From Rhodovibrionaceae bacterium (GTDB lineage: Bacteria; Pseudomonadota; Alphaproteobacteria; Kiloniellales; DSM-21159), in the NCBI GenBank assembly GCA_028282405.1, contig JANQIA010000306.1:1-50821 (forward strand): a stretch of 50,821 nucleotides of DNA. The letters run 5' to 3'. Position numbers and translations under genes: made by a program. A model generated the notes under the pieces. That model saw nothing but the letters and a program-made list of their open reading frames with translations. It ran no database searches and had not been told where the DNA came from. Numbering within the stretch: position 1 is the first letter of the stretch; the number at the start of each line of letters is the position of its first letter. This document shows, piece by piece, positions 1-50,821 of the stretch.

Positions 1-1
1 G

Positions 2-223
2 GACTTCAGCACCGGCTCAAAGCTCTATGAGGAGATGTTTCGGCAGGCGATTGCCAAAGGACTCCAGCAGGTGAACATCGGGCAGGGCGATTCGGGCTAC
101 AAGGCCCACTGGCGTGCCGAGGTTCTCGGAACTTTGGATGAGATCATCGCCTTTCCGCCGGGGGCGCTGGGGCGCCTGAAGCATCTTGCGCTCAAGGGCT
201 GGCTTCGGTTCGCGGCACATTGA
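2..223 (+). CDS. CelD/FemAB-type GNAT acyltransferase, C-terminal fragment (5' end outside window)
   Basis: The reading frame is open from the first bases and stops with TGA at 221-223, so only the last 73 residues are visible. The fragment begins DFSTGSKLYEEMF and continues with a GYKAHW segment. This resembles the last strands of the CelD/BcsL-type GNAT domain (Acetyltransf_6), where a DF.xG...YK motif precedes the C-terminal beta strand. Such proteins are thought to acylate sugars or amines during polysaccharide synthesis. The stop overlaps the TTG start option of the next gene, a second member of the same family, so the two are probably cotranscribed. The substrate cannot be read from this fragment. 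Confidence 0.6.
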   Translation, partial: DFSTGSKLYEEMFRQAIAKGLQQVNIGQGDSGYKAHWRAEVLGTLDEIIAFPPGALGRLKHLALKGWLRFAAH

Positions 224-225
224 CG

Positions 226-1437
226 ATGGAGATGCTCTCAAGAGCACGGTCATCGGCGCCTCCGACCACCGAACTGCGATCGCTCGAACCGGCTTCGCCC
301 GAGTGGGCGCTCGATGCCCTTGCAGAGATTGAGGCAAGCGGCGCGAAAGCCTCTCCCTATGATGATGCGCGGTGGCTGGCAGCCTGCGCGCTATCGCCGA
401 AGTTCTCGGCGAAGATCGCGGTGTGCCGCATGGAGGGACGGGCTGTTGGGCTGCTGCCGATCCTGCTCTATCCGTCGCGCCTCAGTCTTCAGATCGGTGA
501 GTTCGTTCTCCTCTCCTGGCCGGTGACGCGCCTTACGCTGCGCAGCCGGCCGCTCGTCGCTGCGACAGTGCAGGCCCCTCAGGAGGTGATCGAGTCCCTG
601 TTCGCTGCGGTCGCCGACGACCTGTCCAACGATGCCGCCGTCTTTCTCGAGTCGGTTGGCGAGGAAACGACGCTGTTCGAGCTGCTCCAGGCCCAGGGCC
701 CTTTCATCGGTCGTTTCCACGCTTTGGTTTTCGGCAAGCCATACGAGCATCGCGCAATCGCCCTCGCGCAGAGTTACGACGGCTATCTTCGGGAGCTCAG
801 CAGCCGCACCCGCTCGGACTTGAAGCGCACCAGACGGCGTTTCGTCGAAGCGGTGTCAAGAGACTACAGCGTGCGCTGCTTTCGGCAGGCGGAGGATGTG
901 CCGCAGTTCCTCGACGCCGCCGCCAAGCTCTCTTCGAAAACGTATCAGTTCAAGCTCTTGGGCGCCGGCCTGCGCAACACTGAGGAGCTGTCCAGCCGAT
1001 ACCGCACGGCGGCGGAGCTTGGCTGGCTGCGCTGCTATATCCTCTACATCGGCGAGCGGCCGGTGGCCTTTCAGGTCGGGCTGCTCCATCGCGGCGTGTT
1101 TCATGCCCAGGAGATCGGCTACGATCCCGAGTTCGCAAAGCTCCAGGTGGGCATCTTCCTCCATACAGAGATCCTTCAGGATCTTTGTGCCTTGGAGCCG
1201 GTCGTTGAGGTTTTCGATTTCGGCAACGATGACAATCTGCACAAACAGCGGCTCAGCACTCAACAGCAGACCGAACGCTACTACTATCTCTTTCCGCGGG
1301 GCCTGCGCGGCTGGCTCTCCTGCAACAGCATTCGGGCAACGAATGCGCTGTCGTCGCGCTTGGGCCGGCTTGCCGAGCGCGCTGGCTTCCTCCGGCAACT
1401 GCGCGGTTGGATTCGAAAGGTCAATGCACCCACCTAG
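226..1437 (+). CDS. CelD/BcsL-family GNAT acyltransferase
   Basis: This 403-residue protein has the look of the CelD/FemAB-like double-GNAT superfamily. A basic segment around residues 195-210 (SRTRSDLKRTRRRF) leads into the GNAT domain. A block near 270-330 (RPVAFQVGLLHRGVFHAQEIG) is typical of Acetyltransf_6, and the C-terminal signature VFDFGNDDNLHKQRL lies near 330-345. Such enzymes transfer an acyl or aminoacyl group to an amine in cell-envelope polysaccharides. The start could be TTG 220 (overlapping the upstream stop), ATG 226 or ATG 232; ATG 226 is chosen, but no strong ribosome site decides it. It follows another family member and precedes a glutaminyl cyclase. I infer a role in decorating the EPS; the acyl donor is unknown, and an aminoacyl-ACP from the genes downstream is one possibility. 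Confidence 0.75.
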   Translation: MEMLSRARSSAPPTTELRSLEPASPEWALDALAEIEASGAKASPYDDARWLAACALSPKFSAKIAVCRMEGRAVGLLPILLYPSRLSLQIGEFVLLSWPVTRLTLRSRPLVAATVQAPQEVIESLFAAVADDLSNDAAVFLESVGEETTLFELLQAQGPFIGRFHALVFGKPYEHRAIALAQSYDGYLRELSSRTRSDLKRTRRRFVEAVSRDYSVRCFRQAEDVPQFLDAAAKLSSKTYQFKLLGAGLRNTEELSSRYRTAAELGWLRCYILYIGERPVAFQVGLLHRGVFHAQEIGYDPEFAKLQVGIFLHTEILQDLCALEPVVEVFDFGNDDNLHKQRLSTQQQTERYYYLFPRGLRGWLSCNSIRATNALSSRLGRLAERAGFLRQLRGWIRKVNAPT

Positions 1438-1457
1438 CGCCGCTTAAGGGGGCCAGC

Positions 1458-2225
1458 TTGCTTTCCCTGCCGGATAGCTCTCCTGGAAAATGGCTGCTCA
1501 AATCCGGCCTGATGCGCTGGCGTTTCCGCGGCGTTCCTATCGTCCGGCCAAGCATCCTTCGGGTGCTCCAGCACGACGTGGAAGCCCACACTCAAGGTTT
1601 GGCCTGGCATGACGACAGCCTGATCGAGTCCACCGGGCTCGTCGGGCGATCGAGCCTCCGGGTGCTGGACTCTGAGACCGGTGCCATCTTGCACCGCCAA
1701 CCGGTGACCGAGCATTGGCTCGAAGGCATCGCGGCGATCGAGGGGACGATCGTTGCGCTGACCTACACCTCAGAGCGCGCGCTCCACTTCTCTTGGCCCG
1801 ATCTGACGCCTATGGGGGAGACGGCCTACGGAGGCGAAGGCTGGGGCTTGGCAAGCGATGGCCAGAGCCTGTTCATGACCAATGGAAGTGCAAGGATCGC
1901 CAGGGTCGACTCGGCTTTCCAGCCGCTCGCTGCGCTCAATGTGAGCCATGCGGGCCGGGCGCTGACAGAGCTCAACGATCTGGAAGTGCGGGACGACCGG
2001 CTCTACGTCCACCGGCTCTTCGACAGCATCCTGCTCGAGGTGTCGATCAAGACCGGCGAGCTGTGCCGCATTGTCGACTGCGGCGAGGTCGTTCGTCGTT
2101 CCGGTCGCGAGTCGTTCCGGGATGCCTTCAACGGCATTGCCTATCGGCCCGGCACGGGCACGTTCTTCGTGACCGGCAAGCACTGGCCCACGCTCTTCGA
2201 GATCGCCATACCCGGCGCTTCGTAG
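1458..2225 (+). CDS. Papaya-type glutaminyl-peptide cyclotransferase (no signal peptide)
   Basis: The protein matches the five-bladed propeller glutaminyl cyclases of plants and bacteria. In order it shows HTQGLAW, LIESTGLVGRSSLR, a GEGWGL block (YGGEGWGLASDGQSLFMTNG), LNDLEVRDDRLYV and the C-terminal FNGIAY...VTGKHWPTLFEI. The family converts N-terminal glutamine to pyroglutamate with loss of ammonia. TTG 1458 is chosen because AAGGGGG lies five bases upstream; TTG 1407 would overlap the previous gene, and ATG 1512 would leave 237 residues. Bacterial members are usually exported, but no convincing signal peptide is visible here (basic MRWRFRG near the start), so it is probably cytoplasmic. 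It sits among acyltransferases and an AsnB-like ligase and converges on the latter. Its substrate may be a small aminoacyl intermediate rather than a protein; this is inference. Confidence 0.8.
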   Translation: MLSLPDSSPGKWLLKSGLMRWRFRGVPIVRPSILRVLQHDVEAHTQGLAWHDDSLIESTGLVGRSSLRVLDSETGAILHRQPVTEHWLEGIAAIEGTIVALTYTSERALHFSWPDLTPMGETAYGGEGWGLASDGQSLFMTNGSARIARVDSAFQPLAALNVSHAGRALTELNDLEVRDDRLYVHRLFDSILLEVSIKTGELCRIVDCGEVVRRSGRESFRDAFNGIAYRPGTGTFFVTGKHWPTLFEIAIPGAS

Positions 2226-2242
2226 AAGCGCCATCGGCTGGG

Positions 2243-4099
2243 TCAGGCGAAGGTGAAGCCTTGCCTTGAGCCGAACCACTGGCGAATGACGAGGAAGTCC
2301 CAGATGGCGCTGTCCTCCTGTCCATTCGACGCGCTGTCGAGGCGCTGCGCCAGGCGGTCCAGGAAATCAGCCCGGAAGAGGCCGTCGTCTTTCAGCTCCT
2401 CCAGCGAGCTGCGGGCCAAGTCCCGCAGCATCGGGCTCTCCTTGAGAAAACGGACGTAAGGCAGCCCGAAGCCATGCTTGCTCTTCTCAAGGGTTTCCCG
2501 CGGCAGGACGCCTGCCAGCGCTTCCTTGTAGAAAGCGCGCAAGCGTCCGTCCTTCAGCATGAGCTTGGGCGGAATGCGCGCGGAGAAGTCCATCAAGGCT
2601 TCGTCCAGGAAGGGAAAGCGGACTTCCACGTCGGCCAGATCGCACATGCGGCAAACCTTGCGCAGGTCGCTGTCGGCAAGGGTCAGACGTTGGTCGACAT
2701 AGAACAGACGGTGCAGCTTATCCTGCGAAGCCGGGGTCTCGTACATGGCTTCAACGAAGCGAAGCGGACCTTGCGGGTCGATCATGGCGGCGGCGTCGGG
2801 GGAGAAGATCTCCCGGTAGTCGCGCTCGATGAAGATGTTGTTGCGGACGAAACGCTCGGCCACCGACATGGAGGCAAGCTGCACGTACTTCCGGGCCCGG
2901 CGCAGCAGCGTGATCCGGTCTCCGAAGGGAGCGACGGCCAGTCCGGGTTCTATGAGCCCCTTGCGCAGGACGCCGGGAACCCGGGCGTAGTGGTCGAAGA
3001 CCTGGTCCTCCAGATAGCGGGCGTTGCCGGCGAAGAACTCGTCACCGCCGTCGCCCGCCGCCATCATGGCGACCCCCGCTTCCGTGGCGCGCAGGGCGCA
3101 GAGATAGGTCGGGATGGCCGAGGAGTTGCCGAAGGGCTCATCGTAGGCCTGCGCGATGCGGACGATGATCTCTTCCACGCGCTCCGGCTGGACCGTGTAG
3201 TTGTCGTGATCGGTGGCGAAGCGCTTGGCGATCAGGTCGGCGTAGGGCGACTCGTCGAACCGCGGGTCGTCGAAGGCAATGGTGAAGGTCTTGAGCGGTG
3301 AAGAGCGCTGCTCGCTGAGCAAGGCCACCACCGTGCTGCTGTCCAGTCCGCCGCTTAGATAGGCGCCGAGGTTCGGATGAGCGGCAACGGGGGCAACGGC
3401 CGCGCGCAGATGCTCGAGAAGCTCCCGTTTCAGCGTCTCCGGGTCACCGGCGACGTTGTCGCGATAGGGCATCTGCCAGTAGCGCGCCACCTCGACCCGG
3501 CCGTTGGCGAAGGTCAGGTACTCGCCCGGAACCAGCTTCTTCTGTTCTTGGTAGATGCTGTGCGGCGCGGGGATGCGGTCGACGAAATAGAAGAAGTCGT
3601 AGAGCGACTGCGGATGGATGGTGGCGGTGACGGCCGGGTGGGCGCGGACGCTGTCGGCGGTGGCGCCGAAGACCAGTCCATCGCTGGTCTCTGCATAGCT
3701 CAGAGTCTGGATGCCGGCGCGGTCGATGGCGGCGAGGGCGGTCCGGTTCTCCAGGTCGATGACGGCGAAGGAGACGGGGCCATGCAGCCGTTCCAGCAGG
3801 CCCTTACCGTGCTGCCGATAGGCCTTGGTGAGCGCGGCGCCTTGGCCGTGCTCTTTCGCGAAGCTTGCCAGCTCCGGGTCCGACCAGGCGGGATAGCCCT
3901 CCAGGGTCGCGCAGATACGCTCGTCCTGAAACCAGGCGCCGTTGCTCTTGCGCGCGCGGCTTGCCAGGCCGAACCATTCTTGCTCAGCCGTCGCGTTCTG
4001 TACGTCGCCGTAGGCCGGCAGAGCATCGGCCATCTGCCGGAGGGCGTGCTCGGCCTCCGGCTGCGGGGCCGTGGCGATCCAGCCGCAGAATCCGCTCAT
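2243..4099 (-). CDS. Asparagine synthetase B-like amide ligase with degenerate glutaminase domain
   Basis: The C-terminal half (about residues 225-600 of 618) is a normal asparagine-synthase domain, with PP-loop SGGLDSSTVV near residue 250 and DGGDEFFAGN near 354. This domain activates a carboxylate as acyl-AMP and attacks it with an amine. The N-terminal half is Ntn-like but eroded. The only early cysteine is in MSGFCGW, at position 5 rather than 2, and neither the HRGPD nor the YNGEIYN glutamine-binding motif is present (compare the intact MCGL, HRGPD and NGEIYN of the homologue at 35939-37849). It therefore probably does not use glutamine. It may use free ammonia or an amine substrate, as beta-lactam synthetase and lasso-peptide cyclases do. 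ATG 4099 is chosen over TTG 4108. It is divergent from the GNAT gene at 4422 and convergent with the glutaminyl cyclase. Confidence 0.85.
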   Translation of the reverse strand: MSGFCGWIATAPQPEAEHALRQMADALPAYGDVQNATAEQEWFGLASRARKSNGAWFQDERICATLEGYPAWSDPELASFAKEHGQGAALTKAYRQHGKGLLERLHGPVSFAVIDLENRTALAAIDRAGIQTLSYAETSDGLVFGATADSVRAHPAVTATIHPQSLYDFFYFVDRIPAPHSIYQEQKKLVPGEYLTFANGRVEVARYWQMPYRDNVAGDPETLKRELLEHLRAAVAPVAAHPNLGAYLSGGLDSSTVVALLSEQRSSPLKTFTIAFDDPRFDESPYADLIAKRFATDHDNYTVQPERVEEIIVRIAQAYDEPFGNSSAIPTYLCALRATEAGVAMMAAGDGGDEFFAGNARYLEDQVFDHYARVPGVLRKGLIEPGLAVAPFGDRITLLRRARKYVQLASMSVAERFVRNNIFIERDYREIFSPDAAAMIDPQGPLRFVEAMYETPASQDKLHRLFYVDQRLTLADSDLRKVCRMCDLADVEVRFPFLDEALMDFSARIPPKLMLKDGRLRAFYKEALAGVLPRETLEKSKHGFGLPYVRFLKESPMLRDLARSSLEELKDDGLFRADFLDRLAQRLDSASNGQEDSAIWDFLVIRQWFGSRQGFTFA

Positions 4100-4421
4100 C
4101 TGGCGCAATCTTTCGAAGTCAAAGCTGGCAATCCTCTATCATGCTGTCAGGTTTGCGGAGCGGTGGCTGCCTCTCCCGCATATGGGTCGAGTGGAAACGG
4201 CTGAACGGGCAGGTGCTATCCTTGACACTTCCAGCGGCTCTTTTCCGGGAGAGGAGGACAGGGAACCACTTCCTGCCAGCAAAGTCCTAATAAACTTGAG
4301 TTGCGCAGCGTCTGCTTCCGTCTTGCAGATAGAGTGAATCCTATGTCATATTTGGATAGCCGTTCGTAGAGCATCGGGGCAAGCGCCCCACGTTGCCGAG
4401 CGTCAATGCTCACCATCCTGC
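4100..4421. other. Divergent intergenic region of reduced GC
   Basis: These 322 bases separate the AsnB-like gene (minus strand) from the GNAT gene (plus strand) and should contain both promoters. I see TTGACA at 4222-4227 without a good -10 partner. TTGCAG (about 4323) lies 17 bases before TCATAT, a weak sigma-70-like match toward the GNAT gene. No convincing gene, repeat or terminator was found. Confidence 0.3.
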
Positions 4422-5132
4422 ATGACATCCCCAACAATCCTGCGCGACAGTGCCGTGTTCGAGAAGTTTGCGAGCCCGTTCAAGGAATTCGGTCCTGCCG
4501 GCACTTTCTATATCGCTGATCGCGTCTTTCGGCGCGTAAGTTCGGGTGTCACCGTTCATTTCTATGAATTGATGGCGCAGCCCCTGGCGGATAAGCCGCT
4601 GCTCCCGCCCCGGCTCGGTAAGAACGTTGTTGTGCGTGAAATCCAGCGTGACGACCCCGCAGTAGGGCTTATGGGGCTAACCGATGAAGTTCTGGCGTTT
4701 CGTTTCAATCAATCGACTGTATGCCTAGGCGCGTTCAAGAAAGGTACTTTCATAGGGTCCATGTGGTTTTGCATTGGTCCTTACGAAGAGGACGAGGTGC
4801 GCTGTACATTTGTGCCGCAACCTGAGAGCTCCGGCGTTTTCGATTTCGGTCTGGAGGTCTTGCCACAACACCGTTTAGGGGTTGGGTTTGTTGCACTCTG
4901 GGACGGCGCAAATCGCTATCTCCGCGACCGCGGCTATCGATATTCGTTCAGCCGTGTGTCTCGTTTCAACCTGACCTCACGCCGGGTTCATGAGCGCTTC
5001 GGGTGGTTCTGCTTGGGGCGGGCGTTATTTGTGAAGCTGAAACGGTTTCAGTTTATGGTCGCAACCGTTGCTCCCTATCTACATTTCTCTGTGAGCACCA
5101 ACACTAGGCCGACGATACGCCTAAGGGCCTAG
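4422..5132 (+). CDS. GNAT-family N-acyltransferase-like protein (lower GC than neighbours)
   Basis: This 236-residue protein has a GNAT-like C-terminal half. A segment near 145-160 (LEVLPQHRLGVGFVALWD) sits where the acyl-CoA-binding motif A lies. It is followed by a helix with YLRDRGYRYSFSRV and a terminal LTSRRVHERFGW block like the common N.AS...YEKLGF ending. The glycine-rich loop is poor (HRLGVG), so the donor may not be ordinary acetyl-CoA. GC counted by hand on two lines is near 50 percent, against about 68 percent on a sampled line of the heparinase gene, suggesting acquisition from another source. It lies just upstream of an acyl carrier protein gene on the same strand. I infer that it may move an acyl group from that carrier; the product is unproven. 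Confidence 0.6.
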   Translation: MTSPTILRDSAVFEKFASPFKEFGPAGTFYIADRVFRRVSSGVTVHFYELMAQPLADKPLLPPRLGKNVVVREIQRDDPAVGLMGLTDEVLAFRFNQSTVCLGAFKKGTFIGSMWFCIGPYEEDEVRCTFVPQPESSGVFDFGLEVLPQHRLGVGFVALWDGANRYLRDRGYRYSFSRVSRFNLTSRRVHERFGWFCLGRALFVKLKRFQFMVATVAPYLHFSVSTNTRPTIRLRA

Positions 5133-5163
5133 AAGGTCTGTTTACAATGCAGCTTTTGCGCGT

Positions 5164-5170
5164 AAGGAGG
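5164..5170 (+). promoter_or_regulatory. Strong ribosome binding site deciding the ACP start
   Basis: AAGGAGG at 5164-5170 is a near-perfect Shine-Dalgarno sequence. TTG 5172 is too close to it, while GTG 5178 lies seven bases downstream, so GTG 5178 is the likely initiation codon of the acyl carrier protein. Confidence 0.7.
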
Positions 5171-5177
5171 GTTGAGC

Positions 5178-5429
5178 GTGGCAGGTGACCTCGATGAAAT
5201 CCGGGCCTTCATGACGGAAAGTCTCGGTTGCGATAGCGACATCGACCCCGAGATTGACCTGCTCGAAACTCAGGTTCTCGACTCCTTCAATATCGTCGAA
5301 GTCGCCATGTTCATTCAGGAGAACTTTCGCATCGAGCTCGATGCAGAGGACATTACACGTGAGAATTTCGCGCGCTTGTCAGGCATGGTTGCCTTGATCG
5401 AAAAGTATAGGGCTAAAGAGGAAGCCTGA
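5178..5429 (+). CDS. Acyl carrier protein (beta-amino acid pathway)
   Basis: This small acidic protein of 83 residues has an acyl/peptidyl carrier protein pattern. The phosphopantetheine attachment site is Ser36 in VLDSFNIVEV, followed by an amphipathic helix and a FRIELDAEDI segment typical of ACP helix II-III. The DSF variant of the usual DSL resembles stand-alone carriers such as DltC, BtrI and VinL. It would carry the amino acid activated by the ligase at 6215-7801 while the PLP decarboxylase at 10922-12184 acts on it. It is separated from the GST-like gene by 39 bases and is probably the first or second gene of a long operon reaching 12184. A second stand-alone ACP lies at 15510-15761. 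The carrier assignment is strong; the cargo is inferred. Confidence 0.85.
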   Translation: MAGDLDEIRAFMTESLGCDSDIDPEIDLLETQVLDSFNIVEVAMFIQENFRIELDAEDITRENFARLSGMVALIEKYRAKEEA

Positions 5430-5468
5430 CTTCGTGTCGTTGGCCAGAGTGTTGATACGAGAAGCATA

Positions 5469-6131
5469 ATGTCGTCGCACTTTACTCTGGTCTTGGGCAG
5501 CAAGAATCATTCGTCTTGGTCCATGAGGGCTTGGCTCGCGATGCGGCAGACCGGTGCCGACTTTGTCGAGGAGACAGTTCCCGTCCACACTCTTCCGGGA
5601 CAGTTCGCGCTGGCCGAACGCTCGCCCTCGCGGATGGTGCCGGTGCTGCATCATGGCGATCTCGTGGTGTGGGATTCGCTCGCTATCGTCGAGTACCTCG
5701 CAGAGCTCTTTCCCGATGCCGGCCTGTGGCCCTCCGCCCCTGGCGATCGTGCAAGGGCGCGATCGGCCTGTGCTGAGATGCACTCTGGCTTTCCCTGCCT
5801 CCGGGCAGGGCTTCCGATGGACATCCGCAGGTCGGGGCCGCCGGAGCAGCTCGACAAGGCTATGCGGACGGAGCTCCGACGGCTCTTGGCGCTCTGGGGC
5901 GAGTTGCGAGAGCGCGCCGGCCCGAACAATCCGTTTCTCTTCGGCGCATGGTGCGCGGCCGACGCCTTCTTCGCCCCCATGGCAAGTCGCTTCAGAAGCT
6001 ATGCCATCGCCCTGAGCGACGCTGGCCAAGCCTATGTTGACGCGGTCTTTGCCTGGCCGCCCGTTTTGGAGTGGTGCGAGGCCGCGCGCGCCGAGACTTG
6101 GACGACCGATGCGGTAGAAAGGACTAAGTAG
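5469..6131 (+). CDS. Glutathione S-transferase-like protein
   Basis: This 220-residue protein begins with a thioredoxin-fold GST N-domain: LVLGSKNHSSWSMRAWLAM carries the serine-rich active-site region (SSWS), and MVPVLHHGDLVVWDSLAIVE contains the cis-proline VPVL and the glutathione-binding (D/E)S pair. The C-terminal helical domain follows (FGAWCAADAFFAPM near 155-170). The length is usual for the family. It is embedded between the ACP and the ligase with short gaps, so it is probably part of the same operon. Its role there is unclear: GST homologues in biosynthetic clusters can isomerise, conjugate or cleave thioethers. The family call is firm; the function in this pathway is unknown. Confidence 0.85.
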   Translation: MSSHFTLVLGSKNHSSWSMRAWLAMRQTGADFVEETVPVHTLPGQFALAERSPSRMVPVLHHGDLVVWDSLAIVEYLAELFPDAGLWPSAPGDRARARSACAEMHSGFPCLRAGLPMDIRRSGPPEQLDKAMRTELRRLLALWGELRERAGPNNPFLFGAWCAADAFFAPMASRFRSYAIALSDAGQAYVDAVFAWPPVLEWCEAARAETWTTDAVERTK

Positions 6132-6214
6132 GGCCCGCCGGCCGCTGGCCCGGCGACCAGACGGGTTCGCCCTTCGCCTGCGGCGGGGTGCTCCGACAGG
6201 ACCAGGAGATATGC

Positions 6215-7801
6215 ATGCCGAGATCCATACCCCGCTATCTGTTCGAGATCGCGGAGCGTTTGCCTGACAAGACCGCGATCGTATCCCGCGCCGGCTCGAT
6301 TACTTTTGCCGAGCTCTGCAGGGATGCGCTCGCGAACGCTGAGTTCCTGCGCGAGCTGGGCATTCGCCCCGGCGATCGTGTCGGAGTCTGTATGGAGAAA
6401 TCGATCGATCAGGCAAGCGCGATTCTAGGGATTCTCTGCGCCAACGCCGTGATCGTGCCGATCCTGCCGCGTCTGAAAAAGATCAACATCGAACACATCA
6501 TCACGAACTCGGGCATGGCCGCCCTCGTGACCGACGACGGGCGTCTCGACCAGGTTGAAGCATTCGCGGACAAGACCAAACTGATCGTTGGGCGCGGCAA
6601 GGTGGAGCAGGACTGGCCCAACCTCGCCTATGTGCGGCGTCACATCCAGGCCGAGCCTTTCTTTGAACGGATCGGCGCGGACAACGCAGCCATCATCTAT
6701 TCATCCGGCTCGACGGGGCGGCCGAAGGGGATCCTTATCCCGCACCGCAATCTTGCCGACGGCGCCGAGATTGTCGCCCAGTACCTCGGCACCCGTGAGG
6801 ACGACCGCATCTGTTGCGTGCTGTCCTTCAACTTTGACTACGGCCTGAATCAGCTTTGGCAATGCCTGCTCAAAGGGGCAACGCTCTACCTCCATGATTT
6901 CGCGTTGCCAAACGACCTCTTCACGTTGCTGGCCGAGGAGTCGCTGACCGCCTTGCCGGTCATGCCGGTTGTCGTGACGCAAATGTTCGATCGCAGGCTC
7001 TATAGGCCCAATCCGAGCCATGACTTTTCCGCGCTGCGTTATGTCTGCTCGACGGGTGGGCGGCTTTCTGAACACATGATCGAGGAACTGCACACCGCGT
7101 TTCCGACGAGCAAGATCTACTCGATGTTTGGCCTGACGGAGGCCTTCCGCTCGACATTCCTAGAGCCGGACAAGCTGCGCTTGCGCCCGACGTCTATCGG
7201 TAAAGCGATCCCCGGCGTTCAAGTGCTGGTGCTCGACGATGAGGGGAAGGAGTGCGCGCCGAACGAGCTCGGCGAGCTGGTGCACCGCGGCGCCTGTGTG
7301 TCGAAGGGCTATTGGCAGGATCCCAAGAATACCGACCGCGTGTTTCGGACTCACCCCGATTACCCGGGCGAGACCTTGGTCTTCAGCGGGGACTGCGTCT
7401 ACCGCGATGACGAGGGTTACATCTACTTCCACTCCCGTCGCGACGAGATGATCAAGACGCAAGGTTTTCGGATTAGTCCGACGGAGATCGAGGCCGAAGT
7501 GGTCAAGCATCCCGAGATTTCGGCCGCCGTGGCGTTCGGCATCCCGAACATTGCGGTCGGTGACGACATCATCTGTGCCTATACCGCTGCCGGCGAGGAC
7601 GTGCCGGTGGAGCGTACGCTCAGGCAGTACCTTAAGAACCAACTGCCGCGGCATATGGTGCCGACGTATTTAGTACCCTTTGAGGAATTTCCGATAACCG
7701 GGAACGAGGGAAAGATCGACCGCAAGACCGTCAAGGATGCGGCGCTGGACCGGCTCGGGCTCAATGCTGAGCAGAGCAAAGTCGATTTGGCGCGCCTTTA
7801 A
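6215..7801 (+). CDS. AMP-dependent amino acid:ACP ligase (VinN/BtrJ-like role proposed)
   Basis: This is a 528-residue ANL-superfamily adenylating enzyme. It has the phosphate loop YSSGSTGRPKG (near 170), the FGLTEAF motif (near 310), SGDCVYRDDEGY (near 390), the hinge region DEMIKTQGFRISPTEIE (near 410-425) and the catalytic lysine in NEGKIDRKTV near the C terminus. ATG 6215 follows CCAGGAGAT; GTG 6188 is a weaker option. It is clearly paralogous to the XrtA-associated ligase at 13668-15263 (both have GLTEAFRST, then SIGKAIP). It lies upstream of the glutamate mutase genes, and with the ACP and decarboxylase forms the trio used in vicenistatin biosynthesis, where VinN loads 3-methylaspartate onto VinL. 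Its substrate is therefore predicted, not shown, to be 3-methylaspartate. Confidence 0.85.
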   Translation: MPRSIPRYLFEIAERLPDKTAIVSRAGSITFAELCRDALANAEFLRELGIRPGDRVGVCMEKSIDQASAILGILCANAVIVPILPRLKKINIEHIITNSGMAALVTDDGRLDQVEAFADKTKLIVGRGKVEQDWPNLAYVRRHIQAEPFFERIGADNAAIIYSSGSTGRPKGILIPHRNLADGAEIVAQYLGTREDDRICCVLSFNFDYGLNQLWQCLLKGATLYLHDFALPNDLFTLLAEESLTALPVMPVVVTQMFDRRLYRPNPSHDFSALRYVCSTGGRLSEHMIEELHTAFPTSKIYSMFGLTEAFRSTFLEPDKLRLRPTSIGKAIPGVQVLVLDDEGKECAPNELGELVHRGACVSKGYWQDPKNTDRVFRTHPDYPGETLVFSGDCVYRDDEGYIYFHSRRDEMIKTQGFRISPTEIEAEVVKHPEISAAVAFGIPNIAVGDDIICAYTAAGEDVPVERTLRQYLKNQLPRHMVPTYLVPFEEFPITGNEGKIDRKTVKDAALDRLGLNAEQSKVDLARL

Positions 7802-7819
7802 CACCAGACGAGCGAGACG

Positions 7820-8257
7820 ATGAGCGTCGCAAGAGTGGTCATTGGGGTGATCGGCGACGACATTCATGTCGTCGGTAACCGCATTATCCAGCTTGCGCTG
7901 TCGGAAGCCGGTTTCGAGGTTTTCAACCTGCTCACGCGCAACCGGCCTGAGCATTTCGCCCAGGCCGCTCTCGAGGTGAACGCCGATGCGGTCTTCGTGT
8001 CGTCGCTCAACGGGGAGGGCGAGTTCTGGTGCTCCGACTTTCGCAGTCACTTCGTCGCCCTGGGGATCCCTTCCGTGCTGCTCTACGTTGGAGGCAACCT
8101 GGTCGTTGGACGCAGGAGTCAGGAGGATGTCGCCAGGCTGTTCACACAGTTCGGGTTCGACCGTGTCTACCACCAGAGCGCCGATATCGATGGCGCGATT
8201 GCTGACCTTCTCGAAGATCTAAGCCATGGCCATTCCGAGCGCGCACGCGCGCATTGA
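7820..8257 (+). CDS. glmS: Methylaspartate (glutamate) mutase, sigma (cobalamin-binding) subunit
   Basis: This 145-residue protein is a stand-alone B12-binding domain. It has the DxHxxG cobalamin signature (D14-I15-H16-V17-V18-G19), whose histidine replaces the lower base of adenosylcobalamin. SSLNGEGE near 58 and LYVGGNLVVG near 90 fit the nucleotide-tail pocket. The pattern matches the small subunit of glutamate mutase, which with the epsilon subunit converts L-glutamate to (2S,3S)-3-methylaspartate by a radical rearrangement. It starts 18 bases after the ligase and overlaps the epsilon-subunit gene by 32 bases, so the two are translationally coupled. The symbol means the mutase subunit, not glucosamine-6-phosphate synthase. 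The C-terminal 15 or so residues within the overlap appear non-conserved. Confidence 0.93.
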   Translation: MSVARVVIGVIGDDIHVVGNRIIQLALSEAGFEVFNLLTRNRPEHFAQAALEVNADAVFVSSLNGEGEFWCSDFRSHFVALGIPSVLLYVGGNLVVGRRSQEDVARLFTQFGFDRVYHQSADIDGAIADLLEDLSHGHSERARAH

Positions 8258-9632
8258 CGACATCGAGAAGTACCGCGAGCGGGTGATCGCCCATCCTTGG
8301 GCGCAGGATCTCACCCGTGACTCGGCGCGCAGCTATCTCGGCGATCTTCCCCGCCGCCGCTTCCCGGCGGTCGCCTATGCGGAGAAGGGCGATACACCGC
8401 TGATCCAGCCGCGCGGCGGTGTGCCAGCCTTCGCCGATCAGCAGGCGCTGACCCGCCAGCTCGACGAGGCCGGCGCGGACTTCATTCCGCTGACGATTGA
8501 CAGCAATACCCGGCATAACCGCTACGACGTCGCGGCCGAGCTCTTGGCGCGCAGCGAGGAGGAAGAGAAGAACTATCTCAACGGCTATCCGTTGATCGCC
8601 CACGGCTTTCGTCTGACGCGGGACCTCTACCGCGACCTCGACAAACCGATAAGCTTGCGGCATGGCACGCCGGACGCCCGCCTGCTCGCGGAGGTCGCGC
8701 TTGCCTCCGGCATCGTCGAGATCGAGGGCGGCGGGATTTGCTACTGTCTACCCTATTCGGAGGGCTTCCCGCTCGATCGCTGCTTGCTCTACTGGCAGTA
8801 CGTCGACCGCATCTGTGCCCTTCATTCGACAGACGCGGCTCCTGTCCATCGCGAGAGCTTCGGGCCTCTCACGGCAACCATGGTGCCGCCCAGCTTGGTG
8901 GTCGTCGTTCAGATTCTGGAAGCACTGCTCGCCGCCGAGCAAGGTGTCACATCCTTCGCGGTGAGTTTCGCGCAGACGGGCTCACCCAGCCAGGACGTAG
9001 CGACCGCGCAGGTCCTGAGAAAGCTCGTACGCCACTATCTGGACTCGTTCGGCTTCGAAGCCGTGAACGCTTTTCTGGTCTTTCATCAATGGATGGGGCA
9101 GTTCCCAACCGATCGGACCTGTGCGGCCGCGTTGATCACGGCGTCGGCACAGATCGGCGGTATGATCGGTGCCGACAAGATTGTGGTGAAAACGACGGAT
9201 GAAGCTCTGGGTGTGCCCACCGCGGCGATCAATGCCGAGGCGGTGCGCAATGTTCGTTACGTCTTCGACCGCTTTCGATGGGCCGACCAGGTCGGCTCGT
9301 CCCATGTCGAGGTTGAGGCGGAGTTAATCGAATCGGAAGCCAGAAGCGTTATCGAGGCGATCTTCGATCTTCCTGGTGAGCTCTTGTGGGAAAGCGTGTT
9401 CCGTGCCTTTCAGCAGGGGGTCATCGACATTCCATTCTCGCCGCATATCGACAACGCCAATCAGCTGATCACGATGCGTGACGCCAACGGTTCGATCCGT
9501 ATCAAGGAAAGTGGCAACGTGCCTATCCAGCAGGCAGATCGGAAACGCGAGCGGGAACTCCTTGCTTCGCGCGAGCAGGCGTCGAGCAAGACGTTCCGCA
9601 GCCTGCTTGTCGATATCAACATGATGTCTTGA
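8226..9632 (+). CDS. glmE: Methylaspartate (glutamate) mutase, epsilon (catalytic) subunit
   Basis: This 468-residue protein is the TIM-barrel catalytic subunit of adenosylcobalamin-dependent glutamate mutase. Residues I recall from the Clostridium cochlearium enzyme are all kept at a constant offset of four: R96 (R100), R145 in SLRHGTPDARLL (R149), E167 in IEGGGICY (E171), Y173 (Y177), Y177 (Y181) and K322 in IVVKTTDEALGVPT (K326). R63 in QPRGG probably corresponds to R66. The arginines bind the substrate carboxylates, so the enzyme should be active on glutamate. No methylaspartate ammonia-lyase, mesaconase or citramalate lyase gene is present, which argues for biosynthetic rather than fermentative use of the product. 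The gene overlaps the sigma-subunit gene. Confidence 0.95.
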   Translation: MAIPSAHARIDDIEKYRERVIAHPWAQDLTRDSARSYLGDLPRRRFPAVAYAEKGDTPLIQPRGGVPAFADQQALTRQLDEAGADFIPLTIDSNTRHNRYDVAAELLARSEEEEKNYLNGYPLIAHGFRLTRDLYRDLDKPISLRHGTPDARLLAEVALASGIVEIEGGGICYCLPYSEGFPLDRCLLYWQYVDRICALHSTDAAPVHRESFGPLTATMVPPSLVVVVQILEALLAAEQGVTSFAVSFAQTGSPSQDVATAQVLRKLVRHYLDSFGFEAVNAFLVFHQWMGQFPTDRTCAAALITASAQIGGMIGADKIVVKTTDEALGVPTAAINAEAVRNVRYVFDRFRWADQVGSSHVEVEAELIESEARSVIEAIFDLPGELLWESVFRAFQQGVIDIPFSPHIDNANQLITMRDANGSIRIKESGNVPIQQADRKRERELLASREQASSKTFRSLLVDINMMS

Positions 9633-9650
9633 ACCGGGACTATTGATGCA

Positions 9651-10892
9651 ATGGCAACACGGGTCGCGATCGATATCGGCTCGACCGTCATCAAGGTCGC
9701 AGAGCTCGGCCAAGACGGTGGCTTAGTCAGGCAGGAATTCAACGACCGCGATTTCGAGCTCGGAATCGCCGGCCAGGTCTGTGCAATCCGTGAGCAGTTG
9801 CCGGCCGATGCCGAGGTTATGATCTGTTCGTCAGCCAACGGTGGGTTGCGTGTCGGCATCGTGTGCCTGACTCCGCTGTTTAGTGGCGCCGTGTTTCGCA
9901 ACCAGGTGCTTTTGGCCGGAGCCAATCCGATCTATGTGCACGACTACGATCAGGAAGGCGGTGACCTGCGACCGGTCGACATCCTCTTGCTTGGCGGTGG
10001 CATCGACTGCAGCGACGCGGCCCCGTTTGGCGAACGCCTCGCGCGGTTTCGTGCGCAGAATTACCGTTACGGAACACTGATCTATGCCGGCAACAAGCAT
10101 TTTGCCGAGGTGGTGACACAGAGTTGTCCCGGGGCGGTCGTCATCGACAACCCGCTCAGCGGCGGGCTGCGTGGTAGGAACGCTGTTGTTACGCATGCCT
10201 TGCGTGACGCTTATCTCGACGACCTGGTGCAGAAAGAAGGTGTCAGTGAGTTGCAGGGGCGGATATCAGGGCCCATCCGGCCGTCTCCGGAGGTGGTCAA
10301 CCGCGGATTCCACCGGGTTGTTTCCAACCGCTCGGCGCTGAAGGTGAGCGGTCCCAGCATTTTGATCGACATTGGCGGGGCGACGACCGATCTTCACTAC
10401 ACCGTCGAGATCGTGAGCGAGGACAGCCCTTGCAGACCGGCTGCCGGCTCTTCGGTCGCGCGCTACGTCTTCACCGATCTTGGGATTTTTGCATCACGCG
10501 ACTCGACGCTTCTTCAGATGCGCACCCACGCGCGGACCTTCGAGTTCCTGAGTCATGTTCAAAAGGCCGACCTCACGGAGATCTATACGCTGTTGCGCGA
10601 AGGCGAATACGATGCCTCGCCGGAGCTTCTCGCCTATGCCTGTTTGTTTTTGAGCCTCGACCGCTTCGTTTATGGGGGCGAGCAGGGATTGCCACGCGCG
10701 GATTTCGACAAGGTCACTCAAGTGATGCTGACCGGCGGCGGTGCGCAAGCGCTTGATGAAAGCACCGTTGCCAAGCTGGTTCGCCTGTTTTCGCCCAAGC
10801 AGCGGAACGAGCCTGAGGTACTTATCGACCGGCGCTATCAGATCTGGGCCGAAGGGATCACCTGGTCGACCAACACGCGGGCCGCAGCTTAG
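9651..10892 (+). CDS. glmL: GlmL/MutL-family glutamate mutase reactivating factor
   Basis: This 413-residue ASKHA-fold ATPase has phosphate-1 motif AIDIGSTVIKVAE at the N terminus, the second phosphate motif LIDIGGATTDLH near residue 240 and an adenosine motif MLTGGGAQ near 362. These mark the MutL/GlmL family, which sits with glutamate mutase genes and is thought to remove inactivated cobalamin from the mutase. In Clostridium tetanomorphum its homologue lies between the sigma and epsilon genes; here it follows epsilon by 18 bases. Its presence shows a complete mutase system. The name must not be confused with the DNA mismatch repair protein MutL. Confidence 0.93.
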   Translation: MATRVAIDIGSTVIKVAELGQDGGLVRQEFNDRDFELGIAGQVCAIREQLPADAEVMICSSANGGLRVGIVCLTPLFSGAVFRNQVLLAGANPIYVHDYDQEGGDLRPVDILLLGGGIDCSDAAPFGERLARFRAQNYRYGTLIYAGNKHFAEVVTQSCPGAVVIDNPLSGGLRGRNAVVTHALRDAYLDDLVQKEGVSELQGRISGPIRPSPEVVNRGFHRVVSNRSALKVSGPSILIDIGGATTDLHYTVEIVSEDSPCRPAAGSSVARYVFTDLGIFASRDSTLLQMRTHARTFEFLSHVQKADLTEIYTLLREGEYDASPELLAYACLFLSLDRFVYGGEQGLPRADFDKVTQVMLTGGGAQALDESTVAKLVRLFSPKQRNEPEVLIDRRYQIWAEGITWSTNTRAAA

Positions 10893-10921
10893 CGCCCGAG
10901 GGTATCCGAGAGGGAGAACGG

Positions 10922-12184
10922 ATGTCTGAATTGCAAACGCCCGGTCCGAGTGCTCTCGATGGCGATGCGATCGAAGCGCTCGCCGCGAAGTACGATACGC
11001 CGTTCTATCTCTACGACGCGGACATCCTTCGCGCGCGGGTCGCCCGGGTACGCAAGGCGTTCGACGGGTTGTTCAAGATCTACTTCGCGGTCAAGGCAAA
11101 CCCCAACTTGGCGCTGCTGCGGGCCATGGACGATGCCGTCGATGGGCTCGACATCTCTTCTGGCGGCGAGCTCGAGCAGGCGATCACGGCAGGGTACGAC
11201 GCGGCCCGGATGAGCTTTGCCGGCCCTGCGAAGACAAGACACGAGCTTACCGCATCCCTGGAACAGGGGATCGGCTCGATCAGCGTGGAATCGCCACGTG
11301 AGCTTGCCGAGATCATCGAGATCGCATCGCGGCTCAACATGCGCGCCAATGTCGTTCTTCGCGTGAACCCGCGGCAGCTCGTCAAGGAATACGGCATGAA
11401 GATGGGCGGCCGCCCGGTTCAGTTCGGCATCGACGAGGAGGAGGTTGCCGATGCCGCCGATCTCATTCGGACGAATGCCAATGTTCTGAACTTCCGCGGC
11501 GTCCACATGTATGTCGGCAGCCAGTGCTTCGAGGCTGCGGGAATCGAGAAACACGTGACCGGCACGCTGCGGCTGGTGCAGGAGATCGAAGCGGAAACCG
11601 GGCTGCATTGCCAGACGATCAATCTGGGCGGCGGCTTCGGTGTCTCTCATTCGGAGGCGGAGCGCGAACTCGATGTCGAGACGCTCGGTGCCGCGCTCGT
11701 ACCGAGCGTGCGGGAGTTCTTGCAGAGCGGGAGCGCCTCGCGCGAGCTGATCTTCGAGCTCGGCCGCTACGTTGCTGCCGACGCCGGCTCCTACATCTGC
11801 CGGGTGATCAGCAGCAAAACTTCACGTGGCAAGACGTTCTTCGTCGTTGACGGGGGGCTGCACCAGCACCTTGCAGCGGGGGGGATGTTCGGCGTCGGAC
11901 TGCGCTCGAACTACATCCTCAAGAACCTGACGCGTCCCGATGCGCTAGAGGTGAAGTGCAACATTGCTGGACCACTCTGCAACCCGACCGACTTGCTAGG
12001 AGTCAACGTGACGCTGCCGAAGCCCGAGTGCGGAGACCTTATTGCTGTTCTAAAATCCGGAGCCTACGCACTCACGGCTAGTCCGCTCCTCTTTCTCGGC
12101 CGTCCGACACCAGCTGAACTCGTTCGGCATAATGGGACTGTGACGCTTGGTCGCCGCGCCCGCACCATAAGCGAATTCAACTGA
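10922..12184 (+). CDS. PLP-dependent aminoacyl-ACP decarboxylase (VinO/BtrK-like)
   Basis: This 420-residue fold-type III decarboxylase is related to diaminopimelate decarboxylase. The PLP lysine is K58 in YFAVKANPN, the glycine-rich phosphate site is INLGGGFGVSH (near 238), and the cross-subunit cysteine is C353 in GPLCNPTDLL, followed by KSGAYALTASP. BtrK in butirosin and VinO in vicenistatin biosynthesis belong to this group and act on aminoacyl-ACP rather than free amino acid. With glutamate mutase, ligase and ACP upstream, the predicted reaction is 3-methylaspartyl-ACP to 3-aminoisobutyryl-ACP. ATG 10922 follows GAGGGAGA. It is paralogous to the XrtA-associated decarboxylase at 12403-13671, which converges on it across 218 bases. 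Family certain; substrate inferred. Confidence 0.88.
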   Translation: MSELQTPGPSALDGDAIEALAAKYDTPFYLYDADILRARVARVRKAFDGLFKIYFAVKANPNLALLRAMDDAVDGLDISSGGELEQAITAGYDAARMSFAGPAKTRHELTASLEQGIGSISVESPRELAEIIEIASRLNMRANVVLRVNPRQLVKEYGMKMGGRPVQFGIDEEEVADAADLIRTNANVLNFRGVHMYVGSQCFEAAGIEKHVTGTLRLVQEIEAETGLHCQTINLGGGFGVSHSEAERELDVETLGAALVPSVREFLQSGSASRELIFELGRYVAADAGSYICRVISSKTSRGKTFFVVDGGLHQHLAAGGMFGVGLRSNYILKNLTRPDALEVKCNIAGPLCNPTDLLGVNVTLPKPECGDLIAVLKSGAYALTASPLLFLGRPTPAELVRHNGTVTLGRRARTISEFN

Positions 12185-12402
12185 TTGCCGAAGGACCGCG
12201 ACCGCGGCACTGTTGCGGATTGCATGACGCCCCCTCGCTGCCACTTCTCTTCGACCGTAACGTCAGAATGCACCAACCTGACCAAGGCTGGCGGCTAGCC
12301 CGGATATCTCACCACGGGCACCATTCGACCGGCCGAGCTCTTCGACGCTGGCTGAGACCTTGGCGATGGTCCGGCCGATGACTGTCATGGCCACAAAGCG
12401 CT

Positions 12403-13671
12403 CTAGACCAGCGCTTCGGCCGGCTGCGGATGACTCAGAAAGGCGGTCGGACTGGCCGTCAGGCCGTAGGCACCGGACTGGAAGACGGCGATCAGGTCGC
12501 CGACCTCGGCGCGGGGCAGGGTCATCTTGTCGGCCAGCAGATCGAGCGGCGTGCAGAGCGGGCCGACGACGCTGACGCTTTCTTCTGATGGAGCATCCAT
12601 CTTGGTGGCCACGGCCACGGGATAGTTGCGGCGAATACGCTGGCCGAAGTTGCCGGAGGCCGCCAGGTGATGGTGCAAGCCGCCGTCGGTTACCAGGAAG
12701 ACCTCGCCGCGGGAGACCTTGCGGTCGACCACGCGGCAGATATAGACACCCGCTTCGCCGACGATGAAGCGGCCGAGCTCGATGATCGGCCGAGCCTTGG
12801 GCATCTCCGCCGTCAGGCGCGGCAGCAGCTCCGATAGCGCCTCGCCGACCCGGGCCAACTCCAAGGGCTTGTCGTTGGGGAAGTAGGGAATGCCGAAGCC
12901 GCCGCCGAGGTTTACGTGGGTCACCTCGGCCGGGCAGTGCTGAGCCAGCCGGAGCAGCAGCTCAACCGTCTTCTCCTGGGTCTCAAGAATCAGCTCGGCG
13001 TGCAGGTTCTGAGAGCCGGCGAAGACGTGGAAGCCTTCGAAGCGGAGGTCCAGGCCGCGCAGCTCGCCAAGCAACTGGGGCACACGCTCGGCATCGACGC
13101 CGAACTGCTGGGCGCCACCGCCCATGCGCATGCCCGAGGCCTTGAGCTGGAAGTCCGGATTGATGCGGATGGCCACCCGCGGCCGGATGCCGAGCGCTTC
13201 ACCCACCTCGGCCAGGCGAGCCACTTCAGTTTCGGACTCGACCTCAACCAGCACGCCGGCTGCGACCGCCTGGCGCAGCTCCCAAGGCTGCTTTCCGGGG
13301 CCGGCGAAGCTGATGTGCCGGGCGGACATGCCGCTATCCAGCGCCACCTGCATTTCCAGCGGCGAGGCAATGTCGAAGCCGTCGACCAGTCCGCGCAGGT
13401 GCTGCACCACGGCCGGCATGGGGTTGGCCTTGACCGCATAGTGCAGAGCGATGGCCATCGGCAGATGCTTGCGCAGTAGGGCGATGCGGGTGTCTAGCTT
13501 GGCCCGGTCGTAGGCGTAGAAAGGCGTGCGGCCGATGCGCTCGGCGAGCTGCGTCACCGGGGTCTCTCCGATCAGCAGGCAGCCGTTGCGGGCGGCATAG
13601 CTTGAGAGAGCAGGATGCCGCGCATCGGCCTCTTGTCCCTCGGTCACTGCGATCCTCTCGGCCTGGCTCAT
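12403..13671 (-). CDS. PLP-dependent decarboxylase, XrtA-system associated
   Basis: This 422-residue fold-type III decarboxylase belongs to the family seen in exosortase A loci (TIGR03099 type, from memory). It shows LHYAVKANPMP with the PLP lysine, SFAGPGKQPWELRQA, NLGGGFGIPYF, and GPLCTPLDLL with the active-site cysteine, then SGAYGLTASPTAFLSHP. Its start overlaps the stop of the upstream ligase as ATGA (13668-13671), so the two are translationally coupled. The substrate of this family is not known. Its resemblance to the decarboxylase beside glutamate mutase, and to BtrK/VinO, suggests that it acts on an amino acid held by the ACP at 15510-15761. Confidence 0.9.
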   Translation of the reverse strand: MSQAERIAVTEGQEADARHPALSSYAARNGCLLIGETPVTQLAERIGRTPFYAYDRAKLDTRIALLRKHLPMAIALHYAVKANPMPAVVQHLRGLVDGFDIASPLEMQVALDSGMSARHISFAGPGKQPWELRQAVAAGVLVEVESETEVARLAEVGEALGIRPRVAIRINPDFQLKASGMRMGGGAQQFGVDAERVPQLLGELRGLDLRFEGFHVFAGSQNLHAELILETQEKTVELLLRLAQHCPAEVTHVNLGGGFGIPYFPNDKPLELARVGEALSELLPRLTAEMPKARPIIELGRFIVGEAGVYICRVVDRKVSRGEVFLVTDGGLHHHLAASGNFGQRIRRNYPVAVATKMDAPSEESVSVVGPLCTPLDLLADKMTLPRAEVGDLIAVFQSGAYGLTASPTAFLSHPQPAEALV

Positions 13672-15263
13672 GCGGCTTCACCTTCGCGAAACATCTCGGC
13701 GCAGCCCTCGGCGAGGGCGCGGCGGTCGATCTTGCCGTTGCCGGAGCGGGGCAGGCTCTCCCGCAGCAAGACTGCACGTGGCAACATATAGGCCGGCAGC
13801 GCTTTCTTGTAGTCTGCCATCAGGCTGTCCTCGTCGAGCGTAGCCTGGCTCTTCGGTGCGACGATCAGCACGATGGCCTGGCCCAGCTCGTCATGAGGTA
13901 CGCCGATGGCGGCCGCTTCGGCCACGTCGTCCCTAGCATAGGCCAGCTCTTCGATTTCCGTCGGGCTGACCCGGTAGCCGGAGGTCTTGATCATGTCGTC
14001 CCGCCGGCCGACGAAGTAGAGGAAGCCCTCCTCGTCACGGCGCACGATGTCGCCCGACCAGACGGCCAACTCTTTGTTGGGGATGCCCTCGGGCTGGCCG
14101 GGTGCCGGACGAAAGCGCTGGGCGGTCATCTCGGGATCGTTCCAGTATCCAAGCGAGACCAAGGCGCCACGGTGCACCAGCTCGCCTTCCTCGCCAGCCT
14201 CGCAGAGGCTGCCGTCGGGGCGGGCAACCAGGATTTCGGCGTTCGGGATGGCTTTGCCGATGGAGTCCGGGCGACGGTCGACCTCCGCCGGGTCCAGATA
14301 GGTCGAGCGGAAGGCCTCGGTCAGGCCATACATCAGGAAGGGCTTTGCCTGCGGGAAGGTCTCGCGCAGTTGGTCGAGCAGAGCCCGCGGCATGTGACCG
14401 CCGGTGTTGGCGAAGTAGCGCAGGCTTTGCCGCGCCTCCTCCGGCCAGCTCTGCCGCATGAGCTGTATGTAAAGCGGCGGCACGCCGGTGAGGCCGGTGA
14501 TGCCCTGCTTGGCGCAGATGCGCGGCACTTCGCCGGGCAGCAGATAGTTGTGCAGCACCACCGTCGCGCCGACGCAGAAGGCGGTGGTGAGCTGGCTGAG
14601 GCCGGCATCGAAGCTGAAGGGCAGCACCGCCAGAATGCGGTCGTCGGGCCGGTTGCCGATGTAGCGGGACACGCTCTGGCCGCCGACGATGAGATTGCGG
14701 TGGGACAGGACGACGCCCTTCGGCCGACCGGTGCTGCCGGAGGTGTAGAGAATGGCGGCCATGTCGGTGTCGATGGTCCGCGCACCAGCCCCTGGGGTGC
14801 CGGCGGAATCCAGGAGGTCCTGCCAGCCGGTGACAGCGTAGTCGCTTGCTGCAGCGGTATCCGCAGGTCCGTCGACCAGCACGACATGGCGCAGCGAGGG
14901 ACAGTCCTTCAACTCGTCGCTAAGCGCCTGTAGCCGCGCGGCCGAGGTGATCAAGACAGGGGCCTGGCAGTTCTCGGCGATGTAGGCGACCTGGGCGGGC
15001 TTGGCGACCGGATTGATCGGTACGAAGGCGCCACCCGCGTAGGCGGCGCCGAAGGCGGCGGCCAGCATCTCCGGGCGCTTTTCCAGGAAGATGCAAACCC
15101 GGTCCCGCGGCGTCAGGCCGAGGGACAGAAGGGCCTGGGCGACGGCTTCGACATCGGACCAGAGCGCCTCATAGCTTCGGCCCTGACCCTTGTGCACGAT
15201 GGCTTCGTGGTCAGGGCTGCTCTCGGCCTTCTCTTTGATGAACTCAGCGACGTTGAGCAGCAT
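13668..15263 (-). CDS. AMP-dependent ligase, XrtA-system associated
   Basis: This 531-residue ANL-superfamily enzyme has LYTSGSTGRPKG near residue 170, MYGLTEAFRST near 310, WSGDIVRRDEEGF near 400, DDMIKTSGYRVSPTEIEE near 420 and the catalytic lysine in SGNGKIDRRAL near the C terminus. It matches the acyl-CoA ligase-like family of exosortase A loci (TIGR03098 type), whose true acyl substrate is not established. It forms a coupled pair with the decarboxylase through an ATGA overlap and is divergent from the ACP gene at 15510. Activation of an amino acid onto that ACP is the simplest reading, supported by the paralogous ligase of the glutamate mutase cluster. Confidence 0.9.
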   Translation of the reverse strand: MLLNVAEFIKEKAESSPDHEAIVHKGQGRSYEALWSDVEAVAQALLSLGLTPRDRVCIFLEKRPEMLAAAFGAAYAGGAFVPINPVAKPAQVAYIAENCQAPVLITSAARLQALSDELKDCPSLRHVVLVDGPADTAAASDYAVTGWQDLLDSAGTPGAGARTIDTDMAAILYTSGSTGRPKGVVLSHRNLIVGGQSVSRYIGNRPDDRILAVLPFSFDAGLSQLTTAFCVGATVVLHNYLLPGEVPRICAKQGITGLTGVPPLYIQLMRQSWPEEARQSLRYFANTGGHMPRALLDQLRETFPQAKPFLMYGLTEAFRSTYLDPAEVDRRPDSIGKAIPNAEILVARPDGSLCEAGEEGELVHRGALVSLGYWNDPEMTAQRFRPAPGQPEGIPNKELAVWSGDIVRRDEEGFLYFVGRRDDMIKTSGYRVSPTEIEELAYARDDVAEAAAIGVPHDELGQAIVLIVAPKSQATLDEDSLMADYKKALPAYMLPRAVLLRESLPRSGNGKIDRRALAEGCAEMFREGEAA

Positions 15264-15449
15264 CGGCGGACGGTCTCGGCCTCTTGTTGCGGTTCCACCC
15301 GGGAGGAGGGCTTGCTGCGGCGCAATAGGATATCACGCGATGGAAATGTCCAGCGTGACATTGCGGTTCCCGACAAACCGCGTCATATCCCTAGCCAAGT
15401 TGGATGGAAACACCGTTAACTCTTGCACAGGCTGTTTCTGTCAAGAACG

Positions 15450-15470
15450 TGGCGTATCTTCCGCGATACG
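15450..15470 (+). promoter_or_regulatory. Possible operator/sigma-54-like site before the ACP-hydrolase operon
   Basis: CGTATC (15453-15458) and GATACG (15465-15470) form a perfect 6-base inverted repeat with a 6-base spacer, 40 bases before the ACP ATG. The same stretch fits GG-N10-GC (GG at 15451-15452, GC at 15463-15464) with a good -24 TGGC but a poor -12 CCGC. It lies in the 243-base divergent region between ligase and ACP. It could be a promoter or regulator site; the match may be chance. Confidence 0.3.
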
Positions 15471-15509
15471 CACGCGTCGAAGGGTTAAGAAGCCGCAAGG
15501 ATAGACTTG

Positions 15510-15761
15510 ATGCCGACGGTTCAAAATCTCCGTGAGATCCTGGGTGATGTTCTCCAGCTCGGCGAGCGGGCTGGCAGCCTGACCGAAACCTCCGGCCTGT
15601 TCGGCAGCATCCCGGAATTCGACTCCATGGCGGTGGTGACGGTGGTTGCCGCCTTGGAAGAGCGCTTCGGCATCATCGTCGACGATGACGATATCACGGC
15701 TGAGGTCTTCGAGAGCGTCGGCAGTCTGGCCCAGTTCGTCGACGACAAGCTGGCGGCGTGA
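15510..15761 (+). CDS. Acyl carrier protein, XrtA-system associated
   Basis: This 83-residue carrier protein has the phosphopantetheine site Ser39 in PEFDSMAVVTV, followed by LEERFGIIVDDDDITAEVF, the usual acidic helix II-III region. ATG 15510 is preferred over TTG 15507 because of CAAGGA at 15495-15500. Its stop overlaps the GTG start of the next gene (GTGA), so ACP and hydrolase are translationally coupled. This arrangement of ACP, hydrolase 2 and hydrolase 1 divergent from ligase and decarboxylase is typical of exosortase A loci. It probably carries the product of that ligase. Confidence 0.9.
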   Translation: MPTVQNLREILGDVLQLGERAGSLTETSGLFGSIPEFDSMAVVTVVAALEERFGIIVDDDDITAEVFESVGSLAQFVDDKLAA

Positions 15762-16615
15762 CGGCAAGCCCACCTTCCAAGCCTTTCGTTCCCTTTTTTC
15801 TCGACGGCGCTGACGGGCCGCTTTTCTGCCTTCACTATCCGCCTGCCGCAGGACGCACGGCGCGCGGCGCTTTGCTGTTCGTGCCGCCTTTCGCCGAAGA
15901 GATGAACCGCGCGCGGCGCATGGTCGTGCTCCAGGCGCGGCGCTTGGCGGACCTTGGCTTCCACGTCCTGCTGCTCGACCTCTATGGCACCGGCGACAGC
16001 GCCGGGGACTTTGGTCAAGCGCGCTGGGAGGGCTGGCTGGGTGACCTAGGGCGCGCAAGGCAGTGGCTGGGCGAGCAATCGGGCCTGCCGGTGACGCTCT
16101 GGGGCTTGCGTACAGGCTGTCTGTTGGCGGCGCAGCATCACCGAGACAACGACGAAGTCCCGGGCCGTCTGCTGTTCTGGCAGCCTGTCGTCAACGGTCA
16201 GCTCTTTCTGACCCAGTTCCTGCGGCTGAAGATCGCCGCGGCCATGGCTGACGGGGCCGAAGGCGCCGAGCAAAAGGGGCCGAGCACCAAGGCTCTGCGC
16301 CAGGGGCTGCTTGACGGTAGAGCGCTGGAGGTCGCCGGCTATGACCTCTCTCCAGGCGTGGCGCGGGGCCTCGATGCGGCGCGGCTCGGAAAGATGGTGC
16401 CGGTGGCCGATAGCTCGGTCATCTGGCTGGAGGTGGGGCAGGGCGAAGACGTCTCACTGCCGCCGGCCAGTCAGACCGTGGTCGAAGCCTGGGGCAAAGC
16501 GAGCGTCGGGGTTCTCGCCGGCAAGGTCCCTGGCTCGTCCTTCTGGTCCATCGAGGAAACGACCCTGGTGCCGGCCCTCTGGCAGAAGACCGAGGAGGCG
16601 TTGCTGGCCCAATGA
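15758..16615 (+). CDS. Exosortase A system-associated hydrolase 2 (alpha/beta fold, nucleophile replaced)
   Basis: This 285-residue alpha/beta-hydrolase-fold protein resembles the hydrolase 2 family of XrtA loci (TIGR03101 type). It shows LFVPPFAEEMNRARR (oxyanion region, near 43-57), LLLDLYGTGDSAGDF (near 80-94) and the nucleophile elbow WGLRTGCLLA (near 117-126). The elbow reads G-L-R-T-G, so the usual serine of GxSxG is replaced by arginine, and ordinary serine-hydrolase chemistry is unlikely. It may bind an acyl-ACP or act as a non-canonical transferase. The GTG start at 15758 overlaps the ACP stop, and its own stop overlaps the ATG of the next hydrolase. Confidence 0.85.
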   Translation: MTASPPSKPFVPFFLDGADGPLFCLHYPPAAGRTARGALLFVPPFAEEMNRARRMVVLQARRLADLGFHVLLLDLYGTGDSAGDFGQARWEGWLGDLGRARQWLGEQSGLPVTLWGLRTGCLLAAQHHRDNDEVPGRLLFWQPVVNGQLFLTQFLRLKIAAAMADGAEGAEQKGPSTKALRQGLLDGRALEVAGYDLSPGVARGLDAARLGKMVPVADSSVIWLEVGQGEDVSLPPASQTVVEAWGKASVGVLAGKVPGSSFWSIEETTLVPALWQKTEEALLAQ

Positions 16616-17481
16616 CCGCGACTGAAACCCCGCTCGTCTTCTCCTGTGACGGGGATGACCTTATCGGCATTCTGCATAGGCCGGACGCGCCGCGGGATAC
16701 CGCCGTCGTCGTGGTGGTGGGCGGGCCGCAGTACCGCATCGGCAGTCACCGGCAGTTCCTCCTGCTGGCCCGAGCCGTGGCGGAGGCCGGATTCCCGGTT
16801 CTGCGCTTCGACTACCGCGGCATGGGCGACAGCGAGGGCGACTTTCGTGGCTTCGAGGATGCGGGCGAGGACATTCGCCAAGCCTTGGAGGCTTTCAGCG
16901 AGGCCATGCCGGAGGTGCGCCGCTTCGTGCTTTGGGGCCTCTGCGACGGGGCCTCGGCCATCCTGTTCTATGCCGCCGGCGATCCGCGGGTCGAGCGGGT
17001 CGTCCTGCTCAATCCCTGGGTACGGACAGAGGCTGGGCAGGCCCGCGCTATGCTGAAGCACCACTATCTCGCGCGGCTCACCAGCCGTGACTTCTGGGGC
17101 AAGCTGCTGTCCGGTAAGGTGGCGCTGGGCTCTTCCTTGCGCGATTTCGCGGGAACGCTGGTCAAGAGACTGGCCGGGTCCTCGAAACGTAGCGGCACCG
17201 CGGACGAGGGTGGCGGTAGCGCTGACGCCAGCTTGCCGGACCGCATGGCCGCGGGGCTGAAGCGCTTCGCCGGACCCGTGCTGCTGATCTTGAGCGGCAA
17301 GGATCTGACCGCCCGGGAATTCGAGGACGCTGCCAAGCTCTCCCCGCTGTGGCAGAGCTTGCTGCACGAAGAGCGCGTCACCATCGAGCGCCTGCCGGAG
17401 GCCGACCACACCTTTTCTCAAGCAGCTCGGCGCCAGGAGGTCGAGACGATGACCTGCGACTGGCTCAGAAAGAGCGATTAG
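16612..17481 (+). CDS. Exosortase A system-associated hydrolase 1 (alpha/beta fold, Cys elbow)
   Basis: This 289-residue alpha/beta-hydrolase-fold protein resembles the hydrolase 1 family of XrtA loci (TIGR03100 type). It has VVVVVGGPQYRIGSHRQF near 27-44, LRFDYRGMGDSEGDF near 63-77, the elbow WGLCDGASAILFYA near 106-119 and a late histidine in EADHTFSQ that could complete a triad. The elbow is G-L-C-D-G, so cysteine stands at the nucleophile position, as in dienelactone hydrolase. Its ATG overlaps the stop of hydrolase 2. Thioester cleavage or acyl transfer from the ACP is a reasonable idea but unproven. Its stop overlaps that of the convergent glycosyltransferase by 4 bases. Confidence 0.85.
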   Translation: MTATETPLVFSCDGDDLIGILHRPDAPRDTAVVVVVGGPQYRIGSHRQFLLLARAVAEAGFPVLRFDYRGMGDSEGDFRGFEDAGEDIRQALEAFSEAMPEVRRFVLWGLCDGASAILFYAAGDPRVERVVLLNPWVRTEAGQARAMLKHHYLARLTSRDFWGKLLSGKVALGSSLRDFAGTLVKRLAGSSKRSGTADEGGGSADASLPDRMAAGLKRFAGPVLLILSGKDLTAREFEDAAKLSPLWQSLLHEERVTIERLPEADHTFSQAARRQEVETMTCDWLRKSD

Positions 17482-18791
17482 TTTTCAATAAGTTCGCGAA
17501 GTGATTTGCTGAGTTGTGCGAACTGCTCTTCGCGGGCGAAGCCTTTGCTGGCGCTCTTGGGCAGCTCGGGAATCTCGTGCTTGCTGGCCTTCTCCTCGGT
17601 CCAGCGGCGCAGTTGAGCGGCGATCTCGTCGCTGTTCCGTCCGAGAAAGCCGGCATTCCGCTCCTGGATGATCCGGTGCGGCACACCGCCTTCGAGACCC
17701 AAGAGTAGAATCGGCCGCCGCGCGCCGAGGTACTCGAAGAACTTGCCCGGCACGTTGCCTTGTTCGCGCGGGTCGTTCCACTGCATCAGCAGCAGGATGT
17801 CGGACTGCTGCTGCTTGTGGACGGCTTCGGCGTAGGGGATGGGCGGAAGGCAGGTCACCTGGTCGGTCACGCCCGCCCGTTCCGCCAGCGGCAGAACATC
17901 TTCCGGGTGGGTCCCATAGAACTCTACGGCGATCTTGTCCTTCAGCTCAGTGAGGCCCGCCATGGCGGCGAAAAGCGGGGAGGGGTCTCGGCGGCCGACG
18001 TAGATGCCGCCGGTATAGCCGATGACCAGCTTGTCGCCGGGCCGACCGGGGCTGTGTTCGCTGAGAAGCGCTGGATCATAGCCGTTGTAGGCGAGAAGCG
18101 TGGGCAGGCCGTAGCTAGCCTGGTAGGCCTCCTGCCAGGGCTGCGAGACCGTCACGACGGCGGTTGAGCGCTTTACGATACGCCCTTCCATCCAGCGGTC
18201 CGCTGCTTGGCGCAGCTTGGATGGCGGATAGTAGGGGTCGTCCGCCCAGCGATCGCGGAACTCGGTGACCAAGGGGATGTCGTACTTTCGGCTGAGCAGA
18301 TAGCCGATCACGTTGGTGGAGAACGGCGGCCCCGAGGCATAGATCGCATCCGGCCGCCAGCCCTCGATCAGGGCCTTGCCCTGGCGATAGGCGTAGGGAA
18401 CCCAGCCGACGCGGCTGTCCGGCAAGCAGACGGCCTCGATCACGAACTTCCGCAGCATCTTGCGCAGTGGCGAGCGCTTTGACGCCGGCAGATTGTCGGA
18501 TTGGACGGGTGCGGCCGCATTGGCGGATGGCGCCGGTTCGGTCTCTTTGGCGCCGCCTTTCAGCTTCTGTGCCAAGAACGAGGGAATGCTGAGCACGTCG
18601 CGCCAGGGCGTGTAGGTGACCCGGTCCTCCGGGAAATCGAGGGGGAGCGTCTGGGCTGCCGGAATCTCGCCGGCTGCCAGCACACGGACGTCATGACCGT
18701 CCTGCAGGAAGGCGCGGGCCATGCTGCGCAACCTGACCGCGGCGATGGTGTTCGCCGGCGGGAAGTACCAGGTGACGATCAGGATCTTCAT
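17478..18791 (-). CDS. GT4-type glycosyltransferase
   Basis: This 437-residue GT-B glycosyltransferase starts MKILIVTWYFPPANTIAA with the usual N-terminal strand and loop; ATG 18791 is chosen because residues upstream in the frame are low-complexity and not family-like. The C-terminal domain has VIGYTGGIYVGRRDPSPLF near 275-293 and PGKFFEYLGARRPILLLG near 375-392, the latter holding the donor-binding glutamate of the E-x7-E region. It would transfer a sugar from a nucleotide donor to the lipid-linked EPS repeat unit on the cytoplasmic side. The acceptor and sugar cannot be read. It converges with the hydrolase 1 gene, with overlapping stops. Confidence 0.85.
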   Translation of the reverse strand: MKILIVTWYFPPANTIAAVRLRSMARAFLQDGHDVRVLAAGEIPAAQTLPLDFPEDRVTYTPWRDVLSIPSFLAQKLKGGAKETEPAPSANAAAPVQSDNLPASKRSPLRKMLRKFVIEAVCLPDSRVGWVPYAYRQGKALIEGWRPDAIYASGPPFSTNVIGYLLSRKYDIPLVTEFRDRWADDPYYPPSKLRQAADRWMEGRIVKRSTAVVTVSQPWQEAYQASYGLPTLLAYNGYDPALLSEHSPGRPGDKLVIGYTGGIYVGRRDPSPLFAAMAGLTELKDKIAVEFYGTHPEDVLPLAERAGVTDQVTCLPPIPYAEAVHKQQQSDILLLMQWNDPREQGNVPGKFFEYLGARRPILLLGLEGGVPHRIIQERNAGFLGRNSDEIAAQLRRWTEEKASKHEIPELPKSASKGFAREEQFAQLSKSLRELIEN

Positions 18792-19103
18792 GTCCGTGCG
18801 AGTCTTGGGCGAGAAACGTGCAGAGGCTCTGCCGGCTACCCTATCCGGCTTAGGAAAGAATAAAACCCGCGTTGTCGCAGGAGGGCGGGCGGGGCTCCAC
18901 GAGCCGGATAGCGGGGTTCGCGGCCGCTTAGCAAGGCTGCCGCGTTTCACCATTGCTTAGGCTCTCTATGGCTGATTGCATGACACGATCGGACAAGACT
19001 AACTCGTCACAGAGCGTTATCTTCCCGGCGAACGGCGCAAGGCTGTATGGTTTTGGCCCCGATCGTCGCGGCAATCGCGAGAACGGCCCGGTAGAGCGAG
19101 GCA
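18792..19103. other. Divergent intergenic region
   Basis: These 312 bases lie between the glycosyltransferase (minus) and sulfotransferase (plus) genes and should hold both promoters. GAGCGAGG just before 19104 is a plausible ribosome site for the sulfotransferase. I found no convincing promoter, repeat or small gene. Confidence 0.3.
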
Positions 19104-20078
19104 ATGGCAAAAGCGAACTTGGAACAGCGGGTCCCGGCCGAGCTGCCTGAGGCGCCGGCTGCCGTGACCTCGGACGTGAGCGTGCCGTCGCAAAAGCCGC
19201 CCTTCTTCGTGCTCGGCTCTCAGCGCTCCGGCACGACGATGCTGCGCCTGATGCTGAACAACCACCGTAATCTCTGCATTCCGCATGAGACCGGATTCAT
19301 CACGGAGTTCTTCGCCAAGGCTAGCGGATACGGCGACATTCGGAACGCCGAGGTGCAGAAGGCTCTGCTCAAGGACATCGGCGCCAACCACCACGTCACC
19401 CGGGGGAAGCTGATTCCCCAGCCCGGCGAGGTTCTGAGCTTGCCGATCGTCGACTACCGCTCCCTGGTCGACGCCATCTTTCAGGCCCACATCGCTCAGT
19501 TCGACAAGCCGCGGTGGGGCGACAAGACACCCTCCTACACGGAGGATATCGACGTCCTGCGGCAGATCTTCCCGGAGGCCAAGTTCATTCACCTGGTTCG
19601 CGACGGCCGCGATGTCCTGGTCTCCCAGAAGAACATCGAGTGGTTCTCGCGCAACGTGGTGCGCTTGATCCGAGACTGGCAGTGGAAGGTCAGCATTGCC
19701 CACAAGGTCGGCCAGGTGCTCGGCGATGACTTCCTCGAGATTCGCTACGAAGACCTGATCCGCCAGCCTGAAGAGAAGCTGCGGGAGATCTGCGCCTTTC
19801 TCGACGAGGACTACGACCCGGACATGATGTCCTACAACGAGGTCGGTAAGGACACGGTCCCTGAAGAGAGCATCCGCTGGCACAAGAACTCCATCGAGCT
19901 GCCCAATCCCAACAAGATCGGCGCCTGGAAGACCAAGCTGTCGAGCAGCGAGAAGATCCTCTTCGACGATATCGCCGGCGATACGCTCGAGCTTTTCGGC
20001 TACGAGCGTGAGAAGAAAAAACATAACATTCAAAGTCTTGCCAGCTTGGTCTACTACGAAGTCATAAAACGCTACTGA
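19104..20078 (+). CDS. PAPS-dependent sulfotransferase
   Basis: This 324-residue protein has both PAPS-binding signatures: the 5'-phosphosulfate loop FFVLGSQRSGTTMLRLML near residues 34-51 and the 3'-phosphate motif FIHLVRDGRDVLVSQ near 161-175. WGDKTPSY near 138 and a terminal IGAWKTKLSS block complete the family pattern. Such enzymes transfer sulfate from PAPS to hydroxyl or amino groups of sugars in the cytoplasm. Next to a heparinase-family protein, a sugar methyltransferase and a flippase, it most likely sulfates a precursor of the EPS. No PAPS synthesis genes are visible in the window. Confidence 0.92.
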   Translation: MAKANLEQRVPAELPEAPAAVTSDVSVPSQKPPFFVLGSQRSGTTMLRLMLNNHRNLCIPHETGFITEFFAKASGYGDIRNAEVQKALLKDIGANHHVTRGKLIPQPGEVLSLPIVDYRSLVDAIFQAHIAQFDKPRWGDKTPSYTEDIDVLRQIFPEAKFIHLVRDGRDVLVSQKNIEWFSRNVVRLIRDWQWKVSIAHKVGQVLGDDFLEIRYEDLIRQPEEKLREICAFLDEDYDPDMMSYNEVGKDTVPEESIRWHKNSIELPNPNKIGAWKTKLSSSEKILFDDIAGDTLELFGYEREKKKHNIQSLASLVYYEVIKRY

Positions 20079-20143
20079 CGGGCAGGCCGGGCCAATCCCC
20101 GTCCACTATCTTTCAGCTTGGAGAGCCAGGCGCGCGGCTTTCG

Positions 20144-22378
20144 ATGAAGGTTCTCGGTTCAGCAAAGAATGGGCTTGTCGGAGCGTTGCTCGGGAGAGCG
20201 CGCTCCTTGCTCATGGCGGGGCGGTCGGACGGCGGTGAGGAAGCCTACCGGCCCGATCTCAGCGATGCGGCCTTCGTCGCCCGGCTCGAGAGCGGCTTTC
20301 GCGAGACGCTGCCGCCCTGGGACGAAGCCGGGGCAATCAAGACCGCGCTGCTGGACCACTTCGACCGGCGAGAGACGCCGCGTTTCTTCCTGCAGCCGAG
20401 CGACGTCGCGGCGGCGATCGACCGGATTGCGCAGCGGCATCCGCAGTGGCGGGAGGCGGTGGTCGAGCGCGTTCAGGCCGACTTGGCCCAAGGCGTCCCC
20501 CTTTACGACCGCTTGGGGCCGCCGGCTGAGCGGCTGTTCGATGGGCCGGCCGACCCGTCCTTGGAAGAGGCGGCGGGTGCGGACACGCTCTACCGCTACA
20601 AGGCCTTGCGCATGGCCTTTCTGCCCAGGCTCTGCCTGGCCTGTTGCCACGGCGCAGTGCCTGCCGGGACCATCGAGACGGTCCTGAAAGGCTTCATTGG
20701 CGCCTGTTCCCGGCCAGAGCTCCGCTATGGCTACCCGACCGACCTCGTGGTGACCCAGCGGGCCATCGCCCTGAGCTGGTCGCTGGTCTTTCTGCTCTCC
20801 TTGCGTGCAGCGGGCGACGAGGAGGCAGAGGACGCGGCTTGGCTGGCGCTGAAGATCCTCCTGTCCGACATTGACTTTCTGTCTAGCCGCATCGGGCAAT
20901 CGGTCGCCAACAACCATCTGCTCGTCGATGGCTTTGCCGGCTGGTATCTCGGCAGTCTCTTTCCCGAGGCTGAGGCGGCGGCCGCTTTTTGCGAGCGGGG
21001 CGAGGAGATCTGGCTGGCCGAGCTGGAGCGGCAGATCTACGGAGACGGCGGCTCCTTCGAGCACTGCACCCACTATCATGAAATGGCCTGCGAACTGAGC
21101 GTCGCGTACCGCCTGCTGAAACGCAGGAACGATGCGGAGCTGCCGGCCGGCTTCGAAGACAAGCTGCGGTCCATGCTCTCCCTGCAGGCCGCGCTGTCGG
21201 GCCCGGAAGCCGAGCCGCTGCCGCTCGGCGATGCCACCGAGGATCCAGTGTTTCCCCTGGACGCGGCCGAAAGCTGGGCGACGGGGGCGATGCGGGCTGC
21301 CTTGAACGCGCTCTATCCGGGCTCTGTGGACGCGCCGCGCGAGGACTGCCCCTCGTTGCAGCGGGCCTTCTGGCTGTTCGGCGGCGCCCTGCCGGCGGCG
21401 GCCGACGCAGGCGAAGAGCCGGGCTTCTGTGCGTTCCCCGAAGCGGGCCTCTACGTGATCAACGACGAAGAGCTGTCGGCCCGCCTGGTCTTCCGCAGCG
21501 GCCTTGCGCCCGGCGCGCGCCACTGGGCCGGCCATATGCATGCGGACTTCCTGTCGTTCTATCTGTCGGTCCAGGGGCAGCCGCTGATCGTCGATGCCGG
21601 CACCTACAGCTATCGCTATGCCCGAAAGGCGGGGGATGCGGCGGAAACGTCCTGGCGCGCCTATTTCATGGGTCCCCAGGCACACAATACGCTCAGTCTT
21701 CCCGGCTGCGACCCGCTCGGCCCTTGCCCCGGTGACTTTCGGCCTCGCGACACGGTAGCCTCGGTGTCCACGACCCTGCAGCGACAGGAAGACGGCATCA
21801 CCTGGCTCGAGGGGGAGTTGCAGGGTGTGCCGCAGCTCACTGGCTATCGCCGCGGTCTCATCCATAGTCCCGGCGCCTATGCACTACTCTACGATTGCTT
21901 CGCGGGGCCACTGCCGACGGAGCCTTGTCTGCTGTCCTTCCAATGCCCTTCAGGTGCTACTTTGGTGCAAGAAGGTCCATGTCTCCACCTGGTCAGCGGT
22001 GACCGAAGCGCATCGCTGCATCTCGACCCGCAGTTGACGGTCGATGGCATCTTGGATGGCAGCCTAGAGCCGATCGGCGGGTGGGTTTCACCGTCCTATG
22101 GCTGCCTGGAAGCCGCGCCGCAGCTCAAATTGAACCGGCCGCCACAAGGCCGCATCACGGCGTTGGCCATCCTGCCCGGGGCGGCAAGGCGGGAGACCTT
22201 GGTGACGGCCGGGACGGATGCAGAGGGCGCTTTGCAAATCACAGTCCGCCATGGTTCTACGGTGGACAGCTTCACCATTATGCTGCAGACACGTGCTCCG
22301 ACGGCGGAGGGGACGCCACGGAGGGGGGATCTGCACCTTTGGAAGCGTCTAGACGAACCGCAGCCGTCACTGGAGTAG
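20144..22378 (+). CDS. Heparinase II/III-family protein
   Basis: This large 744-residue protein has the two-part heparinase II/III architecture. An alpha-helical toroid covers about residues 90-400, with VANNHLLVDGFAGWYLG near 248 and DGGSFEHCTHYHEMACE near 302, where Y/H residues form the active site. A beta-sandwich domain follows from about 440, with WAGHMHADFLSFYLSV near 463, LIVDAGTYSYRY near 483 and GPQAHNTLSL near 507. These proteins cleave uronic-acid-containing polysaccharides by beta-elimination and are common in EPS loci. I see no clear signal peptide (MKVLGSAKNGLVGALLG), so the site of action is uncertain. Together with the sulfotransferase it hints at a uronic-acid-containing, sulfated EPS. 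Confidence 0.88.
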   Translation: MKVLGSAKNGLVGALLGRARSLLMAGRSDGGEEAYRPDLSDAAFVARLESGFRETLPPWDEAGAIKTALLDHFDRRETPRFFLQPSDVAAAIDRIAQRHPQWREAVVERVQADLAQGVPLYDRLGPPAERLFDGPADPSLEEAAGADTLYRYKALRMAFLPRLCLACCHGAVPAGTIETVLKGFIGACSRPELRYGYPTDLVVTQRAIALSWSLVFLLSLRAAGDEEAEDAAWLALKILLSDIDFLSSRIGQSVANNHLLVDGFAGWYLGSLFPEAEAAAAFCERGEEIWLAELERQIYGDGGSFEHCTHYHEMACELSVAYRLLKRRNDAELPAGFEDKLRSMLSLQAALSGPEAEPLPLGDATEDPVFPLDAAESWATGAMRAALNALYPGSVDAPREDCPSLQRAFWLFGGALPAAADAGEEPGFCAFPEAGLYVINDEELSARLVFRSGLAPGARHWAGHMHADFLSFYLSVQGQPLIVDAGTYSYRYARKAGDAAETSWRAYFMGPQAHNTLSLPGCDPLGPCPGDFRPRDTVASVSTTLQRQEDGITWLEGELQGVPQLTGYRRGLIHSPGAYALLYDCFAGPLPTEPCLLSFQCPSGATLVQEGPCLHLVSGDRSASLHLDPQLTVDGILDGSLEPIGGWVSPSYGCLEAAPQLKLNRPPQGRITALAILPGAARRETLVTAGTDAEGALQITVRHGSTVDSFTIMLQTRAPTAEGTPRRGDLHLWKRLDEPQPSLE

Positions 22379-22467
22379 GGGTATGCGATTGTCGAGTTTC
22401 GGTGGTTGGCCGCTGCGGCCGTCCGTCCGAAACCCTGTGATCGACGAGGCTCGAGGGGAGGACGCCT

Positions 22468-23337
22468 ATGTTGGGCTCTGTGCTTTGGCGGCTGAACAAG
22501 CTTCTAGCGGGACTCGGCCTCAGCTATCGCGTTCGAGCGAACCCGCTGTCGCTGGAACGGGAACACCTCTACCAACCTCCGTCACAGCCGGCCAAACATC
22601 TGTCGGGGGAGCACTTCAAGCCAACCCGCCTGGAGGGGACCGACGAGGGGCAGGCGAACGGCGAACTCTATTCGATCTGGAAGGACATCCCCGGCGGGCA
22701 CAAATGGCACCACTATTTCGACATCTATGAGTCGACCATCCGCGATCTTGGGGACGCGCCTTTGCGCATGCTGGAGATTGGCGTCAATCGCGGCGGCTCC
22801 GCGAAGATGTGGAACCGGTTCCTGCCCAAGGGCTCGGTCTATCTTGGCCTCGATATCAACCCAGACTGCAAGCAATTCGAAGACCGGGACAACAACATCT
22901 TCGTCGAGATCGGCGATCAGTCGGAACCGGGCTTCGTGTCCCGCATCACCAAGGAACACGGCCCTTTCGACATCATCATCGATGACGGCAGCCATGTCTG
23001 CTCTCACATGGTCGAGAGCTTCAACTTTCTGTTCGATACCGCGTTGAAAAGCCCTGGCGTCTACATTGCCGAAGACGCGCACTCAAACTTCTGGCCCGGC
23101 TTCCGCGATCAAAGCTATTCCTTTATCGATCTGTCGAAGGACTTGGTCGACGTGCTGCATAGCCACTACGTCGCAAACGACAGCGAGATGTACTTCAGGC
23201 AAGGCCATTCCGCGCATCTGTCGAGTGCCCTCGTTCCTAAGATCGCCACACAGATCAAGGAGATACGGTTCTTGGATTCGGTCGTGATCATCTACAAGAA
23301 CACCAAAACGAAGCTGCCGGTATCCGAGTATAACTAG
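22468..23337 (+). CDS. Class I SAM-dependent (sugar O-)methyltransferase
   Basis: This 289-residue protein has a Rossmann methyltransferase core. SAM motif I is RMLEIGVNRGGSAKMW near 107-122, the acidic end of strand 2 is LGLDINPDC, and DIIIDDGSHVCSHM near 171-184 resembles the metal-dependent sugar O-methyltransferases of the MycE/ElmM group, where adjacent aspartates and a histidine bind magnesium. The start at 22468 follows GGGGAGG. It probably methylates a hydroxyl of a sugar in the EPS precursor. It lies between the heparinase-family gene and a glycosyltransferase on the same strand. Confidence 0.82.
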   Translation: MLGSVLWRLNKLLAGLGLSYRVRANPLSLEREHLYQPPSQPAKHLSGEHFKPTRLEGTDEGQANGELYSIWKDIPGGHKWHHYFDIYESTIRDLGDAPLRMLEIGVNRGGSAKMWNRFLPKGSVYLGLDINPDCKQFEDRDNNIFVEIGDQSEPGFVSRITKEHGPFDIIIDDGSHVCSHMVESFNFLFDTALKSPGVYIAEDAHSNFWPGFRDQSYSFIDLSKDLVDVLHSHYVANDSEMYFRQGHSAHLSSALVPKIATQIKEIRFLDSVVIIYKNTKTKLPVSEYN

Positions 23338-23632
23338 AGTTTCGACGATCTCAGGCGGAATGAGTGCCCTGGAAGACCGCGGCTTCGGCGTTGCCGTCGG
23401 CGGACGTGGGGTCTTACGGATGGTCGTTTAGGAGCGTTTAAGGCTGCTTTAGTTATGTTCTCATGCCGGTTGCCAGGCAGGATGGCGGTGAGGCGAGGGC
23501 GCGTTGCGGGCTGGGCGTTCTTGCTGTTTTGCTGATAGCTCCTCGTCGTACAGAGCGGGATATCGTTTGCCTTTCGGCGCATCGCCTTTGGCGCCTTTGC
23601 GCGAGGCGGGGACATCGAGACGGAGAAGGGCG
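23338..23632. other. Intergenic region, no feature recognised
   Basis: These 295 bases separate the methyltransferase from the next glycosyltransferase. Reading frames cross them, but the translated residues are low-complexity and arginine-rich and do not look coding. GGAGAAGGG at 23622-23630 is the ribosome site for the GTG start at 23633. Confidence 0.4.
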
Positions 23633-24532
23633 GTGGAGATACAGGTCACCTTTTGTTCCGTGCTGTATCATCACCACGAGCAGATCCGGCTGAACAAGTT
23701 TTACTTCGAGCAGTTGAACCAGCCCTACGCCGACATGGCTTGGCTGATCACGGACAACACGCCGGCGGACCAAAGCGTCGCGCTGGAGCTGCCGAACATG
23801 ACCCTGTTTCCCGGCATAACCGGGGACCTGAAGCCGAACCTGCAGCACACCCTCGGTCTCAATCAGTGTCTGCCAAGCGTTAACACCCGCTATCTGATCG
23901 TGCTGGACCCCGACTTCTACGTCGTCATCCCGGACTGGCTGCCACAGCTGCTGCAGCATATGGAGGAGCATGGCCTGGCGTTCTGGGGCGTGCCCTGGCA
24001 TCCAAGCTACGCCAACAAGTATCGCTACTTTCCGTGCGTCCATTTCATCGTCATCGACACCGAGCGCGTGCCGGTCGAGCAGCTCGATTTCCGTCCGGCC
24101 CTGACCGACGGCCGCGAACCCTACTGGGTCAAACTGCTGGGGCTCGAGGCGCGCTATCAGACCCCGCTCGACACCGGGACGCTGCTCTACGAGCGTTTCG
24201 CCGACCGCGGCGACTATCCTTGCGAACTCGCAACACCGGTCTGGCGAAACGCCCCGGAGACACGGTCCTTCAAGTCCAAGGCGCTGGACTGGGTGCTTCC
24301 GGACAAGCTGGCTTACCTACCCAAGCGGAACGGCTATTTCGCCAAAGAGGGCTTCGCCGAGCTCGGTCAGGACATCGACCTGGATCCGCGCTGGGAGGAG
24401 TTTACCTGGCAAGGCCAGCCCTTCGGTTTCCACATGCGCATGAACATTGGCCGAGAGGGGCGCGGAAAGGACGAGGAGATGCGCCGACTGAGGCATTCTC
24501 TGGCACGGGCGACGGGCATTGAATACGCTTGA
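23633..24532 (+). CDS. GT-A-like glycosyltransferase
   Basis: This protein of about 299 residues starts VEIQVTFCSVLYHHHEQ from GTG 23633, which follows GGAGAAGGG; upstream residues in the frame are not convincing. The middle has LGLNQCLPSVNTRYLIVLDP followed by DFYV near residue 90, where the DPD stands for the DxD metal/nucleotide-sugar site of GT-A enzymes. A later segment GLAFWGVPWHPSYANKYRY resembles acceptor-side loops. It is likely a glycosyltransferase acting on the EPS repeat unit, but similarity to well-known families is modest. It is followed after 128 bases by the flippase. Confidence 0.6.
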   Translation: MEIQVTFCSVLYHHHEQIRLNKFYFEQLNQPYADMAWLITDNTPADQSVALELPNMTLFPGITGDLKPNLQHTLGLNQCLPSVNTRYLIVLDPDFYVVIPDWLPQLLQHMEEHGLAFWGVPWHPSYANKYRYFPCVHFIVIDTERVPVEQLDFRPALTDGREPYWVKLLGLEARYQTPLDTGTLLYERFADRGDYPCELATPVWRNAPETRSFKSKALDWVLPDKLAYLPKRNGYFAKEGFAELGQDIDLDPRWEEFTWQGQPFGFHMRMNIGREGRGKDEEMRRLRHSLARATGIEYA

Positions 24533-24660
24533 CCGATATCTCTCTTGCATCGAAGGGCAAGCCGACAAGGGATGCGGACCGCGCGTCCCGTTCGGCCGGT
24601 CGGGTGAAGCGCTTCCTGCGGACGGCGGCCGGCCAGAAGGGCAGGCAAGGATAGGCTGCG

Positions 24661-26172
24661 ATGGTCGATAGCGTTTCTGAGCCTGGCGAGAAGCCGCTCA
24701 ACGCGAGACTGGTCAGAAGCTCCTTTTGGTACGTCGGCGCACGGGTCGGCGATCGTCTGATCGGCTTCGTCAGCCAGATCATCATTGCGCGTCTGTTGTT
24801 TCCGGATGACTTCGGCCTCGTGATCCTGGCCTTCGCCGTGATCGGCATCGTCGAGGTGTTCAGCGAGTTCGGCTTCCAGAACGCGGTCATCTACAATCAG
24901 ACCGCCAAGCGAGACTACTACGACACCGCATGGACCATGTCGGCGATCCGGGGCGTGATCACCGCGCTCATCGTCATTGGCATCGCCTATCCCGCGTCCT
25001 TGTTGTTTGACGAGCCGCGGCTTTTCGAAATCCTGCCCTTCCTGTCCATCAAGGCAGTCCTCGCCGGCGTGGCGAACATCCGGCTCCACGACTTCGAAAA
25101 GAACCTGTGGATGAGCCGGATATTCATTCACCTGATCGCCGGCCGGCTGTCCACCTCCATCGCGGCGATCTGCTTTGCCCTCTACCTGGGGAACTATTGG
25201 GCGCTGGTTTACGGCCTGCTCTTGGGCGAAGTGGTCCGCTTGAGCGTCAGCTACCTGCTGTACCCCTACCTGCCCAGGCCCACGCTGAGCTGTTGGCGGG
25301 AGATCATGTCCTACAGCATGTGGCTCATGGTCTCCGGCGTCTTGCGCTACTTCCGGCGGCAGGGACACACCTACATTCTCGGCGCCGTAGGCCAAGTCAG
25401 CGCCGTTGGCGTGTTCCAGATCGCCTATGAGATCGCTTACCTGGCATCGACCGAACTGGTCGCGCCGATGAAGCGTGCGCTGTTTCCGGGCTATGCCAAG
25501 GCGAAGGCCGAGCCGGCCCAGTTCAAGGCCATATTCGGCAACTCCGTGGGTATCACGGCTCTCATCGCAATGCCGATTGCCGTCGGCACCGGCCTGATCG
25601 CGCATCTGGCCATCCCCATCCTGCTGGGAGACCGCTGGATCGAAGCCATCGGCATCGTCCAAATCCTCGCAGCTGCCAGTGCGGTCACATCCGTGCAGGG
25701 GCACGTCGGTCCCGTTTTCCTGGCCCTGGGCAAGACCAAGCTGGCGGCGGGGCTCGATGCGTACTTGGGTGTGGCCTACTTTCTATGCCTCGTCCCGCTG
25801 ACCTACTTCTATGGCCTCAACGGGGCCGCCACGACCATTGTCACGCTGGCAGTCATCTCGCTGTTTGCGGAGATAATCGTCATGCGGCGCCTGATCGGCT
25901 TCACGATGTTGGACTACTTCAATGTATGCTGGCGCGCGACTTTATCGTGTCTTGTTATGGTTGCGGTGGTGCTCTTCGTCCAGTCGCGGTTGACGGCCGT
26001 TGAAGCGCCGCCGTCCGACATCGTCCAACTCGCCATTTCCATTGTGGTCGGGATGTTGAGTTATGCAGGCAGCATCTTCTTGCTTTGGGTGATGTTCGGA
26101 CGTCGCCGGGACTCGGCCGAGTACCTGGTTTTCGATTTCTTCAAAGGGAAGATCGCAAAATCACACGCGTAG
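24661..26172 (+). CDS. Wzx-type oligosaccharide flippase (MOP superfamily)
   Basis: This 503-residue, strongly hydrophobic protein has about 12-14 predicted membrane segments. It starts with the family-typical SSFWYVGARVGDRLIGFVSQ and continues IIIARLLFPDDFGLVILAFA, the usual N-terminal region of PST/MOP polysaccharide transporters. A central basic loop (YFRRQGHTYILGAVGQVSAV near 230) and a helix pair with GYAKAKAEPAQF follow. It should move the undecaprenyl-linked repeat unit from the inner to the outer leaflet of the cytoplasmic membrane. No Wzy polymerase was recognised in the window. Start ATG 24661 follows GCAAGGATAGG. Confidence 0.92.
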   Translation: MVDSVSEPGEKPLNARLVRSSFWYVGARVGDRLIGFVSQIIIARLLFPDDFGLVILAFAVIGIVEVFSEFGFQNAVIYNQTAKRDYYDTAWTMSAIRGVITALIVIGIAYPASLLFDEPRLFEILPFLSIKAVLAGVANIRLHDFEKNLWMSRIFIHLIAGRLSTSIAAICFALYLGNYWALVYGLLLGEVVRLSVSYLLYPYLPRPTLSCWREIMSYSMWLMVSGVLRYFRRQGHTYILGAVGQVSAVGVFQIAYEIAYLASTELVAPMKRALFPGYAKAKAEPAQFKAIFGNSVGITALIAMPIAVGTGLIAHLAIPILLGDRWIEAIGIVQILAAASAVTSVQGHVGPVFLALGKTKLAAGLDAYLGVAYFLCLVPLTYFYGLNGAATTIVTLAVISLFAEIIVMRRLIGFTMLDYFNVCWRATLSCLVMVAVVLFVQSRLTAVEAPPSDIVQLAISIVVGMLSYAGSIFLLWVMFGRRRDSAEYLVFDFFKGKIAKSHA

Positions 26173-26332
26173 CTAAGTGGGAACGGCCTTCGATCGGCCA
26201 CAGGCGGCCCGGAGGGCACGCGGATTTGTCCAATCGGTGCCTGACGATTGGCACAATCTTGGCTAAGCTGCCGCTCTGTGGCTTCGGTGAGCTGCCGAGA
26301 AGCGCCGCTTTCGGCGGAGCGAAGGGACGAGA

Positions 26333-26926
26333 GTGAGCAAGAGGCTGCTGATGCAATTGCGATTGACTTGGCAAACCCCCGCGGCATTGTTTTTTGCCCT
26401 GTTCTTGTGCGCTGCCGCCACGGTTCAGGCGAGTGCGCAGAGCACGGAGACGTCCTTGTCGCAACCGGCGGCTACCGGTCCGGTGCTCTATGAGCCTACC
26501 GGGAGCTACTTTGAGATCGTGAGCTTCCCGGGCGCCCTTGCCGGTGGCCGCTGGATTGCCGCGGCGGCCGCTGCGACCCATCGAACCTACAAGGGTCGTC
26601 GTGGCCGTTTGGCCAAGGCAGACAGCGCCGAGATACACAAGTTTCTGATCAGGAACTTCGACCTCACCGGCTACACGTGGCTTGGCCTTCGCTACATTTG
26701 CCCTGGTCGTGTGCTCGTCTGGTCGGATGGCCGGCGTCACGACAACGGGTTTGGCGTATGGGACCGGCACTGGACCCGCGATGGTCGCGACTTCTGTGTA
26801 ATCGGTACGGTCGGCGAGCGTGGTTACATGCCGATCGCCTATTCGCCGAAAAACACCTGGCAAGCGCTCGGGCCAAACAAGTTCGCCAAATACTACTTGG
26901 TCGAGTTCCCTGCACCCAAGCCGTAG
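26333..26926 (+). CDS. Secreted C-type-lectin-like protein
   Basis: This 197-residue protein starts at GTG 26333 after GAAGGGA. It has a signal peptide with hydrophobic core AALFFALFLCAAATVQASA, cleaved near AQS (about residue 37). The mature part follows the C-type lectin fold: GGRWIAAAAAATHRTY, then GRLAKADSAEIHKFLIRNF, YTWLGLRY, VLVWSDGRR, and a final NTWQALGPNKFAKYYLVEFP. These are the WIGL-like core, W.DG and the closing Y.VEF strand. The calcium/sugar EPN or QPD tripeptide is absent, so carbohydrate binding is not certain. It is likely periplasmic or secreted, following the flippase by 160 bases. A matrix-binding or EPS-associated role is inferred. Confidence 0.7.
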   Translation: MSKRLLMQLRLTWQTPAALFFALFLCAAATVQASAQSTETSLSQPAATGPVLYEPTGSYFEIVSFPGALAGGRWIAAAAAATHRTYKGRRGRLAKADSAEIHKFLIRNFDLTGYTWLGLRYICPGRVLVWSDGRRHDNGFGVWDRHWTRDGRDFCVIGTVGERGYMPIAYSPKNTWQALGPNKFAKYYLVEFPAPKP

Positions 26927-26975
26927 CCGCCGGGAGCATCCAGGGGGGCGGCGCCCGTCACAGAAAGGCCGAAGC

Positions 26976-28181
26976 TCACTTCAGCAGCCGTTGGTAGGCC
27001 GGACGATAGGCCTCGGCCGTGCTGCGCCAGGTGCGTTCCGCTGCCAAATAGCTCTTCGCGTTGCTTGCCAGCTCGTTCAGCCGCTCCGGTGTGGCGGACA
27101 GCAGGCCGAGCAGGGCTTCCGTGATGGGCTCGCTCGCGCCGGAGCGGAAGAGGGTGCCGGTCTCGCCGTCGCGCAGCAGCTCGCGATGGCCGCCGACATC
27201 AGAGGCTGCGACGATGCCGCCCATGGCCATGGCTTCGAGGGGCTTGAGCGGCGTCACCAACTCGGTCAGCCGCATGCTGCGCCGCGGATAGACGAAAACG
27301 TCGATCAGGTCGTAATAGCGCGCGATGTCGCCGTGGGGGACACGGCCGGTGAAGATGACCTTGCCTTCAAGCCCGAGGCTGCCGACCAGGTTTCGCAGCT
27401 TCTCTTCCTCGGGGCCGCCCCCGACCAGAAGCAGCGCGGCATCGGGATGCTGGCTGAACACCGCCGGCAGGGCCTTTAGCAGAAGATCCAGCCCCTCGTA
27501 GTGATAGAACGAGCCGAGAAAGCCGAGAATCCGTCCTTCGGGTAGGGCAAGCGAGGCCTTCAGCGCGCTATCCGGGGCGCCGCGCTCCCGCACCAGGCTT
27601 TCGTTGACCGCATTGCCGACGACGAAGACCCGCTCTTCGGGCACGCCGCGTGCGACGATCTCGGCGCGCATGCCTTCGCACAGCGTGATGACGCTATCCG
27701 CCCGCTTCAGGACCCAGGTCTCCACCGCGCGGGTCATGCGAAAGCGGGGGCCACCCTGCCTCGCCGTCCCGAGGTCGACGGCGGCGTCTTCCCAGAAGGC
27801 GCGGACCTCGTAAACGAAGGGGATTCCGGCCTGTCGTGCGGCGCGATAGGCGGGAATGCCGTTGAGAACGGGGGAGTGGGCGTGGACGATATCCGGCTTC
27901 TCGTCGCCGAGAAGCGTCACGATACGCTGCTGAGTGGCTTGCATTTCGGCGAGGTAGGCCAGCCCCGGCTGGCGCGCGAGCCAGCCCTTCGGCGCCGGCG
28001 TCCGATGGAACTGCCAGCCGTCGCACTGCTCATGGGCATTGAGCGCCGCGGCCTGGCGCGGCGTGGTGAGCTGTGCCGTCGACCAGCCGAATCCGCGCTG
28101 CGCCCCCAGAATCCCCATGGTGCGATAGACGTAGCCGCTCTGCAAAGGCAGCGAATGATCGAGAATATGAAGCACGTGCAC
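26976..28181 (-). CDS. XrtA-associated GT4 glycosyltransferase (Daro_2409/TIGR04063 type)
   Basis: The N terminus VHVLHILDHSLPLQSGYVYR matches the start of the exosortase A-associated glycosyltransferase family that begins ILHVLDHSLPLHSGY. GTG 28181 is chosen over GTG 28214 because AGGAGTAAGGA precedes it and the family consensus begins there, giving 401 residues. The donor domain shows RILGFLGSFYHYEGLDLLLK near 220 and the E-x7-E region TPLKPLEAMAMGGIVAAS near 315. It would add a sugar to the EPS lipid intermediate. It is divergent from the glycosyltransferase at 28392, so the 210 bases between them hold both promoters. Confidence 0.9.
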   Translation of the reverse strand: MHVLHILDHSLPLQSGYVYRTMGILGAQRGFGWSTAQLTTPRQAAALNAHEQCDGWQFHRTPAPKGWLARQPGLAYLAEMQATQQRIVTLLGDEKPDIVHAHSPVLNGIPAYRAARQAGIPFVYEVRAFWEDAAVDLGTARQGGPRFRMTRAVETWVLKRADSVITLCEGMRAEIVARGVPEERVFVVGNAVNESLVRERGAPDSALKASLALPEGRILGFLGSFYHYEGLDLLLKALPAVFSQHPDAALLLVGGGPEEEKLRNLVGSLGLEGKVIFTGRVPHGDIARYYDLIDVFVYPRRSMRLTELVTPLKPLEAMAMGGIVAASDVGGHRELLRDGETGTLFRSGASEPITEALLGLLSATPERLNELASNAKSYLAAERTWRSTAEAYRPAYQRLLK

Positions 28182-28391
28182 GATGGGCAGGTCCTTACTC
28201 CTGACGCTTGCCACTTGGCCGACCGCATTTCATAAAAAAACAAGCCGGCTGGCAGCCCGTTACCAAGCCTGCCTTCATGTCTGTGAAACTACTTCGCGCT
28301 ATTCAGCCAAGACTCGGTTAACGGGGGCCTTGTTCTCCCGCGCAGAGCGCGATTTGATCGTTGCCCGCGACACCATAGGGAAACTGGACGC

Positions 28392-29594
28392 GTGCGCATC
28401 CTTTTCGTCACTCACCGCTTCCCTTTTCCGCCGCGTGACGGCGCCCGCGTGCGGGCCTTCCACAGCTTGCGGCATCTGGCCCGCAGGCACGAGGTCACCG
28501 TGCTGGCGCCCGTGCGAAGCGAGGAAGAGGCCAAGGCCGGAGACGGCCTGACCGAGCACTGCCATGGCTACAAGGCCGAGCAGCTTGGCCGCAGCCGCGC
28601 CCTGACGCAGATGGTCCTCTGCCTGCCGACGCGAAAGCCGTCGTCCCTCGGTTATTTCCACAGCGCTTCGCTGGTACGCTGGGCAAAGGCCAAGCTCGAG
28701 GCCGGCGCCTTCGATCTCGTCTTCGTGCACTGCTCTTCGGTGGCGCACTATGTGCTCGGCGATAACAGCGTGCCCAAGGTGCTCGATTTCGTCGACATGG
28801 ACTCCCAGAAGTGGCTCGACTATGCGCCGGTGAAGCCCTGGCCGCTGTCTTTGGGCTACGGCCTCGAAGGGCGCAAGCTGCAGGCTTGGGAACGCCACCT
28901 GGCCGACAGGTTCGATCTCTGCACCGTGGCGACTCGGCGGGAGGCCCAGAGCGCCCGCGACATCGGGATAACCACCCCGGTCGAGGTCTTTCCCAATGGC
29001 GTCGATCTCGATTTCTTCACGCCGGGCAACGAACCCTACGAAGAGGACCACATCTGCTTCATGGGGCGTATGGACTACTTCCCCAATGAGCAGTGCATGG
29101 TGGCGTTTTGCGCCGAGGTGTTGCCCCGGATACGGCGGTCACGCCCGGCGGCCCGCATGACGATCGTTGGCGCCAACCCGACGGCGGCCGTCCGCAAGCT
29201 TGCCGAGATCGATGGTGTGACCGTCACCGGTACCGTCGACGACGTGCGTCCTTACGTGCGCCGTGCCGCCGTTGCCGTCGCACCTCTGGCCATAGCGCGT
29301 GGGACCCAAAACAAGGTCCTGGAAGCGATGGCCATGGGAACGCCGGTCGTCGCCAGCGATTTGGCCGCTGCCGGCGTCGATGCCGTACCAGGTGAGCATC
29401 TGCTGGCCGCGGGCACGCCGGACGGTTTGGCCGAGGCCGTCGTCCGGCTGCTCTCTGACCCCGCCGAACGGAGCCGCTTGGCCGAAGCCGGCCGTCTGCG
29501 CGTGGCGACCTGTCATAGCTGGGAGTCTGCCATGGCCCGCCTCGACGGAATCCTGGCGGAACACATCGCTGGCGTCAGCCAACAGGCCGCTTAG
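28392..29594 (+). CDS. XrtA-associated sugar transferase (TIGR03087 type)
   Basis: This 400-residue GT-B enzyme starts GTG 28392 with MRILFVTHRFPFPPRDGARV, the hallmark N terminus of the PEP-CTERM/EpsH1-associated sugar transferase family 1. The middle has FDLVFVHCSSVAHYV and VLDFVDMDSQKWLDYA near residues 115 and 135. The donor side has FMGRMDYFPNEQCM near 223 and APLAIARGTQNKVLEAMAMG near 296, with the donor-binding glutamate. It is a cytoplasmic glycosyltransferase of the EPS pathway; sugar specificity is unknown. Confidence 0.92.
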   Translation: MRILFVTHRFPFPPRDGARVRAFHSLRHLARRHEVTVLAPVRSEEEAKAGDGLTEHCHGYKAEQLGRSRALTQMVLCLPTRKPSSLGYFHSASLVRWAKAKLEAGAFDLVFVHCSSVAHYVLGDNSVPKVLDFVDMDSQKWLDYAPVKPWPLSLGYGLEGRKLQAWERHLADRFDLCTVATRREAQSARDIGITTPVEVFPNGVDLDFFTPGNEPYEEDHICFMGRMDYFPNEQCMVAFCAEVLPRIRRSRPAARMTIVGANPTAAVRKLAEIDGVTVTGTVDDVRPYVRRAAVAVAPLAIARGTQNKVLEAMAMGTPVVASDLAAAGVDAVPGEHLLAAGTPDGLAEAVVRLLSDPAERSRLAEAGRLRVATCHSWESAMARLDGILAEHIAGVSQQAA

Positions 29595-29901
29595 TTGCGC
29601 GCGCCGGCGACGCAAATAGAGAGCCTTTGTTCTCGCCATGATGCGCCATCGTTACCTGGACTCTTGCGCAGGCAAGGAATGTTTGTCTTCGAAGAGTCGC
29701 CGTGTTAAGCCGATTCAAGGCAAGTCCAGAGGGGGGCGAGTCGGTTTTGACTGTGTCGCTTGCAGCAGATGACGTTTCGCCCGTCGGTTTGGGAGACCGG
29801 TTTCATGCGCCTGTCTGCTAGCCGCTCCTTGGGGCGGTCTCGCGCCGTTTTGCCCGGGCACCCGGGCCAGCTAAGCTGACCTCAGCGCAACGCGGCGAAC
29901 C
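29595..29901. other. Intergenic region before the export/barrel gene
   Basis: These 307 bases precede the export-barrel fusion and must contain its promoter if it is not transcribed from upstream. TTGACT at 29746-29751 is a possible -35 element without a clear -10. No repeat, small gene or obvious terminator was seen. Confidence 0.3.
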
Positions 29902-32037
29902 ATGTCCCTGTCCCCACGTCCTGATCAAAGAGCCCGCTTCACGAGGAAGCAGGGAGCCTCTCTTTTGCATCGCGGTTTGGCCTGCGTGCTCGCGCCGGCG
30001 GCGGTTGCCCTGGCTGCCGGCGTGGCGGTTGCGGCAGAAGAGCCATCCTTCGTCTTGCACCTCGACGCGGAAGAGGCTGGGGCGGCGCAGCCGTCCTTTA
30101 CCTTCCTGCCGCCGCAGTTGGCGCAAGCGAGCCAGGGTGAGGATTTGACGCCGCTGTCGGGCGGAGAAGGGGTGCCGTTCTACAAGATCGGCGTGGGCGA
30201 CCGGCTACGGGTCGTCGTCTGGCGCTTTCCCGATCTCTCGACCTCGGCGACGGTCAGGCCGGACGGCTTCGTGTCCCTCCCTCTGGTCGAGGACCTGCGC
30301 GTCGTCGGCCTGACGCCGACCGAAGCAAGCGAGGCCGTGCAGGAACGCCTGGCCGAGTTCATCCAAGACCCCCTGGTCACCATCGTGGTGGACTTGCCGG
30401 TCGGTACCTTCGATCAGCAGATACGCGTGATCGGCAAGGCCGCCCAGCCGCGCGCCTTGCCGTGGCGCCGCGGAATGCGTCTGGCCGATGTCATGATCGG
30501 CGTCGGCGGACTGACCTCGGACGCAGACGGCAACAGCGCAGTGCTTCTTCGACAAGAAGGAGAAACGACCAAAGAACAGCCGCTGCGCCTCGACGACCTG
30601 ATGGACCGTGGCGACGTCACGGCGAACATCATGATGCAGCCGGGCGATGTCATCGTCATTCCCGAGGGATTCTTCTCCGGAGACTGGACGGTCACCTATG
30701 GCGCAGTCAGCGACATCACCTTCACCGACAATCTCGACCTGGATCCGGATGACGAAAAAGAGTCCGCCGTCATTCTCCGAGCCGGTCCGAACATTACCGT
30801 TGCTGCCGATGCCGCCCGTATTCAAGGCGATCTTTCGGCGACGGTCTTCCTGGTGGAGGAGATTGCCGATTCCCCCGAGACCCGCATCGACGCCGACATC
30901 GTCGGGACGGTCACTGCAGAGCTGGTCGAGAGAAGGGTATTTGTCGATGCGTCAGCCGGTATCAGTCAGGTGCAGACGGACGATGAGCGCGGCCAATCCG
31001 GCTCGGACGCGAATACCTCTGGTCAGGACTTCGTGCAGGCCTACCGTGTTTCGCCCTATCTGCAGTCACGCCTAGGCAGCTTCGCCAGCAACGAGCTGCG
31101 CTACGAAGGGGCGGCTGTCTTCGTCGATTCGGACGATGCATCCAACACCATCAGCCATACGCTCTCGTCCGAGTTTTTCAGCGGGCCCGACTTCTCATTC
31201 CTGGGATGGGCGCTCAGCAGCTCGATTTCCGAAGAGTACGCGGACGACGACGAAGACATCTCGCGCCGCGACACCAACCTGACGCTCTTCTATCCGTTGC
31301 CGTTCGAGCGCAATCTGACGCTGGAAGGCTCGGTCGGCTACCGCACCCTCGAAAACGAGGGGGATGACGACGACGACATCGAGGGCATCACTTGGCGGAC
31401 GGGATTCAGCTGGACCCCGAGCCCGCGATTCGCGAGTACGGCCGGCGTTGGCAGCGATGCCGAGACGATCGTCTTCGACGCCGACGTTCGCTACGAACCT
31501 ACTCCGCGGCTGACCTTGATCGCACGCTACGTGGAGGACACCACCACGCAGCAGGATCGCATCGTGTCCAACCTCCCGACGACGGAACAAGGTATCGACA
31601 ACTTCAACAACCAGCCGAACTCTTTCTCGATCGAAGACGGCGTAACCCGGACCCGAACGATCAGCGGAAGCGCGGCCTGGGAGAAGCGGAACGTGTCGAC
31701 CTTCCTCGAAATTGCCTACGAGGAAGAGAGCGAGGATGTCAGCGATTTCGACAGCAGCGACGAGGAGTCCTACATCCTCAACACCAACGTCAGCGTCGGT
31801 CTTTCGCAGGACTTGACCTTCATCGGCGGTTTCCGAGGGGAATGGACGGAGCGCAGCGAGTCGGGCACGAGCGACGACACCGAGGTTGAGATCTTTCCGC
31901 GCGTGAGCCTGGAGTATCAGCTCTCGAGCCGAATCAACACCAATCTGACCTACACCTACTCGCGTCGTTTCGCCGACGACGAGGATGACGAGTACACGGA
32001 AAACGCCATCACGATCGGCGGCAGCATCAGATTCTAG
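29902..32037 (+). CDS. Polysaccharide export (Wza/TIGR03027-like) protein fused to an outer-membrane beta-barrel (TIGR03016-like)
   Basis: This 711-residue protein has a signal peptide (LACVLAPAAVALAAGVAVAA, about 26-45) without a lipobox. A Wza-type export domain follows: FYKIGVGDRLRVVVWRFPDL near 92-111, PDGFVSLPLVEDLRVVGLTP near 118-137 and EFIQDPLVTIVV, then an SLBB-like unit to about 255 (MMQPGDVIVIPEGFF). The rest, about 265-711, is a long run of alternating strands rich in D, E, S and T, ending NAITIGGSIRF with the terminal phenylalanine of outer-membrane barrels. It resembles the PEP-CTERM-associated barrel family that is normally a separate gene. One chain would thus form both the periplasmic gate and the outer-membrane pore. 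Its stop overlaps the convergent glycosyltransferase stop by 4 bases. Confidence 0.85.
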   Translation: MSLSPRPDQRARFTRKQGASLLHRGLACVLAPAAVALAAGVAVAAEEPSFVLHLDAEEAGAAQPSFTFLPPQLAQASQGEDLTPLSGGEGVPFYKIGVGDRLRVVVWRFPDLSTSATVRPDGFVSLPLVEDLRVVGLTPTEASEAVQERLAEFIQDPLVTIVVDLPVGTFDQQIRVIGKAAQPRALPWRRGMRLADVMIGVGGLTSDADGNSAVLLRQEGETTKEQPLRLDDLMDRGDVTANIMMQPGDVIVIPEGFFSGDWTVTYGAVSDITFTDNLDLDPDDEKESAVILRAGPNITVAADAARIQGDLSATVFLVEEIADSPETRIDADIVGTVTAELVERRVFVDASAGISQVQTDDERGQSGSDANTSGQDFVQAYRVSPYLQSRLGSFASNELRYEGAAVFVDSDDASNTISHTLSSEFFSGPDFSFLGWALSSSISEEYADDDEDISRRDTNLTLFYPLPFERNLTLEGSVGYRTLENEGDDDDDIEGITWRTGFSWTPSPRFASTAGVGSDAETIVFDADVRYEPTPRLTLIARYVEDTTTQQDRIVSNLPTTEQGIDNFNNQPNSFSIEDGVTRTRTISGSAAWEKRNVSTFLEIAYEEESEDVSDFDSSDEESYILNTNVSVGLSQDLTFIGGFRGEWTERSESGTSDDTEVEIFPRVSLEYQLSSRINTNLTYTYSRRFADDEDDEYTENAITIGGSIRF

Positions 32038-33215
32038 CTGCGGCCGCCGCTGTGCTGAGCGGCCCGCTGAAAGACGGCCAGTTGGCCGGCGGCAACCTCG
32101 TCCCAGCTAAAGCGCTCGGCAAAGGCCCGGGTCTCCGCACGGGCGGGGGGATTGGATAGAAGATCGTTGAGGGTCTTCGCGATGGCCTCGACGCTACGCT
32201 GTTCGATAATGCGTCCCGCCGCTGCCTCCGTGATCAGGTCCTGCGTTCCGGAAACAGGCGTCGCCGCCACGGGGGTGCCGCAGGCCATGCTCTCGAGCAG
32301 GACATTGGCCCAGCCCTCTCGGCTCGAGGCAAGGACGAGCGCATCGGCAGCGCTGTAGTAGCGCTTGAGCTCTGCCTGCGGAACCTGACCGATCAGGCGC
32401 ACGCGGTCCGCAAGGCCCAGTTCCCCGATCAAATTCTCCAGATCGCGCCGTAGCGGTCCGCTGCCGACGATTGCGAGATGCAGGCCCGGAAGCTGCTGCA
32501 TGGCGCGAATGACAAGGTCGTGGCCTTTCAGCGCAACCAGATTGCCGACACTGAGGAGCAATGGGCCTTCGAGGCCGAGGGACTGGCGGCAGGCCTCGCG
32601 ATCGAGCGGTTGGAAACGCTCTAGGTCGACGCCGTTGCGCAACACCGTCACCTTCGTGTCCGGAACGCCCAGGGAGACGAGCCGCTGCTTCAAGGCCTGG
32701 CTGACAGTGACGATCTCGGCGGCTTGCTGGGCCGCCGCGACGATCATCTCCCGCGGACGGGGATAGTCCGGGATGACGTTGAGGTCCGTCCCGCGACCGG
32801 TGATGACCAGCGGTAGCCCCAAATGCTTGGCGAGCATCGCGGCGGCCACGCCGTCCGGATAGAAGTAGTGCGCGTCGATCAGGTCGAAGTCCTGCTCGGC
32901 ACAGAGCCGTGTCACCGTCCGAAGCGCGCCGCGATACATCAGCCGGGGGGCCAGTGACATGCCGACCTTGGGAATGACGACGTAGCGCGGGTGCTCTATC
33001 TGCAAGCCGTCTTTCACCTCGAAGGCAGGCGCCTCCGCAAACTTGGCGTAGGCGCCGAAGCGCGGGGAGGAGAAGGGGAACCAGGGGATAGGTGCCACCA
33101 CGTGAGCCTGCAGATCGGAACGCTGCATGGTCTGGCGAAGCCGCGTCTCGACGAACAGGCCCAGGTTCGGCTGCGCCGCGTTGGGAAAGAGGCTTGAGAA
33201 CAGAAGAATCTTCAT
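32034..33215 (-). CDS. GT4 glycosyltransferase (EPS)
   Basis: This 393-residue GT-B enzyme begins MKILLFSSLFPNAAQPNLGL. ATG 33215 overlaps the upstream stop (33212-33214) as ATGA, so it is translationally coupled to the preceding glycosyltransferase; the longer open frame upstream is that gene in another frame. It has DLIDAHYFYPDGVAAAMLA near 112, VITGRGTDLNVIPDYPR near 137, LLSVGNLVALKGHDLVIRAM near 225 and the donor motif SREGWANVLLESMACGTPVA near 302-321 with the E-x7-E glutamates. It adds a sugar to the EPS intermediate in the cytoplasm. Confidence 0.92.
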   Translation of the reverse strand: MKILLFSSLFPNAAQPNLGLFVETRLRQTMQRSDLQAHVVAPIPWFPFSSPRFGAYAKFAEAPAFEVKDGLQIEHPRYVVIPKVGMSLAPRLMYRGALRTVTRLCAEQDFDLIDAHYFYPDGVAAAMLAKHLGLPLVITGRGTDLNVIPDYPRPREMIVAAAQQAAEIVTVSQALKQRLVSLGVPDTKVTVLRNGVDLERFQPLDREACRQSLGLEGPLLLSVGNLVALKGHDLVIRAMQQLPGLHLAIVGSGPLRRDLENLIGELGLADRVRLIGQVPQAELKRYYSAADALVLASSREGWANVLLESMACGTPVAATPVSGTQDLITEAAAGRIIEQRSVEAIAKTLNDLLSNPPARAETRAFAERFSWDEVAAGQLAVFQRAAQHSGGRS

Positions 33216-34387
33216 TCCGTTCTCGGGATCTTCCGTGGCAATGCCTCGCCGAGGAAAAGCGCTTCGTAGGCCGCCACCATGTCCTCGAGATCGTAGTTGC
33301 TTTCCGCGTGGCGGCGGTTGGCCGCGCCGAGGCTGCGGCGCAGCTCGGCGTCGTCGAGCAGGCGCTCGAGCGAGGCGGTCAAGGCAGCCTCGTCGTCGCG
33401 CGGCACCACTAGGGCGCGGTTTTCCCGCGAGAGGATGCGCGCTACATCGCCGACGTCGACGGCGGCCACGGAACAGGCCGAGGCCATGGCCTGCAGCAGA
33501 GCGTTTGGCATCTGCTCGGTATCTGAGGTCAGGCAGAAGACGTCGAGCAGGGGCATGAAAGCCGCGACATCCTCCACGTGCCCCAGAAAGCGGGTTTGCT
33601 CGGCTATTCCAAGCTCGCGGGCCAGCGCCTCCAGCTTGGGCCGTTCGACGCCGTCGCCGGCAATGACCAGGGTGCAGCGGCCGGCGTGCAGCAGGGGGGC
33701 TGCGGCCCGCAGCAGGCGGTCGAGGGCTTTCTCTTTGCGCAGCGGCGAGACGGTTCCGACAAGCGGGCGGGGCGCATCCGCGAGGTCGGCCAGCATCTCC
33801 GGCTTCGCCGCATCGGGGCGGTAGCGGGCCAGGCTCACGCCGTTGGGCAGCAGCAGGATCCGGTCGGCAGCGACCTGCCACTGCTCGGTGGCAATGCGCA
33901 CCAGGAGATGGGAGGGAACGACAAGGCGCTCGCTTCCGCCCAACGCCAGCCGCCGGAAGAGGTTGCGTCGCGGCAGCTGGCGGTCCGCTTCTTCAGGCCC
34001 GAAGCCGCTTTCGAAGTGGATGTGCCGCTGGGTGCGCAACAGGCGGCTGCTGAGCGCCCACTCGATGGCGCCCCAATTGTAGGTCAGCAGCAGGTCCGGC
34101 TGGGCTGCTTTCAGCCAGCGCGCGACCTTCGGCAGCAGGCCGGGCAGGCGGCCGCTGGGCGGGGTGGGAAAGTCGGTCTCTATCCCTTCGGCGATGCGGG
34201 ACTTGGCATCGATCTGGCCGTTGAGGGACAGGATGCTGTGGCGATAGGGCCCGTCCAGGCGGGAAATCACGTCGGCGATGCGGATGGGAACACCGCCGTA
34301 ACCGAATGTCGGGAAGACATGGACGAAGTGCCGCGGCCGTCGAGAGGCTGCCGCAGCCGCCTTAGCCGGCGCTTGAGCTAGAGCCAT
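33212..34387 (-). CDS. GT4 glycosyltransferase (EPS)
   Basis: This 391-residue GT-B enzyme has HFVHVFPTFGYGGVPIRIAD near residue 20-39, the glycine-rich acceptor loop. LVGTVSPLRKEKALDRLLRA near 213 and TSDTEQMPNALLQAMASACS near 295-314 form the donor-binding part. It resembles the PEP-CTERM-associated sugar transferase 2 group, which starts with a comparable GGxE-type loop, but that placement is less certain. The ATGA overlap couples it to the next glycosyltransferase. It lies downstream of the initiating sugar transferase, with a 32-base gap on the same strand. Confidence 0.88.
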   Translation of the reverse strand: MALAQAPAKAAAAASRRPRHFVHVFPTFGYGGVPIRIADVISRLDGPYRHSILSLNGQIDAKSRIAEGIETDFPTPPSGRLPGLLPKVARWLKAAQPDLLLTYNWGAIEWALSSRLLRTQRHIHFESGFGPEEADRQLPRRNLFRRLALGGSERLVVPSHLLVRIATEQWQVAADRILLLPNGVSLARYRPDAAKPEMLADLADAPRPLVGTVSPLRKEKALDRLLRAAAPLLHAGRCTLVIAGDGVERPKLEALARELGIAEQTRFLGHVEDVAAFMPLLDVFCLTSDTEQMPNALLQAMASACSVAAVDVGDVARILSRENRALVVPRDDEAALTASLERLLDDAELRRSLGAANRRHAESNYDLEDMVAAYEALFLGEALPRKIPRTE

Positions 34388-34419
34388 GTCCGATGGAAGC
34401 CCGTGACGTGCACCGGCGA

Positions 34420-35799
34420 CTACCTTGCCCCTTGGAAGAAGACGACCACCCGCAGTGTCTGGATGATGATCAGCAGGTCGAGAATGATGTTCACGTTGCG
34501 AATGTAATAGAGATCGTACTCGAGCTTTCGGCGCGCGTCTTCCGCAGATGCCCCGTAGGAGAAGTTGAGCTGTGCCCAGCCGGTGATGCCCGGCTTCACC
34601 CGGTGGCGGTCGTTGTAGAAGGGGATCGAGCTCGCCAGCTGTTCGACGAAAAACGGCCGCTCCGGCCGCGGGCCGACGAAGCTCATGTCGCCGTAGAGCA
34701 CGTTTAGGATCTGAGGCAGCTCGTCGATGCGGGTCTTGCGCATGAAGTTGCCGAGGAAGGTCACGCGCGGATCGTTCTGGCCCGCCCAGCGGGGAACGCC
34801 GTCTCGCTCGGCATCGGCCCGCATGGAGCGAAACTTGATCAGCATGTAAGGCCGCCCGTTCAGGCCGACCCGCTCCTGCCGATAGAAGACGGCGCCGCCG
34901 CCCTCGATGGCAATGGCCAAGGCTGCGGCGATGAAGATCGGTGACAAGAGGATCAAGCCGAGCAGGCTGACGATGATATCGAAGCCGCGCTTGATGCCGC
35001 GCTGCATGCTGCTGAGGCCGAAGCCGCTGGAGTAGAGGAACCAGCTCGGCCGCACGGCCTGAAGGTCGACACGGCCGGTGACGCGCTCCGAGAAGGTCTG
35101 ATAGTCGGAAATGCGAATGCCGCGGAAGCGCGCTTCGATCAGCTCGTCGAGCGGCAGGTTGCCGCGACGGTCCTGGACGGCGACGACGATCTCGTCGATT
35201 TCGGTGTTGCGCAGGAAGTCCTTCACCTCGCCCGGCGAGGAGAGGACCGGGCTGGCATGGACCTTCACGTCCTCCTCACCGCACTTCAAGTAGCCGACGA
35301 TGCCGAAACGGCGGATGACGCTGCCATGTTCCAGCTCATGCAGGCGTCGGGCCGCGTCGCCGACTCCCAGCACCAGAATCCGGTGCTTGAGCCAGCCGCC
35401 CTCCGCGTGATGCAGGAAGATGTTGCGTATGGTCAGGATAATGGGGGCCGAGACGACGGTGGCGCCGGCAAAGGCATAGGCGGACACGGTCGGGGTCAGC
35501 AGCACGTAGCCGAGCACCAGGAAGGCAAGGCAGGAAACGAAGTACGCGGCGGCGGCGCGCACCAGGACTTCGGCGAAGCCGGAGGCGAACTCCCAATTGT
35601 AGAAGCCGAAGGCAAACAGCGAGGTGACGAAGATCAGCGCCGCAGAGCAGGAGCGGTAGATGATCGTCGTCTCGTCGCCGCCGAAGGTCAAAGCTCCGTT
35701 GCGCACCAGCATCTCCGCCATGCAGATGATGGTGATGAGGATCACCGCCTCCAAAGCGGCAAGAAAAACAAAGGGGAGCTTGTGGGAAGTCCGAAGCAT
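34420..35799 (-). CDS. Undecaprenyl-phosphate sugar phosphotransferase, XrtA-associated (TIGR03013/EpsB type)
   Basis: This 459-residue protein should start EPS synthesis by placing the first sugar-1-phosphate on undecaprenyl phosphate. Several N-terminal membrane segments (VFLAALEAVILITIICMAEM near 10-29) precede a Rossmann-like nucleotide-binding domain with ILVLGVGDAARRL near 139. The catalytic bacterial sugar transferase domain starts near 262 (KRGFDIIVSLLGLILLSPIF) and contains YRQERVGLNGRPYMLIKFRS, TRIDELPQILNVLYGDMSFV, GPRPERP and KPGITGWAQLNF. ATG 35799 is chosen; residues before it in the open frame are not family-like. It heads the coupled glycosyltransferase set on the minus strand. 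Confidence 0.95.
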   Translation of the reverse strand: MLRTSHKLPFVFLAALEAVILITIICMAEMLVRNGALTFGGDETTIIYRSCSAALIFVTSLFAFGFYNWEFASGFAEVLVRAAAAYFVSCLAFLVLGYVLLTPTVSAYAFAGATVVSAPIILTIRNIFLHHAEGGWLKHRILVLGVGDAARRLHELEHGSVIRRFGIVGYLKCGEEDVKVHASPVLSSPGEVKDFLRNTEIDEIVVAVQDRRGNLPLDELIEARFRGIRISDYQTFSERVTGRVDLQAVRPSWFLYSSGFGLSSMQRGIKRGFDIIVSLLGLILLSPIFIAAALAIAIEGGGAVFYRQERVGLNGRPYMLIKFRSMRADAERDGVPRWAGQNDPRVTFLGNFMRKTRIDELPQILNVLYGDMSFVGPRPERPFFVEQLASSIPFYNDRHRVKPGITGWAQLNFSYGASAEDARRKLEYDLYYIRNVNIILDLLIIIQTLRVVVFFQGAR

Positions 35800-35938
35800 G
35801 ACGTGTCGTTGCCGTCGCCGTAAGCCTGTTCCTGGTTCGGCGCTACCGTTCGCCGATAGCACACTCCACCGGCATAGCCGGCAAAGCCTTCGATTACCTC
35901 TAAAATCTCTGCAATTTATGCGAAAAAGGGCTTAACGA

Positions 35939-37849
35939 CTAAGCGGCCTGCGCTGCCTGTTGCTGATGACGCTTCAAGAAACCGTCGAACATCAGGAGCG
36001 CCCAAATCGTCGGGCCATGCTCTCGGATACCGCTTTGATGCTGATCGACCAAGCGGGAAATCTCCGCCATGTCGAAATAGCCCGTATCCGCCAGCGCGCC
36101 CTCGCTGATGATGCGCTTCACCCGGTCCCGCAACTCGTTGCGGAACCAATGGGAAAGCGGCACGGCAAAGCCCTGTTTCGGCCGATAGAGAATGTCGTCC
36201 GGCACCATGGGCTCCAGCGCCTTCTTGAAGATGTACTTGCCCTCGCGCCCGCGCAGCTTCCAGCTTGGCGGCAAGCCGTTGGCCCACTCGACGAACTTGT
36301 GGTCGAGCAGAGGTACGCGTACCTCCAGCGAGTGCGCCATGCTGGCCCGGTCCACCTTGGTCAGGATATCGCCGGGCAGATAGGTCTTCATGTCGACGTA
36401 CTGCGCCTTGCTGAGGTGATGGTCGGTTGGGGCTTCGTCCATCAGCGACTGGATCAAGCCTTCCGCCTGGTAGCCCTGCAGCTCACGACGCAGGTGCTGG
36501 GAGTAGAGGCGCATGCGCGGTGCGGACGGCAGGATGGAAAGGCTGTAGAAATAGCCGTCTGCGCTGCTGCGGCCGAGGGCCTGCAGGGTCGCCTTGGCCC
36601 TGAGCGGCTTCGGTGCCCAATCGAGCTTGGGATAGAGCGCACCCAGGGTGTTGAACAGGGGGCCCCGAAGGCTCTGGGACATGCGTTGCCGCACCAGCTC
36701 TTCGTAGTGATACCAGCGGTAGCGGCGGTAGCCGGCGAAGACCTCGTCGCCGCCGTCGCCGGAGAGAGCGACGGTGACGTTCTCGCGGGCAATCTGGCAG
36801 ACGCGATAGGTCGGCATGGCCGAGCTGTCGGCATAGGGCTCGTCGTAGACGTCGATCAGGCGATCGATCAGATCGAAGTCGTCCGGTGCCACCTGCCGGG
36901 TATGGTGGCGCGTCCCGTACTGCTTCGCGACCTGCTCGGCGAAGCGCGATTCGTCGTAGTCGGACCGGCCGAAGGAGATGGAGCAGGTATCGACCGGATC
37001 GTCGAGGCTGTCGGCCATGGCCGCGACCACGCCGCTCGAGTCGACGCCGCCTGACAGGAAGGCGCCCAAAGGCACGTCCGCGATCATGCGGATTGAGACG
37101 GCCTCCTGCATCCGCGCCCGCAGTTCTTCGCAGACCTCGGCCTCCGAGCCGGGGACCCGCTCTTCGAAGCTCGGCTGCCAGTAGCTCTGCGGCTTGGGGA
37201 AGGGCTCGCCGCGGCGGACCTTGAGGAAGTAGCCGGGTTCGAGCTTGCGGACCTGCTTGAAGATGCAGCGCGGGTCAGGAATGTAGCCGAAGGCGAAGTA
37301 GTCCTCGATCGCCTGCGGATCGATATCTCGGGAAAGCTGCGGGTGCACCATGAGCGACTTGAGCTCGGAGCCGAAAATCAGCGTGTCGTTCGGCAAAAGC
37401 GCATAGTGAAGCGGCTTGATGCCCAGCCTGTCGCGGGCGAGGAACAGGGTCTCTTGATTGCTGTCCCAAAGCGCGAAGGCGAACATGCCGCGAAAGCGCG
37501 ACAGACAGTCGACGCCCCATTCTTCCCAGGCGTGAACCACGACCTCGGTGTCGCAGCGGGTTCTGAACTGGTGGCCGAGGGCCTCCAGCTCGCGCGACAG
37601 CTCTTGGAAGTTATAGATCTCGCCGTTGTAGACGACGACGACGCTATGGTCCTCATTGAACAGCGGTTGTTGGCCGGATGACAGGTCGATGATGGACAGG
37701 CGCCGATGCCCGAGGCCCACGCCGGGCGCGCGATAGAGGCCGCCGGCATCCGGGCCTCTATGGTGCTGGCTTTCGTTCATGCGGCCGAGCAGGGATTCGT
37801 CGATCTCGCTCCGTCCACGTAGGTCAAACAGTCCGGTCAGGCCACACAT
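35939..37849 (-). CDS. XrtA-associated asparagine synthase-type amidotransferase
   Basis: This 636-residue protein begins MCGLTGLFDL with the catalytic N-terminal Cys2. It has the intact glutamine-binding motifs HHRGPDAGG (near 30) and VVYNGEIYNFQEL (near 73), so the glutaminase should work. The synthetase half has GAFLSGGVDSSGVVA near 260 and SGDGGDEVFAGYRRYRW near 358. It matches the amidotransferase that lies beside exosortase A. The reaction is glutamine-dependent amidation of a carboxylate, possibly a uronic acid or amino acid on the EPS; the real substrate is not known. It starts 3 bases after the xrtA stop, so the two are cotranscribed. Confidence 0.95.
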   Translation of the reverse strand: MCGLTGLFDLRGRSEIDESLLGRMNESQHHRGPDAGGLYRAPGVGLGHRRLSIIDLSSGQQPLFNEDHSVVVVYNGEIYNFQELSRELEALGHQFRTRCDTEVVVHAWEEWGVDCLSRFRGMFAFALWDSNQETLFLARDRLGIKPLHYALLPNDTLIFGSELKSLMVHPQLSRDIDPQAIEDYFAFGYIPDPRCIFKQVRKLEPGYFLKVRRGEPFPKPQSYWQPSFEERVPGSEAEVCEELRARMQEAVSIRMIADVPLGAFLSGGVDSSGVVAAMADSLDDPVDTCSISFGRSDYDESRFAEQVAKQYGTRHHTRQVAPDDFDLIDRLIDVYDEPYADSSAMPTYRVCQIARENVTVALSGDGGDEVFAGYRRYRWYHYEELVRQRMSQSLRGPLFNTLGALYPKLDWAPKPLRAKATLQALGRSSADGYFYSLSILPSAPRMRLYSQHLRRELQGYQAEGLIQSLMDEAPTDHHLSKAQYVDMKTYLPGDILTKVDRASMAHSLEVRVPLLDHKFVEWANGLPPSWKLRGREGKYIFKKALEPMVPDDILYRPKQGFAVPLSHWFRNELRDRVKRIISEGALADTGYFDMAEISRLVDQHQSGIREHGPTIWALLMFDGFLKRHQQQAAQAA

Positions 37850-37852
37850 GGC

Positions 37853-39508
37853 TCAATTCCCCTTGTCGGCAAGGCGCTGGGTCGTTCGCTCGCGGTCGGC
37901 GAAATCGGCCAGGGTTTCGTCGAGAGCATCTCCCATTCGCAGCTCCGACAAGAAGGTTGATAGGCGTTCGTTGGCCTCGGCCTCCGTTCCGTCGCCGATC
38001 GGCGTGGAAACGGCGATGACCGAGGCTGGAGAATAGCCGGTCAGCAGCTTGGCCTTGATCTTCAACAGCTTGGCGAAGCGCGGATCGGCGGTTTGATCGC
38101 CGTCGACCCGGTAGAAGTACCAGATCAAGCGCTCATGCTGGCCGCGCTTGATCTTCAGGGAGACGAGCGCCTGCTCTTGCGCCTCGAACAGGGCGCTGCC
38201 TCTGGCGACACCGACGATGTCCCATGCCCGCCCGCCGATCATATGATTCTTGTAGTTGATGAGCTCGGCTTCCGGACGCTCCCAGGCGTAGCTGGCGACG
38301 TAGAGGTCGACGGGTCCGTCCGCGCTCTCGAAGCGGGTCAGCAGCGAGGCGTCGGCGTAAGGATAGATTCCGCTCCAATCGCTGGCGTCGGCGCTGGCTT
38401 GCTGCCAGGTGCCGCCGACCTCGGGCAGCGGTATCTCCAGCGTCGCGACGGGCGCTGCCGGAGGGCCGGAGACGGCATTAGACACCGGCACCATCACCGC
38501 CAGCAGGAGCCCTGCGGCCAAGGGTGCGGCGCGTCGAGCCAGGCTTCTGCGGGGAGGCGCCGGCGTGGGCTGCGTTTCGGGAAGGGCTTCCGGCGGCTCG
38601 CGGAAGTGAAAAGCGATTGCGATCAGCAGCAGGGTGACCAGGCCAAAGAAGACCCAGCCATAGAGGATATGATCGACACCGACCGCGATCTCGAAATCGC
38701 TGACGTAGGCGACCGTCAGGATGAGGTAGGCGCGAATGACGTTCGCGATGATCGGGATGACCAGCGACAGCACCAGGATCAGCGCTTTGCGCCAGCGGCT
38801 CACGAAGAGCAGGTCCTGCACCAGCAAGCCGAGGGCGAAGGTCGCGATCAGATAGCGAACGCCCGAGCAGGCCTCGGCAACGAGAAAGCTGCCGCCCGGA
38901 ATGTCGATGTAGAGCCCATCGATGTAGACGGGTATCCCGGAGGCGCGGGCCAGCATCACCGTATATTCGGCGGTCAGGTCCTGCAGCGGCAAGATGGCGA
39001 ACTCGCCGAAGGGAACCATGAGAAAGAGGTAGAGGGCCGGAAAGAGCATCGCCTTGTAGCAGCGCCAGCCGAGGGCGGCGAGGAGCACGCCCTGCAACAT
39101 CACGACAAAGGCGAAGTGGGCGACCAGTTGAACGCCGGCCGCGTCGCCCAACCACCAGGCCGCCGTGCCGAGACCGATCACCGCCAAGCCGAGCCAGCTC
39201 CCTTCCGGGGTCTTGTCCTGCTGTCTCGGGTAGCGCAGCCAGGCCAGGTAGCAGGCGATGGGCAGAATCAGGAAGCCGTGATTGAAGGTCTCTGAACGGG
39301 ACCAGACCTCAACCATCGAGGCGGCGGTGTTCCAGTAGGCCAACGTGACGATGGCGGCGCCAAGCGCGATTTGCCAAGCGACCAGCCGCCAAGCCCCGGC
39401 GGTGCCGGGCTTCTCTGATGACGATGGCGTTTCGCCGGTCGCGATGCGCTCCACAGGTTCCGGCTGCTGAGCTTGCGCGGCGGGGCCGTGTTCCGACTGC
39501 GTGACCAC
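37853..39508 (-). CDS. xrtA: Exosortase A fused to EpsI (XrtA-EpsI)
   Basis: This 551-residue protein has an N-terminal exosortase domain (about 45-310, roughly eight membrane helices) and a C-terminal EpsI domain (about 340-520) beginning VGGTWQQASADASDW. The catalytic triad is C214 in VAEACSGVRYL, R259 in ANVIRAYLIL and H280 in VGVDHILYGW. Exosortases cleave PEP-CTERM proteins in the inner membrane and hand them to the EPS export system; EpsI is found fused to XrtA or as a separate gene. The start is GTG 39508. No PEP-CTERM protein is encoded in this window, so its targets lie elsewhere. Confidence 0.96.
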   Translation of the reverse strand: MVTQSEHGPAAQAQQPEPVERIATGETPSSSEKPGTAGAWRLVAWQIALGAAIVTLAYWNTAASMVEVWSRSETFNHGFLILPIACYLAWLRYPRQQDKTPEGSWLGLAVIGLGTAAWWLGDAAGVQLVAHFAFVVMLQGVLLAALGWRCYKAMLFPALYLFLMVPFGEFAILPLQDLTAEYTVMLARASGIPVYIDGLYIDIPGGSFLVAEACSGVRYLIATFALGLLVQDLLFVSRWRKALILVLSLVIPIIANVIRAYLILTVAYVSDFEIAVGVDHILYGWVFFGLVTLLLIAIAFHFREPPEALPETQPTPAPPRRSLARRAAPLAAGLLLAVMVPVSNAVSGPPAAPVATLEIPLPEVGGTWQQASADASDWSGIYPYADASLLTRFESADGPVDLYVASYAWERPEAELINYKNHMIGGRAWDIVGVARGSALFEAQEQALVSLKIKRGQHERLIWYFYRVDGDQTADPRFAKLLKIKAKLLTGYSPASVIAVSTPIGDGTEAEANERLSTFLSELRMGDALDETLADFADRERTTQRLADKGN

Positions 39509-39618
39509 CCCAACTCTCCCGCTTTCGCCGTGCCCGAGCCAGCGTGTTGGCTCAAACGCTTGGCGAAGCTATCCCCTTAGCAAAAAGCGTTAAACGAATT
39601 CTTGGCAATTCGACAAGG

Positions 39619-40707
39619 TTAGCCGAGATTTTTGGCAAGAAATGGACCGATACGGTTCGCCACGGCGAGCGGGAGCTTCTGCCAGGTCTTGATCGCCCGC
39701 TGGTACTTGGGGTTCAGCGGGTTGACGTCGGGGATCTCGGCATCGCCGTAGAGCCGATATTCGTAGTAGAGCGGCGCCGGCTCGAAGCCCCAATTCTTCT
39801 TGAAAGCGTGGGCGCCGGTTCCGACCTTGCTGCGGCCGAAGTCGAAGAGCCGATAGCCGCGCTCGCAGGCGCGGCGCATGACTTCCCAATACATGAAGTC
39901 GTTGGCCGCCAAGCGGCGCGCGTCTTGGCCGCCGCCGCCGTAGTAGGGCAGCACCTCATCGCGGAAATAGAACGAGAGCACGGCGTTGACGGGCCGGCCC
40001 GTATTGTCAGAGATGATCAGCGCCTCGCAGTCCGAGCCGAAAACTTCCATGAGCGTTTCCGGATAGCGCTTTGAAAAGACGGGTGTTCCGAGGTTCCGAA
40101 CGCTTTCTGAATAAAGGGCGTAGAAGCGGTCGACATCGGCATCGATCTCACTCGTGAGGCCGTTTGAGATGCCCTTGCGCACCATGGCGCGCTGCTTGCG
40201 CGGGATGCGCTTCATGTTCACATCGAGGTCGGGGTCGATGTCCTGCCGGAAGGTCACGTAGAGGCCGTCCTTGCAGGGCCGCTGGCTGTCCGAGCGGCTG
40301 CGCAAGCGGTACTCGACATGATCGACACCCAGGGTTTCGCCACGGCACTCTGCCTCCGCCTCCAGCAACAGCCGCACATCGGGCCGCGTCGTCGCGACGC
40401 CGCCGTAGACGCAGAAGGCGCTGGACACCAGCGACTTGCCGAACAGCCGGCTGTCGATGTGAACCAGAGGCAGGATTCCGAGTATGCTGCCGTCGCAATG
40501 GGCGAAGAGGAAGGGGCAGGCGTGACCGAAGCTCTTCTCGATCACCGTTTTCCAGCCGGCCCGATGGAAGAAGGTCGCCTCGGGGCAATCGTCGACAAAA
40601 GTGTCCCACGCGTCCTGCCAGGCCGGCGTCAGCTCGCCGACCTCAAGCTGTTCGACGCTTGGGGTTTCAAACGGCTCGACGCTTTGAACGGGCTGTTGGA
40701 GGCTCAC
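39619..40707 (-). CDS. FemAB-family XrtA-associated protein (TIGR03019 type)
   Basis: This protein of about 362 residues has the FemAB-like double GNAT fold. FFHRAGWKTVIEKSFGHACP lies near residue 45, RIPRKQRAMVRKGISNGLTS near 165, LSFYFRDEVLPYYGGGGQDA near 247 and YRLFDFGRSKVGTGAHAFKK near 285, then WGFEPAPLYYEY. It matches the FemAB-like protein of exosortase A loci, thought to transfer an aminoacyl group to EPS or its lipid precursor. GTG 40707 overlaps the deacetylase stop as GTGA and is preferred over TTG 40734, which would overlap by 31 bases. It is coupled to the deacetylase and lies upstream of xrtA. Confidence 0.92.
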   Translation of the reverse strand: MSLQQPVQSVEPFETPSVEQLEVGELTPAWQDAWDTFVDDCPEATFFHRAGWKTVIEKSFGHACPFLFAHCDGSILGILPLVHIDSRLFGKSLVSSAFCVYGGVATTRPDVRLLLEAEAECRGETLGVDHVEYRLRSRSDSQRPCKDGLYVTFRQDIDPDLDVNMKRIPRKQRAMVRKGISNGLTSEIDADVDRFYALYSESVRNLGTPVFSKRYPETLMEVFGSDCEALIISDNTGRPVNAVLSFYFRDEVLPYYGGGGQDARRLAANDFMYWEVMRRACERGYRLFDFGRSKVGTGAHAFKKNWGFEPAPLYYEYRLYGDAEIPDVNPLNPKYQRAIKTWQKLPLAVANRIGPFLAKNLG

Positions 40708-41636
40708 AGGAAGGCCCTTGCCATGCTGGTCCAAGAGAAATCCCGCAAAAGGCTCTCCAAGCGGTTAAAGGTCCGCCCGAGGTTGGTGTAGTGCCTGATC
40801 CGCGATTTCAGGGCTGCGCCGGCGATACGAGGCTGCTCCGGGTCGATCTCCCAGGGATGGAGATAGAAGATGCAGGGCTCGCCGGACTCGCGGCCGATCT
40901 TGCCGTAGCCCCAACGGAAGTAGGCATAGGGCAGCAGGCGGAAGAAGCCGCCGCCGCCGCAGGGCAGATTGCGTCCGAACAGTCTGAGGGTGGTCACGGG
41001 CACTTCCAGGAAGTCGTCGTCCGGGAAGGGCTTGTAGGCGAACCTCTGTCCGTCCGGGTCGCCGTAGAGATCGTGCGCGATTGGTACGGTGCTGGAGCTG
41101 TAGAGATGGCCCTCTTCCCGCAGGATTGGCAGAGCCCAAGGCGTGCTATGGCCGATGGAGAAGCTGGCTGCCCGATAGCCAAGAACGCGTACGCCGGACA
41201 TGTCCTCTAGGATCGCCTTGGTCTTGCGTACGTCCTCGCGAAAGGCTTCGGCACTCTGGGTGTTCACCCTGACGTGGGAGTAGCCATGGCTGGCCAGCTC
41301 ATGGCCTTCGCCGACGATGCGCCGAATCATCTCGGGGTGGCGCTCTGCGACCCATCCGAGGGTGAAGAAGGTCGCCGTTGTCTCATGCCGCGCCAAGAGA
41401 TCGAGCAGGCGGGAGACGTTGTCCTCCACGCGTGACCCCAGTCCCTCCCAGTCTGACCGCGGGACGGCCGCTTCGAACGCGGAAACCTGGAAGTGCTCCT
41501 CGACATCGATCGTGAAGGCATTCAAGGGCTTTGACGTCGCTTTTTCGGCGCCGCGCATGCCGTCCTGCGAGGACACGCCATCTGCCTTCCCGGGAAGGCC
41601 GTCTCTGTCTTCGCTTCTGGCAAGGGCTTGCGTCAT
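40704..41636 (-). CDS. XrtA-associated polysaccharide deacetylase (TIGR03006/DUF3473 type)
   Basis: This 310-residue carbohydrate esterase family 4 enzyme has AFTIDVEEHFQVSAF near residue 38 with the catalytic aspartate, ATFFTLGWVAERHPEMIRRI near 85, the metal-binding HELASHGYSHVRVNTQ near 109, and GYRAASFSIG near 148. The C-terminal DUF3473 part contains IFYLHPWEIDPEQPR near 260. It removes N-acetyl groups from amino sugars, creating free amines on the EPS, which might then be acylated by the neighbouring FemAB protein. ATG 41636 is chosen over a 41711 start that lies inside the ATPase gene. There is no signal peptide. Confidence 0.93.
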   Translation of the reverse strand: MTQALARSEDRDGLPGKADGVSSQDGMRGAEKATSKPLNAFTIDVEEHFQVSAFEAAVPRSDWEGLGSRVEDNVSRLLDLLARHETTATFFTLGWVAERHPEMIRRIVGEGHELASHGYSHVRVNTQSAEAFREDVRKTKAILEDMSGVRVLGYRAASFSIGHSTPWALPILREEGHLYSSSTVPIAHDLYGDPDGQRFAYKPFPDDDFLEVPVTTLRLFGRNLPCGGGGFFRLLPYAYFRWGYGKIGRESGEPCIFYLHPWEIDPEQPRIAGAALKSRIRHYTNLGRTFNRLESLLRDFSWTSMARAFL

Positions 41637-41667
41637 GGTCTCGGCGTCAGTCGTCGTTCGGTATCGG

Positions 41668-42753
41668 TTAGTTCGCCTTGCGGCGCGTGCCGATGCGGTC
41701 ACGGAACTCATCGACCCGCAGCTTGTAGGACTTGAGTTCTCGTTGAATCGCCTTGGCGCTGTGCCGCACGTCGAGCCATTCGTCCCGCGACAGGTTCATT
41801 CCACTGGCGGCTTGCGCGTTCTGCGCAGGCGGCTGGGGAGCAGCTGCCGGTTCCTCGTTGGCTACGTTCGGCACGGGCTTCAGTGCACGCACCGTTGCCG
41901 TCTGCGGCGGCGCCGCGGCGGTATCGGGCAGCGGCTCGATCAGGCCCTCTTCGCGCATTTCCTCAACCACTTCAGCGACATCGCTCGCCGTCAGAACGCC
42001 GCGGTCTTCGAGATAGCCGAACAGCAACAGACGGTCGCAGAGCCGATTGAGACGCCGCGGCAGGCCGCCCGTGGCTTCGAAGATGGCTTCAAAGGAATCC
42101 GGGGCGAAGATGCGGCGCCCGTCCCAACCCGCGAGCTTCAAGCGGTGCTCGACGTAGCCGCGGGTATCGTCGGTCGAAAGACGGCTGATATGGAACGAGG
42201 CGATGACGCGCTGGCGTAGCTGTTCCAAATCAGGCTCGGCGAGCCGTTGCCGGAACTCCGGCTGACCCACCAGCAGCATCTGCAGCAGTGGCTTTCCGTT
42301 CGACTGGAAGTTCGAGAGCATGCGCAGCTCTTCGAGCGCGTCATGGGACAGTCCCTGCACCTCGTCGACGACAACCAGCGCGACTTTGCGCTGATGGTGC
42401 AGGCGCACCAGCTCGTCCTCAAGCGCGCAAAGCAGCTCGGCTTTGCTGCCGCCTCCGACCGACAAGCCGAACTGCGCGGCGATCAGCCTCAAGAGGTTCT
42501 CCGAGCCGACCTGGGTGGTGTTGATCTTCACGGCGACGATGCGGTCATCGGCGAGGCGGGAGAGCGTGTACTCGAAAAGGGTCGTCTTGCCGGCGCCGAC
42601 CTCTCCCGTGATCACGACGAAGCCTTCGTTCTTGCTCAAGCCGTAGGCAACGGTGGAAAGGGCGCGCCGGTGCGGGCGGCCGTCGAAGAAGAAGCTCGCG
42701 TCCGGCGTGATCTGGAAGGGCAGCCGCTTCAGATGGTAGTAATCAAGATACAT
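41668..42753 (-). CDS. XrtA-associated secretion ATPase (TIGR03015 type)
   Basis: This AAA-type ATPase of 361 residues starts MYLDYYHLKRLPFQITPDAS, the typical beginning of this family and of ExeA/GspA. It has Walker A GEVGAGKTTLF near 47 and Walker B VALVVVDEVQGLSHDALEEL near 119. LPRRLNRLCDRLLLFGYLED near 228-247 lies in the lid domain, and a proline/alanine-rich tail follows from about 280. ATG 42753 is chosen since residues before it are not conserved. It probably energises or assembles the EPS/PEP-CTERM export machinery at the inner membrane. It heads the minus-strand block of ATPase, deacetylase, FemAB, xrtA, amidotransferase and sugar transferases. Confidence 0.95.
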   Translation of the reverse strand: MYLDYYHLKRLPFQITPDASFFFDGRPHRRALSTVAYGLSKNEGFVVITGEVGAGKTTLFEYTLSRLADDRIVAVKINTTQVGSENLLRLIAAQFGLSVGGGSKAELLCALEDELVRLHHQRKVALVVVDEVQGLSHDALEELRMLSNFQSNGKPLLQMLLVGQPEFRQRLAEPDLEQLRQRVIASFHISRLSTDDTRGYVEHRLKLAGWDGRRIFAPDSFEAIFEATGGLPRRLNRLCDRLLLFGYLEDRGVLTASDVAEVVEEMREEGLIEPLPDTAAAPPQTATVRALKPVPNVANEEPAAAPQPPAQNAQAASGMNLSRDEWLDVRHSAKAIQRELKSYKLRVDEFRDRIGTRRKAN

Positions 42754-42910
42754 TCGAAATCCCCCAATGCCCCGTAGCATAGGGTGGCAGCGAGGAAAAC
42801 GGTAGGCCCCGCCGGGCCGGAGGTGCGTTGCGCACGCCTGTCTCCGAGTCCGGTCGCGCCTGCACCGCGGATAATCGACACTGCCCCCTAAGAAAGCGTG
42901 TAGCGCCAGC

Positions 42911-42925
42911 TGGTAAAAGATTTGC
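42911..42925 (+). promoter_or_regulatory. Sigma-54 (RpoN)-like promoter
   Basis: TGG at 42911-42913 and TTGC at 42922-42925 have the exact 8-base spacing of the -24/-12 RpoN consensus (GG-N10-GC). A second, weaker GG-N10-GC match lies at 42938-42951. PEP-CTERM/XrtA systems are known to be controlled by an RpoN-dependent two-component pair (PrsK/PrsR), which makes the site sensible. It points toward the RTX gene, 533 bases before its ATG. No activator site was identified. Confidence 0.4.
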
Positions 42926-42955
42926 GACGCTTATTGTGGGGCGAATGTGGCAATG

Positions 42956-43009
42956 GTGTTACCGAGTAGGCGGTGACACAGGCTCAACGCTGGGCGCAAT
43001 GCCCCTTTT
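42956..43009 (+). ncRNA. Candidate leader RNA or small RNA: stem-loop plus terminator-like hairpin
   Basis: GTGTTACCG (42956-42964) pairs with CGGTGACAC (42971-42979) in a 9-base stem with one G-U and a 6-base loop. It is followed by GGGC (42992-42995) and GCCC (43001-43004) and then TTTT (43006-43009), a short intrinsic-terminator-like hairpin. It starts about 20 bases downstream of the expected start of the sigma-54-like promoter. It may be a small RNA or an attenuator of the RTX gene. The terminator stem is only 4 bases, so this is weak. Confidence 0.25.
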
Positions 43010-43457
43010 GTGAGCAACTGCTTTAAGGGTGCGGCCAAAGATTGTTGTTCGGGCAGCAGGCTCATTCTTCGCCAGGATCAGACTTATCTTGAGCGCGAAG
43101 CGAGCGGGTGTCGGCAGAAAACATGGGCGTAACAAGAAGGTGTTTACTTTGAAAAGCCGATATCAGCAGAATCAGTAAGGAATATAGTGTTTCTTTAACT
43201 TACGGAACGAGAGATTTTCTTTCTCTCTGTGGATATTGAACATTTGTATTAAACGACCCAAAAAATGTCGCTTGCGTCGGCTAGTCCTGTCGGAGGAAGC
43301 ATCAACAATCCGTGAGCAATGCGGTCGCATTTGCAAAGCTGTTTGTGTGTCGGAGCCGTCGCCCCGAAATCGGTTAAGATATTGTCGTGTGTGCAATTTT
43401 TTGCTTAACCAACACAAATTTGCAAAGCTCCGCGCTTACCAGACAGGGGTCAGATCC

Positions 43458-46400
43458 ATGACCGTCCTCAAGCCGAAAACTGCGTTCATGCCAACTTTCG
43501 AAGGGCCGGCGAACCTGCCTCAGGTGTCGCTATTGTCTCGCTTTTCGCATGTATTTTTAAAGTATTTTAGGCATTTGAAGGCGTTTTTACGGCCAGTCCT
43601 TGTCGTCTTATCCGTTTTTTTTTGGTGGGAGCTCGGTGGTGTTATGGCGGACTCGGCCTCGGTTGGCGTTCCTGACGATCTCTTGAGTCAAGCAGCCGAT
43701 ATGGAGCCGGGCGAGTGGCGCCGGCTCGATACGGCGAACAAGTTCTTCGACGTCGCTGTCACGGAAGAGGAATGGGCGGAACTCATCGAGATCCACGGTG
43801 GGTTCGAACGGCTGGGTGAGCCGCGCAGCGTTCTCGGGGCTTGGAATGGCGCAGCCTACGACATCGAGGGCCAGCGGCTGTTTTTCCACGGTGGCGGCCA
43901 CGGCGACTATGGCGGCAACGAGGTCTATCAGTTCGACTTAGAGACCTTGGAGTGGTCCCGGATCTCGGATCCGGCCCCGCTCACGCTGCGGACGGACGAA
44001 GAAGAGCACCCGCACCGCTGGTTGCCGGCCGATGAAGACGGCGATGGGCTGCCGGACAGCCCGCCCTCGGCCCATACCTATGACGGCTTGGTGTGGAATC
44101 CCCACACAGAGACGCTGTGGCTGACCAGCCAGAACACGGCCTATCCGGAGAACAGGTCCCCCGAGCTCTTTGTCGTCTGGGAGTTCGACCCGGAGACCGG
44201 CGAGTGGCAGTCGCACGCCGCGACCGAAGACCACTCTTTCGGCACCACAAACTACCTCGCGGATACGCAGCAGATTCTGGCGATCACCCATTACAGAACG
44301 TCGACCGATATCGCCTACCTCTACGACTCGGATGGGACCGAGCACCAGCTCGGCCAAGTTCAGGGCGACACGATGGGCGGCAACGTCGGCAACATGTTCC
44401 AGAACCCGATCACGGGGCAGCTTTACGAAGCCCACGCAGAGGGAATCTACAAGCTGGACGTCGGTGATGCCGGGGTCACGGCGACCCTGGTTGCGGAGTT
44501 TCCCAGTGCTGAAGAGCTGCAGTACTCGACATCGTTCAAGCAGGCCGGCTACGCCTTCAATCCCGCCGATGAGAAATTCTACATCTGGAACGGTACGGCC
44601 AAGATCGTCACCTGGGATCCGGAAAGCACCGAGTTCGAAGTGTTATGGAACGAAGCGCCGAACGGCCAGGCACCGGCGGACGACGCCATCGGCGTCGGCA
44701 AGGTGCTGGACAAATGGATTTATCACGACGACGCCGACGTCTTTATCGGCATCGCCGGCGCTGAAGAGCTGCCGCGCTTCGACGGCGGCCTGTGGCTCTA
44801 CAAGCCGGGCGACGGCAATCCCGACGACATCAACCAACTCGATACCGGCGATGCCTTCGTCGATGGAAGAACGACCGAGTCGGTCAGCTTCTTCGTTCCG
44901 GTCGAGGGCGGTGACAAGAACTACGACGGGACGATCCACGTCTACTACCGCGAGGTCGGAGACAGCGAGTGGGAGCCGGGCATAGAGCTTCTGAGGCTCC
45001 GCCCCGAGTTCGTCTCTCCGGTCTACTCCCTGCAGGAGTCGCCGGAGGGCTTCGCAGGGATGGTCACCGGCTTGGACGCCGGCACCGACTATGAGTTCAA
45101 GCTGGAAACGAAGGACCCGGACGGACTCCAGACGGACAGCGGCCCGGCCGAGCAGATCTTGAACGTCTCGACCCGCGACGTTCCCCTGGATAGCCCGCAG
45201 CAAGCGCAGACCGTCACCGTCGAGACGATGGCGGAGTTGAAAGCGGCGGTCGCTGCGGCCCAGCCCGGTTCGGTCATCATATTGCTACCCGGTCGCTACG
45301 AGGGTCAGTTGAACGTCGTTCCAAGCGGCACCGAAGACAATCCGATCATCATTCGCGGCGCTGACCTCAGTTCGACAATCTTGGATGCCGGCGGCGGGGA
45401 CTTCGCCATTAAGATCGACGGTAGCCATGTGCAGATCGAAAACCTCTCCCTCACCAACGCCCACACAGGCATCAATTTGCGCGGCGGCGGCACCGAGGGC
45501 GTGGTCATCCGCGACAACTACATCTTCGATGTCGAGAACGGTATCAACGCCTGGACCGGTCACAAGGACCTCTATATCGCCAACAACGTCCTAGAGGGGC
45601 GCGGCGAGTTTCCGGCGACCGGAACCTCTGGTGTCGAAGGCATCGTCGTCACCGGTCAGGATATCGAGATTGCCTACAACACCCTCTCGGGCTTCGGCGA
45701 TTCGATTGGCACCAGCCGCCAGACCGAACTCAACAACATCGGCATCAACGTCCATCACAACAAGATTCTCTGGGGTGCGGACGATGGCATCGAGCTCGAC
45801 TACTCGGTCCGCAACGTCGCCGCCCATCACAATCTGATCGCCAATCAGCTTAACGGCGTCAGCTTTCAGCCGACGGTCGGCGGCCCGGCCTACGCCTTCG
45901 AGAACGTCATCTACAACACCCGGGAAGCGCCGTTCAAAATCAAGCCGACGGTGACCGACCCTGACGGCCTGATCATCGTCAACAACACCTCGATCAAGAG
46001 CGGCCCGGCTTGGTACGATCCGAGCGGCTTCGTAAGCAATGTGACGGTGAACAACAATCTCTTCGTCGGCTTCGACGAGCGCTTCACCTACGTTAGCGAG
46101 ACGAGCTACAGCTTCAGCGAGTTTGACTACAACGCCTGGTCACAGGACGGGTACTTTCAGGTCCACGATGGCTGGGGCGAGAGTTTCGAGCAGTTCCTGA
46201 AGTCCACGTCGCATGCGCAGAACGACGTGCTGTTGGAAGGCGAGGAGATCTTCGCCAACCTGGAGCTGGACTTCGACGTCAACGGCTTCGAGGTCTTCCG
46301 CGATCCCGATGCGCCGGGCTTGGATTTCGGTTTGCATCCCAGCTCGAGCGCGATTGATGCCGGAAAGGAGGTCTTCGGCCTGACGGAGGGCTTTGTCGGG

Positions 46401-49106
46401 GACGCCCCCGACATTGGCGCCTTCGAGCAGGGCGAAGAGATGCCTGACTACGGTGCCAGCCTGGACCTGACACCGGCGACGGCGCCCATCGCCATCGATG
46501 ATCATGCTTTTGCGTTGATCAACGGCGATGGCGTGGCGGTGAATATCCTCGCCAACGACTTCGACCCCAATGGCGATGCGCTCAGCGTTGTGGAGCTCGG
46601 CGATGCGCAGCACGGAACGCTGCAGCTCAGCGACGATGGCGTCGTGACCTATGTGCCCGACAAGGACTATCTGGGACAGGACAGCTTCACCTACACGGTG
46701 CGGGACCCGAACGGCGAGACGGCGTCCGCCACCGTTACCATTTCGGTGACCCCGCCGAACAATGCACCCAACGCCGAGGATGACCGGGCGCAGACCATCG
46801 AAGGCGAGCCCGTCACCATCTCGGCGGCCGCGTTGCTGGACAACGATAGCGATCCGGACGGGCACAACATTGCTGTGACAGCCGTGGGCGAGGCGGCGCA
46901 TGGCCGCGCAGTGCTCCTCGGCGGCACGGTTCTCTACACCCCTGACGCTGGCTTCGTCGGCACCGATCGCTTCACCTATACCCTGACGGACGAGCGCGGA
47001 GGCACCGATACCGCGGAAGTGGTCGTCGGCGTCTTCTCGGACGGCAGCATCATAGGGACCGGCCAGCGGGATATCATCGACCTCAGCCTCGAGACCGAGC
47101 AGCAATTGGTGCTCGGGCGCGGCGGCCCCGATATCGTCATTGGCTCGCAAGCTGGCGACCTCATTTCCGGTGGCGCGGGTGAGGACAGGCTGAATGGCGC
47201 GGGCGGTGACGATATCTTCGAGTACGAAGGGGCGGACGAAAGCGTCGACCACGTAGACGGCGGCAGCGGCTACGACGAGATTCGAGGCAGCGACGGCGAC
47301 GATTCGATCGGCCTCCACTCCGTAAAGAACGTCGAGAAGATCGACGGTCTGGCCGGCTACGACGTGATCTTCGGCTCCATCAATCGCGACGTGCTGGACT
47401 TCTCTGATGTCGAGGTCGTCGGCATCGAGCTGATCGACGCGGGACATGGGTCCGACATCATCACGGGCTCGCAGGGCGACGACGTGATCACGGGCGGTTC
47501 AGGTGAGGACCAGCTCTATGGCTCTGGAGGCGACGATCTCTTCAAGTATGCAGGCCCCAACGAAAGCGTCGATCTGGTCGACGGCGGCAGCGGCTACGAC
47601 GAGATTCGAGGCAGCGAAGGCGACGATGCGATCGGCCTTTTCTCGCTCCAGGGCATCGAGAAGATCGATGGCCTGGCCGGCTATGACGTGATCTTCGGCT
47701 CCATCAATCGCGACGTGCTGGACTTCTCTGATGTCGAGGTGACCGGCATCGAGCTGATCGACGGCAGGCGAGGGCCTGACCGCATCACCGGATCGCACAG
47801 CGATGACGTCATCTCCGGCGGTACCGGTGAAGACACCCTGAACGGCGCTGGCGGCAACGACCTCTTTCTCTACGCCGGCGCCGACGACCTTTTCGACCAT
47901 GTCGATGGCGGCAGCGGGTATGACGAGATTCGCGGTAGCACGGGGGACGACATCATCGGCCTCCATGCCCTGACCGGCATCGAACGGATCGATGGGCTCG
48001 ACGGCTACGACGTGCTGCGCGGGACCTTCAATAGCGAGAGGCTCGATTTCTCCGGGACGGAACTGCACGGGATTGAGCTGATCGCCGGCGGCGGCGGGTC
48101 CGACGAGATCATCGGCTCGCAGGGCAATGACAGGATCAACGGTGACAGCGGCGAGGACTGGCTGAGCGGCGAAGCCGGGGATGACACGCTGAGCGGAGGC
48201 AGCGGCGACGATCGCCTGGATGGCGGCAGCGGCTTCGACATTGTGTCTTACGCCGAGGCGACGGAGCGGGTGGTCGTTCGTCTGGACAACCTCGAGAAGA
48301 ACGCCGGTGCGGCGGATGGCGATGAGTTGCTCTCGATAGAGGGTGTCATCGGCTCTGACTTCAATGACTACCTTCGCGGCGACTACGGTAGCGGGCAGCG
48401 CCTCGAAGGCCTGGGCGGCAACGACGTGTTTCTCGGCCTAAGCGGGCAGAACAGCTTGTTTGGCGGAGACGGGAACGACCGCTTCTTCCACTCCGGCGGC
48501 AATGGCGACATCATCGACGGCGGCTCGGGCACCGACACGGTCTACTACACAAGCGCCTCTCAGGGCGTGGTCGGGGATCTCTCGACCGGGCTTCTCCGCG
48601 TCGGGCAGCGAGATAGCGATCAGCTGTCAAACATAGAGAACGTCTATGGCAGCAATCGCGCAGACATCATCAGCGGCGATGCGAACGACAACCTCTTTAT
48701 CAGCTACGGCGGGGACGACGTTCTCGATGGCCGGGGAGGAAAGGATCGTCTCTTCGGTCGAGATGGAAACGACAGTCTGATCGGCGGAGACGGAGACGAT
48801 CGGCTCTATGGCGACAGTGGAGAGGATGAGCTCGCCGGTGGCGGCGGCAACGATCACCTCTTCGGGGGTGCCGACGCCGACATCTTCATTTTCGGCATCG
48901 GCGATGGACGGGACCGGATTCGCGACTTCGACCCGCTTGAGGACCAGATCGATCTGACCGCGTGGGGTCTCTCATCCTTCTCGGAGGTGACCGTGACGGC
49001 CAAGTCCAGCAGTACGGAGCTTACTTTCAGCGGCTCCGACAAGCTGGTGCTCGACGGCATCGAGGCAAGCAGCCTGGATGACTCCTGGGCGATCTGGACG
49101 TCCTGA
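43458..49106 (+). CDS. Giant secreted RTX protein: propeller-like, FN3-like, beta-helix, cadherin-like and RTX regions
   Basis: ATG 43458 follows AGGGG and gives 1,882 residues. A hydrophobic segment lies at about 42-62 (FLRPVLVVLSVFFWWELGGV). Residues 125-460 look like a Kelch-type propeller (LFFHGGGHGDYGGNEVYQFD; SAHTYDGLVWNPHTETLWL). Residues 472-558 resemble fibronectin III. Residues 587-990 are a right-handed parallel beta-helix of the pectate lyase/chondroitinase B kind (MAELKAAVAAAQPGSVIILL at the start, IGAFEQG at the end). Two cadherin-like domains follow (1008-1100 and 1101-1194), then RTX repeats from about 1215 to 1815 and a terminal DRIRDFDPLEDQIDLTAWG type I secretion tail. Beta-helix plus RTX is also the plan of AlgE alginate epimerases, but their DPHD motif is absent. 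It is probably an extracellular EPS-binding or EPS-modifying protein. No type I secretion genes are in the window. Confidence 0.88.
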   Translation: MTVLKPKTAFMPTFEGPANLPQVSLLSRFSHVFLKYFRHLKAFLRPVLVVLSVFFWWELGGVMADSASVGVPDDLLSQAADMEPGEWRRLDTANKFFDVAVTEEEWAELIEIHGGFERLGEPRSVLGAWNGAAYDIEGQRLFFHGGGHGDYGGNEVYQFDLETLEWSRISDPAPLTLRTDEEEHPHRWLPADEDGDGLPDSPPSAHTYDGLVWNPHTETLWLTSQNTAYPENRSPELFVVWEFDPETGEWQSHAATEDHSFGTTNYLADTQQILAITHYRTSTDIAYLYDSDGTEHQLGQVQGDTMGGNVGNMFQNPITGQLYEAHAEGIYKLDVGDAGVTATLVAEFPSAEELQYSTSFKQAGYAFNPADEKFYIWNGTAKIVTWDPESTEFEVLWNEAPNGQAPADDAIGVGKVLDKWIYHDDADVFIGIAGAEELPRFDGGLWLYKPGDGNPDDINQLDTGDAFVDGRTTESVSFFVPVEGGDKNYDGTIHVYYREVGDSEWEPGIELLRLRPEFVSPVYSLQESPEGFAGMVTGLDAGTDYEFKLETKDPDGLQTDSGPAEQILNVSTRDVPLDSPQQAQTVTVETMAELKAAVAAAQPGSVIILLPGRYEGQLNVVPSGTEDNPIIIRGADLSSTILDAGGGDFAIKIDGSHVQIENLSLTNAHTGINLRGGGTEGVVIRDNYIFDVENGINAWTGHKDLYIANNVLEGRGEFPATGTSGVEGIVVTGQDIEIAYNTLSGFGDSIGTSRQTELNNIGINVHHNKILWGADDGIELDYSVRNVAAHHNLIANQLNGVSFQPTVGGPAYAFENVIYNTREAPFKIKPTVTDPDGLIIVNNTSIKSGPAWYDPSGFVSNVTVNNNLFVGFDERFTYVSETSYSFSEFDYNAWSQDGYFQVHDGWGESFEQFLKSTSHAQNDVLLEGEEIFANLELDFDVNGFEVFRDPDAPGLDFGLHPSSSAIDAGKEVFGLTEGFVGDAPDIGAFEQGEEMPDYGASLDLTPATAPIAIDDHAFALINGDGVAVNILANDFDPNGDALSVVELGDAQHGTLQLSDDGVVTYVPDKDYLGQDSFTYTVRDPNGETASATVTISVTPPNNAPNAEDDRAQTIEGEPVTISAAALLDNDSDPDGHNIAVTAVGEAAHGRAVLLGGTVLYTPDAGFVGTDRFTYTLTDERGGTDTAEVVVGVFSDGSIIGTGQRDIIDLSLETEQQLVLGRGGPDIVIGSQAGDLISGGAGEDRLNGAGGDDIFEYEGADESVDHVDGGSGYDEIRGSDGDDSIGLHSVKNVEKIDGLAGYDVIFGSINRDVLDFSDVEVVGIELIDAGHGSDIITGSQGDDVITGGSGEDQLYGSGGDDLFKYAGPNESVDLVDGGSGYDEIRGSEGDDAIGLFSLQGIEKIDGLAGYDVIFGSINRDVLDFSDVEVTGIELIDGRRGPDRITGSHSDDVISGGTGEDTLNGAGGNDLFLYAGADDLFDHVDGGSGYDEIRGSTGDDIIGLHALTGIERIDGLDGYDVLRGTFNSERLDFSGTELHGIELIAGGGGSDEIIGSQGNDRINGDSGEDWLSGEAGDDTLSGGSGDDRLDGGSGFDIVSYAEATERVVVRLDNLEKNAGAADGDELLSIEGVIGSDFNDYLRGDYGSGQRLEGLGGNDVFLGLSGQNSLFGGDGNDRFFHSGGNGDIIDGGSGTDTVYYTSASQGVVGDLSTGLLRVGQRDSDQLSNIENVYGSNRADIISGDANDNLFISYGGDDVLDGRGGKDRLFGRDGNDSLIGGDGDDRLYGDSGEDELAGGGGNDHLFGGADADIFIFGIGDGRDRIRDFDPLEDQIDLTAWGLSSFSEVTVTAKSSSTELTFSGSDKLVLDGIEASSLDDSWAIWTS
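47142..48113 (+). repeat. Three in-frame 324-bp tandem repeats in the RTX region
   Basis: The phrase beginning GG(C/A)TCGCA recurs at 47142, 47466, 47790 and 48114, exactly 324 bases (108 codons) apart, giving three full units and the start of a fourth that then diverges into ordinary RTX repeats. Each unit has one RTX nonapeptide block, a DGGSGYDEIRGS segment, a LAGYDVIFG or similar segment and a LDFS(D/G) segment. Units 1 and 2 are identical over 56 bases (47361-47416 and 47685-47740), which points to recent duplication or gene conversion. Confidence 0.95.
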
Positions 49107-49816
49107 CAGGGGCTTGCCTTCATCCTGCGTCCCTTTGGACGTCCGCGTGCTTTGGCGACTTTTCGTCAGCTCCTACGAGATCTTGGAGTCGGGACATCCC
49201 GAGGTGCGGAGCGCGCCCTTGCGACGCTAATTTCGACCGGCGACTCGCCGTTTTATAGGGGTGTGATAGATTTAAGACGAATTTGTGGGCTAAGCGAGAC
49301 GTCGAATCCCTGGTATTAACGCTCTGTTATTAAAGATTAATTCTGACCAACCGACGCCAGGTGCCAAGAGCACGCCTTTGCCGATCAATTTTGCGGCCTC
49401 TGGCCAAAAGAAAGTTGTAAAGAATCCTTTACAGTTTTGCCATTCCGGTGAGACCGTTTGTAAGAATTCTTAATCACCCGGCGAAGGCATAAATGTTAAC
49501 TGCTTGATTAATCGTTGGGTGGACCGCCGGCATGAAAGTTGCTTTGTTAATGATCAGGTGCTGGCGCTTGGGGGCGTTTGGGGATGAGAAAACTCGTTGA
49601 TCCGAATCTACGTCGTGCTGCGGTCTTATTAACGATTGGGAATTCGCCCGCACGGATAGATCACCGCGTTCTCACAGATAATCGTGTCCTCCAGTAATGA
49701 TCGTCAATCTACAGTACGGCCGGGCATCGCTGCGGCCACGCCCGTTGGCGAGGATTTTGCACAGCGCTCAAGCAGAAGAATTGGCGGGCTCCAAAGTTCG
49801 CCGCTAGGAGGACAGA
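49107..49816. other. AT-rich 710-base intergenic region with two related palindromes
   Basis: This is the longest gene-free stretch in the window and is markedly AT-rich, with many TTAA steps between 49250 and 49700. I found no protein-coding frame that looks real. The two palindromes at 49416-49433 and 49461-49472 are described separately. TAGGAGGACAG just before 49817 is the ribosome site of the acyltransferase. The rest could hold promoters or a small RNA, but nothing specific can be supported. Confidence 0.5.
49416..49472. promoter_or_regulatory. Pair of related palindromic operator-like sites
   Basis: TGTAAAGAATCCTTTACA (49416-49433) is a perfect 7-base inverted repeat around AATC and fits TGT-N12-ACA. 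TAAGAATTCTTA (49461-49472) is a perfect 12-base palindrome with a similar core. Their centres are 42 bases apart, about four helical turns, so a regulator could bind both on one DNA face. They lie about 350-400 bases before the acyltransferase start. The binding protein is unknown; CrtJ/PpsR-type regulators use TGT-N12-ACA, but nothing here proves that. Confidence 0.4.
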
Positions 49817-50626
49817 ATGGACGTTTCATCGCTTGACCCGGCATTCGCACTAGCGTGCGACGATGAACTTCCCGACAGCGAGTCGGCGCGTGCCTCGTCT
49901 CCCGAGAGAAGCGAGCGTGCTTCTCCTTTTTTCAGCGTTCCAGCGAGCACCGAGAGCTTGCTCGACCAAGCCTATCGTCTCCGCTACCAGGTCTACTGCC
50001 TAGAGCGCGGTTTTGAGGACGCGGCAACGAACCCGGACGGGCGCGAGCGTGACGAATTCGACGATCACTCGGTCCATCGCCTTCTTGTGCATGCTGAAAC
50101 CGGACTGATTGTCGGCGGGGTGCGCTTGGTGCTGCCGAGGCAGGACCGCCTTGAGAGCTGCTTTCCAATTCAGCGCGTTTGCGAAGTCGGCCCGCTGCGG
50201 CCAGCCCTCGCCGACGGGCTGGGCGAAACCGCTGAGATATCGCGTTTCTGTGTCAGCAAGGCCTTTCGCAGGCTGCTGCCGAAAGGGCGAGCCCGGGGCC
50301 TGGGTCAAGCCTCTCGACTGGACGTGGAGCCGGCCGCCTTCCTGCCTTTGATGACCTTGGAGCTCATGAACGCCGTCATCCAAATGAGCGAGGAGAACGG
50401 CATCAAGCAGCTCTGTGCGGCCATGGAGCCAAGCCTGCTGCGGCTGCTTTCCCGCTTGGGCCTGGAATTCATGCCGCTTGGCGAGCTGGTCTCCTTTCAT
50501 GGCGTGCGCCAACCCTGCTATGCCAACATCGATGAGCTTTGGGTCTGCCTGAAGGAGCAAAACGAGGATGTTTGGCGCTGGCTGGCCAACCAGGGCGGCC
50601 AAGGCGCGCCGAAACCGGTCCAGTAG
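49817..50626 (+). CDS. PEP-CTERM/exosortase-associated acyltransferase (TIGR03694 type)
   Basis: This 269-residue protein belongs to the GNAT-fold family related to LuxI-type autoinducer synthases and N-acyl amino acid synthases. After a low-complexity N terminus it has AYRLRYQVYCLERGFEDA near 52-69, the R..VYC..RGF signature of this group. DDHSVHRLLVHAETGLIVGG lies near 76-95, then VRLVLPRQ, and GETAEISRFCVSKAFRRL near 135-152. It would transfer a fatty acyl group, from acyl-ACP or acyl-CoA, to an amine-bearing acceptor; family members are found only in genomes with exosortase systems, but the product is unknown. ATG 49817 follows TAGGAGGACAG. A probable AMP ligase gene begins 109 bases downstream on the same strand. 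Confidence 0.9.
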   Translation: MDVSSLDPAFALACDDELPDSESARASSPERSERASPFFSVPASTESLLDQAYRLRYQVYCLERGFEDAATNPDGRERDEFDDHSVHRLLVHAETGLIVGGVRLVLPRQDRLESCFPIQRVCEVGPLRPALADGLGETAEISRFCVSKAFRRLLPKGRARGLGQASRLDVEPAAFLPLMTLELMNAVIQMSEENGIKQLCAAMEPSLLRLLSRLGLEFMPLGELVSFHGVRQPCYANIDELWVCLKEQNEDVWRWLANQGGQGAPKPVQ

Positions 50627-50735
50627 GAAGGTTTTTCCTCCTTGCCGACTTCTTGGCAGGGCGTTTTGCCGACTTAACTGATGGTTAGGTGCCTAAGCGC
50701 ATAGTTCCGCTTACCGAATTTCCACGGCCTTGGCC

Positions 50736-50821
50736 ATGACCCTGCACTTTGATGCCGTTGGCGATGTCCCCGCGCTCATAGCGGCCAGGGTGGCCCTCAG
50801 CCCCGACCAGATCGCCTACCA
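50736..50821 (+). CDS. Probable AMP-dependent ligase, N-terminal fragment (3' end outside window)
   Basis: Only 28 codons are visible from ATG 50736. The residues VPALIAARVALSPDQIAY resemble the first helix of ANL-superfamily ligases (a leucine-rich helix, then a SPD-x-x-A-Y turn, as in acyl-CoA and fatty acyl-AMP ligases). The frame is open to the window edge. Its place just after the exosortase-associated acyltransferase suggests it could activate the acyl group that enzyme uses. The call rests on a short stretch and may change with more sequence. Confidence 0.45.
   Translation, partial: MTLHFDAVGDVPALIAARVALSPDQIAY

What the first reader, a model, noticed from the sequence alone, without database searches (positions are those of the whole stretch)
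5178..12184. Glutamate mutase-ligase-ACP-decarboxylase operon: predicted 3-aminoisobutyryl-ACP pathway inside an EPS locus
One operon-like run encodes an ACP, an AMP ligase, both glutamate mutase subunits with their reactivase, and an aminoacyl-ACP-type PLP decarboxylase. The set parallels the vicenistatin starter pathway (VinH/VinI glutamate mutase, VinN ligase, VinL carrier, VinO decarboxylase), in which glutamate becomes 3-methylaspartate, is loaded on an ACP and decarboxylated to a beta-amino acyl group. No polyketide synthase is present; instead the neighbours are EPS genes and GNAT acyltransferases, so the product is probably a polysaccharide decoration. No methylaspartate catabolic genes are present. 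I know of no described EPS with this group.
Basis: partly seen in the sequence, partly recalled or inferred. Interest (0 to 1): 0.92.

Follow-up and report, generated by a model that had tools for sequence, protein, structure and literature searches.

The report
Glutamate-mutase aminoacyl carrier module in EPS locus
An uncultured bacterium (family Rhodovibrionaceae) carries, inside its slime-polysaccharide gene cluster, a complete enzyme set predicted to turn glutamate into a rare branched beta-amino acid on a carrier protein, chemistry described so far mainly from certain antibiotics.

Summary
Window 4422-12184 is an operon-like run: GNAT-like gene, ACP, GST-like gene, AMP ligase, GlmS, GlmE, GlmL, PLP decarboxylase. 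The GlmE substrate residues checked and the GlmS B12 motif are intact. The ligase pocket aligns without gaps to VinN (D230 and R331 kept). The decarboxylase is closest to BtrK among solved structures. Neither this genome nor a complete relative has the PKS marker or methylaspartate ammonia-lyase searched for. The locus is a bona fide exosortase-A (XrtA/PEP-CTERM) EPS cluster. The mutase-linked ligase is not a copy of its neighbour: the mutase-linked ligases sampled form one cross-phylum clade, and the cassette was exchanged between two congeners more recently than its flanks. Best reading: glutamate -> 3-methylaspartate -> ACP thioester -> 3-aminoisobutyryl-ACP, transferred to an EPS sugar. 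Chemistry about 0.7, EPS destination about 0.5; nothing is shown biochemically. New variant of a known kind.

The parts
4422..5132 (+). GNAT-like protein, candidate transferase of the ACP-bound group (GNAT2)
   Evidence: No Pfam/NCBIfam hit; kept immediately upstream of the ACP in L031 (88%) and L032 (40%); profile of 3 sequences gives AAC(6') 1s3z as best solved-structure hit at E 0.011, three of five weak hits being acetyltransferases; AlphaFold model poor, pLDDT 42.
5172..5429 (+). Acyl carrier protein A
   Evidence: PF00550 20.3 bits (cut-off 20.8); nearest NCBIfam models include AmcB and DltC; DSF motif.
5469..6131 (+). Glutathione-S-transferase-like protein, role unknown
   Evidence: PF13409 49 bits; 96% identical in the congener, absent from L032.
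6215..7801 (+). AMP-forming ligase A, VinN-like beta-aminoacyl-ACP ligase
   Evidence: TIGR03098 495.9 bits, under its cut-off 592; VinN is the top solved-structure hit of the pocket segment and first in the structure second look, Z 51.2, tied with others; pocket D-Y-T-F-R against VinN D230-F231-S299-K330-R331.
7820..8257 (+). GlmS, B12-binding subunit of glutamate mutase
   Evidence: NF002612 161.1 over cut-off 110; DIHVVG cobalamin motif.
8226..9632 (+). GlmE, catalytic subunit of glutamate mutase
   Evidence: TIGR01503 405.5 over cut-off 390.1; aligns to Clostridium cochlearium GlmE; R66, R100, R149, E171, Y177, Y181, K322, K326, E330 equivalents identical. Only GlmE in the genome.
9651..10892 (+). 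GlmL/MutL-type reactivase
   Evidence: PF13941 99.7 over cut-off 27; NF040745 80 against 475.
10922..12184 (+). PLP decarboxylase A, aminoacyl-ACP type
   Evidence: TIGR03099 419.9 (cut-off 478.45), lysA 282.7 (cut-off 297.9); best solved structure BtrK 278 bits against 161 for the best diaminopimelate decarboxylase.
12403..13671 (-). Canonical XrtA-associated PLP decarboxylase (module B)
   Evidence: TIGR03099 610 over cut-off 478.45.
13668..15263 (-). Canonical XrtA-associated ligase (module B)
   Evidence: TIGR03098 754 over cut-off 592.35; VinN again top hit of the pocket segment.
15507..15761 (+). Acyl carrier protein B
   Evidence: Weak hits to several ACP models; DSM motif.
15758..17481 (+). 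XrtA-associated hydrolases 2 and 1 (two genes, 15758-16615 and 16612-17481)
   Evidence: TIGR03101 282.3 and TIGR03100 365.1, both over cut-off.
37853..39508 (-). Exosortase A with EpsI domain, marker of the EPS locus
   Evidence: TIGR03109 304.8 over cut-off 208; TIGR02914 90.2 over 42.8.

Best explanation
A glutamate-mutase-fed aminoacyl-ACP cassette added to an exosortase-A EPS locus. GlmS-GlmE (kept active by GlmL) convert L-glutamate to 3-methylaspartate; ligase A adenylates its beta-carboxylate and loads ACP A; decarboxylase A removes the alpha-carboxylate on the carrier, giving 3-aminoisobutyryl-ACP; a nearby acyltransferase (GNAT-like 4422-5132 is the first candidate) transfers it to a sugar of the EPS, leaving a branched, positively charged side group. 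The neighbouring canonical module would do the analogous reactions on an unmethylated amino diacid (aspartate or glutamate). Shown by sequence: gene set, intact mutase residues, VinN-like pocket, BtrK-like decarboxylase, EPS context, joint inheritance of ligase and mutase. Inferred: every substrate, the order of steps, the acceptor.
For: Mutase residues intact. Ligase A: VinN is the best solved-structure hit of its pocket segment, gapless, with D230 and R331 kept and an aromatic residue at F231 (VinN residue roles from PMC11253843); non-family ligases in the fetched loci lack this pair. All 112 ligases examined keep D230+R331. All GlmE-linked ligases in the tree form one clade (1 change needed, 0 of 500 shuffles as low; branch support 89/51) and ligase A is nested in it with starred support; 65 of the 80 nearest GlmE loci hold such a ligase. 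Decarboxylase A: BtrK first, 278 against 161 bits, sister to the L032 enzyme. No methylaspartate ammonia-lyase and no PKS marker in G000 or the complete congener. EPS locus plus module conserved in the congener although the middle glycosyltransferase block is replaced. A related mutase-ACP-ligase cassette with an Antibiotic_NAT-type acyltransferase lies between fliD and flagellin genes in a planctomycete, as expected for glycan decoration.
Against: No biochemical data. K330 of VinN is Phe here. Position 231 does not separate mutase-linked from other XrtA ligases, so the pocket alone does not predict 3-methylaspartate over aspartate. Most mutase-ligase cassettes elsewhere have no ACP or decarboxylase in the held DNA, so the ligase need not feed a carrier. 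The cassette has a different history from the EPS genes, and its clade sits in non-EPS contexts too. The transferase assignment is weak.
Confidence: 0.58

Rival explanations
1. Same enzymology, but the product is a small secreted molecule (or a lipid or peptide headgroup) made by a cassette that merely inserted beside the EPS genes.
For: Module A has higher fourfold-site identity between the two congeners (0.78-0.91) than most of the locus (0.51-0.69) and lower GC, so it moved on its own; relatives in Micromonospora and Actinokineospora sit among radical SAM, P450, ATP-grasp and FGE-sulfatase genes with no PKS seen.
Against: No exporter, release or assembly enzyme inside the cassette; candidate acyltransferase in the unit; both genomes of the genus hold it at the same place in an XrtA locus.
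Confidence: 0.22
2. The ligase loads aspartate or glutamate rather than 3-methylaspartate, giving beta-alanyl- or gamma-aminobutyryl-ACP, and the mutase product is used elsewhere.
For: Ligase A and ligase B share most pocket residues; the best decarboxylase relative BtrK acts on L-glutamyl-ACP by its PDB name; VinN also binds L-aspartate.
Against: Mutase-linked ligases are one clade, next to the mutase in 65 of 80 loci; mutase genes lie between ligase and decarboxylase genes here.
Confidence: 0.13
3. The acyl group decorates a protein glycan (flagellin or a PEP-CTERM protein) rather than the EPS.
For: Planctomycete cassette between fliD and flagellin genes; XrtA loci handle PEP-CTERM proteins (established knowledge).
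Against: No flagellar gene was found among the annotated neighbours in the window; these are EPS assembly genes.
Confidence: 0.1
4. Decarboxylase A is an ordinary diaminopimelate decarboxylase and the run is a fortuitous neighbourhood.
For: lysA model scores 282.7, close to its cut-off 297.9.
Against: Below the lysA cut-off, below its own TIGR03099 score (419.9), and BtrK beats every diaminopimelate decarboxylase structure by over 100 bits; conserved unit in L031 and L032.
Confidence: 0.03

Closest known systems
Vicenistatin-type 3-amino-2-methylpropionate starter pathway (VinH/VinI, VinN, VinL, VinO; Pac, Sce homologues)
   Same: Glutamate mutase, stand-alone ACP, ligase with VinN-like pocket, PLP decarboxylase (pathway as described in PMC10662134 and PMC5785472).
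   Different: No PKS marker in the genome; set in an EPS locus; ligase A is closer to XrtA ligases (327 bits to ligase B's congener copy) and to its own cross-phylum clade (up to 735 bits) than to VinN (197 bits; different search programs), so it is a parallel rather than an orthologue by these scores; own GlmL reactivase gene present.
Exosortase-A associated ligase/decarboxylase/ACP module (TIGR03098, TIGR03099; 'hypoth_equivalog')
   Same: Same three enzyme types, same kind of locus; canonical copy adjacent.
   Different: Module A scores under both cut-offs, carries glutamate mutase genes, and falls outside the canonical clade.
Butirosin BtrJ/BtrI/BtrK
   Same: Decarboxylase acts on an aminoacyl-ACP; BtrK is the nearest solved structure.
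   Different: Butirosin uses glutamate without a mutase (general knowledge); product there is an antibiotic side chain.
Catabolic glutamate mutase (methylaspartate pathway)
   Same: GlmS, GlmE, GlmL.
   Different: No methylaspartate ammonia-lyase; gene order S-E-L with a ligase instead of S-L-E without one, the order seen in the seven Firmicutes/Bacteroidetes-type loci.

Membership tests
Adenosylcobalamin glutamate mutase | GlmE over TIGR01503 cut-off with substrate-binding residues of C. cochlearium enzyme | tested here: met
   405.5 against 390.1; nine residues identical.
Adenosylcobalamin glutamate mutase | GlmS with DxHxxG cobalamin motif | tested here: met
   NF002612 161.1 against 110; DIHVVG.
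Adenosylcobalamin glutamate mutase | GlmL equivalog NF040745 (accessory protein) | tested here: not met
   80 against 475; the broader MutL Pfam model is met (99.7 against 27).
VinN-type beta-amino acid ligase | D230, R331 and a beta13-beta14 loop one residue shorter than in alpha-amino acid A domains | tested here: met
   Gapless to VinN; one-residue gap against LgrA.
VinN-type beta-amino acid ligase | K330 and F231 | tested here: inconclusive
   K330 is Phe, F231 is Tyr.
VinN-type beta-amino acid ligase | Activates 3-methylaspartate | not testable with these tools
   Needs enzyme assay.
Vicenistatin-type macrolactam cluster | Modular polyketide synthase | tested here: not met
   PF16197 absent from G000 and from the complete congener G010.
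Vicenistatin-type macrolactam cluster | VinO-type decarboxylase | tested here: inconclusive
   BtrK is the nearest solved structure; VinO's sequence was not at hand.
XrtA-associated module (TIGR03098/TIGR03099) | Both proteins over curated cut-off | tested here: not met
   Module A 495.9/592.35 and 419.9/478.45; module B met, 754 and 610.
Diaminopimelate decarboxylase | TIGR01048 cut-off | tested here: not met
   282.7 against 297.9.
Exosortase-A EPS locus | XrtA over cut-off with its glycosyltransferase, amidotransferase, FemAB, deacetylase and ATPase partners | tested here: met
   TIGR03109, 03108, 03019, 03006, 03015, 03013, 03087, 04063, 03027, 03016 all over cut-off.

The most novel reading that the evidence does not exclude
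The ligase-decarboxylase-ACP module that has stood unexplained in XrtA loci is a general beta-aminoacyl-ACP machine for putting cationic amino-acyl groups on exopolysaccharides; a cross-phylum clade coupled to glutamate mutase makes the methyl-branched version (3-aminoisobutyryl) for surface glycans, here EPS and elsewhere flagellar glycan.
Probability: 0.33. Interest if true: 0.8.

Novelty: new variant of a known kind. Interest (0 to 1): 0.62.

Why it matters
If true, a coenzyme-B12 carbon-skeleton rearrangement, known from amino acid fermentation and macrolactam antibiotics, also supplies building blocks for bacterial surface polysaccharides. It also gives a testable substrate prediction for the ligase and decarboxylase families of exosortase-A loci, which NCBI lists only as hypothetical equivalogs, and would predict zwitterionic or cationic EPS in many floc- and biofilm-forming bacteria.

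Tried and rejected
In-situ duplication of the canonical module: rejected, since ligase A groups with mutase-linked ligases of other phyla and decarboxylase A with L032. Position 231 as a marker of 3-methylaspartate use: rejected, Tyr also occurs in mutase-free XrtA ligases. Catabolic pathway: no ammonia-lyase. PKS just outside the window: none by PF16197 in either genome. AlphaFold of the GNAT-like protein was too poor to search. Plain Foldseek of ligase A gave only generic adenylating enzymes in its top 50, VinN not among them; the second aligner put VinN first but tied within 1 Z of a feruloyl-CoA synthetase and FACL13, so structure alone decides nothing. GNAT-like protein in 189 other alphaproteobacterial genomes: none. 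Literature searches for glutamate mutase with exopolysaccharide, aminoisobutyrate with O-antigen, PEP-CTERM EPS with beta-alanine, and the NCBI phrase 'exosortase A system-associated' gave nothing relevant in the open library. The decarboxylase tree has long branches (BtrK, diaminopimelate decarboxylase, L025) and is used only for its short-range grouping.
Full report
WHAT IS THERE. GlmE is the only one in the genome.

Directly downstream lie the canonical members of the same families: decarboxylase B (TIGR03099 610 bits), ligase B (TIGR03098 754 bits), ACP B and hydrolases TIGR03101 and TIGR03100. The rest of the window is a textbook exosortase-A EPS locus: XrtA/EpsI, amidotransferase, FemAB, deacetylase, ATPase, glycosyltransferases, priming transferase, export protein, and the XrtA-type acyltransferase at 49817-50626. 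So aminoacyl-ACP-type genes in an EPS locus are normal for XrtA systems; the glutamate mutase and its own ligase-ACP-decarboxylase set are what is added.

WHERE IT COMES FROM. The nearest named genome is a Rhodovibrionaceae MAG (L031, 98% GlmE); the locus is conserved in that genus-mate except the glycosyltransferase block between the canonical module and about 26.9 kb and the two genes upstream of the Asn-synthase-like gene. In a broad sample GlmE is rare: over cut-off in 5 of 61 genomes in the order, 5 of 385 in the class and 6 of 398 in the phylum, own genome included. A 35% GC contig binned as Gracilibacteria (L032) carries GNAT-like, ACP, ligase, GlmS, GlmE, GlmL and decarboxylase in the same order. 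Fourfold-site identity between the two congeners is 0.78-0.91 for GST to decarboxylase A against 0.51-0.69 for most of the locus (0.73-0.79 for the GNAT-like gene and the two short ACP genes), and GC is lower: the cassette moved as a unit, more recently than its flanks.

HOW IT LIKELY WORKS. Step 1, mutase: the equivalents of R66, R100, R149, E171, Y177, Y181, K322, K326 and E330 of the clostridial enzyme (active-site residues by general knowledge of its crystal structures) are identical. Step 2, ligase: the pocket segment of ligase A, and that of ligase B, both find VinN first among all solved structures, without gaps at the key positions. VinN binds 3-methylaspartate as a beta-amino acid through D230 and a shortened beta13-beta14 loop with K330 and R331, with F231 and S299 opposite (PMC11253843). 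Ligase A has D, R, the short loop, Y for F231, T for S299, F for K330; ligase B has A at 231. All 112 ligases examined keep D230 and R331; five unrelated adenylating enzymes from the same loci do not keep the pair. A model of ligase A (pLDDT 86.9) is closest to VinN in the second-look alignment, Z 51.2, tied with two other entries. Step 3, decarboxylase: BtrK, an L-glutamyl-ACP decarboxylase, 278 bits; best diaminopimelate decarboxylase 161 bits. Step 4, transfer: unknown; the GNAT-like protein is the first candidate on position and conservation, and on a weak AAC(6') profile match.

WHY MUTASE AND LIGASE BELONG TOGETHER. Of the 80 nearest GlmE loci across named genomes, 65 hold a ligase of this family nearby, 58 in the order GlmS-GlmE-GlmL-ligase. 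In a tree of 62 ligases all 25 mutase-linked ones need one label change (no shuffle of 500 as low), ligase A nested with L032 (100/100), a planctomycete (100/96) and two actinobacteria (100/98); the clade's own branch has only 89/51 support. Ligase B groups with mutase-free XrtA ligases. The macrolactam literature describes the same five-function logic with a PKS (PMC10662134, PMC5785472), and also a beta-alanine variant of it without the methyl group, which is a precedent for what the canonical module B might do. Here neither PF16197 nor methylaspartate ammonia-lyase occurs in this genome or in a 100% complete congener (G000 itself is 88% complete).

LIMITS. No substrate is shown. The pocket does not separate 3-methylaspartate from aspartate, since Tyr at 231 also occurs in mutase-free ligases. 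Most mutase-ligase operons elsewhere (Gammaproteobacteria, Campylobacterota) have neither ACP nor decarboxylase in the DNA held, so the ligase product may have another fate there. Only the window and its congener have the cassette in an XrtA locus; among the other genomes tested one (G771) has XrtA over cut-off, on another contig. Association with EPS is by position only.

VERDICT. Observation confirmed; interpretation plausible in its chemistry, unproven in its destination, and incomplete without the neighbouring canonical module. New variant of a known kind.

Noticed in passing
L037-L100 (45 loci; e.g. L054:8953-9432 and L054:9582-14132): A four-gene GlmS-GlmE-GlmL-ligase operon is widespread in Gammaproteobacteria and Campylobacterota, in 45 of 80 loci next to an RraA-like gene (divergent where inspected), with no ACP or decarboxylase found nearby; function unknown.
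   Followed up: partly
L033:8774-20126: Planctomycete cassette: methyltransferase, GlmS, GlmE, GlmL, ACP, alpha/beta hydrolase, ligase, Antibiotic_NAT-type acyltransferase, lying between fliD and a flagellin gene; suggests a flagellar glycan modification.
   Followed up: partly
L034 and L036 (Micromonospora sonchi, Actinokineospora bangkokensis): Mutase-ligase cassettes with a PLP decarboxylase, radical SAM protein, FGE-sulfatase-like protein and (L034) an ATP-grasp amino acid ligase, no PKS seen: possibly unexplored small biosynthetic clusters.
   Followed up: partly
L010 (G004), L025 (G331), L027 (G451), L024 (G358): GlmS and GlmE fused in one protein beside a ligase of the family and an ACP (L010, L025, L027) or beside an NRPS-sized protein (L024); Antibiotic_NAT-type gene in L025 and also in L035.
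   Followed up: partly
window 29902-32037: One protein joins the XrtA EPS export protein (TIGR03027) and the XrtA outer membrane protein (TIGR03016), both over cut-off.
   Followed up: no
window 1407-2225 and 2243-4108: Glutamine cyclotransferase gene, absent from the congener's locus, and a divergent Asn-synthase-like protein whose match to TIGR03108 starts only at model position 99 (306.8 bits, cut-off 816.9).
   Followed up: no
window 17478-26172: The glycosyltransferase-sulfotransferase-flippase block is replaced in the congener while the flanking genes are kept, as in serotype switching.
   Followed up: partly
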